Of a stretch of DNA of 64,000 nt, positions 1 through 64,000 are shown one piece after another (the stretch's first letter is position 1; each line of letters begins with the position of its first letter). A model generated the notes under the pieces. It was not told where the DNA came from and did not search any database. It worked only from the letters and a program-made list of their open reading frames with translations. The stretch is from Ascidia mentula. Lineage: Eukaryota > Chordata > Ascidiacea > Phlebobranchia > Ascidiidae. A program made the position numbers and the translations under genes. The stretch spans positions 16,807,001 through 16,871,000 of the forward strand of contig OX387199.1 of assembly GCA_947561715.1 (NCBI GenBank), given 5' to 3'.

Positions 1-148
1 TTAACAACAACCTTTAGCAGTACTTGGCAAGTCCAACAGTAACAATGTCGAAAATTATATTCCCGGTTTACTAATTGGAGTGGTTTCGGCTCTGCTTGTT
101 CTCGCAACCATCCTATTGTTTGGTCTATTGTCCTATAAGCGAAGGTGA
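1..148 (+). CDS. C-terminal exon of a single-pass membrane protein (partial)
   Basis: An open frame enters from the left edge and ends at TGA 146-148. A CAG near position 17-20 preceded by a pyrimidine-rich stretch is a plausible splice acceptor. The peptide has a polar segment rich in Asn and Ser, then about 24 hydrophobic residues starting near IPGLLIGVVSALLVLATILL, and a very short basic tail ending SYKRR. That is the layout of a type I membrane protein with a stop-transfer tail. Most of the gene lies outside the window, so family and function cannot be given. Confidence 0.6.
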
Positions 149-1416
149 ATGCGACTGAGTACACATTTAACTTCTGTGTAAACGTATACAATACTTAACA
201 GAGCATCAAACAACTGACCAGATTACGTATGACAACGTCCCGCCTTCCTCTCGTCAACAAAATTACGTGTACGGAAGTATGAAGTGACGTAACAGCTCTC
301 TTCACAGGATGGATTTTTGTGACTAATTTTTGTTTGTGTTATATAACTACGTTCAAGCATGGAATTCAAGATGTAAAAATATTGGTCACAAAAACAGCCA
401 GATTAGGTCATTATCGTTCAGAATCACTTTATTCCATTGAATGCGCATTCGTTTAACGCGTCTTATTTTATAGAGCGCAGTAACAATTACTTGTTTTCTC
501 ACGCGATCCGATCTCGTTTCCAATGTGATATTGATTCACAACCGCTATTAGATGCACGCGATATTTTGTTCTCTCGTGATTTTATTGGTCGGTTAAAATT
601 GTTTGCTTCGGTCGCCATAGAGACGTTAGGTTTCTCGTGAGAATTGCCAATCAGTGTTTTTTTGTGTGTTAAATGTTTACTGACCGTTAGTCTTTGGACA
701 TTCCTTCTTTTCAAAACTCCTAAAACGCCTCGTCTCTCTTTAAGTTTGTACAAAATGTATGATTTCTCGTGTAACTCATTCTGCTCTAGTTTACTTCGTT
801 TTCAATTAGCTTTGCGTTTTCGCTCTGTATACTCATGTGCGCTGAAAGTGTGTTTAATTCATCATCTGACTAATCTTGTAATATAATAAATAGTGGGGTA
901 GTTTTGCATCTGGTTAAGAAACATAACATAAGAACCCAAGTGCGACCTTATGTCAAATGTACGGATCGAAAAGGAACTGCTTGTCAATTCCTAAATATTA
1001 CTAAGACCCAGCTTTAGGTCACCCGACTCACAGATCGCAATTTTTGGAAATCTTTTTCAATATGTTGTATCTTTACGTTTGTAATGTTGTTTTTTTTCAT
1101 TCTGTGCAGTTTGAAGTAGGCTTTAATGTACTTGTGTTACGCATTAAGTTGATTTCAACTCCATATACTCAAAATGATGATTTACGGGCGGTATTATAAA
1201 ACTTCTTCATTGTCGTGTGTGTTGAGCCCGTGGTGTTTATTCGGACAGGAAACAGAGAAAACATGTGTCTGTGTTTTTAACTGTGAAATTTCCATGTTTC
1301 CAAATCAATGAAAACAAATCCTTTCTTTTCAAAGTATTAACATGCACCGCACAGTGTTGTGATTTGTTGCAGCAACCTACGTGCATATTTTAAATCCCAC
1401 GCTTTGTTGTGGAAAA
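149..1416. other. Gene-free stretch, 3' flank of the first gene
   Basis: I see no coding exon, RNA gene or repeat here. Short open frames at 437-886 on both strands overlap each other and have no domain, signal peptide or splice context. The sequence is AT-rich with scattered T-runs. Confidence 0.5.
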
Positions 1417-2354
1417 GGGGAGACCGGGGATAGCTCGGACGGTTTTAGGAAAATTGCTCATATTTTTTTTAAAATTATGAACCACATTCTTAAATTTTAT
1501 TTTGTTGTAAGTAGTAAAGCATTACTCACAAAACAAAAGGTTTTTCGTTCGTTTTAGCTCACTAAAAATTATCATTCAGCCCATTTTTTAAACAGGTCTC
1601 AAATGACATGACTGGGGATATCTCGGACAGCAAGTTTTAACAGATTTTTTTTTATTTAACAAATAACTGAAATCAAACTTGGCGCAATATCAACATTGCG
1701 GCATTAGCACATAAAATATCATTCAAGCTTTCAGGAGTCGGGACGTGGCCACTTTTCGTTTCGACCCCTCCTCACGTTCTTGTTTTGGGTAACTCGTGTA
1801 CATTTGATTGCAGCACGGATATCATAGATATTCGGGTCAACAAACGATTTTTTACCTTTGGGGATTTTTTTCCTGCCGAAATTCGATCATTTCATCAAGC
1901 CTTTGTTTATTCTCTTCTATGGCCTGATACTTTATCATAAAACTCAAAAAGTGTTGACTTCTCGCGATTTTTTGCCATGATGTCCGAAGTATCCCCGACC
2001 ACGTGACGACATAGAAATTATAAAAATATAGCCGTATTTTTTAAGGTTACACAAAATCATCATTGGCCTCTCCAAGAATACATATTTGAATATGCAACTA
2101 ACCAAAAATTACTGCATTTTGATTAACTGTGACTGATATATAACCTTCCACATACAAATTGAAAAACTTGGTTTCACTGATAAATTGATTTTTTCGATAA
2201 TAATTTTTTAAGCAGACATGATTTAGTTACAAAGTTCCTGTCAACGTTTGATGGAGACATAAAGCTTTCGTAAAGTGTCCTAACAATATCTAATTGTGAC
2301 GTAAAATACCTGGTCCGAGGTATTACCGTGTCCGAGGTACCCCCGGTCTCCCCC
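1417..2354. mobile_element. Non-autonomous DNA transposon (MITE-like) with about 27-bp terminal inverted repeats
   Basis: The left end reads GGGGAGACCGGGGATAGCTC and the reverse complement of the right end reads GGGGAGACCGGGGGTACCTC; both continue into CGGAC. Related motifs recur inside near 1614-1632 (plus) and 1983-2000 (minus), so the ends have subterminal copies. The interior is AT-rich and has no long open frame, so the element would depend on a transposase from elsewhere. I cannot identify a target-site duplication, so the superfamily is open. A partial relative lies at 43476-43856. Confidence 0.75.
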
Positions 2355-2390
2355 ATGAGTTTGACATATGACAGGGTTGGCCATGAAATG

Positions 2391-2623
2391 TGTTGTGTAA
2401 TTGTATCATTATGTGTCCCAAAGTTGACCTGACAAAACGGCGCTTAAGACTCGCCGTGCAATCAGCGTGTCTGGCAATGCGACTCACGCCTGTGGATGTA
2501 CTGCGCACCTCAGTGGCTAATAATTGCGTTCCTGGCGTTATTTGTGTGTTGGCTTTGCCTATAAAACCTGCGCACCGTTTTGTATCAATACACTTGAACT
2601 GTTTGTGACTGAAGAATACAACA
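2391..2623 (+). repeat. 5' long terminal repeat
   Basis: It starts TGTTGTGTAATTG, ends AATACAACA, and matches 6149-6380 at about 98 percent. CCTATAAAA near 2560 is a TATA-like promoter element in the right place for transcription starting inside the repeat. Confidence 0.95.
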
Positions 2624-2629
2624 GTTATT

Positions 2630-2647
2630 TGGCGACGAGGACGGGAT
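2630..2647 (+). promoter_or_regulatory. tRNA primer-binding site of the LTR element
   Basis: TGGCGACGAGGACGGGAT begins six bases after the 5' LTR with the TGG expected to pair with a tRNA 3'-CCA end. I do not assign the tRNA species. Confidence 0.75.
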
Positions 2648-2655
2648 TTCTGGTC

Positions 2656-3321
2656 ATGGAGAAGCTTGTGGAGATGATGCAACGTCAACTTAAAGCCCAA
2701 GAGCGTCAACGTGAAGTTCAAGAACGTCAACTTGAAGAACAAGAACGTCGACACCAAGAACAACACGGAGAACAAGAACGGCGACACCAAGAACAAATGG
2801 AGGCGATGATAGCAATTCTGGGGAAGCCTCGCTCGAGTGAAGGATCGACGGAAGGAACGGCATCAACGGTAACTCACCTAAATACGCCAAATTTTTTGCC
2901 TTTTGATTCGACTTCAGAGCTGTGGGTTGACTACTGGTCCCGGTTTTGCACGTTTGCCAAAGCTCATTTGGTACCTGACGATCGACTGGCCAAGGTATTT
3001 TTGACGAATCAATCTTCAACGGTGTACAAGATGCTTTTCAATTTGGCTGCACAGGAATCGCCACCAAGAGACATCAATGAGCTCACGTTAGAAGAAATCG
3101 TCCAACATATGAAGTTTCAGTTTGACCCCAAACGTTTCATAGTCCGCGAAAGGTTCAAGTTTTGGACCGACATGAAGCGCAAGCCGGGAGAAACAATTCA
3201 AGAGCTCGCTGTTCGCATTCGACAAAGCGCAGCAACTTGCGACTTTGCATCCATCATAGATCCATTGGATGAAGCTTTACGCACTCGTTTTATCTGTTCA
3301 ATTGAAAACGAGGCGGTTTAA
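2656..3321 (+). pseudogene. gypsy Gag N-terminal and capsid region
   Basis: The start ATG at 2656 is the first in frame after the primer-binding site. The protein opens with a charged coiled coil built from an imperfect QERQ/EEQER repeat, roughly residues 12-45, followed by a capsid-like region with a conserved Trp/Tyr stretch (WVDYWSRF) and FKFWTDMKRKPGETIQELA typical of gypsy Gag. Translation stops at TAA 3319-3321, yet the same frame continues with homologous sequence from 3322, so the stop looks like a nonsense change separating Gag from its nucleocapsid part. Readthrough suppression is possible but there is no specific evidence for it. Confidence 0.85.
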
Positions 3322-4866
3322 AAAGCTCTGTTAAGGACAAAGGATGACGAATTGAGTTTTGCTCGTGCGATTGACATTGCGGTTGAAACCGAAGATGCTG
3401 CCAAAGTGGCTAAAGAAACTGTTTACGGGATGCAGCCATCGACTTCGGTGTTCAAGGTACGTGCTACAGCTAAGCCGTGGGAGAAACGTAAAGTGGATTC
3501 GAGGACGGTGCAATTACCTGAAGGGAGGAAATATTATCGATGTGGCAAGACTTCGCATCAGGCTTCCGAATGTTGTTTCAAGAATGCAACCTGTCATTTT
3601 TGTCACCTAACTGGACACTTGGAATCCGTTTGCCGCAAAAAGATTCGACAGCGCTCGTCCCATGGCGTTAAAAGAATTGAGAAACTGAATTGCGTTTCCA
3701 GTATTGAAGCAGCCACGCCCAAGTTGGAAGTTCCAATTTGCATCAACGATCGTTCGCTGAACATAGAACTTGATACAGCTACCGGCGGAAATTTTCTGTC
3801 AAAAGAAACATGGAAGAAGATTGGTTCTCCACAGCTGCACAAAGCAACGTCCCAGTATCAGTCTGCAAGCAGGCACAACTTGCCGGTAATGGGCACATTT
3901 ACGTCTGCTACCAGTTATGCAGATTCCGGAAAAGTAGCTTACCTTCATTTCAACGTCTGCGACATTCCACGTTTGAATTTGGTGGGGTGGAACGGAATAC
4001 AGAAAATGGGTATTTCGTTGGACAAAGTTCTGTACGGCAAGTCAAGCTTACAAGCTGCAGAGGTATTACAAGCCGTAACCGCTCAAGAACCGCAAGACAT
4101 ATCACTACATGAAGAGTGTGTCAAGTTGTGCAGTGGATTCGCAGAACTGTTTAAGCCCAATTTAGGCTGTCTTCAAGATTATGAACTGGAGGTACAATTT
4201 AAGGACGACGCAAAACCAGTTTTCTGCAAACCGCGTTCAGTTCCGTTCGCTATGCAGAGTGATTTGTCCCAGGTTTTAGATTCCGGGATAAGCAAAGGAA
4301 TTTGGACTCCAGTGAAGTTCAACGACTGGGGTACGCCAATAGTTCCGGTCCGCAAATCAATCACTTCTTCGCAAAAGCCTGCTTTAAGAATTTGTGGTGA
4401 TTATTCCGTGACTGTCAATTCACAATTGGAAGTTCATCGTCACCCATTGCCATTACCAGAAGATTTAATGCGGAAGTTAGGTGGTGGTTATGGCTTCACG
4501 AAGATCGATTTGGCGGATGCGTACAATCAAATCAAGTTGGGACCAGAAAGTCGGAAGAAGCTTGCTCTGAGCACACATCGCGGAGTTTTATTACAGAACG
4601 TATTGCCTTTTGGTATCAGTTCTGCGCCAGCTTATTTTCAAGAAATTATGGATGATATCACTAAAGACCTACCGGGTGTAGCAGTATATCTAGATGATAT
4701 ATTGGTCAGTGGTTCGTCTGCCAAGGACCACCTTCACAATCGAAACAGTCGGAATGCACGTGCAAATGGACTCCTCAGCACTACGAAAAGAATCTTCAAA
4801 AGACCCAATATTGAGCAAGGTGATTCAATACACGCACGAAGGTTGGCCAAGACAATCTTCCGATGA
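3322..4866 (+). pseudogene. gypsy nucleocapsid, protease and reverse transcriptase, truncated
   Basis: Two zinc knuckles lie near 3540-3645: the second, CHFCHLTGHLESVC, is a perfect CX2CX4HX4C, while the first has lost its leading Cys. A retropepsin-like segment has ELDTATGGNFL. Reverse transcriptase runs from about 4150 with CGDYSVTVN, TKIDLADAYNQI and the catalytic YLDD at about 4687-4698. After VSGSSAKDHLHN the frame runs into unrelated residues and stops at 4866. The thumb and the whole RNase H domain, usually several hundred bases, are missing, so an internal deletion near 4740-4770 joined RT to sequence just before integrase in a different frame. Confidence 0.9.
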
Positions 4867-6106
4867 ACCGACGGAAGAATTCCGGAAAGTGAGTAATTTT
4901 CTCACTACGTCATATGGAGTTCTTATGTATGGCTCCAGAATCGTCATTCCAGCAAAACTACGTGACAAAGTTTTGCAGCTACTGCATTTGGGCCATTTCG
5001 GCATGCAGCGCATGAAGCAACTGGCCAGGACAGTGGTGTACTGGCCAAACATAGATCGAGACATTGTGGACATGTGTCGAAAGTGTGGCACATGTGATGA
5101 GCACAGAAACGTAATGCCGAAGGCTCCCGTACATCCATGGATACTACCCGAGAAGCCATGGAGTCGAATTCATGTCGACCATGCCATAAATTTTATGGGT
5201 TACAACTGGTTGGTTGTAATTGATGCTTATACGAAGTATCCATGCATTCACCGCACTCAAGCAATCACAGCTAAAGCAACAATGGATCTTCTCGACCAAG
5301 ATTTCGCACATTTCGGATATCCACACTCAATAGTGTCCGACAATGCACCATCGTTTACATCGGAGGAGTTCCGAAACTACTGCAAAGAAAGGGGGATTGT
5401 TCACCTTACAGGCGCACCTTATCATCCTGCGACCAATGGGGCAGCGGAGCGCTTGGTGCAAACTTTCAAGAAGGCATTACGAAAGTCTTCTGAGCCGCCC
5501 ATGAACGCATTGAGAACTTTTCTCATGCAATACCGCCGTATACCAAACAGTAGCGGATACTCCCCAAGTGAATTTTTAAACGGAAGGCAAATACGAACAA
5601 AGATTGACACCATGATGCCTTCTCCAGTACATGATGTCCAGAAAAAGCAGTTGCAAGGAGTTAAACACGGTGTTTCCACTACACGCGTTAACAGGACATA
5701 CAACGTCGGTGATCCTTGCTATGCACTGTATTACGGACCACGGCATGACAAAGACCCACGATGGGTTCCCGCACTGGTCATCAAACGTTGCGGAAGTCGA
5801 AGTGTTCGGGTTACAGTTATTCCCCGAGGTGCGATATGGAGACGACATATTGACCAACTTCGACCCAGATATGCATCATCACAAGATGACGAGCCAGGAG
5901 ATGAACCAGCAGATCTCCCAACATCACGCGATGCATCCGATGATGAAGAGTCCGGTCGTGCCGATACGCGCGACACGGTCACCCCTGAGACTATCGTTAG
6001 TCCTAACAATACTCATTCACCTGCGGCGCAGGAGTTGTCACACGGGGAGAGTTTACCCCGGCGCTCGAAACGGCGTCCGAAGCCTCCCAAATTTTATGGT
6101 TATTAG
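4760..6106 (+). pseudogene. gypsy integrase and C-terminal tail
   Basis: The frame open to 6106 holds a zinc-binding HHCC region (HLGHFGMQR, later CRKCGTCDEH) and an integrase core with the DDE signature: Asp in HVDHAINF, Asp in VSDNAPSF and Glu in NGAAERLVQTF. A basic C-terminal region follows (PRRSKRRPKPPKF). The core looks intact, but the frame differs from that of the reverse transcriptase upstream and has no own start, so it would not be made as part of the usual polyprotein. Confidence 0.9.
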
Positions 6107-6138
6107 TGTCATTTTACGTTGTTCCATAACCCAATATT

Positions 6139-6148
6139 GGCGGGGAGG
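6139..6148 (+). promoter_or_regulatory. Polypurine tract of the LTR element
   Basis: GGCGGGGAGG directly abuts the 3' LTR, the standard place for plus-strand priming. Confidence 0.8.
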
Positions 6149-6380
6149 TGTTGTGTAATTGTATCATTATGTGTCCCAAAGTTGACTTACGAAACGGCGC
6201 TTAAGACTCGCCGTGAAATCAGCGTGTCTGGCAATGCGACTCACGCCTGTGGATGTACTGCGCACCTCAGTGGCTAATAATTGCGTTCCTGGCGTTATTT
6301 GCGTGTTGGCTTTGCCTATAAAACCTGCGCACCGTTTTGTATCAATACACTTGAACTGTTTGTGACTGAAGAATACAACA
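6149..6380 (+). repeat. 3' long terminal repeat
   Basis: Matches the 5' copy with about four substitutions and one single-base gap, and is followed at once by the AAATG target duplication. Confidence 0.95.
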
Positions 6381-6385
6381 AAATG

Positions 6386-7402
6386 TATCCTATTAAGGTG
6401 CATGTACACTAATAGCGAACGTGCTGCTTATTAACGCGCGGGTACCATATTATTCCACGTGATGTCGCTCTTATTCGGAATTTGTCACTGTATTGGCCAG
6501 GCTTTAAATAACGTGCATGTTCGTTACAAAGGCACACGCACGTTATCTAAGGTACGCGTACAATATGACGAATTATGACACCGATGGCCAACCATATCAC
6601 ACTGCCTGCGTACGTGACTGCGTCGTTTTGCAAGCGCGGCAAAGAATTAAAAAGAACCTGTTGCGAAAATAAAACATTGAAAACTTTCGGTTTGGTTGTA
6701 ATTCATTTAGTTAATTCCGACGTAAACCTGTAGGTTAAACGTATGGATGGGAATGAGATTTTAAACGCATGGTGATGAGCCCAACATGAATACTTGTGTG
6801 GTTACTCGAAGGTGTTTGTGATAGATACGGCACAGTACTAAGAGCGATTACACAAGGCAATTTAAAATGTTTCTGTCTGTACTGCCATTTGCGAACACTT
6901 TCAGCACTTTTGCATGCAGAAATATCACTTTGAACAGACGTTGTTATATACCGCTGAGTAATATTCAGTGGCATCATAGATAATAACCACCTACACTTTA
7001 ACTTCGTTGCGACAAAACACAGGGTTCCGACCAGTTCGCACATAGTGCGTTGCGTTCGGATCCTCCGTGGTAAATATGACTTCCGTTGCTTCTCACTTTA
7101 CCATCGTCTTAACGAACGATTTACGAACCCGGTGTTTCATGAAGTTAAATCACTTCGCAATACCGAACATCATCATCTTAGCGGAGATTCGCTTAATATC
7201 GTTACAGAATCGTTTCAATGCTTTTATCGCGAGTTACTTAAATCCCCAAAGCCCCGAGACTAGAATTCCACCCCTTTATTTAAAACTAACTCTAGGATGC
7301 CAAGACGAGCAACACTAATTTCCTATGCATGATTGCACTTTCTATTTACCGGTGTACCGCATTTCGTAAATTATTTCTGAACACTGTTAATATATTGGAG
7401 CG
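6386..7402. other. Gene-free stretch upstream of the receptor gene
   Basis: No domain-bearing exon is visible on either strand. The true promoter and first exon (signal peptide) of the downstream receptor should lie here or in 7264-7500, but I could not find a convincing one. Confidence 0.4.
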
Positions 7403-10400
7403 ATGACTACTCCACAAGACCGTGACACAGGATCAATAAATGATGGTCACAACAAAAACCTGATTGATTTCAAAACTGTAAAAATATGCCCTCCAGCATC
7501 AGTAACTAATCGTTTACACAAAAAACATTGCAGGAAGTTCATCGGCCACGCTGAGGATCCTCAACTTTGCAAACATCGGAAACTCTGCGAAACAAAAGCA
7601 TTATTCCTATGTCAAAATTCTGCGACGGTTTTATTGATTGCAAGAATCAAGCTGACGAATATCCAAAAGAAATCTGCAAGGAAGGAAGATTCTACTGCCC
7701 AGAATTTAATGCAGCTAAAGTAAAATGATTTCTTGTAATCAATGATTTAAAAAGAATTTAATTCGGGACATAGTTGGAGTAAAATCACTTTAAATCTGAA
7801 TTTTAACTAAAAAAGGCAACTATTGGTTGTCATAATTCTCCCTGTTATGATACAATAATCATTCGTATGCAGCAGTTGACTAGAAAAACAGTTACAGTTT
7901 TTTCCATGATATTATTGTTTTTGTGACAGATACATGCATAAAAATAAACTAGACGACCGAGAAATTTTGTGAAATTAGATTTCTATCAACAAATCGGATG
8001 TTTGTGATTTCACAATTAACTGCGATGATCAAAGTGACGAAATAAACTGCACAAATGATGGAAGGTTTTATTGCGAAAACAAACAACCACTCTTCGTCAA
8101 GAAGGAAAAGGTAAACACATAAGTTTTATGTTCTGTGGAAAACATGTACTTGAAAGTCGTGCAGGACGGTGCAAGATCTCTCAAAACTGCTGCTCTGAAA
8201 GTGTTACAATCGATTTAGAAAGACCCTTTCACTGTTTGTTTGGCACCAATTTTTTTTCCTTGGCCTGCGTGCCCGTCTAAGCGCGTGGCCAAATGTGCAA
8301 ATCGGTCAAATTTAATAAATAAGAAAGGGTCTTTACAAAAGGGCCTTTCGAACTTTTTCCCAGTTTGGCTTTAATACTCAAAAAGTTTGAGAATCACTGT
8401 CGTTTACCTCAATTGGTCCCACGTTTCAACGCGACCTGGCCTTCAATCCCAACCACGGTAAACGCTCAGTTGACTCTGCACTAACCGCTTACCGACAAAA
8501 TATAAAAAGAAGCGAACGGAAGAGGCGGCTACTTTTTAAATTAAATTTAATGAAGCCCAAATTAAAAAGACAAAACCACTTTAGTTTCAGTGCGACAACT
8601 TGCACTAATCATGTAAAACGAACAATTACGCTTTCTTTATTTCAAAGCCAACAGCCACATCTCAACCGCTTGCGACCATAAGGGAACTGCCAATTCACAA
8701 ACAGATTATCATTTCTGCTGCCAGCATCCTGTCCAAACAGCGCGTTTTTGCATTGACCGAATTAACTGCAAAGGTATCTTAAATTTATTCCACGCAGAAA
8801 TTCAATGGAGTTGGCGACTGCTCTGATTGGTCGGACGAGTGTCCAACAAAAACAAAAGCGATCAACGAAAACATATTTTCATCACGATACGAGTTGATTG
8901 CAAACCCATTTCTGCGAGCTATTGTGTGGATAATGGGGATGCTCGCCATTGCCGGAAATTTGGTAAAATTAACCTACTTTCTTCTGGCCTTTTAGACAAT
9001 AAGATGATGTCATTATATTTTAATATTGGGAATTTGAGGTTGTCATGGTGATGGAAAGCAGAATATTGGTAACGACAGAATCACAATCTGCTGCATTTCG
9101 CACAAACCATCTGCTCGTTTTGAATCTATCTGTTTCCGATCTACTCATGGGAGTTTATCTGATCATGCTGGGCGCCGCTGGTTTCAGATACTCCGGAAAT
9201 TATTGTGCCAATGACGTTATTTGGAGATCAAGCGAAAGTTGCACCACAATGGGGGTATTGGTTTTGCTTTCCAGCGAAACATCGGTGTTCACAATGGTTT
9301 TGTTGACCATATTCCGACTGTATGCAGTGAAAAACGTGAGTGGATCAGTTGTAATTGGTTCAACCAACTGTTAAATCGGTGACACACTTTACCTTTTATA
9401 AGTACACACAAATACATTGATTTGTTATATATAACCCAGTATTATTACATGCAATGGCATGCCAGGCAGGATTGCCACACTGCGCAGATCTTTGCTTGGC
9501 GATCACATATAACCTATCGCGATCATGAGGTTTTCAGGCTTGGCAGCTCAGGCAGTGCAGCCTAGCTGGATCAGCCACATTTCCCTGACAAATCGTAGCA
9601 AGATTTGAAAAATCAAGCTCCCGGTGAAGTTTGAACTCACGACCCAGGGCTAACCAGGGCTAACCAGGCCCAACTCTATCAACTGAGCTACAGGAGCTCA
9701 GTGGTTTCACGGGGTATATTGTGGCCAAGATACACTGGTGCGCAAGCGCACAACTTGCTAGGCAACCTTCACATATATGTATGGGATCTCTACCACCGTA
9801 TCAGGTAACGCAGTAATATTACATGCAATGGCATGGCATGGCAGAGCGTTGGGCCTGGTTAGCCCATGGTCGAGGGTTCAAACCTCACCAGGAGCCTGAT
9901 TTTTCTTGACCCGACTTGTCTGGAAAATATGGCTGATCCAGCTAGACTGCATTGCCTGGGCTGCCAAGTCTGAAAACCTCATGATGTTTGTTATATATTG
10001 TAATTATATTAATTTTCTTTAAACGATTTCTCGTTTTTCGGACATCTTTCTCCCCTGTACGCAGCATATAGTTAGTCTGGCATTTCCGCAAATTAAATTG
10101 AAGGCTCTGCTTTGTTTGTAAGCTTAGCATGCCCAAACAATATTGAAACGACGCCCATTTTTTAAACCTCTGAGTAAAGATAGTGGAAACAATTTCCAGT
10201 CCAATGGGATTCGAAGTGACAAGTAAATTTTCCCGTCCCTTGACTTAAGGGGAGGGGCGAGTTTGCAAAATTATTGCTTTAAAAGAAAATATGTGAATAT
10301 CCTTTTGGGTTTCAGCCATTCAATGCATCCTTGAAACCGGAATTGAAAACAGTCATCCTTTCCATTATTCTCTCCTGGGCATTCTCGTTTACAATTGCTT

Positions 10401-11388
10401 TTATTCCACTCACAACTCAACTTCAACATTTGTTTGAAACCAAAGCCTTGGTGAATGAGAATCCGTTTTTTAACAATGTTGCAGTCGACTTTTCCAGTAA
10501 GATATTGTCCTCGATGTAGATGATCTTACAGTTTCAAATAACAGTTGCGTTGTATATACAGCCATGGATAACTTCATTAATCGATTTGTAACTTTCCAAC
10601 ACAACTTCACAAGCAACGATTCCCAAGCATTCAACACTGCCCTCATGCGAGTAAATGATGCTAATTCCTGGATGGATTTTATGGATATTCTTGAGGATTA
10701 CAGTTACACTGAGCTATTTAACATTTCTGGATATTTGGGGTTAGTTTGTTTTTACCCGAAAAATGTTCAGCTTTACAGCCTTAAAATTGTTTATGTGTAG
10801 ATATTACAGCAGCAGCAGTGTTTGCATCAGCAAACTTTATGTAACAACAAATGACAAGGCGTCGGGATTTTCAATCGCCGTCATTACTCTTAACTTCCTG
10901 GCCTTCATATTTGTGGTAATTACGTATGTTTGGATTTACAAGAGGTCAACTGCCAGTGCCCGGCAAGTGAAAGAGGGACCCAGAGATGGAAAGACGGCAA
11001 CACAAAACAAAGGTAAGCTCATTCGTACTTGCAGACGTGTTGTTGTAATAATGCTGTTTTTTCGGCAGAAATGCAAAAGAAAATCGCCCGACTGATAATT
11101 ACAGATTTTTTTTGCTGGGTTCCAATTTCCATCATGGCATTTGTAAACTTCGCTGGAGTCCCTTTGCCTCCAGTGATGTACGCTGTGTCAGCTATCATCC
11201 TTCTCCCTATCAACAGCTCCCTAAATCCCCTAATCTACTCCAACGCCCCGAAACTGCTTTATGATAGAATTCGGGATGGCCTACGTGTCGTTTTCAGGCG
11301 CCAACCACAGGAAGAGCAACAGGAAAATGTGGTTGTGGTTACCAACCATGAAAACTTTCTTGTAACTGAAGCAGAAACCACTCTGTAA
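7403..11388 (+). CDS. LDLa-containing relaxin-receptor/LGR-like GPCR (spliced; start uncertain)
   Basis: Exons I can support: about 7403-7719, 7979-8110, 8798-8962, 9039-9335, 10316-10496, 10562-10739, 10801-11012, 11069-11388. From 7979 onward all junctions keep frame. The first three carry LDLa modules split across introns, with FCDGFIDC, CDDQSDEINC and GVGDCSDWSDEC. The last module sits only about 15 residues before helix 1 (RAIVWIMGMLAIAGNL), so no leucine-rich repeats lie between them, unlike RXFP or GRL101-type receptors. Helix 2 has LNLSVSDLLMGVYL; helix 6 CWVPIS; helix 7 NSSLNPLIY. The helix 3 end is FRLYAVKN, lacking Asp-Arg-Tyr as in RXFP. The second extracellular loop is long. The first LDLa needs a one-base frame change near 7590-7600, either damage or sequence error. 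AATAAA follows the stop. Ligand unknown; a hormone or peptide receptor is inferred. Confidence 0.85.
9444..9461 (+). repeat. 18-bp direct repeat flanking the first SINE (left copy)
   Basis: ATTACATGCAATGGCATG here recurs exactly at 9818-9835 in the same orientation, bracketing the minus-strand SINE. It may be a target duplication or part of a compound insertion. Confidence 0.6.
9505..9699 (-). mobile_element. tRNA-derived SINE, minus strand
   Basis: Read on the minus strand from about 9699 it has a polymerase III A-box-like TAGCTCAGTTGATAGAG, then a B-box-like GTCGTGAGTTCAAACTT, followed by a non-tRNA body with GGCTGATCCAGCTAGGCTGC and AAAACCTCATGAT. It lies in the intron between transmembrane helices 3 and 4 of the receptor gene. 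It contains a short internal duplication of GGCTAACCAG. The next entry is the same family in the opposite direction. Confidence 0.8.
9836..9990 (+). mobile_element. tRNA-derived SINE, plus strand (inverted partner)
   Basis: It carries the B-box-like GGTCGAGGGTTCAAACC at 9868-9884 and the same body (GGCTGATCCAGCTAGACTGC, AAAACCTCATGAT) as the minus-strand copy. The first part of the tRNA-like head is shortened. The two copies can form a long imperfect hairpin in the receptor pre-mRNA. Confidence 0.8.
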
Positions 11389-11394
11389 ATAAAC

Positions 11395-14126
11395 CTTACA
11401 TTCAGTATTTGGAAAATTGAAAGTGTTATTTCCAGACATTTTCAAAAAACATTTTGGTCTTGACGACTCTAATATCCTATTTAACTTGCAATGGTAAAAT
11501 CAAACACAAAAGTTATATTTAAAATGTCATCTCATCTTAATCTTACACATGACAAAGTAACATCTTGACGCCGGATCTAAGCTGTCCAAACCAACCAAAA
11601 AATAACGCACCATTTGGTTCGTGTGCACACTCCGCTTTGTGGTTCCCCTATTTCTATTGATGACTAGTCCTGCTCTTCGGAATTTGTGCATCATGAGTTA
11701 ATGTACGAGTGACGCGATGAGTTGCTTATACTGGTCGTCCAAGTAGCACGACATGCAACCCATGGACACTCTTATCATGTGTGAGTGTTGGAACGCATGG
11801 CACCAACTGATTCTCCTGGTTCCAGTGACCTCACTTCATTTTGCAAAATCCATCGAATGGCAGCAAACATTCGAGGGCGCCTTTTTCGTCCAAATAAACA
11901 AGCCATCGTTTGAGATGAAGATGAAATCTGACGGCGATGAAATATCTGGACGATCGTTTTGTAAATATGTTGATTTGTCGTTGGAAAGATTCCACGTGAC
12001 CAACACATGGGAAAAAACAATGGACTAAGGAAAATATATCCTTTAATCTTGAAAAAATCACTAAAAAAATTTAAAACACCTCCTCACAACCCCCTCTCTA
12101 ACGCCTTGTACATAAACTGTGTTTATTGTGCGTTATCATGGATTTTATGGATAGGTATGTTTTATTGCAAACAAGATGTTCTGAAATTCTTGCGAGACCC
12201 TTTTCTTCGTCAACGTTGCATTAAATATGCAGCGGCAACACTTTTGATATTTTGTTTGTAGTTTGTTTTTCTAACAACCAATTACTGTTAGTCACTCGAT
12301 GGCGACCAGTTCATTGCCATTGAAATTTTTTAACAGTAATACATTCAATCTTTTTCTAAAATTGATTTGTCAACTGCAGCAGCCCGCTGACTGCGAATAT
12401 TTTTTGTTATCGTTTTCAATAAACCTGGTGTTGTGAGGGTAAAAGTTCTGTATTCTTGAACTTGTGATTAAATCTTATATGAGTTACAAATACCAACCAT
12501 ACTTGATGAGGTTGTTGAGGATTAATAAGAAGTGCAGTTGTCATGAGGAAATTGATTGATTTTAATTTTTTGAAAATTTAAAATATTGATGTTGAATCTT
12601 AAGAGCATTTGCACGATTAACATACCACTTGCTGTCGAAAAACAGTATTTTAACATTATCGATCGAACACATTTATCACCGACAACTTTCCAATGGTGAA
12701 ACGGAACTGCATTAGCAGGGTCCTTACGCTTCGATGGACATACTGGCCGTATTCGCCGTTGTGCGACCGCTCGTTTTTGCTGGCACTGGTGAAAACTTTT
12801 TAGCTTAAATCCCAACCATCTCATATCCTGTGACTTAAGAAGTAAAAGCACAAATGTTTGGATTTGTAATCTGGCGACTCTTATAGGCGACACGGAATTC
12901 GATCAGCGATCACGTGCAGAGAACCATTTGTAACATGCGTCACAGAAACCAATACTTGTATTGCGTAATGTCTTCTGGGCAGCATTGAACAAGTGTAGTA
13001 TAATTCATTTGGTCTGCAGTATCGCATACACATTTACAAGCCAGTTACCATAGGCATTGGATATTTCGCAAGTTTCGACCCAAGTGTAAACATAATCCCA
13101 TAATGTGACCCAAATGATTTATCCATCAAATGTTCTTCATTCAACATCCTGTTTTGTTAGATAAAATGTTCTCCTATGCTTATGTCACACCACACATTTG
13201 TTCTTATGTTACAAACCCAAGTGATGTATAACGTGACTAAACCAACCAATAAGCTTCCGGTAGTCCAAGTATTGATAGTGATGTGGGCCTGTCATTGGGC
13301 TCTTTGCATTCGGCTCAACTCTACTCTATTCGGAGTCATCGTTCTATCTTTGATCTTCTATTCGGTGGCAAGACACTGCTATTATTACTGAGACTCTACA
13401 AGCTATTCGTCGCCTAGGGATTTATTCCAACAGCCTGATAATAAACTGTTTATTCGGATTGTTCGGTTTGCTGGTGAGGAAGTTTAATCACATTTAACCG
13501 AAACACAGAGTATGGCTTCGCATGGTCTCAATGAAACAAAAAGAGGTGAAACCAAACTCATTAGTTGACTGGTGATGGTGGAATGCTCACAAAGTAACAG
13601 TTAGGAAAGTAGGTGAATAGTTGTGTGGTTGCACCTGATACACATCAGACCGTGGAGGGTCATACCAATTAATGCATTGAGCGCAAGAGAAAGTTCCAAT
13701 GCATGTTTATGTGAATGTCGCAGAAATTTAGGAATTAGTGTTTGCATTTGTATGTGTTTAAAGACTAGAACCGTTGGTCTGAATTTGTAAATCTTCCCTG
13801 TACCGACGCTCAGTCAGTCATTGCCTTTCCAATGATGTTAATTGTCTTGGTTTAGTTGGTTATTATGAGCATTGTGTTGTTTGCCTCTCATATATTTGTA
13901 ATTATACATTTATTTCCTCGCAAAACTTGTGTGGTAATTTGAAAAATAACAAACCAAGTATGAATTGTCAACTGTGGTTCATTGCCACAAATTAACGATT
14001 TTGTGATCGATTGACTGCCACGCAGCTACACAAAGTAGGATCGTTGTAAAAACAACAATAAATCAGGTGAAAATATGATTCTTGAAAAGATATTTACCTG
14101 AAGAGACCTTTCTTCGGAGCACAAAA
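11395..14126. other. Intergenic stretch without recognised genes
   Basis: Open frames of 70-120 codons occur (for example 11753-12028 plus and 12522-12893 minus), but they have no signal peptide, domain or splice context and are partly antisense to each other. I see no repeat copy shared with the rest of the window. Confidence 0.4.
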
Positions 14127-14710
14127 TGAAACCATGGTGGGAATCTCTTTGTTCCTACTCGCTAGCTTTGTTGGCAACGGCGACTGAATTGCTTTTTCAT
14201 GAAATGCCGTCACCTGTGTTTCGAACAATTTAAATACAAGCATTCAGTTTGGTCAGTCGGTTGCATTGTTTGTGAATAGAGTGTGTACAGCATGCAAACA
14301 AAAGAGTTTGAATTATTTAATGGATTAGACAGAAGCACAATACAAACATTTGATTTAGCAAATTCGAGAAATGGATCTGATACAACCAAATAGGAAAAGG
14401 AAGACCGTTTCCGATGCTGACAAACAAAACGAAAAGTGTTTCTAATCATTCGGGAAAATCGAAAAATTCGAAACAACTTATCCCAAAACAAAACAAACAC
14501 GCAATCAGCAAAAAAATTGACTTATCAAAACTGAAATCAACTTCAAATGTGTATTTTTGGAGAAATATTTTCTCATTACTCATTTGCTTTATCTGGGTAG
14601 GGTACTTAGCAGTGTTATTAATTAATCAAAGGATAATCTTTTTCTGCAAATGCCAGAACCACAAAATTTGTTGCAGTTACACAAAACCCCATATAATTCT
14701 TATGTGAATA
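14127..14710 (+). pseudogene. LRRC8-like channel pseudogene
   Basis: From ATG 14127 the peptide starts MKPWWESL and continues through a first-helix-like stretch, as in the intact genes at 31649 and 41258, but hits TAA after 35 codons. A second open block at about 14565-14700 encodes LLICFIWVGYLAVLLIN followed by paired cysteines (CKCQNHKICC), corresponding to the third helix and second extracellular loop of the family. The piece between keeps only linker-like sequence; the second helix and the C-terminal part are not recognisable. Clearly a dead copy. Confidence 0.75.
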
Positions 14711-14943
14711 TGAAAATTAATACGGATGACGGAAAAAACGTTCTAAAATTGCAACCCAAACTCCAAAACCCCTGCGAAGCGAGTCATTTTATCGCAAATC
14801 GGAAACAATACATCATGCGGCGTGATCGCAAATGAACAGCAAAAAACTTATGTCGCGTTTATCGTCTCACATGTTGTTCATTGTTTTGTGAACAGCCTTT
14901 TTCTTATTGCTCTTCTGGCAAACTTTATTTTATTTACGTTTCT

Positions 14944-14982
14944 CAGCGTTTCGGCTTGTATGCAACAGCCTTCATCAGGAGG
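14944..14982 (-). ncRNA. Hammerhead ribozyme core (Penelope-like element type)
   Basis: On the minus strand the conserved core CTGATGA (14978-14972) is followed by a short stem II (GGCT pairing with AGCC) and then GAAAC (14952-14948). Minimal hammerheads of this kind are described in the repeats of Penelope-like retroelements, and the endonuclease tail of such an element lies just upstream on the same strand. Stem I and the cleavage site are not clearly defined by eye, so activity is not claimed. Confidence 0.65.
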
Positions 14983-15403
14983 AAGAATGTAAGTTTAACA
15001 AAGTGGACACATTTGAGGCACATAGACACAAAAAGGCTACAAAGGAAAGAAGAAGTGGAAAATCGAAAAAGGGCGAACACACCTGCACTGTATACTCAAC
15101 ATTAACCGCACTGTTTATCACGGTTTTTGGAGTGCGCGATGTCTTTCGGCATAATTTTCTAGCAATTCGGTACACCGGTGGAAACAGAGTTTGCTTTTTG
15201 TCATTGAGTGATGACGCATGTGTATTAATGTTCAATGACTCTAAAAACATCCTCTTATACCTATCAGTCTCGCGTTCCAAAATGATCGTTTCTGTGAAGT
15301 CCACCGCATGTCCTGATTCGGCCGCATGTTGAGAAAGAGCTGTTTTATCCTCATGGTTGTTTACGTCCCTTTGGTGCTCAGCCTTTTCTTTGTGAGGCAA
15401 TAA
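14944..15403 (-). mobile_element. Penelope-like retroelement, 3' fragment with GIY-YIG endonuclease C-terminus
   Basis: The minus-strand frame from 15400 encodes KTALSQHAAESGHAVDF, then ILERETDRYKRMFLES and LFPPVYR. This is the C-terminal half of the GIY-YIG endonuclease of Penelope-like elements, including the conserved Glu in FLES. Homology begins abruptly at about 15400, with no reverse transcriptase upstream, so the copy is 5'-truncated as retrocopies often are. About 180 bases beyond the conserved part lies the hammerhead core that marks the element's terminal repeat. Confidence 0.8.
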
Positions 15404-16149
15404 TTTTCAACAATTTTCGTGGGAAATTAGGGGCAGCTTCTCATAGAAAACAGCATGAAGTTTTTAATAAACTTTTGTAAAGTTTACTGTTACATATATA
15501 AAAAAATATGTAGTGCCTTTTGCACTATCGGTTACCAAGCAGTTCCGTTTGGCCATAGTGCGCTCCACAGTGGTTCGTCGTCTCTGTTGTTCGGTACCTA
15601 GTATAAGGTACCCTGCAGATCGACGTTGACCGAATGGTACCACAAAGTGGAGACTGGTGTGCCTGCTAGTGTGAAAGCTAGCACAGTGCCACTCAACAGC
15701 TGCACTGATGAGACCTTACAGGTCGAAACAGTGCGTGTACACACCCTTCAGTATAATCACAGCTCTATTCCGTTAGTACGCTTTATGAAATTGGGCTTGT
15801 CGCGTTTTTGCCGTTGATCATTGCCGCAGCATCGTTTATGTCGGCATCCGACGTCAAATGTCCGGCATCGGCCGAATAGGCGACCCTGTATCCGTTTGCT
15901 GTGCACTTAGTGCCTCTGTGCGCGGTCACTTTAAGGGGTGTGAATGACAAAAAATTAGTGATGTGTCAGCGTTTTTCCTGGTGATAAAATATATTTTTAG
16001 GCGGTTGAAAACCTTTATTGCGCGTGTCAAGAGTCGAACGTCGGCGATACAATCTACCGGCACTACGCATCCCTTTCCAGAAAAGGATATGGGGAAAATG
16101 GTCATCTCACACACAAAAATAACAAACAAACAAATAAACAATTATTGAC
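15404..16149. other. No recognised gene
   Basis: Sequence between the Penelope-like and gypsy fragments. It is somewhat richer in G and C than its surroundings from 15540 to 15920 and may be further retroelement debris, but I cannot identify a domain. Confidence 0.35.
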
Positions 16150-16615
16150 TCTTCGGGGGTCGCCCGCGTCCTGGTGGTTGGCAACAGATTAAGCCCAACC
16201 GCCCTGCAGAGAGCAACCCCCGAAGACCACGTTGAATACCTTCCTCTGCCATGTTTTTGGCTCAATCGGTCGTGGTGTGGCTGCGGAGGGATCACAAATG
16301 ACTGTTACACCTGAATCATTAATTGGTTAGTCTTCCAGCTTGAGACTAGAAACTGCCGTGCGGTGCACTTGCATTTCTGGATCTTGTTGCGCAGCTGCAA
16401 GCAATCTGCCCATGACAACATTAGGCAGTTACATATGCTCAATGGAATTACGAGAAAGGGCATCTGCAACGTGATTACACTTTACATTGATGTGCCTCAC
16501 ATCCGTGGTGAACTCCGAAATGGCACAAAGCTGGCGTTGTTGCTTTGCGGACCAAGGGGATTAGAGTTTGGTAAAAGCGAATGTTAAAGGTTTGTGATTG
16601 GTGTAGGCCAAAAAA
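16150..16615 (-). pseudogene. Ty3/gypsy pol remnant (RNase H end and start of integrase)
   Basis: On the minus strand: NHKPLTFAFTKL followed by a stop, then QQRQLCAISEFTTDVRHI and NHVADALSRNS, the end of a gypsy RNase H domain. After another stop come AVSSLKLED and, in frame, TPRPIEPKTWQRKVFNVVFG, the region before the integrase zinc finger. Several in-frame stops show it is dead. The motifs differ from those of the element at 2391-6380, so this is a different gypsy lineage. Confidence 0.8.
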
Positions 16616-19600
16616 AATAACAACAAATATTCAAAAAAAGTTTTTGTCCCATTAGAAATTTCCTCATGTACTTTTACATGTTGAAATAAGTCACCTTAAC
16701 TTCTTCTTACAATTACTCAACAGCTATTTTCTCATCAACTAATGTTTCCTCTAAATCTATGTACTACCAGTAGTGCTGAAGCCCGCGTAATAATGAGATA
16801 TTTTGCAGTCAAAGCCATGGACATGATCGAACTGCAGACAGTGAAATTTATGGCTGAGACGTGAGTTTAAACATGTAAGCGGTATTTTTTGTTACGAAGG
16901 CTTTGCGACTTGCGCAGACGATTATTACGACCAAATTATGATCTAACCATGGTCCTTCATGGTTTTATCGGTGCCCATGCCATTCAATTTTTTTGTCTGT
17001 TATTCATCGGCGTAGTTGTTTTTACGCAAAATACAAATGATTTGATTTTATTCATTTACGCAGGTCAGGCTTGTCTTGTGTTAAAATCAAATATTTACGA
17101 AGTTTCGCACGATCTGTAACTGGCAAATTTGCCAAATTTAGTTTAATTTTTTTAACACCTTGTAGTTATAAGTTCCAAAAAGGCGAATGGCTGCGTAATG
17201 CAGGCCATTTCCTTGCGTTTAAAACTTAATTCTGTTTACTTTGATTGACTGAAAGCTTGAGTTTAACCAGTTTCTAATTGAAAAATCACTTACTGAATAA
17301 AGGTTTAAAGAAAAAAACATGGGTTTTAGGGGACGGATTGATTTATAAGTTACCTAAAGATAAAAAGGTCCGGCTGGTAAACGCCACGGCTTACATCGTT
17401 GAATATAGAATATAGCTTTCTGGGGATTGGTAACACACGTCAAATCTAATTTTATCGCATCAGTGACGTAGTATCGTTGCAAATCTTTTGACTTCGAGCG
17501 TTAGCTAAGTCCGCCGAAATGTTCAAAGACCCGGTGTGGTTGTGTTGCCCTTTTTTGTAGCGCTGCCGGGTAGTATACATGGCTTCCGTGGCCTTCATTC
17601 TAAATAGGAAAAAAATGGGATGTCTTAAGCTGTGCCCCTGTTTATCCAAGCATTGTGTTTTACATGACGATAACGCTCGTTTTTATCTTTCTTTGCCTTT
17701 TCCTTTATCGCGCCTTGACCTGATGAGGGTTGATTGCATGAATACCAAAACGTCGATCTCGTTAGAAAACTTTTATCAGACTTTCTCGGTTGTCCAACAT
17801 TCATCATAAATATCACTATCATTTCTTTCAAAACGTCCCACGCTACGTCATAAGCGCCCCTGCAATTGAGTTTGTGGTGTGATCACGTCATTGCAATTTA
17901 GTGTGCGTAGTAAAACTTTGTTCTTACGCACACTCGGCCATGTTGCATTACTTCCGCAATTTCACAGCCGCAGTTCTAATGACCTGACAGTTGTCTACAG
18001 TTTGTCATAGTAATGTTAACAGCTGTCAATTTATCAAACTCATAACCAAAGGAAGTCAAAGGAAAGAGCTAAAGTGCAGTTCACAGACGAACTACGACCT
18101 TACAATTGTCACTCAGCTAACACTGCGGGTCATCATTGGAGTTTCGTAATTTTTGTGTATTCGCAAGTAAATTAACAAGTCGTTGTGACTATGTCACCAG
18201 ATCACGTGACAAGCCAAGTGACCACGTCCAACGCGGGATTTCAAAAAAACAAAAGTCATCGAAGCAAGATGGTAAAACCTATACCTTAGTATGTTGCCAC
18301 GACAACAATGCAATACTCAGCCAAATCAAAATTTACATTTGAGCAAGAAGAATAAATAACGTGAGAAAATGCGTTGTATAGTTTAAAATATCGATGAAGT
18401 CAACTGGCGTGGCAGCGTCCATTTCTAATTCCAAATATTTAAACCAGGGTCCTCAAGCACAGGGACCCAAATGGAAGCACAAAAGTAACTCGAGGTCTGC
18501 ACCATGACATCGTAACGAATTGTATTCCAGATTGTTTACAAACATACGTGCTGCCATATACAGGTTAATAAATGAAGAAATCAGCCATCGCTATCTTTGA
18601 AAAGTAACCTCATTAATTTTACACCTGACTTCAAAAGTGCTAGAAAAGTGCAGTAAAATAAAAAGGAACAACGAGATAGAACCATGTTGACTCGGCGATC
18701 GGACACTTATTTGTACCGAATTATACTTTAAAATGCTTAGGGGTCGCGAGTATGAGACCCATTGTTATAAACCAAGTAAACAAAGTTAAGAATATGTGTA
18801 TGCTGGGGGATTCGGACCATTCTTTTATTTGTACTCAATGAATCACGCATTTGGGATAAAGTTCAGAGACACAAAACTTTTTTTTTGGTTTCCGATATAC
18901 AGCATATAAAAAGCCACACCTTCTTTCATACTGGCGTGTGTTTGCTCTTTGTCAGGATGAAACAACGAACCTCAACCGGAGGAAAAATGCCGCAAGATAC
19001 TGAAGGATTGACAACATATTTGTGTCGATCAGGGAATGCTATACGGTATGGTGTCCGGGTCGCGATGCAACAGAATATAACATTTGTCTCAATTTATTTC
19101 TGTTTATAAGTTTGTGTGTGTTTGCATTTTCACTGCGATTTTGCTCTGTATGTTCTTAAGGCTGTGGACCAACGATTAAGTTTTATTTGTAAATATATAA
19201 AACATAACTTTTTAGACAAGAAAACCTACGAAAATTTAAAGCAATTTGCTTGCTACTGTAGTAAGTACGATAAAGAATTTTTTTGTAGCCCTGTACGTTA
19301 AACGCCTATGATTTCCAACAAAGTCCTTTACCCTCATACTCAGACGTTATTTTGTTATCATTCACGGTAAACGTCACAGGAGAGTCATTAAACGTCAACC
19401 GCGACCACGCAGTCTATGTTTCAACTTGCTTTGTGTAATTTGCGTCATCGTCAAGCAAGTATATAAATACTGTGCAGCTTGAAACTACATTCCCGTTTTG
19501 TACAGGTTTTGTTTGCAGCAAACAGAAGAACTAATATAAAGCATACACTTGTATATAGGAGGAAGAATATAATTTGCGCTAGTTTGTTGCTACTAATGTA

Positions 19601-20337
19601 TGCTATAGGCTGATGCAGTGGAAATGATTTCTTAAACGGACCTGCAACGTGACTATTCTTATTTAGATTTGAATCGAAATGGTTTCCTAACCAAAATAGT
19701 ACAATTCACATTGATTTATTTTGTGTAAAAAAATTAAATTAAGAAATAGAGGTAACTGTGTCATTGACTTTGATTTTGCTGTTCAACGCGTAACACCATT
19801 TAACATGAAAAACGGTTGAAAATTTGTTTTTGTTTGCAAAATAATTATAATTTTTACTCTTGTTCTGTCAGAGGGGGAGGTGGGACCTGTAGCATCAGAC
19901 AATCACCAAGAAATCCTAACAGAGTTTTTAACCTGGTGTATAGTTTGTCTGCATATGAATGAAATATTGTTTTTTTTACAGCGCTGCTAGAATTATATGT
20001 TACCAGACGACATCCGTCTTTTAATTTGAGACATACTGATGTTGCACAATGTCTCAGTACAAAATCCATGACAATTGTGTAAACTTTGCCGTTTTATTTC
20101 CAAACGTTTACAACAGGCAACATAATATTAGGTATAACAAGCAACATAATATTAGGGCCAGAGACATTTCCAACTTCAGTATTTTCTCAAAAGTATGATA
20201 AACAGAAAGGTAAAGTATTTTAAATACAAATTAAATAATGCAACTTTGTGTGATAAGCATGCAAGTTACTGCTGAATCAAAAAGTATGAAAAGATGCTGA
20301 AGAACAAAAAAGTAGTCGTCTCAAGAAAGTAAAGATA
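16616..20337. other. Long stretch without a recognised gene
   Basis: No domain-bearing frame is visible. Around 19200-19560 there is weak similarity to 24960-25330, including GTTTGCAGCAAACAG in both, and TATATAAATA at about 19460 in the first. This may be a duplicated 5' region of the cathepsin-like genes that follow, but the divergence is high. Confidence 0.35.
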
Positions 20338-23300
20338 AAAATGTGACGTTGGGTCTGGGTTTCTTTACAAAAACGAATGACAAAAAGGTATCCCAATTTA
20401 TTTCCTTTGTCGCAGAAAGATAGAATGGATTCGATGAATGGAATAAATTCAACAACTTTGACAAGAGTGAAACAGTTTGGAGCAAACTTTCAAACAGAAT
20501 GTGTTCATGTTCGAAACAAATATCATCCTGAAAATAAAGACTGGCGCGACAAAGACTTATGTGTGACGTCAGTTGACGATCAAGGGAAATTGCCCTCCTG
20601 CTGAGTATTTGTCGCAGTAAGTTTTTTAATTTTTAAAAGAAGGCGCCGATGATCCATGACGTCACTACCCGAACATAATATACGTTAAGTGACATCAATC
20701 ATATCGGCTCTACTTAACTGTGGAGCGAGGCCAACCACGCAAATTATCAAAGTAATGATGGTGTAGGCTTTGACGAAATGTCTTAAAAGTAAACCAGTCG
20801 TGTCTATTTCAAAAAATACGAGTGAATCAGTTATTAGTTTTCCATAATATAACTGCATATGTAAATATTTTAGGTGGCAGCCGTCGAAGCGCACAACAAA
20901 ATTATAAACGACAACTTTATTAAACTTTCAAAACAACAATTAATTGACGACCTACTTGGGGGTGATGGACGAGGTGATGTAGGATTGTTTTTTCAATATA
21001 TTTAAGATAAGGGATTGTGCACAGAGCAAGAATTTTCGTTCGTTGAAAAGGTACCGTTGCAGTTTATTGTAGCAACAAGCGTAGTAAATTTTTGCCACGT
21101 GGTCTATGACCCAATGGTTAAACAATAAAATGCAAAACATACAGCAATCCCTGCTTGTGAGTTTATCCCTAAATTGTTGTGTTTCAAGAAAACATGTTCC
21201 CAAACCCAAAGTTGAAATTTAAGGATGGAAATTGATTCCTTATGGAAACGAGAAAGAATTGGAAACAGTTGTTTTACAAGTTGGTCCGGTTGCTGCAAGT
21301 TTGTTGGTTTCAAACAAGATTGAATATCTATTTCTCGCAAACTACGAAGGTAACGCTTTGCTAATTATGTCAAGTGCTCCATTGTAACATCACATGCAAC
21401 TCAGATATTTTCTATGACTCTGGTAAATATGACGAGTCAAATGATAACTCTCTGTCGCACGCAGTGTTGGTTGTCGGATATGGAAGAGATTCTTCCAAAC
21501 AAGAAGGAGAAGACAAGTACTGGATTGTCAATGATAGGTACTAGAGTAGATGGTTCGCTATGTCCAACTTCCTTATTTTAATTTTGTATGATCAAACGAA
21601 ACAAACCAGCATCTGCATATCCTACCATGCTATGATAGATAATATTGTTGGTTGTTTCGTGTTTTTTTGCAGTTGGGGGATCGACGACGAAAAAAATCCT
21701 CATTCTGGATACAAAAAGATTGCAAGACATCGTGGAAACAACTGCAACATTGCTGGGAATGCGATGTACCCTACGGTATGAAAACATTTTACTGTATGGG
21801 GTGTTTCGTTTAATGATCAGTTTATAGCTTTGTTTATTTTCCAGGGCTGTGGACCAACTTGGGAAGCATGGAAAGAAATATACGGTAGTTTTATTGTCGA
21901 ACTTCGTAGGTAGCGTCACCACAAATAACCGCTACATGTCAGTATTCATTCATTGAAGAAAAATCGTACGTGGATAAAAAAGAGGAAGAACGACGGAAGG
22001 GAATTTGGGAGAAAAATAAGATGAAAGTTGCTGAACACAATAAGAAATATGTGAACGGAGAGTTTACCTTCAGTGTTTGTTTGACTCAAATCAGCGACCA
22101 GGCAAGAATTACCTCATTTTCTATCTTTTATATGACTTCTAATATAATATGAAATTGATTCAAACTTTAAACTTAAATTTTGTACTGAAAATGGTCTTCA
22201 AATTATATTTTGTTTATGGACAGTCTGCATTGATGAGACCAAATTGGTCGAAAACGTGTACACATCTGTATTGCAGCTCACTGATCATTATGGGCTTATT
22301 GCTTGTACATATTTGTCTTTAAAATACAAAAATACTTTAACAGAATAATGAAAACACCAATCGGATTAGTGGCGTGCATTTTGCGTCGGGCGATGTATCA
22401 GATGATAAGGAAATGGGCGTGGATGTTTGGGATGAGAGCGGGGTCAAGGATGAGGACGGAGGAAGCTGCGAACGTGAGAATGAGAATCTCGGAGAATACG
22501 AGGATGAAGGATTGGGAAAGAGACAGGGACAGGGAATAAAACATGGACACAGACGTGGGCGGAGACCGAGCCGGGGTCTGGGACAGGGTCGAGGACAGGA
22601 AAATGGAGGAGGATCTCAGCAGGATCGGGGAGTGGAGAGGAAGATTCCTATAAATAAAGACTGGAGTGATGAAGGTTGCGTGACGCGTGTAAAAGATCAA
22701 AGACCTTTGCCTGCGTGTTGGATATGCAGTGCGGTAGGTACCAATGTGAGTTTGCAATATTTTTAAGTATTTTTATCCTTTTATGTTTATGTGATTGTAG
22801 GTTGGAGCGATTGAATCACATATATGTATTCACACAAATTAACTCATTGAACTCTCTGAACAGCAAGTGGTTGATTTCCATCCTAAAGGTGAAAAAACGT
22901 CATTTCCAAAAAACACATATAAGTTGATCAAGAAAATGGGCATTACTAGCTCTGATCAATATCCTTATGTTGGAATGGTGAGATTTATGCTTCTCACAAA
23001 TAAATCTATGTTTTGAAAGGTGACAAATTTGTATTGAGCAAAGATTATTGCGTCTTACCGACTCGCAAATTTTTGTTTTCATTAAAAATAAATCAAACTT
23101 ACTGCAATGACACAATATATAGTGCTTAATTATTGTAACATTTGCGTCACACGAAGGCGGGTTTAACAAATCTTTACAAGTATTGCAGAAACAAGATTGT
23201 AAAATGATCAGTGGAAATAAAACGATTGTTGCCACAATCAAAGGAATGGAAACGATTGAGATTGGAAATGGGAATGAATTAGAGAGAATTGTTGGCACAG

Positions 23301-23815
23301 TAGGACCTGTCTCGGTTTGCTTCATGAGCTCCAACAAATGGGGATACCAACATACCAAGTTTAACAGTACCGCTTTGCGGAATGAAATCTTTCATTATTC
23401 CCATTTAAACTTTTTAATTTTTAGCAATATTTTGTGACGACGAATGGCAAGACGCTCAAAAAGCTTATGAATTTCTAAACACTCTTGATGCTAAATCTCA
23501 AGAAGCTTTTATAAAAATATATCCAAATCTTATGTTCCATTCAGTGTTGGTTGTGGGTTATAGGGAGAAGTTTTGGATAAACAAAGACAGGTATAACCTC
23601 AAACAGAAAAACATTATCTCAAACTATAGTATCATTTAAACCTGCATAGTAATGTATTTGTTTGCAGTGCTGGCAGTTTTGACGATGGAAAGAAATCAGG
23701 TTACAAGAAAATAGCCAAGCATCGAAATAACAACTGCTTCATTGCCGGGAACGCCACCTATCCTGTAGGTGTCGAATTGGTAAAACCAGCAGAATCAAAA
23801 GTTTTTTGTACTTAA
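20338..23815 (+). pseudogene. Concatenated cathepsin-like gene: C1A peptidase joined to a second I29 propeptide plus C1A peptidase
   Basis: Exons, first peptidase: to 20616, 20874-about 21048, about 21222-21349, 21405-21537, 21673-21775. They give DQGKLPSC (active-site Cys), KLSKQQLID, VGPVAASLLV and SHAVLVVGYG (active-site His), ending NAMYPT. Instead of stopping, exon 21845-21884 joins in frame to start an I29 propeptide (PTWEAWKEIY), continued at 21959 with EEERRKGIWEKNKMKVAEHN. A Gly/Arg-rich linker leads to the second peptidase: exons to 22733, 22801-22977, 23189-23366, 23425-23590, 23668-23815 (DQRPLPACW, SVLVVGY, stop TAA). In-frame stops at 20602 (right after the active-site Cys), 21003 and 22840 point to decay. 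Papain disulfide cysteines are lost, and the active-site Asn position reads Asp in both domains. Confidence 0.75.
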
Positions 23816-26201
23816 AAGAAGCAAATTTCATTCGAAACGTTTTTTGCTCCTAAGAGTTTTTATGCTCTAATTGCATGAATATACTTACTATGAAATACAC
23901 ATGATGTTGTACCAAGCGCTGTGTTTTTTTTATTTTTAAGTATTTATTCGCACCATTCTTGCATGTACTCAATATATGTTTACTTCACGTACTCAATGTA
24001 TATGTCCTGCAATAATTTACTGGCTTGTTGCTTCCATCCACTTTTATACACTTTGTTTTGACTTTATGTTGAAACGTATCAAGAGCTAACGAGGTCTTGA
24101 ACCCGTTTCAATGAAAGTATGTATTTTGTTTCTTCCGTGCGACAGAATAATATTGAAATGTTTCGGGTGGATACAAGTTTGGATTTGTTCTTTGTCATAT
24201 TCCAAAAGTGAGTGTAAACGAAAGTCCGGAATTCGAAATCTGTCAACGATTCTAGCATTGCCCATGTTTGCCAACCTGAACACAGGAAAGCCATCTTACT
24301 GTGTTACTTTTTGATCTTATCGTTTTTCGAACGAACAATGTTTTCGAACGACCAACACGTGAGTAAAGTCTACGTTCTAAAAGCCACATAGCATTTAACA
24401 GGGCGAATATAGAGATCGCAACCCCATATCAGAACATAACAAAATACAAGCGTAATAATTTAAAAATATGAGTAATCTCATCCTTGGTAGTTTAAGCGAT
24501 ACACGTGAAAATGTAAACAACAGACAAAAAATAGAAAGTTTCTGATTCAAACCAAATCGGAGACTTTGCAATAGGCGGTAAACAAGTTAACAAATTGAGG
24601 AAAGAACTTTCTGTTGATTGCAGGCATGTCCTGCATCCACGTGACCAAGTCTCCTTACAGGCATATTCTGACATAAATTAGACTTGTTGCTTAAAACTAC
24701 GTTGTTGGCAAGAATTTGTCGTACACATTCTCACCACTCAGTTTAATAAGTTGCTGAATATGACGTCACAATATTTTCGTAGTTTGTGTCCAGAAAAGTT
24801 ACCATGTTAAGGAACCGACAAAGCAAATCAACCTAAACACCTGAGGTTAGGTTACCACTGAGATTAATATACAAAAATATACCTCAACCACACGCTGCAA
24901 ATCGCAATCGTGTCGTTTTCCGCTTAGTTTTTTTGTACATATGTTCTGGATAGCATGAGAACTTTTGACTGTTTTAGGAAACCTACGAAAGTCACAAAAA
25001 CTGTCTTACTACTGTAACAAATACAATAATGTTATTGTTTATAGCCCAGAATGTCAAACTTCTTAATTCGTATCAAATTCAACAACCTCTGTCGAACCGA
25101 ATCTTATTGTTGTGTCATTAGTCACTGTGGGCGTTGAAAGAAAGGCGTTACACGTAGTAGCAACCGAAATACAACCACGCAATTACGTTTGCTACAAAAA
25201 TGGAAAAATAAGTCTATGCTGCATTGTGTATTTTGCTTCTTGGGCAAGCAAGGTGATAAATATTGTGTTGCTAGAAGCTACCTGTATTTGTTTTTTGCAC
25301 ATGCTTTGTTTGCAGCAAACAGTACAAGGAATATAATGTACAATTGTAAGTATTCTGTTGCTAACAATGGGTGATCAGCTGATATAAGGCAGACTGATTT
25401 GATGTAAACGATTTCTTGTACGGAAAGACCAAAGTGACAATTTTGATATTAAGCAAATATAAAATATTCACACACAAAAAAATATAAGTTTTGTGACAAC
25501 GCTGGATCGATTCATAAGATGCTTATTGCTGATATTATTCCAGATAAATAGAATTGATATTAAAAAGGATTTTCGAATAGCTTAAACTACACTTTCTTGT
25601 CTGTGCTAAGTTCGCTGAAATTTAGGCTACCCACACTGTATTGAGACTGGCGTCATCACCCGACTTAGCTTTGTTGTACAACATAAAAAACGATGGTTAT
25701 CGCTGGTAATTTTTTTGTAAGGTTGGCGTTGAGCCGATTTACATACATCTCCATCGATTGGTATTGACCTTCAAAACAGCATATATGCCTACACTACTTT
25801 CCGGAGCAGTAATTAAAAAAAAATTGGAATGTTTGTTTCCGCAATGACCGTATTATGCACATTCGTTAAGTCGACCTCATACAAATTTCTCACTATATAT
25901 TCCAAAATCTATTCTAATAGGATCTTTAACATACGCCATGTCTAATATATGTATATAAAACTTAACTTAACTACTACTTGGTCATAAAGAAAGTGTTTGT
26001 ATAACGCCGTGAACGTGACACAACCATGTTGTTTAAGGGCGGGTTTAAACTTTGGCTTCTCCAGTTTCCCGATTTGTTTGATCAGAAAACATAAAAGCGA
26101 AGCTGAATGCGCTGGAACTTTTGACGTCACAGCTGACAAACAAACCTTATGCACACGAAAGTCAGATACCGCGGTGCAAATGAAAAAACGGACTGGGAGG
26201 G
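23816..26201. other. Stretch without a recognised gene
   Basis: Contains the possible duplicated 5' region at 24960-25330 described for 19200-19560. Otherwise no domain, RNA gene or clear repeat. Confidence 0.35.
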
Positions 26202-26453
26202 ATGTTAATTAAGCTGGAAAGAAATTTGACACAAACCAAGCAACATGTCGAAGAACTGAGAGCCACAGTCGTAGCGATGCAGGCCGAAAACCACGAACAG
26301 AAACGCGCGAATCTGTCGCTGCGCAGTTCAGCTGACCTTCCATTCGACCCCAGGAGCCGCAACTGCTACGGCTGTGGTCGTGATGGGCATTTAGGACGTG
26401 ATTGCCCTTTGACTAAATATGCAACACGGACATACTCCATTAAATTTACTTGA
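26202..26453 (+). CDS. Short zinc-knuckle ORF, probably a Gag fragment
   Basis: Eighty-three codons: a coiled-coil-like N-terminus (ERNLTQTKQHVEELRATV) followed by one CCHC zinc knuckle, CYGCGRDGHLGRDC, and a stop soon after. Coiled coil plus a single knuckle is usual for retroelement Gag proteins. No capsid, protease or LTR is visible around it, so it is either an isolated Gag fragment or a small captured gene. Function not assignable. Confidence 0.45.
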   Translation: MLIKLERNLTQTKQHVEELRATVVAMQAENHEQKRANLSLRSSADLPFDPRSRNCYGCGRDGHLGRDCPLTKYATRTYSIKFT

Positions 26454-26678
26454 AACAACATTATATGCGTAATTTCTCTTTTAGCATATTTAGTAAATGT
26501 TAAATATACCGAGTAAAAATGTGCAGCGAAACGAAACAACAGAACATATAATTCTGCGTGCTATGTTGATAATCATTTTCATTTAAACTTCGTAAATTAC
26601 AATTCGCTATTCCAGGTTTTTATTTACCCTATTTTTTAAAGTTGTTGTCCAAACATTTTAACCTATGTTTTTACGCAG

Positions 26679-26866
26679 GGTGGGACTGGGAAGAAACTAC
26701 ATTTTCACCCCACCCAGTTCCGTGGAATAATGAATTAAACTCGACAACTTCGGATAAGACGAAAATGCCAGAAACTAAATTTCATAAAGAAATGGTTGTT
26801 TCTCGAAGTAAAAATCATCTAGAAAATAAAGATTGGCGCAATGAAGATTGTGTGATGTCAGTGGCT
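26679..26866 (+). pseudogene. N-terminal fragment of a cathepsin-like peptidase
   Basis: After a splice acceptor (TTTTTACGCAG) the exon encodes a spacer and then NHLENKDWRNEDCVMSV, matching PENKDWRDKDLCVTSV of the copy at 20338. Similarity ends there, before the active-site Cys, and no later peptidase exons follow. It is a truncated duplicate. Confidence 0.65.
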
Positions 26867-28051
26867 ACTTGGGCGAATATTGCGGAAAACAGAATTGCCA
26901 TTTTATTTAAAAGCAAAATGCATTGATAATCTTTTTGCTGATAATGGAATCTCAGAATTGTGCTCATTAGTGATTTTGTATTGGCCTCCCATCACTATTC
27001 TTCACATTCCCTTTTGTTATTAGAACTGCTTTACCACAGAGCTGACCTCCCACAGAGCTGACTTTTCCCGCCACAAAACATTCAGTCATTTACCAATCCT
27101 GACAGTACATTACCTTGAATCAGCTAACGTCTTTGTTTTACAATTGAGCAATTTTGTAGTCAGCCTTCATGTGTTACCAAACACCAGCAATAGTTCTGGA
27201 AAAAAAGCAAAACTGCCCGAATGTGGGTAAATCTAGAGAACCTCAAACACTCTATTGTTCTAGGCAATAATTGTGAAATGGGAATTTTAAAGCAAATTTT
27301 ACCGGACTTTCGCCAAAAAATATTAACGTGTGACTCGCGCAATAAAACATCAGATAAAGGGTAGTTCCCTAATTTTACTGCTTCGGACTGTACACAGCAA
27401 AGTTTTGTTTAACCAACCAATGCTTTCATCTTAATTTCCTTGTGATTCTGGTAATTTGTTAGTAATCAAAGATTGCAAATTGAAAAAAGGACAGAATTTT
27501 TCTACACAAACACAAAAGTAGAATTATTGTACGATCATCAGAAACACCATGTTTGGTTACAACGAGATAAAAAAAACATGGCAGAAACGTCTCTAGAGAA
27601 GGGTGTACGCAATTACCTTCAATATCCACTGCGCAAAACACAGAATGCAACAATTGCTCATACACCCACATCCCTGTAATATTGTTTTGCGTGGTTGTTT
27701 CGCTGTCAATTAACGAGCTAACTGTTACGACGCCAATTAAACCTCGTTTTTGGAAACTTTCGTGTGACGTTTAGCGTTAACATTCCGTTTGCTTGTTTAG
27801 GAACTGCTTATGGCAGCAACTAAATCTCGTAAGTTCTCTGGTGCTAACAGCTTACGTAATTAATGTAACAGCTTAAATACCAAACCTTCCCACAATATTG
27901 CTTAAGGAATGAATTTAACAATCGAGCTTGCATCGAAGAACAATTCGTGTTTGAACCTTTTGCGTTTTGTTCCGCGAAACTCGTCAACCGACCTCGAGGA
28001 TTTTACGAGGATTTTTACGACAAAGGTACCAAATAACCTGGGTGAAGGTCC
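26867..28051. other. No recognised gene
   Basis: Only short overlapping frames; no domain or shared repeat found. Confidence 0.4.
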
Positions 28052-28149
28052 CTGACTTGAAGCATGAGTCGCGCACCAACATACTGTGTAAATAAAGTAA
28101 TGTAATGGGAACATTCAGGCAACAAACATGTGTTGCATTGTAGTGGTTT
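28052..28149 (+). repeat. 98-bp inverted repeat, left arm
   Basis: Matches the reverse complement of 30802-30899 with about two differences. The pair encloses the single signal-peptide exon and the inverted cathepsin-like copy. Confidence 0.85.
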
Positions 28150-29230
28150 CAGCCCATGCCACTTTACATAAACTCGAAACTTTAACACTCGCAGGAACGA
28201 CGCTTTGCAACGACATGTCTGAGTCAGAGTTTGCGCTTTCAAAGACAAATTTGTTTTCTCCACATAAGTTTGTTTAAACGCATTGACGTCAAACATCTTT
28301 GCGCTTGGGGCGTTCCGTGGGTTAATTAAACAAATCGTAAATTGGAAAGGGAAAAGGAAAAAGTTCAAAAACAGCAAATAGCTTTGTCGCCTGGATAACG
28401 AAAGTGGTGAACAAAAGTGTTGATTGCCTGCATGGAACTGACATAGAGCAGTGTTATTATCTTGGTTTAACTGTTTGTTAACGCTTTGTAATCGCTTTTG
28501 GTTTTACATGCTTTATCCGTTGTGGATTAACTCAGTAACGTTTATCACAACTCATTATCGTAGGTTTTGAGCGCTATGGTACGAAGTAACAGACCGACTG
28601 GGTGCCTGCCTTTCATTGTTCGTTTACTCAGCACATTCGTTCAGAAGCAAGGTAATTTACCTTTGATATTTAACCAGGTAAAGGGCAGACAGGGGAAGCA
28701 AAACTATCTAGCGATTTAATTTTAAGGCAGGCCTATATGTGTACAGTCTAACATAAAGTCACAAATGACTGCATATATGATAATGCAAACATAAATGTAT
28801 GAAAACATATAAAATACATTATGTTATAACCAAGTCTACCCTTTATTTAATTTAGCTTCTTTAAAAATCATTGCAATTGTTGCAATAACCAACGCGTAAA
28901 TTGTATGCCGAAAATCAGGTATCAATTGAGGTCACGGTTACCAGAAATTTCCCTTTTTATTTTCCTGAATACAGATAGAATTTTTGAACATGAAAGTTTT
29001 GCCAATAGCATATGTAAGAAACACCTTAATATTCGTGTAATCTTTGCACGCCTAAAATATTAGGTCGATCATCACAGCAGTTGCAAGTTCATCATTTTCC
29101 AAAAAGTTTGAAGAACTAAAAGGTAAATACAAACTGAGATTGAGCAACTTTGTGTGACAAGTATGTGACGATTGAATTCCCACCAAATTATCACATTCCC
29201 TTGATATAAATTTAAAAAAATACTTGTCAA

Positions 29231-29296
29231 ATGAAGTGGCAAATTTCGTTTGTTTTAATAGCGATCTTTTGTGGCCATCTTGGCGTCCCAAACATT
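29231..29296 (+). CDS. Possible lone first exon encoding a signal peptide
   Basis: ATG 29231 opens MKWQISFVLIAIFCGHLGVP, a textbook signal peptide, followed by AACATT and a possible donor GTGCGT. No plus-strand downstream exon is visible; the next gene is the minus-strand cathepsin-like copy. It could be the detached first exon of that family, since those genes need a secretion signal, but nothing proves the link. Confidence 0.35.
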
Positions 29297-29530
29297 GTGC
29301 GTAGTGGTTGAAAATGATGTAAAACGTAGTCAAAGCAAACAGTGTGGATTGAAAAAGTTTGTAAAATTTTGTTATTTCAAGTGTAATCCCGATCAGTGTT
29401 TCTTATAACTCGACAAACAATTTGCTCTGAAGTGACAATTTAGAAAAAAAAAATGCGTCACGTACAATCACGTGACAAGTGACATATAAACGGTTACATT
29501 CCGTATTATCAATATTATCAATATTTTTAC

Positions 29531-30583
29531 CACACTGAAAATCCAACACGTTTCCAAATCTCTTTGGTTTTTTACTGGAGTCACGAAACCCATTTCATCC
29601 CAATCTATACTTTTAGGGATCTCCGCGCTTTCGTTTTCATTACGGTCTTCGGATGCATTTATGTTTTTGTCACCGTTGCCTCCCTCATTCTTGTTACCGC
29701 TTCCGCCAAAACTCCCTACCTCGTTTCCATCCATCTTCTCGACACAGTCCTCAGATCTTTCCACGTTGTGCCCGTCCCCGTAATTCTTGACAGAGGTAAT
29801 TCCTGCCTGGTCGCTGAACTGATTCAAACAAATGCTGTATGTAAACTCTCTGTTCACATATTTCTTATTGTGTTCAGCAACTTTCATTTTATTTTCCTCC
29901 CAAACCTTTTTCCGCCTTTCTTCCTCTTTTTCATTCACGTACGATTTTTCTAAAAATGCAAATACACACAAACTTACCATAGGGTACATCGCATTTCCAG
30001 CAATGGTGCAGTTGTTTCCTCGATGTCTTGCTATCTTTTTGTATCGAGAAAGTTGATTTATTTCGTCGTCGATCCCCCAACCGCAAAAAAACACGAAACA
30101 ACCAACAATATTATCTATCATAGCATGGTAGGATATGCAGATGCTGGTTTGTTACGTTTGATCATACAAGAATAAGATAAAGAAGTTGGACATAGCGAAC
30201 CATCTACTCTAGTACCTATCTTTCACAATCCAGTACTTGTCTTTTCCTTCTTGTTTGGAAGAATCTCTTCCATATCCGACAACCAACACTGCGTGCGCCA
30301 GAGAGTTATCATTTGACTCGTCATATTTACCAGAGTCATAGAAAATATCTGAGTTGCAAGCAGTGTTAATGTGGAGTATTAACACAATGAGTGAAGCGTT
30401 ACCTTCGTAGTTTGTGTGGTTTAGATATTTAAACTTGTCAGAAACCAACAAACTTGCAGCAACCGGACCAACTTGTGAAACAACTGTTTCCAATTCTTCC
30501 TCGTTTCCATAAGGAATTGATTCCCATCCTTGAATTTCTATTTCAACTTTATGTTTGGCCGCTTCTTCCGTTGATTCTGGTTT
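29531..30583 (-). pseudogene. Inverted partial copy of the concatenated cathepsin-like gene
   Basis: Minus-strand exons: 30583-30403, 30348-30216, 30080-29978, 29949-29531. The order is C-terminal half of a C1A peptidase (VGPVAASLLV, AHAVLVVGYG, NAMYPM), I29 propeptide (EEERRKKVWEENKMKVAEHN), an Asn/Gly/Glu-rich linker, then the N-terminal peptidase start with SIDWDEMGFVTPVKNQ and TCWIF. It corresponds to the middle of the plus-strand gene, about 21222-22733, with high identity. The acceptor before TTGGGGG reads GCGG where the other copy has GCAG, so this junction is destroyed. The exon that begins the propeptide (WEAWKEIY) is missing, and no exon follows 29531. A dead segmental copy. Confidence 0.8.
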
Positions 30584-30801
30584 CTGATTGGAAATAAAAG
30601 AGACGTTTTCTCAAACTAAACACTAAAATTGTGGAATGGAGATGTTTCAAATGGAGTGAAATGCATATTTCGTTGTTGTTTTGGCGGTAATGTAAACGTT
30701 TCATTACCGTTGTCTAATTTCACTTTCATGACAAACCTCAACCAGTCATCCAGTGTTCTCTGTCATACAGTTTGGCAGCTAGTGCAGTTTAACATGGGTT
30801 A

Positions 30802-30899
30802 AAACCACTACAATGCAACACATGTTTGTTGCCTGAATGTTCCCATTACATTACTTTATTTACACAATATGTTGGTGCGCGACTCATGCTTCAAATCAG
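30802..30899 (-). repeat. 98-bp inverted repeat, right arm
   Basis: Reverse complement of 28052-28149. Both arms include the stretch GACTCATGCTTCAA and may be copies of one small element rather than true termini. Confidence 0.85.
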
Positions 30900-31648
30900 G
30901 GGCCCAAACAATTCACCAAGGTTATTTTGTACCTCTGTCGTAAAAATGACAAATTGTGATAATTGGTGGAAGCTTTTACACCAATGTTGACTTTCCGTCT
31001 GCCCTTGAATCAACCTTACTAGTATCGTAATTTTATGCGTCGCACAGTGTCCAGTACAGTAAGAGCGGCTGTATGGTGAACAGAGCATATTTCTACATAA
31101 TTTCAGATGTTTGTTGTACATTGTATTTGCGTTTACGCAAGCCGTTGTATGCAGTGCTGAATTGAGATTCTGCGGGCAGTAAGGTTAGTTGTGAAAGCGA
31201 CCCGAAAATAAATATATATATACAGTATTCACTGGATTCTAGGCCACCCTCGATTGCAAGTCGCAAAAATAATAGGACAGAAAACAGATAAGCTCAAGCT
31301 TACAACGAAAAGGACAAAGCGTTTGTGTTGTCGAATACATCTTAGTTTCATTTGTATGGTAAAGGAGTTGACGTGACGTAAGAAGTTTAAATCGTCTACC
31401 ATTGTTATTCGCAATTTGTCACCATGGGTAACAAAGCAATACTGTGACAACATGCGAACATCCGCCCAATACCATATTTGGCGCGTCTCCACAAAGTGTG
31501 TCTTTGTTAATATGTTTACTTTATGTGTAAATTTATGTGTTGCAATATTAAGTTTGTTGCTTTTCATTGAGGTGTGTGTAGCGTTAAACATAAAAAAACG
31601 TGAGAAACAGAAACGTTAACTTCAGGAGGCTGAAATCTTTTCTGAAGG

Positions 31649-32953
31649 ATGTTGCTTAACCAGATTCTGTGGAGAGATATTCTCTCAACTCACAAAATGA
31701 AACCATGGTGGGAATCTCTGCGCACTTTAACAGTGGCGGTTTTGGCAAGTTCAACTTTACTGCTATTTTATAAAACTACATCAAATCCATTAAATTGTGT
31801 TGCTGGTAGTTTTAAGATCGCCGATCAGTATGGACAACCTTTTGCGCGATACGTCAATAGCGAGTGTTTGGTACAGTCATCCAAGTCATTCGTAACAGAT
31901 TTCTGGTGGATTGCAACGTTGTGTTTCGTCATCTTGCTGTTCTTTAATAACTTCTGGGAGTATGTTCCCACATGTGCTAATTCAATTCAGGATTTTAGGA
32001 AGAAGTTTGAATTGTTCGAAGGTTTTGACAAAACTGTAGAACAGCTGATCGACGTGGCCGCGACGTCAAACTCAGCCGAAACACCGGAACTCGAAAAGGC
32101 GGAACGGCTGCGCTGTAGAGAAATTGTTTGTAAGTTTATCACCAACCGAAGCACAGCACAATCGAATAGGACTACAGAACAGCCTTCCACAAGCAATGAA
32201 CGTAATGGTAACAACGCAGACGTCGAAAGTCATGAGGGTTCACCGTTGGATCCAAGTAGTGACCAGAATCAGGATTCCTCGGGAGCGAATGGGCCGACCA
32301 GTTGCAACTTCTTTTCGTTTACAACAATGACCACAAGCCTGTACATTTTAAGAAGCGTTCTGTCAATCTTGGTATGTGTTGTATGGATTTCTTTGTGCTC
32401 ACAATATATCAACATCAGTTCACATGTTAGTGCAGTTAACTGTACTATAAACAATTCTTCCTACACGTGCCGTTACGGGTCATTGCAAATTCCTCATGTT
32501 ATTGCTATTGTGCAAATAGTTTCATTGGTTTTTCATACCTTCAGTCTTACTTGGTCTATTTGTATTGCTGCAAACTGGAAATGTTACTGTGAAATGGACA
32601 TTGAATTTTTTCTAGATCTTTGCTCAGCGCACGGTAACAAAAATCAAGTCAAAAAATTTATAGAAATTAAGAAAGATCTACTTGAAACAGAACATTCGAA
32701 AAACTTATTGAAAAAACTTACGACCAGCCGAGAAGGAGCCGTGATAGCAAAAGACATCGGTTTCTTTCTTTTCTTTTTGAAAGTTTCATCTCCTGAAGAG
32801 TTGGATAAATTTGTGAAACCTTGGCCAGGCCGATTACAAAAATTTGCTGAGTTCAGTGACAGGATTGCTGCACTGGTTAAAGAATTTGAAAGACCTAATA
32901 TACGAGCAGCCACTGGAGATATATATAATTATGGTAATGTTGAGTATCACTAA
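31649..32953 (+). CDS. LRRC8-like (pannexin-fold) channel protein lacking leucine-rich repeats, paralogue 1
   Basis: Single-exon frame of 434 codons. KPWWESL at residues 18-24 matches LKPWWDVF at the start of LRRC8 proteins. Helix 1 is about 23-42, extracellular loop 1 has Cys50 and Cys73, helix 2 about 84-103 ends FNNFWEYVP (LRRC8: SNFWFKFP). A Ser/Asn-rich cytoplasmic loop runs 104-230, helix 3 231-252, loop 2 has Cys265 and Cys274 in NCTINNSSYTCR (LRRC8: DCTV...YRC), helix 4 281-308. A C-terminal helical part 317-410 follows (FFLDLCSAHG, FFLKVSSPEELDKF), then the stop. LRRC8 continues here with leucine-rich repeats; this protein does not. The four cysteines match two of the three LRRC8 loop disulfides. 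Likely a plasma-membrane anion or small-solute channel subunit; function inferred from fold only. An acceptor-like TTCAG lies shortly before the ATG, so a 5'-UTR intron is possible. Confidence 0.8.
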   Translation: MLLNQILWRDILSTHKMKPWWESLRTLTVAVLASSTLLLFYKTTSNPLNCVAGSFKIADQYGQPFARYVNSECLVQSSKSFVTDFWWIATLCFVILLFFNNFWEYVPTCANSIQDFRKKFELFEGFDKTVEQLIDVAATSNSAETPELEKAERLRCREIVCKFITNRSTAQSNRTTEQPSTSNERNGNNADVESHEGSPLDPSSDQNQDSSGANGPTSCNFFSFTTMTTSLYILRSVLSILVCVVWISLCSQYINISSHVSAVNCTINNSSYTCRYGSLQIPHVIAIVQIVSLVFHTFSLTWSICIAANWKCYCEMDIEFFLDLCSAHGNKNQVKKFIEIKKDLLETEHSKNLLKKLTTSREGAVIAKDIGFFLFFLKVSSPEELDKFVKPWPGRLQKFAEFSDRIAALVKEFERPNIRAATGDIYNYGNVEYH

Positions 32954-34282
32954 TGATACGACGAATTATTACTTAGTCATGTCAACCTGTTGGTTTGGAA
33001 ATGAAAACACCTACAAAAAAGCTTACATATATCGAACACAGACTGTAGACCATGTATGTCGAAACGATTACCTGTCATACAGAATACGTTTTGACATATC
33101 ATGTTGCTTTCACTTAAGGGTGATTGTTTGCGACAAACAATGAGAATTTTATCGGCGTAGGGAGAGATTATGCAGTATTTCTGTACGCGTACCTATATAC
33201 ATGCACGTGAATAACCACATATCTACATACCAAAATGCTGTATATTTAATGCTAATCGTTTTAATAAACTATTGAACAAATTTAAAGCCATATACTTGCA
33301 AACAAAATTTCATGAAGTTGGTGATACATTGCAAGTCAAGGTAGAAATTGAATAAATAATAAAAAGCAGTGTTTCAGATTTGGATCAGTGGATAAACTAA
33401 TTCAATTATTAAAAACATTTGTGTTTAGATTTGCCAGGTACTTTTTTAGATTTGCCAGGTACAAATTATTAGGAAAGTTGGCCAGGGTACTTAAACCAAC
33501 ATTAAATTAATACAGACAGAAACCAACATTGCGGCTGCTGCTTCGCAATTAATTTTGATGCAATCGTGCAAAATGTTTACGTTTTTATCAACTTGGAATT
33601 CTCGAGAAATGTTTCGATACTTTTCCACATACATTACCAAATTATTGAGGTGAGCGCTTAACGGGGCAGACCTATACACCCGTTAAGCGCCACGTTCAAT
33701 ATTTAACAATTTAAGGTTTTTGATTGCTTAAGTTCAGGTAGCTATAACTTTTTATCTACAAACGCTAGACTAAAAATTAAAACACAAAAATCATATGGAA
33801 ATTAATACTCTACACAATCATCGCTTTTCCAGTTCAATAACTCCATGTTTTCGAGTAGTTATACCTAAAAATACAACCATCCCTACTAAAACAGCTTCCA
33901 AGCCATAGTACCCTGTATAAAAATGTCCATAACTCCCGAAATTGTGCGAATTTTGAAATAATTCGACTTTTTTCTGAATCAGTGTGAACACCAAGACGCA
34001 ATGAAGCGAAAAAACTGGATCGCTGCATTTGATATTTTTGAGCGACGGTGCTGTCTAGTAAACTGAAATTTTAGGTAGTTTTTTTGGTATAACCTACTTA
34101 TACTGTTAGTAATTGCTTGTAAAAGGGCTTGTAAGCTTTGTTACACAGCTCAGGCGTTTGCTAACTGATAGCAGATGAATTTGACAACACCTCTAAAAAA
34201 AATTTTTTTTTTTTTTTTTTTTTTTTTAACTGGTAAGTGTATGTCAGCAAGTTGATGAAAAAGAGTGCATAACATCAATATA
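32954..34282. other. 3' flank and AT-rich spacer
   Basis: AATAAA near 33262 could serve the upstream gene. TAGATTTGCCAGGTAC is directly repeated within 33424-33461, and a run of 25 T lies at 34203-34227. No coding exon recognised. Confidence 0.5.
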
Positions 34283-35244
34283 TAGTGATAATTGAATTGA
34301 CAAGTCTTCTACCAGTGCATATAAACCTTTTCCACAACATAAAAGAGACAATGTATAAAAAAGACAAGGAAAGAATCAGCTGTATACATTTGAAACTACC
34401 CTAGTTACTGGGTGACGCCCACCGCCACACCCACATGTGTTTGATTCTTGAACAAATTGCATGAATATGCTTCCATATATGATGCTTTGACAGCAAATTA
34501 TGCATCAGAGATGTGACTGTGACATGACCAAATCATCATCATGGAACTTTTTGTGGATATGTTGTGGATATACCCTTCCGAGAACAATTGGCGATTGTTA
34601 TGCAAAGAAAAGAATGTGAATAATTGAATAAACAAGTCAACTACCAGTGTATAAGCCTTAGTCACAACGTTACATAGACACTCTGGAAAAAAGACAAGGA
34701 AAAAATCAGTTGTATGAAATTGAAGCGACCCTATTTACTGAGTGACGCCCACATCCACATGTGTTTGATTCTTGAACAAATTGCATGAATATGCTTCCAT
34801 ATATGATGCTTTGACAGCAAATTATGCATCAGAGATGTGACTGTGACATGACCAAATCATCATCATGGAACTTTTGGATATGTTTTGGATATACCCTTCC
34901 GAGAACTATTGGCGATTGTTATGCAAAGAAAAGAATGTGAATAATTGAATAAACAAGCCAACTACCAGTGTATAAGCCTTAGTCACAACATTACATGACA
35001 CTCTGGAAAAAAGACAAGGAAAAAATCAGTTGTGTGAAATTGAATCGACCCTATTTACTGAGTGACGCCCACAGCCACACCCACATGTGTTTGATTCTTG
35101 AACAAATTGCATGAATATGCTTCCATATATGATGCTTTGACAGCAAATTATGCATCAGAGATGTGACTGTGATATGACCAAATCATCATCATGGAACTTT
35201 TGGATATACCCTTCCGAGAACCATTGGCGATTGTTATGCTAAGG
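34283..35244. repeat. Tandem repeat, about three units of about 325 bp
   Basis: The landmark GCATGAATATGCTTCCATAT recurs at about 34459, 34783 and 35109, giving periods of 324 and 326. Each unit contains CACATGTGTTTGATTCTTGA and CATCATCATGGAAC. Unit 1 is more diverged at its start and unit 3 is shortened at its end. No open frame spans it, so it is a minisatellite or satellite-like array. Confidence 0.9.
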
Positions 35245-35527
35245 AAAGAATTACTCAATTGTCTATTGTTAGGAAGCAAAACCAGTGTTATGGAACCAAA
35301 ATAAAAACCTGTAACTAAAATAAATGAAGGTTTTCTCCTTTTTTTGTAAATTGGAGTTTTTTTTGGCTTCGGCAAAAAAAAAAAATTCTTTCTTTATTTA
35401 TTATAATTTTTATTATTATTTTTTTTATACTGCACCCTCGTAATGTTTATTTTATGTTATGTACATTTCTTCCTGCTATTTTGTTGTTTTGTACGCAAAA
35501 AATACAGCAATCCCACCAGTCTAAATT

Positions 35528-36262
35528 ACCAGAGGGATGTTAGTTGACAAAAAAAAAATCGCCAGTTAACAAAAGTTTGAACGCGCGTGACTCGGCCGCC
35601 TTACGAGGTAGCGACTTACTTTTTTCACACAAAGATAGATCACAGGCTGAACTTTCCAACAAAACAAAAATCAAAAAAAATTTCCATTAATATTCGAATA
35701 TGAATATGATATGTTTGCTATGGCATAACCATAAGTAAACATCGATTCCCGATGGAATCCTTAAGGGTAGATATTCTTTGGTGTCTGTACTATCTAAAAA
35801 TAGTAAACTTTTTCGCGAGAAAAAACGCGCGCCCTCTCAAATTTGAAGAATATTAACCATAACCCCCACATTTTTCAACGCTCTGCGCTCGCCGCGAAAG
35901 GTAACAAAAAAAATCGCCAGTTAACAAAAGTTTGAACTTGTGTAACTCTGCCATCTTAAAAGCCAGCGACTTACTTTTTTCACACAAAGATAGATCACAG
36001 GCTGAACTTTCCAACAAAAGAAAAATCAAAAAAAAATTTGCATTAATATTCGAATATGAATATGATATGTTTGCTATGTCATAACCATAAGTAAACATCG
36101 ATTCCCGATGGAATCCTTAAGGGTAGATATTCTTTGGTGTCTGTACTATCTAAAAATAGTAAACTTTTTCGCGAGAAAAAACGCGCGCCCTCTCAAATTT
36201 GAAGAATATTAACCATAACCCCCACATTTTTCAACGCTCTGCGCTCGCCGCGAAAGGTAACA
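35528..36262 (+). repeat. Left terminal arm: two tandem copies of the ~350-bp TIR unit
   Basis: The block ATCGCCAGTTAACAAAAGTT through CGCGAAAGGTAACAAAAAA occurs at about 35551-35908 and again at about 35913-36262 with near identity, including GAATATGAATATGATATG and AACATCGATTCCCGATGGAA. Confidence 0.9.
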
Positions 36263-36361
36263 AAAAATACTTGTCCGGCTGACTGTCATATACTTGAACT
36301 GTATGGTTATTTAAAGAGAAAATATTTGAAACTGTTATCCAATGGGTACTACGAACATTAA

Positions 36362-39300
36362 TTATTTGGATAAACTTATTTTGTGGGGTGTACGTCGGTA
36401 CCCTATCCATTGCACGTAGTACGCCAACGTGCTCTGCAAACCGTCGATCCCTGGGAACTGGTTAAGTAATATGCACTGCGCCGCATCTATATGTTTGTCA
36501 CTAAGCCAAACATTTTCTGTCGAAAGCTCCACGTAATCTGAAGTATTCATATAATTTGCCGCTTCCATTTTGCGCGCGCAGCACCGCCGTGCCAAACTAT
36601 TTGGATCCAGCTCGATTCTACACGCGTGACTTCCTGTTTTTTCTGATGATTTGCTGGGAGCACGCAAAGCTTTGGTGGGAGTTTGAAAGTATCTTCCTAT
36701 ACTTTTGTCCGTCCCAACAACCTTTGCCTTCTTCCCCCATCTCTCCTCGACCTCAGCTTCCTGTCTAACGCGTTTGCGCTTGGGTTTTCGGCGGTACCCA
36801 CTGTCCATAAACTCAACTATAAGCGCTTTATGTTTGTCGTCGTACATTTTCGCAAATTCGTGCAGTCCGTTAAGCTTCCTGCCGTTGAACCGAGTCCGCT
36901 TTAATTCCTGTTGACTCTTTTCCATGATTCCCTGCGTGCGATTATCGGCGAGCAACGTTTGTCCAACTCCGCGTTGTTGGACTTTTTGAACGTATTTAGA
37001 ATACACGCGGTACGGTTCACTACTTCCGTGACGACCTAGATCCCCCAACAGTAAAGCGCTCCACAGAGGTATTTTCGGAAGGAAATTTTCGGAAAATTTG
37101 TTTATGAATTCGGGACAATAAAAATCATTTTTAATTGAAAAGGAATGGGTGACATTTAAATTAGCCCGGTTAATCACTTGTCCAAAATGGTCTTTAAATG
37201 GATTGTCGGTGGTGGTTGTGGAAAAGGTATCGTCAATGTCTTCTACATTTTCAGTTAAATGAATTGTTGGGTCAACATTTTTGCGCTTTATTTTATCATT
37301 TAACAAATCCCAACTGGTTTTAGCTTGGTTTGCGTCTTTTGAATTATAAAGCAAAGTCATGTGGCACAAAATTTCTTCAATTTCCTTCAAACCCTCTGCG
37401 GCTACTAACAAACCAACGATAAACATCGATTCGGCGCGACGCTTTTTAACTAATCCGCATAATTGCTTCAAATTTTTCATTATATGACTGTTACATAAAT
37501 GAAGGAACGGCTTCTGATTTAACTGTCTGTCACTTGCTTCTCCCGATACGACCGCGTAACACCGTTCTATATAAGCGTGGAAGTCCTCAACCATATACTC
37601 AACTAAAATTGAACGAAATAAGGGAATTGAACGAACGAATAAGCGCCATTGAACTATCGCACATTATAAGTTTTACGTTCGTTTTACCGATGTATTTATT
37701 TTCGTCGCTTTTATAGAGTTTTAAAAATTGCGAAATTGATGCGATATTATGGCGGTTTGTGACGTACGTTGCCACAGCTAACGGCGCTTCTCCTTTGTTG
37801 GGGTTTCTAACAACTATTTCGTAAACGTAAAAATGCGCATCGTTACCGCGGTTTTTAATCACGCTGCCGGTTGCGTCTATGTACATTATATCACGTTTAG
37901 TGCGTTCGTGGAAAATCTCTAACGTCTCTTGCGACCACAGCATGATACTGGGAGTCGAAGTGACATGCTGCAACGTTCCGCCCAACTTTCCTTTCACCGC
38001 AACGCCGTCGACCTTTTGTTCATTCTGCATAATCGCAAGCGCTTCTAATTCCTGTTTGGACGGGACGCCTATCCTGATCGCAGCGTTTCGAGCCTTTTTT
38101 AACACCTCCTTGGATGGCGCGTCATCCCTATTTCCTGATTCTAAGACGCCAGGTTCATTTTTTTCGAGCATACCAAGGTACGTTAAGCGGGGGCAATTAT
38201 TCGTTACAAGTTGTTTTAACTTTTTCCAATCTTGAACCTTTTAAATGGGTGGATTTTGTTGTTCCTGTTGGATGAACAGGAATTGATGAATAGTTTACTG
38301 TAAAATATTTTTTATCCAAACAAACCAAGTCGATAGATGCCACACAGTGACAAGTCCCAAATGTGCACCGAAATTTGCTGTGAAAAAAGCGGCCCGTTTT
38401 TTGCTTGACATACCATCTTTGCTCCTTTGCCGCGAAAGAACAGTACGGATTACTGTCCTTCAATGCGCGTCGAATGATTTCCGGCCATTCCTTTCCTGTA
38501 CAATATCTACCTTTAATACCTTTACTAATATGATCGAAATCGTCCGTAGTTAAAGTAAAACTTGCACTTTGTGCGAAAGTGCTTGGAGACCAATGCGCTT
38601 CGCGTTTTAAACTAGAAAACTCATCAACATCGCATCCGTCGCTATCATCGCGCACATCAGTCAAACCTGTTACCTGTTCCCCCTCAGATTCCACCGGTTC
38701 CGAACATTCGCGATTCGCAAAACAAACATCAGCATTATCCACGTTATCTTCACCTCTTTCACCCTCGTCGCTTACACAGGGGGGATTTATGTCGACAAGA
38801 CTACGCTCAACATTGGATTGATGTTTAAATATTTCGTCAGATATTACTTCGCCTTTAATATTGTTTTCGGTTTTACCACCAACATTACAGTCGCCGAACA
38901 AATCGCGACAATATTTTATTTGTTCTTTATGTTTTGCCCAGAAGTATTTTAGTTTTCGAATCGTGTTATCGCGTTTTTTTTTAGACATGGCTTCGGAAAA
39001 AAAATGCTTTATCAATACATGCCATGACGAGGGGGTGTGAGGGTCAAATGAAGTGTACGTGGATAATGCTGACACAAACATGTCTACCGTTAGGTTACCT
39101 CGAGCTTGTCCTTTTGCGCACTTCGAAAGTGGAGCGGGGTATCTTCTCGAACTCTCGTACTCTCTCGACGGCGACACGACCTTTTCATCATCGAGGCTTT
39201 CCCTCCTCGAACCCTCGCACTTCCTCGACTTGGATGGGGAGTTGGCGTTCTTGGCATCGGGAATTTCCTTCCGTGTGAACTTCATCCGTGGTGATGCGGT

Positions 39301-39432
39301 CTTCTTGGCGTTGGGACTCTTCTTCCGCTTCCTCTTCGTACACTTCTTCAGCGGGGTGATGATATTCCCGGCGTCCTCAGGTGTTTGGATGGTCATCTCG
39401 GTGTCCTCAGATTTTGGGCTGTGCTGAAACAC
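36362..39432 (-). pseudogene. Transposase (DDE type with Ulp1-like C-terminus), frameshifted
   Basis: Three minus-strand frames follow each other: 39432-38197 (411 codons, basic Ser/Lys-rich N-terminus, then a DNA-binding-like part with RFFHSKFRCTFGTCHC), 38171-37599, and 37594-36362. The middle frame holds IMYIDATGSVIKNRG and KLIMCDSSMALI, giving two of the acidic catalytic positions; the last begins with a conserved CNSHIMKNLK block and ends with WLSDKHIDAAQ followed by LNQFPGIDGLQSTL, the start of a Ulp1-like protease domain found at the end of some animal transposases. Each junction shifts frame by one base, and the protease domain is cut short, so it is inactive unless unseen introns restore frame. 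Confidence 0.75.
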
Positions 39433-39441
39433 CTTCTTTTT

Positions 39442-39925
39442 GTTGGAAAGTTCAGCCTGTGATCTATCTTTGTGTGAAAAAAGTAAGTCGCTGGCTTATA
39501 AGATGGCAGAGTTACACGCGGCCAAAGTTTTGTTAACTGGGAATTTTTTTGTTACCTTTCGCGGCGGGCGCAAAACGTGGAAAAGTATAGGGGGTTATGG
39601 TTAATATTCTTCAAATTTGAGAAGCTTTCCGTTTTTCCTCGCGAAAAAGTTTGATATTTTTAGATAGTATGGACGCCAAAGAATATCTACCCTCAAGGAT
39701 GTCAACGGAAATCGATGTTTACTTATAGTTATGGCATAGCAAACATATCATATTCATATTCGAATAATAATGCAAATTTTTTTTTGATTTTTCTTTTGTT
39801 GGGAAGTTCAGTGATCTATCTTTGTGTGAAAAAAGTAAGTCGCTACCTCGTAAGGCGGCCGAGTGACGTCCGTTTAAACTTTTGTTAACTGGCGATTTTT
39901 TTTTGTCAACTAACATCCCTCTGGT
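39442..39925 (-). repeat. Right terminal arm of the DNA transposon
   Basis: Reverse complement of the left arm: one complete unit (outer) and the first part of a second (inner), with more substitutions than between the two left units. Confidence 0.9.
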
Positions 39926-40028
39926 GCTTGAAGCTCAGTTTTAAAAGCAAATGACTTGTATTTCACTTTTTGCCGAAACAGTTGGTAAGCATCTTTTCAC
40001 TATAATGTACAACATCAGTGTTGATTTC

Positions 40029-41258
40029 TCATGAGGTTGATTGAATAATATCGGAAATCATAGTTTTTACTTTTTCGTAATTCTGTAGTTCTTCCGGCCA
40101 TTTTCGCACAAAATCATCCAGACCCTCACGATCTACCTTTGCGTAAAATCTGAAAAAACTCTTATCATTCGCTTTCACTCCTTTTTCGCGATTTTTTTTT
40201 AGTTCTTGTTTTAATAAAGCTTCGGTGGTCTTATTTTGAAGTTCTTTCTGAGTTTCTTTGAATTTGTCAACTCGTCTGGTGTCACCATGGGCCGAGCAAA
40301 TTTTTAAAAACAAATCTTGGTCACTTACACATGTACTGTTGTAACCCGCTGCTAACACCCCTATAAGGTGAAGCAGTACAGCGCTTGTTTGTACTGAAAT
40401 AGTAACCAAATATATGTTGCGGGACGTGTAGGCGCAAGTAAATTTATGGCCTATAACGGAACAATCAAATGTGCATGACACCTTAGTAAAGTAATGCACA
40501 ATCGATACGCCCAAGACACACAGCCATCCTACACAAATCAAACCAGACATATAATTTCTTATCTTGTAACAAAGTAACGTAATTTTTCCATCTTTTGACG
40601 CACATGTTGTGGCCTCAGAGCTTTGCTGGTTATGAGCAAAAAGTGGTTGATCTTCTGATGAAGTCGATTCGTAAGATGGAACAGAACTGCTTGCCAAACC
40701 GGTTTGTTCGTTTGGTTGTGAGGTAGTAGGAGATTGGTCACTTTTCGGTGATTCCAGAATGCAGCAGAACATAGAAACAATTTCTCTATACAATAGACGT
40801 TCTGTCTTTTCGTGTTTTGGCGTTTCTGTGTCGCTTATGGTTGTTGCTGTTAAAATTATTTTGCTTACTTGTTCATCCAGATCCTCAACCAATAGCATTT
40901 TTTTAGAAAATGACAGGATAGAACTTGCACACCTAGGAACGTATTCCCACCAATTGTCAGCGACATATAAAACAGTACAAAGCACGAATCCAATCCACCA
41001 GGTGTTCATTATAAAATATTCCTTTGCACGGTCTACACACTGGTTGCTAACAAACTTTTCTACTGGCTCATCATAGGACTGGTTGAATGAAAAATTTTCG
41101 GGAACACAAACTATTCTCTTTGCTGTGGTTTCATAAAAGAATAAAACGCTTATCGTTCCCAAGACACTTAGTGAAAAAGATCGAAGTGATTCCCACCAAG
41201 GCTTCATTTTTTCTGCGGCAAGCAGATCTCTCCACACGAAAGAATTTTCAAACAACAT
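40029..41258 (-). CDS. LRRC8-like (pannexin-fold) channel protein lacking leucine-rich repeats, paralogue 2
   Basis: Single-exon minus-strand frame. An upstream ATG at 41360 is in frame, but 41258 is chosen because it aligns with the start of the plus-strand paralogue (MLFENSFVWRDLL versus MLLNQILWRDIL), giving 409 residues. KPWWESL is followed by helix 1, loop-1 cysteines (RIVCVPENF and SNQCVDRAKE), helix 2 ending NWWEYVPRC, a Ser/Gln-rich cytoplasmic loop, helix 3, loop-2 cysteines (CTFDCSVIGHKFTC), helix 4, and the C-terminal block FLKICSAHGDTRRVDKF with FVRKWPEELQNYEKV before the stop. No leucine-rich repeats follow. Loop 2 carries an extra Cys compared with paralogue 1. Expected at the plasma membrane as a multimeric channel subunit; substrate unknown. 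Confidence 0.8.
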   Translation of the reverse strand: MLFENSFVWRDLLAAEKMKPWWESLRSFSLSVLGTISVLFFYETTAKRIVCVPENFSFNQSYDEPVEKFVSNQCVDRAKEYFIMNTWWIGFVLCTVLYVADNWWEYVPRCASSILSFSKKMLLVEDLDEQVSKIILTATTISDTETPKHEKTERLLYREIVSMFCCILESPKSDQSPTTSQPNEQTGLASSSVPSYESTSSEDQPLFAHNQQSSEATTCASKDGKITLLCYKIRNYMSGLICVGWLCVLGVSIVHYFTKVSCTFDCSVIGHKFTCAYTSRNIYLVTISVQTSAVLLHLIGVLAAGYNSTCVSDQDLFLKICSAHGDTRRVDKFKETQKELQNKTTEALLKQELKKNREKGVKANDKSFFRFYAKVDREGLDDFVRKWPEELQNYEKVKTMISDIIQSTS

Positions 41259-41689
41259 GACTGTTACCAACGGTTTTGAAAAGAAACTCGAAGTTTTGTT
41301 GCCGCTAACTGTACAGCAAGACCTTGCAATTCCAAATGTGTTTGCAATGATAAAGCTCAACTGAACTGTTTTGATCCAGTAAATATTAATTTAAAGTTGA
41401 CGTCGACACTTTCGGTAAACTAGAAATATTGATTTAAGGTGCCTACGTCAGAAAATTTGCTTGAGCAATATTGATTGAAGGCGCCTACGTGACAACTTCC
41501 CTCTTACAAATGTTTTCCGTTCAACCAGACTCTAATAAACGCTACTAAACATTTGCCTCAAGCAAAGTTGATATTTGTGGGTTTGGAGCAACATTTTATA
41601 TAATTAGTTTATTGTTACTTGCACTTGTATTTTATATTTCACAATCTTCAATTCTGTAATTGTTTGTGTAAACAATTCTTTCTACAAAC

Positions 41690-42115
41690 GGGTAACAAGA
41701 AATGGACGACCACACTTGTTGTTAAATACTTGTCGTGCTGCTTCACAGTATCCTTCTAATCTTTCCATTATGAAACAAAACATATGATGTGTTCCGCTTT
41801 GCCAATCCATTATTGTATAAAATAGTTGAGCTTTGCACAATCACTACTGACTCGGTTAGCGATACGCTGATTAAATGCTGTTATAAATCGTGTATAGTTC
41901 ACAGGATTGCTGTCCAAATACAGTAATTTAGGCTTAGGCAAGTCTATCCCATATTCAGCACCGTGGCCACATGGCATAAAACACTGACCATCAAGCGTGC
42001 CTATCGGTTCATGTACACAGTTGGATTTTCCTATGCTCTGTCGGAAGAGATGCTGTTTCGTTGGCACGTCTGTTTGATCTGTAAGTACACAGAAGAAGAG
42101 TATTGACAAGAACAC
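41690..42115 (-). pseudogene. BEL/Pao-type Gag remnant
   Basis: The minus-strand frame has PKPKLLYLDSNPVNYTRF, ANRVSSDCAKLNYFIQ, and after a stop EGYCEAARQVFNNKCGRPF. This matches the conserved Gag segment of BEL/Pao elements, where a leucine-rich path ends in a GEAR and FGRP motif. No LTRs or pol are next to it. Confidence 0.7.
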
Positions 42116-42317
42116 AATATTTAATTAGAAATACCTTTTCTGTATGCAAATTACAACACGAAGTTTATACCAAGCACAAAGATGCGCTGATTACTGTAGC
42201 GTAATGCTTCACTGGCTGCAACGCCCCAGTAATCGCAACGTCACATGTACAAAAAAAGCGCGTCCAACTCTAATGTGGGCTCGGGTCGCTTGTACCGATT
42301 ACCAATACATGGTATCA

Positions 42318-42830
42318 GAATGGCGTTTCATTTGCAACTTACGCCTCCGGGAGTGTTTGACTTTGGAAACCCTGATGGTTGGAGCAGGCTGAGAAGATTT
42401 GAACGCTATCGGCATGTTTGCAGAAACAGGTGAACCTTTCGCTTTGCTTGTTGGGAAGCAAAACAGAAGATGTAGTTTCGTCGTTTGGGTTAAACACAGA
42501 ACAAGCAACCGATTATAATCTTGTGGTCTCGAAATTTAACGACTATTTCACTGTGAGTAAACGTTACATATGAACGGGCGGTATTCAACAGAATGGAACA
42601 AAACACAAAAACTCTGTAGAAGAATTCATAACCTTATTGTATGCTCAAGTCGGTAAATGTAACTATGGCGAGCTTAAAGAGGAAATTATAAGAGGCCGCA
42701 TTGTTGTGGAAATACACGACAAATCTCTAACTGAAAGGTTGCAATTGGATCTGAACTGTCTCTTCCTAAAGCTATAAAGGTTGTGCGTAACACAGAGTTT
42801 GTTAAGAAACAACAGGCTGTACTTTGTCTT
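42318..42830 (+). pseudogene. Ty3/gypsy-type Gag remnant
   Basis: Plus-strand pieces in changing frames: PPGVFDFGNPDGWSRLRRFE, then DVVSSFGLNTEQATDYNLVV, then NSVEEFITLLYAQVGKCNYG and KSLTERLQLD. This is the order seen in Gag capsids of gypsy elements with Gly-rich starts. Frameshifts and stops show it is dead. It lies back to back with the BEL/Pao piece and next to an LRRC8-like fragment. Confidence 0.7.
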
Positions 42831-42929
42831 GCGGGACCAAGTGCTGATGTGGACCTGGTCCGCAAGCAACGATTGTTGATAATGCAACGCGAGAGCAATC
42901 GATGCAGATCCTGCGGCCGATTCATCCAG

Positions 42930-43240
42930 ACCTTTACAATCTACCTTTGCGAAAAATCTGAAAAAACTCTTATCATTCTCTTTCACTCCTTTTTCACGAT
43001 TGTTTTTTTATTTTTAAGTTCCTTCCGAGTTTCTTCGAATTTGTCAACACGTCTGGTGTCACCGTGGGCCGAGCAAATTTTTAAAAACAAATCTTGGTCA
43101 CTTACGCATGTACTGTTGTAACCCGCTGCTAACACCCCTATAAGGCGAAGCAGCACAGCGCTTGTTTGTACTAAAATAGTAACCAAATATATGTTGCGGG
43201 AAGTGTAGGCGCAAGTAAAATGATGGCTCATAACGTAACA
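42930..43240 (-). pseudogene. Fragment of LRRC8-like paralogue 2
   Basis: Nearly identical to about 40110-40455: FTCAYTSRNIYLVTI, helix 4, FLKICSAHGDTRRVDKF, then a frame change and NDKSFFRFFAKVD. Everything before the second extracellular loop is missing. A recent partial duplicate, same strand, about 2.8 kb from its source. Confidence 0.85.
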
Positions 43241-43475
43241 AGCAACAAATATTTGCACATGTAGGCTATGTACGTTTCGTTCGTTTTTCGTCACAGTTTG
43301 ATAACCACTTGCAGTGTTATCGTTTTGCTGGCACAGATGAAAAGTGTGTGGAAGAAATGCCAACCTTTACTGAACCTGTTGCCGAAGAAGCGACCACATA
43401 GATCCTTGGAGTTGTGTTTTACATTCTTCATCAAAATGTATAGTTTATAAGTCACAGAAAAACGGATCTTTCAAA

Positions 43476-43856
43476 CAGTGTTGACTTTTTGCTATTTTTT
43501 GCCATGATGTCTGAAGTATCCCCGACCACGTGACGACATAAAAAATATTTCCGTATTTTTCGACGTTACACAAAATCATCATTGCTCCATCCAAGAATCC
43601 GTAGTTAAACATGCAATTAGCCAAAATTTACTGTATTTTGATTAACTGTGACTGATATACAACCTTACACATACAAATTGAAAAACTTGGTTTCACGAAT
43701 AAATTAACTTTTTCGATTATAATTGTTTAAGCATACATAATTTAATTCCAAAGTTCCCGTTAACGTTTGATGGGGACAAAAAGCTTTTATGCTGGAAGCC
43801 TCTTAACAATACCTAAATTGTAACGAAAAATACCTTGTTCGAGGTATCCCCTTCAA
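43476..43856. mobile_element. Partial copy of the MITE-like element at 1417-2354
   Basis: Matches the right 40 percent of that element from TTTTTGCCATGATGTC through ATCCCCGACCACGTGACGAC to the terminal AGGTATCCCC. The left half is absent and the outermost bases differ (TTCAACCC instead of GGTCTCCCC). Confidence 0.8.
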
Positions 43857-43861
43857 CCCAA

Positions 43862-44030
43862 CAAGAAAAAGAAGACCGTTTCCAATGCAGAGAAATAATT
43901 GGAATGTTTGTACCTTTGTAAAATCAAACGAAAAGTGCTCCTAAGCATTCGGAAGAGACAGAAAATTCGGAAAGATTGATCCAAACAAACAAAACAAACA
44001 CGCAATCAGAAAACAGTTTCAATATCTTCA
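43862..44030 (+). pseudogene. Linker fragment related to the LRRC8-like pseudogene at 14127
   Basis: Aligns with 14395-14512 through AAGACCGTTTCC, CGAAAAGTG, AAGCATTCGG and ACAAACACGCAATCAG, with an extra stretch near 43890. No open frame remains. Confidence 0.6.
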
Positions 44031-44693
44031 CCACTAACCCATTCCATTACAAACGGTGGCATTATGGTTTCACTGTGCATATAAAATGAAACATCATGAG
44101 GTGTACTTTACTGTGCTGTTGAACGCGGGGGACTAAGGTGACACACTCCTGCGGAAAGGCAAGACCTAATGACCCCTGGCTCCGTGATAGCACTATATGG
44201 CTTCGATTATGAAAGTTTAATGTGAATGATGGTGGTGTTGAATTTCATTTGGATGTACGTAAGTTTTCTTGGGACAAATCTCACGTATGTCCTTCGAATG
44301 TTAGATTCGTTTTCTTTGTTGCTTGACAATAAAATAAAATTAGCCTACAGATCAGTTCAACACGGACAAACTTGTGTTTTTATTTAAAATTATCTTTGTT
44401 TTTAGGACATTTAATTACAAATGCAAAATGATTTCTAATTTTATCAAATACCCGGAAATATATTTTTTCTCGACAGGAGAGTTTTTGGTTGAAGTCATCA
44501 AGATTAAGGATAGAAGATCTGATGCACGAGGCTGTGCGACGCTGCGGACCAACGATTTTTTCAATCACAGCTATTTTTACTATGTCTGCCGAACCCGACG
44601 TCAACGTCGCCTGCAGGATGAACTCATTTCCAGTCGACTTTGCAAAAACCAAACGCACCAAATCGTTTTTTCGGTATATAAATAATAAAAACC

Positions 44694-44924
44694 GTGCCAG
44701 AACAGCGCCCAGTTGAATCAAAAACCGCTATTCGTGCAGACAAGACGATATGCAAAACAATGGGTAAATATATGAAGTTTTCTAAAACTATAATTCCTCC
44801 ATGCAAACGGGGTGTCTTGGTTGGCGTGAAGCGCCTCTCGCGTACTTCAAAACTAAATAGGAATGACGTAAAAGAATGGCTACAAAAGCAGGACAATGTT
44901 CGGGTTTGCACAATATTAGGTAAG
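44694..44924 (+). pseudogene. Fragment resembling integrase-type transposon proteins
   Basis: The peptide includes GVKRLSRTSKLNRNDVKEWL and QKQD. A Gly-x-x-x-Leu block followed by VKEWLQKQD is typical of the region before the integrase core in Polinton-related or F54H12.3-like animal transposon proteins. The core itself is not present. The reading ends at a splice-donor-like AG/GTAAGT. Confidence 0.4.
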
Positions 44925-44976
44925 TGATGAAAAATTTTTAGGGTTTGCACAATATTAGGTGAGTGATGAAAATCTG
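44902..44976 (+). repeat. 39-bp tandem duplication containing a splice-donor motif
   Basis: GGGTTTGCACAATATTAGGT starts at 44902 and 44941. The first copy continues AAGTGATGA, the second GAGTGATGA, so both carry good 5' splice-site sequence. Confidence 0.8.
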
Positions 44977-44979
44977 AGC

Positions 44980-47826
44980 TTGAAAGCAAAACTCCTGCAG
45001 TTACAAAATAAATGATATTATTTTCCCACTGGGCCGTCAAAACGCACGTATTCTCGTTCGATGTAAGCCGGAAAAATAAGAATTGCACACGTTAAATAAC
45101 TCCCTGGTCCTGCGCATTTAACTGAAACGTACGTTTGAGACGTGTCACCACTTGATCGGCAGGCAAGAAGCGCCCCGCACGAAGCTGTCAATCAATTTGC
45201 GACCAACGTCATGATGATGAAAATATTTGAATGCTGAAAAGAAAATATGAAAGCAAATTGTCAAACTGTTGAAGACGAAGACCGAGTACTGAAATATAAA
45301 TCTGCAGGGAAACGAGGCAAGAAATTATGCAAGGTTGATGTTTGCACTGCACAATTTCTTCAACATTACTATGTTTCTTTGAAAATGATGAATCAACACA
45401 GTAACCTCAAAACATTCACTTCAAATCTGCGCCATTACAAAGCAATCTGTTGATCATACGAATAATTCTCATTATTTACTTTAATTTTCCTATCCCAGAT
45501 TTTGACTTCCAAACCAAAATCGTCGCAGGTATGAGGGGAGATGATGTTTGGTGGCTATAGTTGACCATAGAAATTCACACGCAATCCTATACAATCTTTG
45601 ATCAGGTAATAATTTTCGGTCACTGAATATAGTTTTAGTACAAAATGGCAGATATAGGGGTTTACAAGTTTTGTTGGAAAGAACTCCAGTGTTTTAATTC
45701 AGTGGCGGTTACGCGCGTGGTAATATATCCATATTATAACACCGGAGCAAACGTGAGAGGTGTGGCTTCTCAAAAAGACCATCGCATAACACAACGTCAT
45801 AAAAACGGTCAATTGAATGCGGTGATTGATGAGGAAGTCCTTTTCAACGGTTAAAAAACATTGGGGTGTTTGTTGTTTAAATTTTACACAACGATAATTC
45901 ATTTTTGAAGGATGTTGTTTAGATGTGAGACAATGAAATAGGAAGTGTCAGTTTTAAATGTCAGAATGCAATAGCAGGATGCTAAATATCCATATAATTA
46001 GTGCGGCAATCTGTGACTATGTTTGCTGCTGCCGATGCTATGTGGTCTGCTAATGTTTTGTTGCAGAGTTATGAGTATTGTTCTATATTTTGTCTCATTT
46101 GCAAACAAACTTGTCCAATTCTTTTGCAGGTATGAGTAGATTGACTGTTACAAATCTTTTCAACAAACATTGTTAAGGCGGTGAACTCTAGTTACTGAAC
46201 GAGTGAAACTTGCAGAAATCGTTGGTTGATCATTAGGAGGTTAAAGACGGATCACGACTGGATCCGTTTTCTTGTCTCCAAAATAAAAATGAAACCGAGG
46301 TTTGCAAATAATTTGTATTCTCTTGTTAAATAATATCTACATTTTATGGCAAAAAAAACACGAAAAAACCAAGGTTGATTTTTTGTACTTGCATCAGAAA
46401 CGTGGTTGAACCATTGTCAACATTGCTGACAAATAAACTTTGGGTTAATCGAAACAATAAAACCCTCCCAATTACCAAGTACAGTTATGACGTCGCATAT
46501 CAATGAATAAATAGAACACATTTTATGCGGAGACAATAATCAACCGTATATTCCTAAAGTTGGATTCGGCTTTACGCAAAATCTGCTGAATATTGTAGTA
46601 TAGGTTTTGGACAACAGGTTGGTAACAAACCCCAAAAGAAAATAAAACTAGCAGTTTAAGTAATGAGCCATTGACGTAATTCTGTCGCAGTGTTCCACAG
46701 ACAAATAAACGTTTGGGAAACAAACAAAAATAAACGTTTTTTTTTGTCAGATGTGGGTTGACGGTGGTTGGAATCCTGCTTTCCTTTATCACACATGCTT
46801 CAGCGCAGCATAATAATAACGAAAGTATGTATTTTGTTACAAATTCAAACAATGTTTCTGAATGAATTGTGCTGTTGCAAGCAGTAAATAACTTATGTTT
46901 CATTTAAAAACAATCAAGCTTCATGAACTTTCAATGAAAAGAAATATATTGCTTAGACTTTCTTATAGAATTAGCGTAGTCAAAGAAAATATGGAGAAAA
47001 TATTGTTAATAGTTGTAGTTTGTGACGTAGGAAGCTCAGGTTCTCAGTATGAATTTCACCGAAAGCAAAACCTAGCCATATTACCTAGCCACATTATTTA
47101 AGTCAAAGTGCCAACCAACATGGTAATGCAACAGAAGAAAACTGTCAGTATCATTCTGACCAATTAGCTATGCCACACAGGTAAAACCACTCGGGTGTAA
47201 CGCATTGAAAACAAACTTAACTGTGAATTTTGCAACCGCACCAGGTGAACGAATATCATTTTGGTGAGTAACAACGTGGGTGAAGAAGCACAGATAATAG
47301 GGAATATGCGACACAAACAAACAGAAGACCATGCGCTTGCACATTTACTTAGACAGGAGAATTAAGGACCTACCTCGACAAATTCGCAGCTCGTTGGTTG
47401 AACGACGGGTAAAAAAATTTAAACATATTAAAATATACAGTTCGAAGGAGTCCATCATATGGTGAGAGTGCATGTTCCTTATGAGTGGGTGACATGGGAA
47501 TGAAAAAGGAAAAAAGTTTGAGTTAAAGTGAATAAAAAAGTGAGGTGAAAACAAAGATGGAATCAAAATGTGTGAAACACAAAACCAACAAAGTAGTTTA
47601 CAACATTACTAAGCTTGGTTATTATAAATCAATACAAATTACCCAAATAATACTTTAGAAAAATATTGGCGGAAACTTTTGTGTTCCAAAATTGAGAAAA
47701 TTCTACATTTAGATTTTACAGAAAAATTCTTTAAAACGTAATAACGCTTCTTGCGACTCACCAAAATCTACAAAAAAAACCTTCGTGATCGATTTACCTT
47801 CATGTGTTGGATGTTGTTTTGTGCAG
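44980..47826. other. Stretch without a recognised gene
   Basis: Short frames only (45247-45453, 45645-45854, 46523-46903 minus); none shows a domain. Unidentified exons of the following LDLa gene may be here. Confidence 0.35.
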
Positions 47827-50646
47827 AGTTCACTTGCGATGATGGGAGTATACTGAGGGCTGAGTGGTTTTGTGATGGCTTCCTAGATTGCAACGACGGA
47901 AGTGACGAGAAACCAGCCATCTTTCCGGAAAATCCCACCAGTCCTTACATGAAGTAAATGTCGCTTAAATGTGTTTTGTTGTTTGATGTTGAACAACAAG
48001 TAGACGATATGATAAGGGGTTGACTTTTAGTAAAATTAACCAATTTCAAACAAGAAACATTTGCTTGCAACAGTAGCGCTGTTGAGATAAAAAAGTGGCC
48101 AGTGGGAGTGAATCTAAGATAAGAATAGTCTAAATCAGGGTTGGGCAACACGTCCATCGCTTAATTCGGCGATCGCATCTGGTTTTGTGTTATCTTCACG
48201 AAATGTTGAATAAAACAGATCGCCAATTTTTTCTTCTAAGACAAACTTATTCTTGTTGTCCAATACGTAGCTTTTTTCGATAATACAAAGAACTCCGGTT
48301 TCCTTATTGCAAAACAAACAAGTTTGTCGCAGAGCAAAATTATTTTTGTTTATATTGGATTTGGTGTAAATACGTTACAAACATTAGGCATTAACCTATG
48401 TCAAGTTAGATGCTGGTCTTGCTATACACTTAAACCAAGTTCGTCCAATTTTAGTCGTGATGTAAAAGCAAATCACCTCACTTTTTTAAGTCTTGAACAA
48501 GTTTCACTCATGTTCGGGTAATGACCATACAACATTTTTGTTTCTGTCTGTTTGTGAAATATTATTCGATTTCGGGCAAAGAACATTGCATAAAACTTAT
48601 ATTAAGGCGCACCCAAATGCTTCCTTAGCATCTTGCCTTGGCTGCGCTGTATCTGCCGCAGGTATGGATTTGATGGCAGCCCAATGATCAATTCAGAAAG
48701 TTTGAAGCTTGCCCTTGCCAGATGGTCTCGAATATCCCTTGTCGCCTTAATATCTTCTGCATTATTTGCGGCAGGCAAACGTCGACAAAGTAGTTGTGCC
48801 ACAGTTTTGGATTTATTGGGTTCATAAAACTTCCCAACCCCTTTGCAACCTAAAAATCTAACAGTATCACAGTCCAATACATGGTGCCTACAAAGGTGCT
48901 ATCGCGTCTCTTCATAAGTCTGTCATTCAGTGAAAGTCCTTAAAACATCACAGCATAATTCACACATTTCAAACCTTTTCCCGTTTCCTCGGGTTGGTCA
49001 ATGGGTGATGATGAAGATATGACACTTAAACTGCAAGCTGTAACTTCTGAGCTCCCGCAGCTCAGTGGACACAGCATTAGGCCTCATTAGATCACAGTAG
49101 TGTATCCAAACGTCGCAGAGATCTTGGTGTTTCGTATCTAGCTCCCACGTGTTGAGCATAATAGCTGATCTTTGTTGGCTGCAATACCTAGGCTGCGATG
49201 CCAGAGAACTTAATGATTTCTGGGCACATAAACTATAAAATTAAGAAACTATACCTTCACCACAAATTACGCCACAACCAAGAAATACAATAAGTTAGCT
49301 CCGCTGCTGGCAACTTCTTATTATGTCATGGACATCTTCTTTGGTAGCAATGTCGGTCAGAACAAAAAATGTCGGTTACAGCCAATAACTGATATTTAGT
49401 TTTTCGTTTCTAACCGATGTTGCGCGAAATTAAGTTGTAGGTTGTGTAATGGTGATTAACACATCTACTTTCAACCACGGCATATCCAGCCGTGCACGCA
49501 CATTTTGGTATTAATGTGGATTATTTAAAACCAAAACTAACATACACAAGATATAAGCTCTTCATGTTTCAACATGTTCAAATACAAAATGGTAATGCAT
49601 TTGTGCTTTTGTTACAGTTGCGACAACTTGTTTGACACCATACAAACTAAAAATTGCGCACTAAGATTAAAGGAATTTTGCAAAGGGGAAATCATGTGCT
49701 ATCAAAAATCGTTTTGTGGCCTTGGCTGTCCCTCCCACTTCCAGTGTCCCAATTCTGCTTGTTGGAAACGTTCGACTGTTTGTGATGGCGATCCTTGCAA
49801 CGACTGTCCAGATTTCCAACACTGGAATAATGGACATGGATTCAAATGTGTTCGGAATGGCAGGAATTGCAATCTTCCACAGATGTTTCTATGGGACGGC
49901 GTTGGTGATTGTGACGATAAATCTGATTTGTGTTACACCTCGGAGAATGGAAATGTCAGGTATTTCATAATTGTCGTATATTTTATGGTTACAGTTAACT
50001 GGTCAAATACATAGCTATACAACTTACGGTGTTATAAGCTTAAACATAAAACAAGCTAATCTGACTGAAGCAACATACAGAACAAACAGATCTGGCATAG
50101 GTTATCACCTCACACAAGGTAAAGACACTTGCCAACAAATCGAAATTTCTATTGCAGAGATATTCGTAATCCATCAACCTTTAACGAGAGATTGTGTTTC
50201 AAATGCACAAATGACCCCATGATCATTTCAAGGTCAAGTGTTTGTGATGACGTCATAGATTGCCCTGATATGATTGATGAATGGAAATGTAAAGCGAAAG
50301 TCCCCCAGCAATTCAGGTATTACCACAAAGCGTATTTTGGGTAATTTCTTATGAAAAACGTCTTTTTCGATAAAATTTACTAGTTGTTTATATTTAGTCC
50401 CAGGCAACGTTGTGATTGTTTCGATAATCATGGAGTCTGTCACAACACAATGGGACAAATCAAAATTTCTTGTAACTCAAAAGCTGAAATCTGCGACAAG
50501 CTTTCACATTGTAAAGGAAATCACCCATGTGAGTACCTCTGCCCTTCCCACTTCCATTGCCCGAGTTCAGGTTGTTGGAAACGTTCGACTGTTTGTGATG
50601 GCGACCTTTGCAATGACTGTTCGGCTTTCCAACGCCGGAACAACGG
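47827..50646 (+). CDS. LDLa-repeat protein, exons only partly recovered
   Basis: Exon 47827-47953 encodes an LDLa module with FTCDDGSILRAEWFCDGF and DCNDGSDE. Exons 49618-49959, 50158-50316 and 50398-50646 splice in phase and encode further Cys-rich modules. The blocks CPSHFQCPNSACWKRSTVCD and CPSHFHCPSSGCWKRSTVCD in exons 49618 and 50398 are internal duplicates. The block LWDGVGDCDDKSDLC resembles the last LDLa of the receptor at 7403, so this may be the ectodomain remnant of a related receptor. After the donor at 50647 the sequence changes to a USB1 fragment and the duplicated segment, and no helix-bundle exons follow. No signal peptide found. The gap between 47953 and 49618 makes it uncertain that the first exon belongs to the same gene. 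Confidence 0.6.
49048..49240 (+). mobile_element. Degenerate tRNA-derived SINE, third copy
   Basis: GAGCTCCCGCAGCTCAGTGG resembles the head of the SINE at 9505-9699, and the body keeps GCTGATC, GGCTGC and CCA...AATGAT in the same order. The B box is barely recognisable. It lies in an intron-like position between LDLa exons. Confidence 0.5.
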
Positions 50647-50883
50647 GTAAGGTATGTAAACATACGTTGCCCAATTCCGGCGCTCATGGGGGAACGACCG
50701 GATTCGACCTCGGTGTTCCTGGGGTTTCAACGACTTGGTGTCTCCAAACAATGAAGAAATAGCATGCGGTAAAGGCAAATTCACTTTGGTGCCACCTCGA
50801 TCTACTTGCGTAAATTGCTCGTCGTTATCGCTTAAATCAGAATCACTGCCGTAAGCGTCGCAAAGCGAAGCCAAGGCCGCCAT
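50647..50883 (-). pseudogene. USB1: First exon of U6 snRNA phosphodiesterase USB1, truncated
   Basis: From ATG 50883 on the minus strand the protein has an acidic N-terminus (YGSDSDLSDNDEQF), then RGRIRSFPHERRNWATYVYI, a close match to the start of the USB1 2H-phosphoesterase domain ([21 protein letters not shown] in the human protein). USB1 trims U6 snRNA 3' ends. Similarity stops at IPY exactly where the antisense LDLa exon ends; neither of the two catalytic HxS motifs is present nearby and no donor follows. It is a detached first exon with its upstream region. Confidence 0.75.
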
Positions 50884-52835
50884 TTTTTGACCAGAAATGA
50901 GTTTTCAAACTGGCACTTTTTTTATCAAATATAAGGGAAAGCACCCGAAAAACCATTGAAGCGTGCAATGGTCGTAATAAGACAGTATAACATTTCGATG
51001 TTACGGTTCAGAAACTGTCTGGCTTTACAGCCCAAGCGGTCAATTATATAGACTCAATTTCAAGCGTGTTGACCGGGTAAAAATGTCATAAAACAAACGT
51101 AGATAACAAAGAATCGTAAGGCTTTCGTCAGCGGAAAGTTCCCTTGTTGCGAAACTGACCAAGATGAATTTCTCTCACGTGCGAGAGCGGGCTTATCAGA
51201 TTAATAACGCACGAGTATCGTGACCAGGCGAATTAAAGAGTGACGTGCGTTAATGAATGAATGTCGGTAAACAATTAAAAGCGATAAAATACAATTTTAA
51301 CTACATTATCTCCCCCCGTTTACAAGAGCTTTCTTGCAATAAAGTTCGTGGCCGTTAGGAATCCGTGTAGTTCTTCAGCACTTATCTTCATGAAGTCTTC
51401 GATGATGAGGAAAACATTGTCTATTGGTTTAAACTCATTCGGATGTAAACAAACAATTGTTTGTGTGCGTCGTGCATTTGTGTATAGCGTCGCGCGTATT
51501 AATTTTCATTTCTTCGTTGATTCGTTGGTGTCCTTTGACGATGAGAGGTGGTCAACGGGCGTTGGTATGGAGTTGATTGATTGAAGGTCTGTCTTTAGAT
51601 GCCGCCTCCAACGAATAGCAACGTATGGTGAGTGAATAGTGTTGTGTTCAGTGCACCCTGGATGACGTAATAGCTTGCGTTGGTGTCTTGAGATCAGCGT
51701 TTCAGCATAAGCGCACGCATGGATGGATTGCTCAGTCAATGTTCCTGTTTCGGTTCACAGACACGGGTTTCTACACGACTTCCTTCTTTGTTGCGGAAGC
51801 TTGAAAACAAGGATGCTGTAAACTAAGCAAGCTACTGTGCAAGTACCAGGAACTTTTGTTTTACGTCAGATCATTTCGCAAAACCAGTTTAGAGAGTGTG
51901 TCATTTTTTGGTGTTTCGTGCTTTGTGATTCTGGTTTAATTAGAAATCTCTCCAGTTCAGGTGTCTTGCTGTAATGGTTATGCACACAGCGCCTGTCACA
52001 AATTGGTGATAATCATCAACAATTTCAGCCGGAGTTCATTAAATTAAAATCATAATGTCATCTGTAAATGATTTAGTCGTTTCGTCATCTTTATAAACAA
52101 TTGTAAATAACGGTTAAAGCTTATTGAAACAAATTAACAGATATCAGAAGGTTAAGGTTTTGCCAATAGATACGAAGTTTTGAACTCACTGTACAGAGCT
52201 TTTAATAAACAAGGGAATATTTTTGAGAGAAAAAAAACATCGCAAACCCATTTTCGGAATAATATATACGTGATAAAACTATTATTATTGCGATTTTTAA
52301 TTTGCTTTATACCTTTAAATTTCTTGTTTACTTGTAGCGCATGATCTTTCAATTTATGTAACAATGATGTTAAAGTATTATTTGCAAGCTTTCCTGCTTT
52401 GTTATCTGCAATGCAAAAATCAATGCAATTCGTTGATAGGTAAGCTGCGTTTCAAATTTACTCATAAAATTTTTATGTAGCCTACTGCTTGTAAGTCTAC
52501 TAAATATTTCGTTTCAACAGCAACGTGTGACACAAAGTTATCAGATTTAAATCACTCAATTTCAAAAGTAATCTGCCCACCCAACTGCTTGAGACAATAT
52601 TCGGATTTGTGTGGAAGTGATGATTACGCCTCTGGTCCCCTTTGTCTGGCTGCAATGCATGCAGGACTGATGGACAGTAAGTTACAGTGACAGTACCCTG
52701 GCATGTTTACCGGATTTTCTTTGATATGAACTCAACCCAAATATTTTTGTAAAGATGATGGAGGCTACTTTGAAGTATACAAAAGTGATCCAATACATGA
52801 ATATAAAGGATTGGACAGGAACGGAGTGAGAAGCA
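50771..52835. repeat. Segmental duplication, copy 1
   Basis: Matches 56248-58305 over about 2.06 kb with only scattered substitutions and a few small gaps. It holds the first half of the USB1 exon plus its upstream region (minus) and the first exons of the LCCL gene (plus). The reading on the minus strand at about 51315-51300 has CGGGGGGAGATAATGTAG, reminiscent of a polypurine tract next to an LTR start, but no second LTR is found. Confidence 0.95.
52364..52835 (+). pseudogene. Truncated copy of the LCCL-EGF-fibrinogen gene
   Basis: Exon 1 (52364-52439) encodes a signal peptide, exon 2 (52521-52676) most of LCCL domain 1, and exon 3 starts after the acceptor near 52754. At 52836 the sequence leaves the duplicated segment in the middle of exon 3, after AGTGAGAAGCA. 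Nothing downstream continues the domain. Its exons 1 and 2 are intact, so a short secreted product is conceivable. Confidence 0.8.
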
Positions 52836-54080
52836 GACCTTATACACTCTTGTGTAATAACCAAACTTAACACAGCAGGTTGTGGAGAACACAGACGCGT
52901 CTGATTCGTCTGCCGGTTGCATTCCATGGAAGAATGTAGATGGCATGGAGAGAGTGAAGTTTTGTAGAATTGATTCCTGAACTCGAAATAAATTACTCGA
53001 TAAATAGAATTTGCAGCCACCAAAAACCAAGGGTCATGATGTCAGTTTCAGGCCATGTTAAAAACCAGATTTTTTCGACAAGATCTCAAAATACGAATTT
53101 TTTTTCGATCCCAATTCAGGGTTTGTTTCTTTTTTAAAACCGAGCGACAGTGAAACAATGGCAGTAATTGGAACCTAACAATAAGCAATTGTGACATCAC
53201 AGGCCTCAACTGGCTTGCCGCAGACATACAAGGAACTGTGTTTATAAAACAACCAAATCGAACATGCAATAAATTGATGCAAATGTACAATAAATAATAT
53301 TAGACAGATAACAATGTTAAAAGATAGGCAGTCTAAGGATAAAAGGGTTGACAACAATAGGTACGAGAGTGGTTGGAATGTTTCATGTTACGCGGTGACG
53401 TCGTCGTATTGATGGCGTTATTTAGATGTAAAAAATTAGGCGGAAACACATGTTTTGGGTGTGGTTCATGATTGCGGCGAAAAATTGTGAAATAATATTG
53501 AAATTACAAATCACAAGTTGAAATGCCATGAGTGGGACTGACAACATTATCGCTGGTTGTGATTTCTAGGGTTATGGAATTTGGTTTCCCGAAAGCAAAA
53601 TAGACAGAAAGATCACAAAGTGCTTCAGGACAAGAAAGAAAATGACTAGCGAAAAAAATATGTCAAAGTGGCAAAACAAACAAAAATCGTCACTGCAAGG
53701 TTTAAACACTGGAGCGGAGTATTGAGAGTGGGTGTAAGCGTATATGCCGAAACTATAAGATACATGATCCTGTAAATAAACCTTATTGGGACGTGAAAGA
53801 CTTGGAACATCTCGCGAGCTCGTTCGGGTACAACGACACCCTGGTTAACTCTGTGGATCCTCCCAACCGACGAAAGTTTTTGCTTAGTAATGTCACAAAA
53901 ACATGCATCGGCGAAGGTAATATTGTGTGGTAATGTGGAAGCCATTGATATAGATCGCTGTGATCCATATGGTGACCCTGTGGAAAACCCCTTATTTTGA
54001 CATTCAAGTTTGTGGCTAGAACGACAAATACTAAAGTTTCGTTAAAATCTGAACGCAATAAAAGTGCTCGGTTTCAACTT

Positions 54081-56046
54081 TCAATGCTTTCGGCGGAAGA
54101 GGGCGGTGACGTAAGCTCGCATGAGTTTCACAATCTCATTAACTTGTTCTGCGGTGAAGGAAATGTCCGCTCTTGACTCGGTCTGAAGTCTGAAAACATT
54201 CGCAGATCCCGCTCCGAAAGACTGGATCCTGAGAGGAAGACACAGTAACATGTTCAACTCAAGGAATGTAGCTGGAAAATCTTGTTTAATTGTTTGGAAC
54301 AGTGGTTCTGAGACTTTTCAAACGTCAGAGCCGAATTCGAAACCGGCCGCAGCAAACCCGAAACCCTATTTGAAAACTTTTTTTGTAAGTTGGCATTTGA
54401 CCGAATCAAACATTTGGGCCGTAGTTTACCAACAATTTTGTTTTCTGACGCCAAATAAACTGCAGGGAAATATGGCCTCCACGTTACCCCACTACTATGG
54501 TAATGGTAAGTTTATGTTTCGTAAAATAAACTGCATTATATTCATAAGACCGATAAGCAGAAACGTTGAGAGCCAATAACTCCAACAAGTTTCGTGTCTT
54601 CCAGCGTTGAAAACGAACCATTGTGTTTTCATTTAAACTTACTTTTCATATGAGAAATGATCCAGGGACTGTGAGTGACCCCGTTTGAACACAGTTGCTC
54701 CCTGCGCCGATATCGCCAGAGTGAGAAGGGTTTGACCGAACTGCGCGTCGTGATTTTCAACTTTAAACAAGTAGGATCCGTATCCGGGCCACCGACGTGC
54801 AAGGTTAACATATTCAGCCTGAAACAAATTGTTGAGATAAAATGAATTAGACGGAATGAAGAGAACGCGAAATATGCCGAACATAAAATTATGCGAATAA
54901 TATTTAAACATCAAGCACCCAAATACAATGCCAATAAATATCAACCACGGGCAGAGATGCACCGACATCCAATAACACAAAACTCCAGTCTTATTGTTTA
55001 GTGAGATTATTGTGATACTGACCACGGCGTCTTCTTGCGGCATTCCTCTTAATCTCCTCCATCTATCCAGGCCGTTTGATTTGACATCCTGCAGTTCCTC
55101 CAGGAAGAGAGTCCTCTTCATCTCACCGCTCTCACCTTCCTCCTTCACCTTCTTCATCCCTCTCTTCCGGAACGTGTTGAAAAGACTCGACCCCTGAAAG
55201 AATTAAAATCTGACGAAACTCTTCGTTGACAAAAACGATTTGTAAAATTTTAACGATTCGGCCTCAATCAGCTTCGTCCACAAATTAAAATCCTTTGTTG
55301 TTTTACTAACTATCAATATACGAGCTGATTCAAAGAATGACGATTAGTTGTGGAATACGATTCATGCGCGGTTGGTGCCAACGTCCAAACATAACTTAAT
55401 TTTGTTTTGAACAAAAACGACTTGAACGCGTGTGAACAATAAATATGCGGAATAAAGTGGCATGGGCACCGATAAAACCACAAGTTTATCGAGTCAGGCC
55501 CCCATGGGATCGGATAACTAGCATGGGATGAAAGGATGTGCTCGAAGAGGGGGAGATCTACGTGGCGAGTTTGAAATTTTGCGTAATTTATGAGAACGTC
55601 TTAATTACCGAAAAAATCAAATTGAGTCCGAAAAAAACCTTTACTCACAGAACGTTTCTTGGCTGGCATTCAGTTTGCATTTAATTCATTCGAGAAAGAA
55701 TCGGTTCGTTTGAAGTAGAAGTCTTCGTTTTCGTTTGTGATCTCGTAAGCGGCCATCAACTTGTTGATTGGATAATATTTGCCAATGTCAGCACTGGAAA
55801 ATGAAATCCATATTTTATATTCGCAAAAGAAGTCTTGAAAATCCATTGGCAGTTTTATATTTTTATGCTTTTTGTTGGTTAAACGGAACGAAGCAATGAA
55901 GATAAAGTTTCGGCTCCACTTAAATAAACTTACTCAATATTGATTTGATGGTAATTTCCTTCAGCGAATTGCAACATTAAAGCTGCGATATCTTTCAATA
56001 CGTCATCAGATAGAGGGTAAAGTCCCTGTATCACTTGTTCGTGGAC
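54081..56046 (-). pseudogene. C-terminal FERM tail of a myosin-X-type unconventional myosin
   Basis: Five minus-strand exons join in phase: 56046-55934 (VHEQVIQGLYPLSDDVLKDI), 55793-55649 (KYYPINKLMAAYE), 55193-55023 (DRWRRLRGMPQEDAV), 54818-54643 (RRWPGYGSYLFKVE, ATVFKRG), 54228-54081 (IQSFGAGSANVFRL, EIVKLMRAYV, stop). The order and motifs follow the end of the MyTH4-FERM tail of myosin X, which binds cargo and membrane receptors in filopodia. The second exon contains an in-frame TGA at 55672-55670 although its frame and splice sites are otherwise right. No earlier exons (motor, IQ, PH, MyTH4) are seen to the right; the duplicated segment begins about 200 bases away. Either a truncated relic or the 3' end of a gene with a very large intron containing the fibrinogen gene. 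Confidence 0.75.
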
Positions 56047-56247
56047 CTGCAACATTAGGGAAGTTCTGAGTTAATGTTTTTAAGAAAGCTAGAGGTTGTA
56101 TGAAATTTATTTCCTGCATTGGAAACTCCTGCGTTTAGAAAATACAAAATACAAAAATGAGTAAATATTTATTTTAAGTCAAGCACTCAAGGTCAATGTT
56201 TCCCGAAATTTTTTCGCCAAAGTTATTTGAGTTGAGAAGGCAAATTC

Positions 56248-56360
56248 AAAGGCAAATTCACTTTGGTGCCAGCTTGATCTACTTGCGTAAATTGCTCGTC
56301 GTTATCGCTAAAATCAGAATCACTGCCGTAAGCGTCGCAAAGCGAAGCCAAGGCCGACAT
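56248..56360 (-). pseudogene. Second, shorter copy of the USB1 first exon
   Basis: From ATG 56360 it reads SALASLCDAYGSDSDFSDND and ends at the duplication edge after GTKVNLPL, before the conserved FPHER block. It differs from copy 1 at several codons. Confidence 0.75.
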
Positions 56361-58305
56361 TTTTTGACCAGAAATCAGTTTTCAAACTGGCACTTTTTTT
56401 GTCAAATATAAGGGACAGCACCCGAAAAACCATTGAAGCGTGCAAACGTCGTAATGAGACAGTATAACATTTCGATGTTACGGTTCAGAAACTGTCTGGC
56501 TTTACAGCCCAAGCGGTCAATTATGTAGACTCAATTTCAAGCGTGTTGACCGGGTAAAAATGTCATAAAACAAACGTAGATAACAAAGAATCGTAAGGTT
56601 TTCGTCAGCGGAAAATTCCGGTGTTGCGAAACTGACCAAGATTAATTTCTCTCACGTGCGAGAGCGGCTTATCAGATTAATAACGCACGAGTATCGTGAC
56701 CAGGCGAATTAAAGAGTGACGTGCGTTAATGAATGAATGTCGGTAAAACAATTAAAAGCGATAAAATACAATTTTAACTACATTATCTCCCCCCGTTTGC
56801 AAGAGCTTTCTTGCAATAAAGTTCGTGGCCGTTAGGAATCCGTGTAGTTCTTCAGCACTTATCTTCATGAAGTCTTCGATGATGAGGAAAACATTGTCTA
56901 TTGGTTTAAACTCATTCGGATGTAAACAAACAATTGTTTGTGTGCGTCGTGCATTTGTGTATAGCGTCGCGCGTATTGATTTTCATTTCTTCGTTGATTC
57001 GTTGGTGTCCTTTGACGATGAGAGGTGGTCAACGGGCGTTGGTATGGAGTTGATTGATTGAAGGTCTGTCTTTAGATGCCGCCTCCAACGCATAGCAACG
57101 TATGGTGAGTGAATAGTGTTGTGTTCAGTGCACCCTGGATGACGTAATAGCTTGCGTTGGTGTCTTGAGATCAGCGTTTCAGCATAAGCGCACGCATGGA
57201 TGGATTGCTCAGTCAATGTTCCTGTTTCGGTTCACAGACACGGGTTTCTACACGACTTCCTTCTTTGTTGCGGAAGCTTGAAAACAAGGATGCTGTAAAC
57301 TAAGCAAGCTACTGTGCAAGTACCAGGAACTTTTGTTTTACGTCAGATCATTTCGCAAAACCAGTTTAGAGAGTGTGTCATTTTTTGGTGTTTCGTGCTT
57401 TGTGATTCTGGTTTAATTAGAAATCTCTCCAGTTCAGGTGTCTTGCTGTAATGGTTATGCACACAGCGCCTGTCACAAATTGGTGATAATCATCAACAAT
57501 TTCAGCCGGAGTTCATTAAATTAAAATCATAATGTCATCTGTAAATGATTTAGTCGTTTCGTCATCTTTATAAACAATTGTAAATAACGGTTAAAGCTTA
57601 TTGAAACAAATTAACAGATATCAGAAGGTTAAGGTTTTGCCAATAGATACGAAGTTTTGAACTCACTGTACAGAGCTTTTAATAAACAAGGGAATATTTT
57701 TGAGAGAAAAAAAACATCGCAAACCCATTTTCGGAATAATATATACGTGATAAAACTATTATTATTGCGATTTTTAATTTGCTTTATACCTTTAAATTTC
57801 TTGTTTACTTGTAGCGCATGATCTTTCAATTTATGTAACAATGATGTTAAAGTATTATTTGCAAGCTTTCCTGCTTTGTTATCTGCAATGCAAGAATCAA
57901 TGCAATTCGTTGATAGGTAAGCTGCGTTTCAAATTAAAATTTTTATGTAGCCTACTGCTTGTAAGTCTACTAAATATTTCGTTTCAACAGCAACGTGTGA
58001 CACAAAGTTATCAGATTTAAATCACTCAATTTCAAAAGTAATCTGCCCACCCAACTGCTTGAGACAATATTCGGATTTGTGTGGAAGTGATGATTACGCC
58101 TCTGGTCCCCTTTGTCTGGCTGCAATGCATGCAGGACTGATGGACAGTAAGTTACAGTGACAGTACCCTGGCATGTTTACCGGATTTTCTTTGATATGAA
58201 CTCAACCCAAATATTTTTGTAAAGATGATGGAGGCTACTTTGAAGTATACAAAAGTGATCCAATACATGAATATAAAGGATTGGACAGGAACGGAGTGAG
58301 AAGCA
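56248..58305. repeat. Segmental duplication, copy 2
   Basis: Partner of 50771-52835, displaced by 5,477 bp over most of its length. The right end runs into the intact part of the LCCL-EGF-fibrinogen gene, so this is the more complete locus on that side, while copy 1 is more complete on the USB1 side. Confidence 0.95.
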
Positions 58306-61300
58306 AATCTTGTTCGTTTGCAAAATGGTCGTACACATTTGAAAGTAAGCTATGCTCCGGGTAGCGTTTTGGTTAGAATAAATAACTACTATTTATGTAA
58401 ATATAGTGAAATGCAGCACGACAGGAAACAGTGAGTTTTCTGTAACTGATGTATTTTGTCCACCTGGTTGTTCGTCCAACTACGTCTGTGGAACAAATTC
58501 GTACAACAAGAATTCCTCGGTTTGTGCCTCTGCCATTCACGCTGGTATCTTGTCGCGTAAGTTGGTGTAATTAACACTTTGTGGTTTGTTTGAATCAATC
58601 ATGAATATTTTCAGGAAGTGGAGGATACGTGACGTTTTATTCAAGAAACGGAAGACGCTCATTTATTAGTTCGACCAAGGGTGGTGTAACCAGCAAATCG
58701 TGTGGTTCATCAAGTCAATACTTTTCGTTCACTCGTAAGTTAACAAAAATCCTTCTAACAGATAAACAGGGATTGAAAGTGAAAAGAAGTGATAAATGAA
58801 ATAACGCTTGTTTTCCAATCAATGTTTCAGATGAAGATTGTTTGAGAACTTGTTCTAACAACGGTGAATGTTTGTCTGGAGTTAACGACCAACATTGTTC
58901 TTGCAACCCCGGGTTGATTGGGTCAGACTGTGAAATAGGTAAGAAATTGCCCTGAAAGCTGGAATATTTGGAACTAAGAGAAATGTGCCAGGTAAATCGC
59001 AAAAGAATGGAAAATGCGGGGTGAATTCTGCTTAAAAATAATACGCTACAACTCATATTGATTCTGGCGACTATATATTCTTAGCTGACGTCAACCAACA
59101 GGAAGAAAATGTTAATTATTTCAAGTTGTAATGTTTTTCATGTTTAAGCAGCAGAATATTTGATAGTTCTGAATTTTCGGCCTTACGAAATTTCACTTAT
59201 AGCCGTGTTGAATGTGCTGTTCTTAATGAAGTTCATGCCTCGCGTTTACTTCGGAGCTAAATGCCACTCAGTATGTAACAGTCCACTGAAATTGATCGTA
59301 ATTATCATATTCAGACATAAACGAATGCGCGAATGTAATGCACAACTGTCATCAGCATGCCACTTGCATCAACACCGTCGGCAGTTTTCAATGTTCTTGC
59401 AACGCAAACTACACCGGAGATGGCATTGATTGTTGTAAGTTTGACTTTGTTTTTACAATATACAAATACAGGGATTCCAACATCCGAGCCGCGAACGGTT
59501 TGAGTCCGTGATTCATTTGTAACCGGTCAGTAGAAAAAAAGAGAAAATTTAATGTCATTAATTTGAGGATGCCACATGCTGTCCTACATGACAACCAGCT
59601 AAACGAAAATGCCTCGCGTGCCTGACTGTCAATATCATTGAAATACGGACTAAATAAAACCCACTTTTAAACATCAATCACCTGTGTGTGTGTAGGGCCG
59701 TGAAGTCAACTCTTCCCTGGGAGTAAGAATGCAAATTCAGATCATGAAACTTGATTCCTTTTTAGATCCAGATTTCTGTGCACAAAATCCTGGTATTTGC
59801 CAGAACAATGGAACTTGCATGGATACAAAAACTTCCTACAATTGTTCATGTGCCCACGGATACAGTGGATCACATTGCGAAAAAGGTAAGATTTTGTAGT
59901 TTTGTGTTTGGTTCTTTTTGGATGAAAGGAATGCAATTTAATAACAATGTTCATGGTGTTCGAAACCTAGGTTCGTTTCCAACCTGCAAGGACGCGTTAC
60001 AAAACGGCCTTAACGTAAGCGGAGTCTACAATTTAACTTCTCCTCTGACTTTCCAGGGATATTGCGACATGGATGGTGGAGCTTGGCTGGTAAGTTTGCC
60101 TCTCGAGGCTGAAACTGTATCCTAAGTTTAATTGTTGGGAAGCGTTCGGTGGACGTTTACATGTAAAGTTGTTGTCTGAACATCTTACCTTGGTTATGAT
60201 AAATACCAGGTGTTCCAGCGTCGTTATGATGGATCTTTGAGTTTCGATAGAGATTGGGTGGATTACAAAAATGGGTTTGGGGATCTAACAAAAGAATTTT
60301 GGATGGGTTTGTATTCCAATAAAGCAATCCTTAACTAAACGTCTTACAAGTTTAAATACAAACTTACAACTGCTGTTAAATTTTGAATAATAGTTGGTTT
60401 TGAATTTAATGCATCAACTGAACATTTACTGAGTGTTACAACTTGCGCACACCGAGTTAAATATACAGGCTTACCAAGCAAAACGTTTCAAGCAAGCTTC
60501 GTAACAATCCTAGTGCCAATATAACAGTATCAGTTAATCCAATTTAAATTCCAGTGTTTTCAGCAATATTATTACAACCAACAAATTTTATCAGGTTTGG
60601 AGAAACTGCATCAAATCGCCAGTGCGTCCACAAGATGTCGTCTTCGTGTTGACCTTCAGGATTTTTCCGGAGCTCAAGGATTTGCCGAGTATAGGTAAGA
60701 CTATGACGTATTTAACGTTTTCAATTTAATGCCATTGTTCCAACGATAATTTACTCGACGCTGCCAGGTCGTCATAACTAACAAAATTTTAAAAGACATT
60801 AGGGAAATACCCCCCTTATTACGTCAGATTCACAAAATTCGGGATTTAAGTTTGAAGCAACACAGAATATTCTTGCTGTGTTTCAATGCATTTACTCGGT
60901 TCGGAATAATTATGAAATAAAAAGTTTAGATACCGCACACACATAGGGATGGTAATCAACTCGTAACGACCCCACATCACCGCTCTTGAGGTTTGCGCGA
61001 TCGCTTGGTCGCGGATTGCCGTGACTGAGCTCAGTGGGGCTCGGATTGGGTCGAACGCCACCTTTTTGCGCTTAGAGAATGTGGCTGCAGAAAATTTTCT
61101 TTTGCTTGATTCCAAATCTTCTGAAGCGTAGGCATCTGGATGACAGTTCAAGCGAAATTAACCACGACCAAACCGTTTGACTATTGGTGGCAGCAATCCA
61201 GTGAATATTAGTGCTGTGTCCCGCATCGATATATGGGAAAAAAAGATTATTATATTCTCCAGCTAACACCTGCATAATCCAGGGTTTGAAATTTCGATTT

Positions 61301-63046
61301 TCTGCCCAACATGCTCTGCTCCCAATGTTTTGAATGAGGCAACAAAAATCCCGTAATCGCGACGTGTAAGACGCTGGCGCAACTTGATTGTCAGTGTATA
61401 AGTTGTATAATGTAAACACTCTGTGTTCTCTTTGCCCACCCCTTGGGTTAGCTGCTGGTCGTTGCGTGGTTGATTGGATATTGTTGGGTCTCTATGCAAG
61501 AAAATGGGTGCATTGGCCTGCAGGGTTAATTCCTTAGGCCAGTGGTTCTTATCCGGTGGGAAATTTAAAGGTTGTAGGTGGATAATTAGTCGGCACCGAA
61601 ATACACAATAGTAGTCGGAAAAGAAATATGATGATATGTATTCACTGTGTGTTGTACACTTATTGGTAATTGGTAATGTCATGCGGTAGAAAAAGTTAAA
61701 AAAGTATAACAGATATAGCGAAAATACAATAATTAAATTCTTAGTTAAAAAATGTAAATACCAGTGGGAAATAAAGATTCCGTTTACACTGGAAGTGGGA
61801 AATGAGAGAAAAAAGTTAAGAACCACTGCCTTAGGCGATAGTTGCAGTGTTGCAGGAAAGTCTGTTGCCCAGATGAGTTTATGCGGTCGTTGTTGCCCAA
61901 CTCCTTGTGGTAAAATCTTGAGTGCCAAGTACTGACCTTTGCCAAAACGTTGCATCTTGACTGGAAAGTTAGATTGATCCGCTTTGTTCTTCAGCTACAA
62001 TAAAGCTTTGTAATCGCCTTAAATCAACGTTTAACCGAGGCACACGTCCCCTGCCAGTGACGTATGTTCAGAAATATTAAGAAACTCTGTCACAAACAAC
62101 ATAGTTAAATGCGGGTTACAGAATAGTCTCGGCAAAAACTCATCTCCAACTTTTGCTTCTCCTGTAAGATATTTCAAATACATCTTGCAATGTCAGCATC
62201 GCATGCTTGATTGACATCTTATTTAAATGGAACAGGTTTCAGGTTGCTTAAAAATGGACCTCCAGTCGTTTGTGAACTTAAAGTTGGAAAGTCGTTTGTG
62301 AACATTGTGGAAACACAATGTATGACACATGTCGTTTATTACGTCATAAAGGGTTTTATTTCTAACAATCATTTCCATGAGCAACAAACCAATGTAAGCG
62401 GATTGATTTAAACAACAAATTATCCGTTGTTATTTAAATTACTTTGCATTAAATTAAACATTATGACATTGTTGTTTTCAGTACTTTCAGCATTGGCGAT
62501 GAAGGAAGTTCTTACACAATTACTATATCCGGATATTCGGGGAATATATCAGATTCCATGACTGGGTCCCACAGTCTAAACGGGATGAGATTTTCAACAC
62601 GCAACAGAGACAATGATGCGTGAATAATAATGATACAACGTGTCTAATTATATTTCAAATCGAGTTGTTTTAAAATGGATGAAATGCATTTCCTCAAATA
62701 GTTGATTTTCGTTGATAAAGTTAACCGCCTACCCTAAATCAACAATTGTAAAAATCAATTGCTCTGAAACAGGCGGTTGCGTTAAAGTTTTAGTTAAAAA
62801 CAAGTTTTAACTGAGTTTAAATAAGTTGTAACACAGAGTTGTTGACTTAATTATAATTGCAGGTATCTAAGGATTCATTGTGCTGTGACTGAAGGTGGAG
62901 CTTGGTGGTATCGGGCTTGTGGATATGCCTACCTCAATGGTCCGTGGTCGAGAACTTCTACTGCTTACAACACTATGAGTTGGTATTTCTGGAAAAACTC
63001 AAATGGCGGAATAATGAGTTCTATGATGAAAGTGAAATGCGAATAA
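57841..63046 (+). CDS. Secreted protein: two LCCL, three EGF and one fibrinogen-related domain
   Basis: Exons: 57841-57916, 57991-58146, 58225-58344, 58407-58556, 58615-58734, 58831-58938, 59315-59434, 59766-59885, 59971-60089, 60210-60306, 60595-60694, 62482-62619, 62863-63046. Junctions keep frame throughout. The start gives a signal peptide ([17 protein letters not shown]). LCCL 1 has [19 protein letters not shown] and [16 protein letters not shown] 2 [17 protein letters not shown] and [16 protein letters not shown] 2 is calcium-binding ([20 protein letters not shown]); EGF 1 and 3 are not. The fibrinogen domain has [45 protein letters not shown] and [16 protein letters not shown]. It lacks the usual Asp-rich calcium site between NDA and the Cys of HCAV. 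Predicted extracellular, possibly a lectin-like recognition or matrix protein; the ligand is unknown. Confidence 0.9.
60850..62000 (-). other. Unidentified repeat-like block inside a fibrinogen-gene intron
   Basis: The 1.8-kb intron 60695-62481 contains open minus-strand stretches (for example 61955-61830 and 61540-61263) that are interrupted by the hAT-type MITE and would join across it. They carry no domain I recognise. A degraded transposable element is the likeliest source. Confidence 0.4.
61540..61828. mobile_element. hAT-type MITE with 8-bp target duplication
   Basis: The left end CAGTGGTTCTTATCCGGTGG and the right end TTAAGAACCACTG are inverted, of the CAGTGGTTCT type typical of hAT/Charlie elements. 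Direct copies of CCTTAGGC flank it at 61532-61539 and 61829-61836. At 289 bp it has no coding capacity. Confidence 0.93.
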
Positions 63047-64000
63047 ATTGTTGTGGAGGTTTAAAGTGACGAGAATTAACATTGCGTCGTTGGTTACCAA
63101 GGCAACGTCGTATTAATTCACAATTATTGACAGACATTATTGACAGACATAAATACTTTCACCAGTTTTGATAAAGGCTTGAAATCGTAAATAACAGGAA
63201 AGCAATTATACCGAACCGAATTTATTCCACAAATCCTTACATTTTTTATGTTAGTAGCGAAAACTTTACCATTTTGCATGTTTGTTATTATCATGGTATT
63301 TGTAGGGCGTTACCTAAAACGTCTACACAAATAATAACACTGCCGTGTATCTGACTACTGATAAAAAGGCTGCTATCAAACCCAAAGTCAATCGATCAGT
63401 TTAATACATAATAAACAAGCGCACGAGGATTAACAATAACACGTTACAAACAACGCGTACAAAAAGTCTTTGTCCTACATGTCCTTTGTCCTCTGTTCCT
63501 TCGTATCTTTTTTACGCAAAAGACATGTGGCCTGCATAGAAAATGCATACCGGGTTATTTGAGTTCGGATTACCACGTGATTCATTTGAAAATGCGGCTT
63601 GTTGCTGGAAGTGTCAACGAACGAATAGCACGTTCGCCTTAAATGAGTTAAACTTGGTTTACAGCGTGATAATTATCCGACGTTATTGAAAAAACGGTTG
63701 ATGCCAGAAAAACGAAACATAATAATTGCAAATATGACGTCGACACTACTTATTATTATATTTTGTGTGTTTCGGATGCCACTTCTTCCATAGAATTATG
63801 TCAACGTGTCAATTAGATATTAACAACATATTCCGTTTTATCATTCCTTGTACATCATCGTTGTTGTAATATCGCATGCAACCGTTTCCATGCTTTATGT
63901 TGATAATCCATGTAAATGGTCGGACCCCCAGGCTATATGGATTGCCCAAAATTCACAAGCCAGGTGTCCCTTTACGGCCGATAGTTTCGTTTATAGGATC
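63047..64000. other. 3' flank, no recognised gene
   Basis: Downstream of the fibrinogen gene I see only short frames and no RNA gene or repeat. GACAGACAT is doubled near 63131-63151. Confidence 0.5.

Follow-up and report, generated by a model that had tools for sequence, protein, structure and literature searches.

The LRRC8A-E proteins are subunits of the volume-regulated anion channel, a hexameric or heptameric channel activated by swelling, and combine a Pannexin_like region (PF12534) with about 15-17 C-terminal leucine-rich repeats (LRRs). The repeats may serve the channel in gating, trafficking or partner binding. Removal of the repeats from LRRC8A is described as abolishing or mislocalising the channel (PMC9399500), which argues that a form lacking them either has acquired compensating changes or does not function. 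If a family close to LRRC8 exists naturally without LRRs and is under selection, it would be a test object for repeat function, and would also bear on the assembly of the LRRC8 fusion or its reversal. Here we describe two intact frames, p1 and p2, in 64,000 nucleotides of Ascidia mentula DNA (hereafter the window). From sequence comparisons, they are probably subunits of an expanded, tunicate-lineage family of LRR-free large-pore channels within the LRRC8/pannexin superfamily.

Results

The frames p1 and p2 (Table 1) share 35% identity over 417 columns in a pairwise comparison (E 6e-81). The initial annotation had described them as intact single-exon proteins with four helices, a KPWW start and an N-x-WEYVP pattern after helix 2, and both positions and features were confirmed. 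Each of the four expected places is occupied by a hydrophobic stretch in both proteins, with one further, weak stretch at residues 363-381 of p1; KPWW lies at residues 18-21 of p1 and 19-22 of p2, and helix 2 is followed by NFWEYVP and NWWEYVP, respectively. An LRRC8A-like placement of loop cysteines had likewise been claimed, and it stood in part: the equivalents of LRRC8A C54, C113, C295 and C310 align with C50, C73, C265 and C274 of p1 and with C51, C74, C262 (or C266) and C275 of p2, while counterparts of C57 and C65, which were read from the letters of PDB entries, are missing from both proteins, leaving four of the six positions. The position of the LRRC8A pore arginine R103, aligned by eye, holds Q63 in p1 and E64 in p2. 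The general traits of the pannexin-LRRC8-innexin superfamily are present, namely four helices, two cysteine-bearing loops and a helical tail (the tail motif identified by eye). NCBIfam gave no match for the four proteins scanned, and Rfam gave none within the window.

Table 1. Intact and broken members of the family in the window
Feature	Position	Strand	Description
p1	31649-32953	+	Single-exon gene with uninterrupted frame (434 aa), encoding an LRRC8-like pore half with 4 TM
p2	40029-41258	-	Single-exon gene with uninterrupted frame (409 aa); paralogue that has diverged from p1
Partial p2 copy	42922-43245	-	Broken copy of the helix 3-4 region and the tail, with an interrupted frame; two stretches resemble p2 DNA at 93% and 89%
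Third, diverged subtype (KMKPWWESLCSYSLALLATATE...)	14075-14704	+	Decayed copy, frameshifted

The proteins had also been said to stop about 100 residues after helix 4, where LRRC8 has its repeats. Indeed, 124 residues follow helix 4 in p1, forming a putatively cytoplasmic tail with no repeats, and 103 follow it in p2. The tail of the family ends shortly after a D-x-x-F-x-x-F-[YF] helix that aligns by eye with LRRC8A D371-F396, a segment that directly precedes the LRRC8A repeats. The absence of leucine-rich repeats was borne out, in that no LRR family was matched in the 26 family sequences or pieces scanned against Pfam at E 5 or 10. Furthermore, LRRC8A residues 411-559 found nothing convincing in 264 kb. 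A motif scan of 344 kb revealed no periodic motif but also misses the first repeats of LRRC8A itself, and so carries no weight here. Both the unmatched LRR families and the point at which the tail stops are consistent with a channel lineage that is sister to the LRRC8 ancestor and never had repeats, as is the occurrence of pannexin-2 among the PDB matches for helices 3-4 (see below). We regard such a pre-fusion origin as somewhat unlikely, given that LRR-bearing LRRC8 is said to have been common to lancelets and vertebrates since the origin of chordates (PMC5064130, PMC9399500, citing Abascal and Zardoya 2012), which in a tunicate makes loss of the repeats the shorter path.

Kinship to the LRRC8 pore half, as proposed for p1 and p2, was recovered for the family and not for these two proteins directly. 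In the Pfam scans, Pannexin_like matched 6 of the 26 family sequences or pieces, of which a single locus, L029, exceeded the curated cut-off of 25 bits (E 3.8e-6, 26.6 bits). The other five fell below the cut-off: L034 (0.002), L012 (0.0038; residues 18-74 on profile positions 20-77), a piece of L016 (0.0046), L007 (0.015) and L013 (0.019; residues 67-293 on 109-335). Unrelated families scored 0.0015-0.0029 in the same scans, and p1 and p2 themselves did not match Pannexin_like at E 5. A profile search without any LRRC8 or pannexin match had been named as evidence against the proposal; this is the outcome for p1 and p2 alone, but not for the family. Judged from their own sequences, the kinship of the window copies to LRRC8 is weak.

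When a profile of the family was compared with the PDB, 16 of 22 matches were to channel parts of LRRC8 (13 matches, LRRC8A/C/D) or pannexin-2 (three), all of them weak, and the other six fell on profile positions 138-447, in the loop between helices 2 and 3. Match E values ranged from 0.047 to 7.5, and the top match was an unrelated adhesion protein (0.014). A two-row profile placed LRRC8A third only (E 4.4), and a ten-row profile gave no match. In a tblastn search of 264 kb with LRRC8A, 7 of 13 matches, including the two best, were family copies in register. Profile-profile alignment, as single comparisons, gave a probability of 85 for LRRC8A/C (E 6e-6) and of 12 for PANX1 (E 0.0024), and window-shuffled versions of LRRC8A outscored the real protein in 36 of 4996 and 165 of 4925 cases. 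Searches of the genome with PF12534 and with LRRC8A residues 1-411 were empty; we do not conclude from this that a conventional LRRC8 is missing, because the PF12534 search also missed L029, which lies above the cut-off of the same model.

In an alternative reading the likeness to LRRC8 is superficial, with fast-evolving tunicate relatives of pannexins or innexins having converged on KPWW. The PDB comparison ranks pannexin-2, matched on helices 3-4, ahead of LRRC8 (0.047 vs 0.12), and the innexin expected in a tunicate is unaccounted for, an innexin search of the genome having given no match in a run with no positive control. However, neither innexin nor connexin families were matched in the Pfam scans, with PF00876 found in none of the 26 sequences or pieces at E 10 or 5 against six for Pannexin_like, and PANX1 was equalled or exceeded by 1865 of 4996 of its own shuffles. 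We therefore find convergence very doubtful.

Predicted structure models were too poor to be of use, with a pLDDT of 38.4 from two rows and 42.5 from five, and in a Foldseek search with the former none of 78 matches reached 0.001 and no channel appeared among the 50 of these that were listed. A 14-row tree set LRRC8/PANX1 apart from two groups, the short forms (99/99) and the weakly supported long forms (61/78). Having three outside rows and PANX1 on a very long branch, this tree cannot place the family.

The initial annotation missed that p1 and p2 belong to a large family. The start of p1 matches 70 loci genome-wide, broken loci included; this count was drawn from 81 of 102 match rows and is unaffected by the omitted 21, which begin past query residue 18. 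Short forms of ~400 aa have their home on contig C52, while a 1.2-Mb array on contig C73 consists predominantly of longer forms, a second architecture in which the stretch from helix 2 to helix 3 is longer by ~300 residues in the six long frames examined. The third subtype in the window has relatives at L016:1217-1648 (broken) and L034:218-1303 (open, 361 aa). A tunicate source is suggested by connexins and a GH6 domain.

Other copies have flanking DNA in common, extending over more than 1.6 kb on the 5' side and as far as about 4 kb on the 3' side, which argues that they spread as DNA. Retroposition, suggested by the initial annotation as a possible route, is thus unsupported and was rejected as the origin of the family, and the flanks show DNA duplication instead. 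Nor does the single exon call for it, since the pore half of vertebrate LRRC8 genes likewise occupies one exon. The similarity of p1 to its sisters spans -3 to about 1980-2030, its upstream DNA diverging at -3, and it may therefore be without the promoter of its sisters. Retroposition of p1 alone was considered and rejected, as no poly-A was seen by eye at the 3' limit of similarity, and p1 is treated as a rearrangement.

Codon comparisons indicate purifying selection on the family. In six near pairs pN/pS was 0.39-0.64, with pN below pS in all six (p 0.0006-0.032), two of the six tests not being significant once the loop was removed. By the same measure long members are under clear constraint, at 0.32-0.50 in three pairs. 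That the family is more than chance follows from intact copies that are nearly identical, from diverged relatives elsewhere in the genome and from amino-acid-changing differences being fewer than silent ones. These results bear on whether most members are dead or dying duplicates and the window copies functionless relics. Many copies are broken, the 5' flanks of p1 and of a copy termed p1_64k are replaced, and near-copy dN/dS is just moderately below 1, reaching 0.81-0.92 in three comparisons that involve a damaged copy. Against this, the frames of p1 and p2 are open throughout, and both the uniform deficit of pN and the constraint on long members make such decay distinctly improbable as the general state of the family.

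Discussion

We favour the reading of p1 and p2 as LRR-free channel subunits, for which the most likely candidate origin is loss of the repeats from an ancestor of LRRC8 type, followed, we suggest, by tandem DNA duplication and by birth and death of copies. The subunits would form a ring of six to eight around a wide plasma-membrane pore, with the N terminus and both tails presumably cytoplasmic and two conserved disulfides per subunit tying the predicted channel. N-glycosylation sites are predicted in the extracellular loops (N264/N268 in p1, N55/N59 in p2). As glycosylation is reported to count against gap-junction docking (PMC8769644), such docking seems unlikely, and the channel would pass ions and small solutes across a single membrane. 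The ring of R103 residues is linked to the selectivity of LRRC8A (PMC9399500); with R103 replaced, strong anion selectivity is not expected. Since there are no repeats, gating would fall to the coil at the N terminus together with the helical tail in the cytoplasm, joined in long forms by the enlarged loop between helices 2 and 3. The long-loop forms suggest another site for a regulatory domain within the same four-helix frame. A more far-reaching proposal is that dozens of LRR-free subunits, short and long, replaced the single LRR-regulated LRRC8 system of tunicates, with the ~300-residue helical insert of long forms taking over gating from the repeats and mixed assemblies providing a combinatorial repertoire; we consider this unlikely.

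Among known systems, LRRC8A-E resemble the family in their four helices, in KPWW before helix 1 and in NFW-x-x-x-P after helix 2, as well as in four of the six loop cysteines and in a gapless 49-residue match in which, as in LRRC8A, nothing is inserted from the C113-type cysteine to helix 2. Unlike LRRC8A-E, the family lacks the repeats, C57, C65 and R103, its first extracellular loop is much shorter, overall identity is about 19%, and long forms carry about 300 more residues between helices 2 and 3. The genes of Nematostella reported by Abascal and Zardoya 2012 (via PMC9399500) are likewise LRRC8-like and lie outside vertebrates. With pannexins (PANX1-3) and innexins the family shares a four-helix large-pore topology, loop cysteines and the lack of repeats. 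It differs from innexins in that PF00876 is unmatched in all 26 sequences or pieces, and from pannexins in that the PANX1 signal does not rise above shuffles and PANX1 has no KPWW, a motif that we take as LRRC8-typical on the letters of LRRC8A, LRRC8C and PANX1.

An expanded family of repeat-less LRRC8-like frames

The two intact single-exon LRRC8-like frames described in the initial annotation, p1 (434 aa) and p2 (409 aa), were confirmed. Within the window (contig C52, 16,807,001-16,871,000) they are convergently oriented, and they are 35% identical over 417 columns. Both have the four hydrophobic stretches ascribed to them, with KPWW ahead of the first and N-x-WEYVP behind the second, and 124 (p1) or 103 (p2) residues follow helix 4.

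When 280 kb around the window were searched by tblastn at a threshold of 0.01, additional family copies were found to span 16,759,318-16,931,857, with none in the 92 kb before or the 79 kb after. Four of these copies, lying in the fetched stretches L006, L013, L014 and L016, are open, and the remaining copies are broken.

Family copies and other features (window positions unless a fetched stretch is named)
Feature	Position	Strand	Remark
p1	31649-32953	+	
p2	40029-41258	-	
Broken family copy	42922-43245	-	
Broken family copy	14075-14704	+	
Open p1-type copy	L006:2318-3616		93% identical
Open p1-type copy	L013:3367-4596		410 aa, earlier stop
Open p2-type copy	L014		frame stops early
Open p2-type copy	L016:6022-7101		360 aa
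Inverted repeats	36002-36223 / 39590-39811		about 220 bp, 91%
Three frames within repeats	36362-39396	-	
Overlapping frames	2524-6158		by eye, resemble Ty3-type retroelement gag, protease/reverse transcriptase and integrase
Cathepsin-like cysteine protease pieces	29468-30610	-	I29 3.3e-9, Peptidase_C1 2.8e-11
Predicted tRNA-Thr (ggt)	9615-9698	-	ARAGORN, bacterial settings

A whole-genome search with p1 (195.8 Mb, 79 contigs) scored 97 of 151 candidates, so that all counts are lower bounds, and returned at least 102 matching stretches. Counting as loci those matches that start at or before query residue 18, there are at least 70: at least 48 on contig C73 (2.585-3.799 Mb), at least 21 on C52, the contig of the window (10.0-17.83 Mb), and at least one on C67. 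For at least 28 of the 48 C73 loci, the surrounding open frame is at least 600 aa long; the others are shorter. At C73:2818443-2873021, seven frames, six of them 761 aa and the seventh 552 aa long, score identically and are spaced 8,566 bp apart, bar one gap of 11,290; they may have arisen by very recent tandem duplication or be an artefact of assembly.

Among seven of these loci that were fetched, six encode long forms (726 to at least 847 aa within the stretch taken) and one a short form (361 aa). Between the columns of p1 R157 and Y232, the six long forms have 326-381 residues and the five short sequences in the alignment 21-74. By eye, this insert is rich in helical-looking sequence and holds two QLLALRQI-like motifs; a Pfam scan of it gave no convincing match. 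The copy in stretch L031 ends in a GGQSSSGGAAIGQ repeat.

Copying and divergence

Judging from sequence, the copies have spread by segmental duplication, because they have flanking DNA in common. In sister copies p1_52k and p1_187k the common stretch starts at -1647 and runs across the gene, in p1_64k and p1_187k it reaches up to about 4 kb beyond the stop, and in p2 and its sister p2_197k it covers 4 kb of upstream DNA. The similarity of p1 to all four of its sisters starts only at -3 (window position 31645, 4 bases ahead of the p1 start), indicating that its upstream DNA was replaced, and its promoter may thus differ from theirs. The 52k, 61k and 187k copies have long upstream DNA in common, and p1_64k diverges at -15.

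Across six near-copy pairs, pN/pS was 0.39-0.64 (Fisher p 0.0006-0.032; four of the six stay below 0.02 without residues 141-225). Long pairs gave 0.32, 0.48 and 0.50, and near comparisons involving damaged copies reached 0.81-0.92.

A mobile-element-like block bounded by inverted repeats separates p1 from p2 and looks like a DNA transposon; a Pfam scan of it gave no convincing family. The cathepsin-like pieces upstream of p1 resemble a further copy that lies in inverted orientation at a distance of about 8 kb. Across the genome, Glyco_hydro_6 had two matches over cut-off (9.2e-6 and 1.1e-4), which we take to fit tunicate cellulose synthase, given the link of GH6 to that gene. The 48 connexin matches (best 3.5e-43), in a genome of invertebrate size, point to a tunicate, since connexins are reported from vertebrates and tunicates and not from lancelets (PMC6391747).

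Relationship to LRRC8 and pannexins

The proposed kinship to LRRC8 was partly borne out by the Pannexin_like profile (Pfam PF12534, the N-terminal pore half of LRRC8): p1 and p2 themselves gave no match, but 6 of 26 family sequences or pieces did. The copy in stretch L029 was the sole one of the 26 over the curated cut-off (26.6 bits against 25; 3.8e-6), and the five further matches (0.002-0.019) are in register with the model. As unrelated families also score 0.0015-0.0074 in the same scans, lone weak matches prove little, and the weight lies in one family recurring in register. Searching the whole genome with PF12534 returned nothing, although L029, which belongs to this genome, exceeds the model's cut-off, so the first step of that search misses diverged members.

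An 11-member family profile searched against PDB (E 10) matched 22 sequences: 13 LRRC8 (A, C and D), three pannexin-2 and six unrelated, the last falling on the helix 2-3 loop. The top score overall was unrelated (0.014); pannexin-2 scored best among the channels (0.047), and LRRC8C best among the LRRC8 proteins (0.12). Of two earlier, poorer profiles, one ranked LRRC8A third (4.4) and the other found no match in PDB. A tblastn search of 264 kb with LRRC8A gave 13 matches, 7 of which, including the two best (0.067, 0.069), were family members.

As a control, window-wise shuffled LRRC8A, LRRC8C and PANX1 were scored against family profiles. Shuffles scored as high as the real sequence in 36/4996 (LRRC8A), 56/4988 (LRRC8C) and 1865/4996 (PANX1) cases with the core profile, and in 28/4943 and 165/4925, 147/4888 and 16/4990, and 4512/4945 and 3040/4935 cases, respectively, with the other profiles. 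Profile-profile comparison gave 85% (6e-6) for LRRC8A/C and 12% (0.0024) for PANX1, values not quite on par, LRRC8 being represented by two sequences and PANX1 by one. Taken together, the family is likely a member of the pannexin/LRRC8 superfamily closest to LRRC8, a placement not proven by phylogeny. As its members lack the repeats, we do not file them as LRRC8 proteins. A literature search of titles and abstract openings found no LRR-less LRRC8 family in tunicates or elsewhere; most subscription papers lay outside its reach, so the family is not thereby shown to be unreported.

Predicted channel properties compared to LRRC8A

By analogy with LRRC8 and pannexins, the subunits would assemble into a ring enclosing a wide pore. 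As annotated, cysteines of the helix 1-2 and helix 3-4 loops of p1 and p2 align with C54, C113, C295 and C310 of LRRC8A, whereas LRRC8A C57 and C65 have no equivalent in either, and the first extracellular loop is far shorter than in LRRC8A. N-glycosylation sequons occur in loop 2 of p1 (N264, N268, N269) and loop 1 of p2 (N55, N59). Extracellular sequons are described as speaking against gap-junction docking (PMC8769644), and docking would be disfavoured for this family on the same grounds.

Counting back by eye from the common Y-V preceding the cysteine, the site of the LRRC8A pore arginine R103 is Q63 in p1 and E64 in p2. Since R103 mutants of LRRC8A lose anion preference (PMC9399500), these residues suggest, by analogy, that the anion selectivity of p1 and p2 is weak. 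Without LRRs, the candidate gating elements are the helices of the tail, plus the big loop in the long forms. Both proteins have a D-x-x-F-F-x-F-[FY] tail helix (p1 369, p2 365), which in an alignment by eye matches DFAFMLHL of LRRC8A, directly ahead of the LRRC8A repeats.
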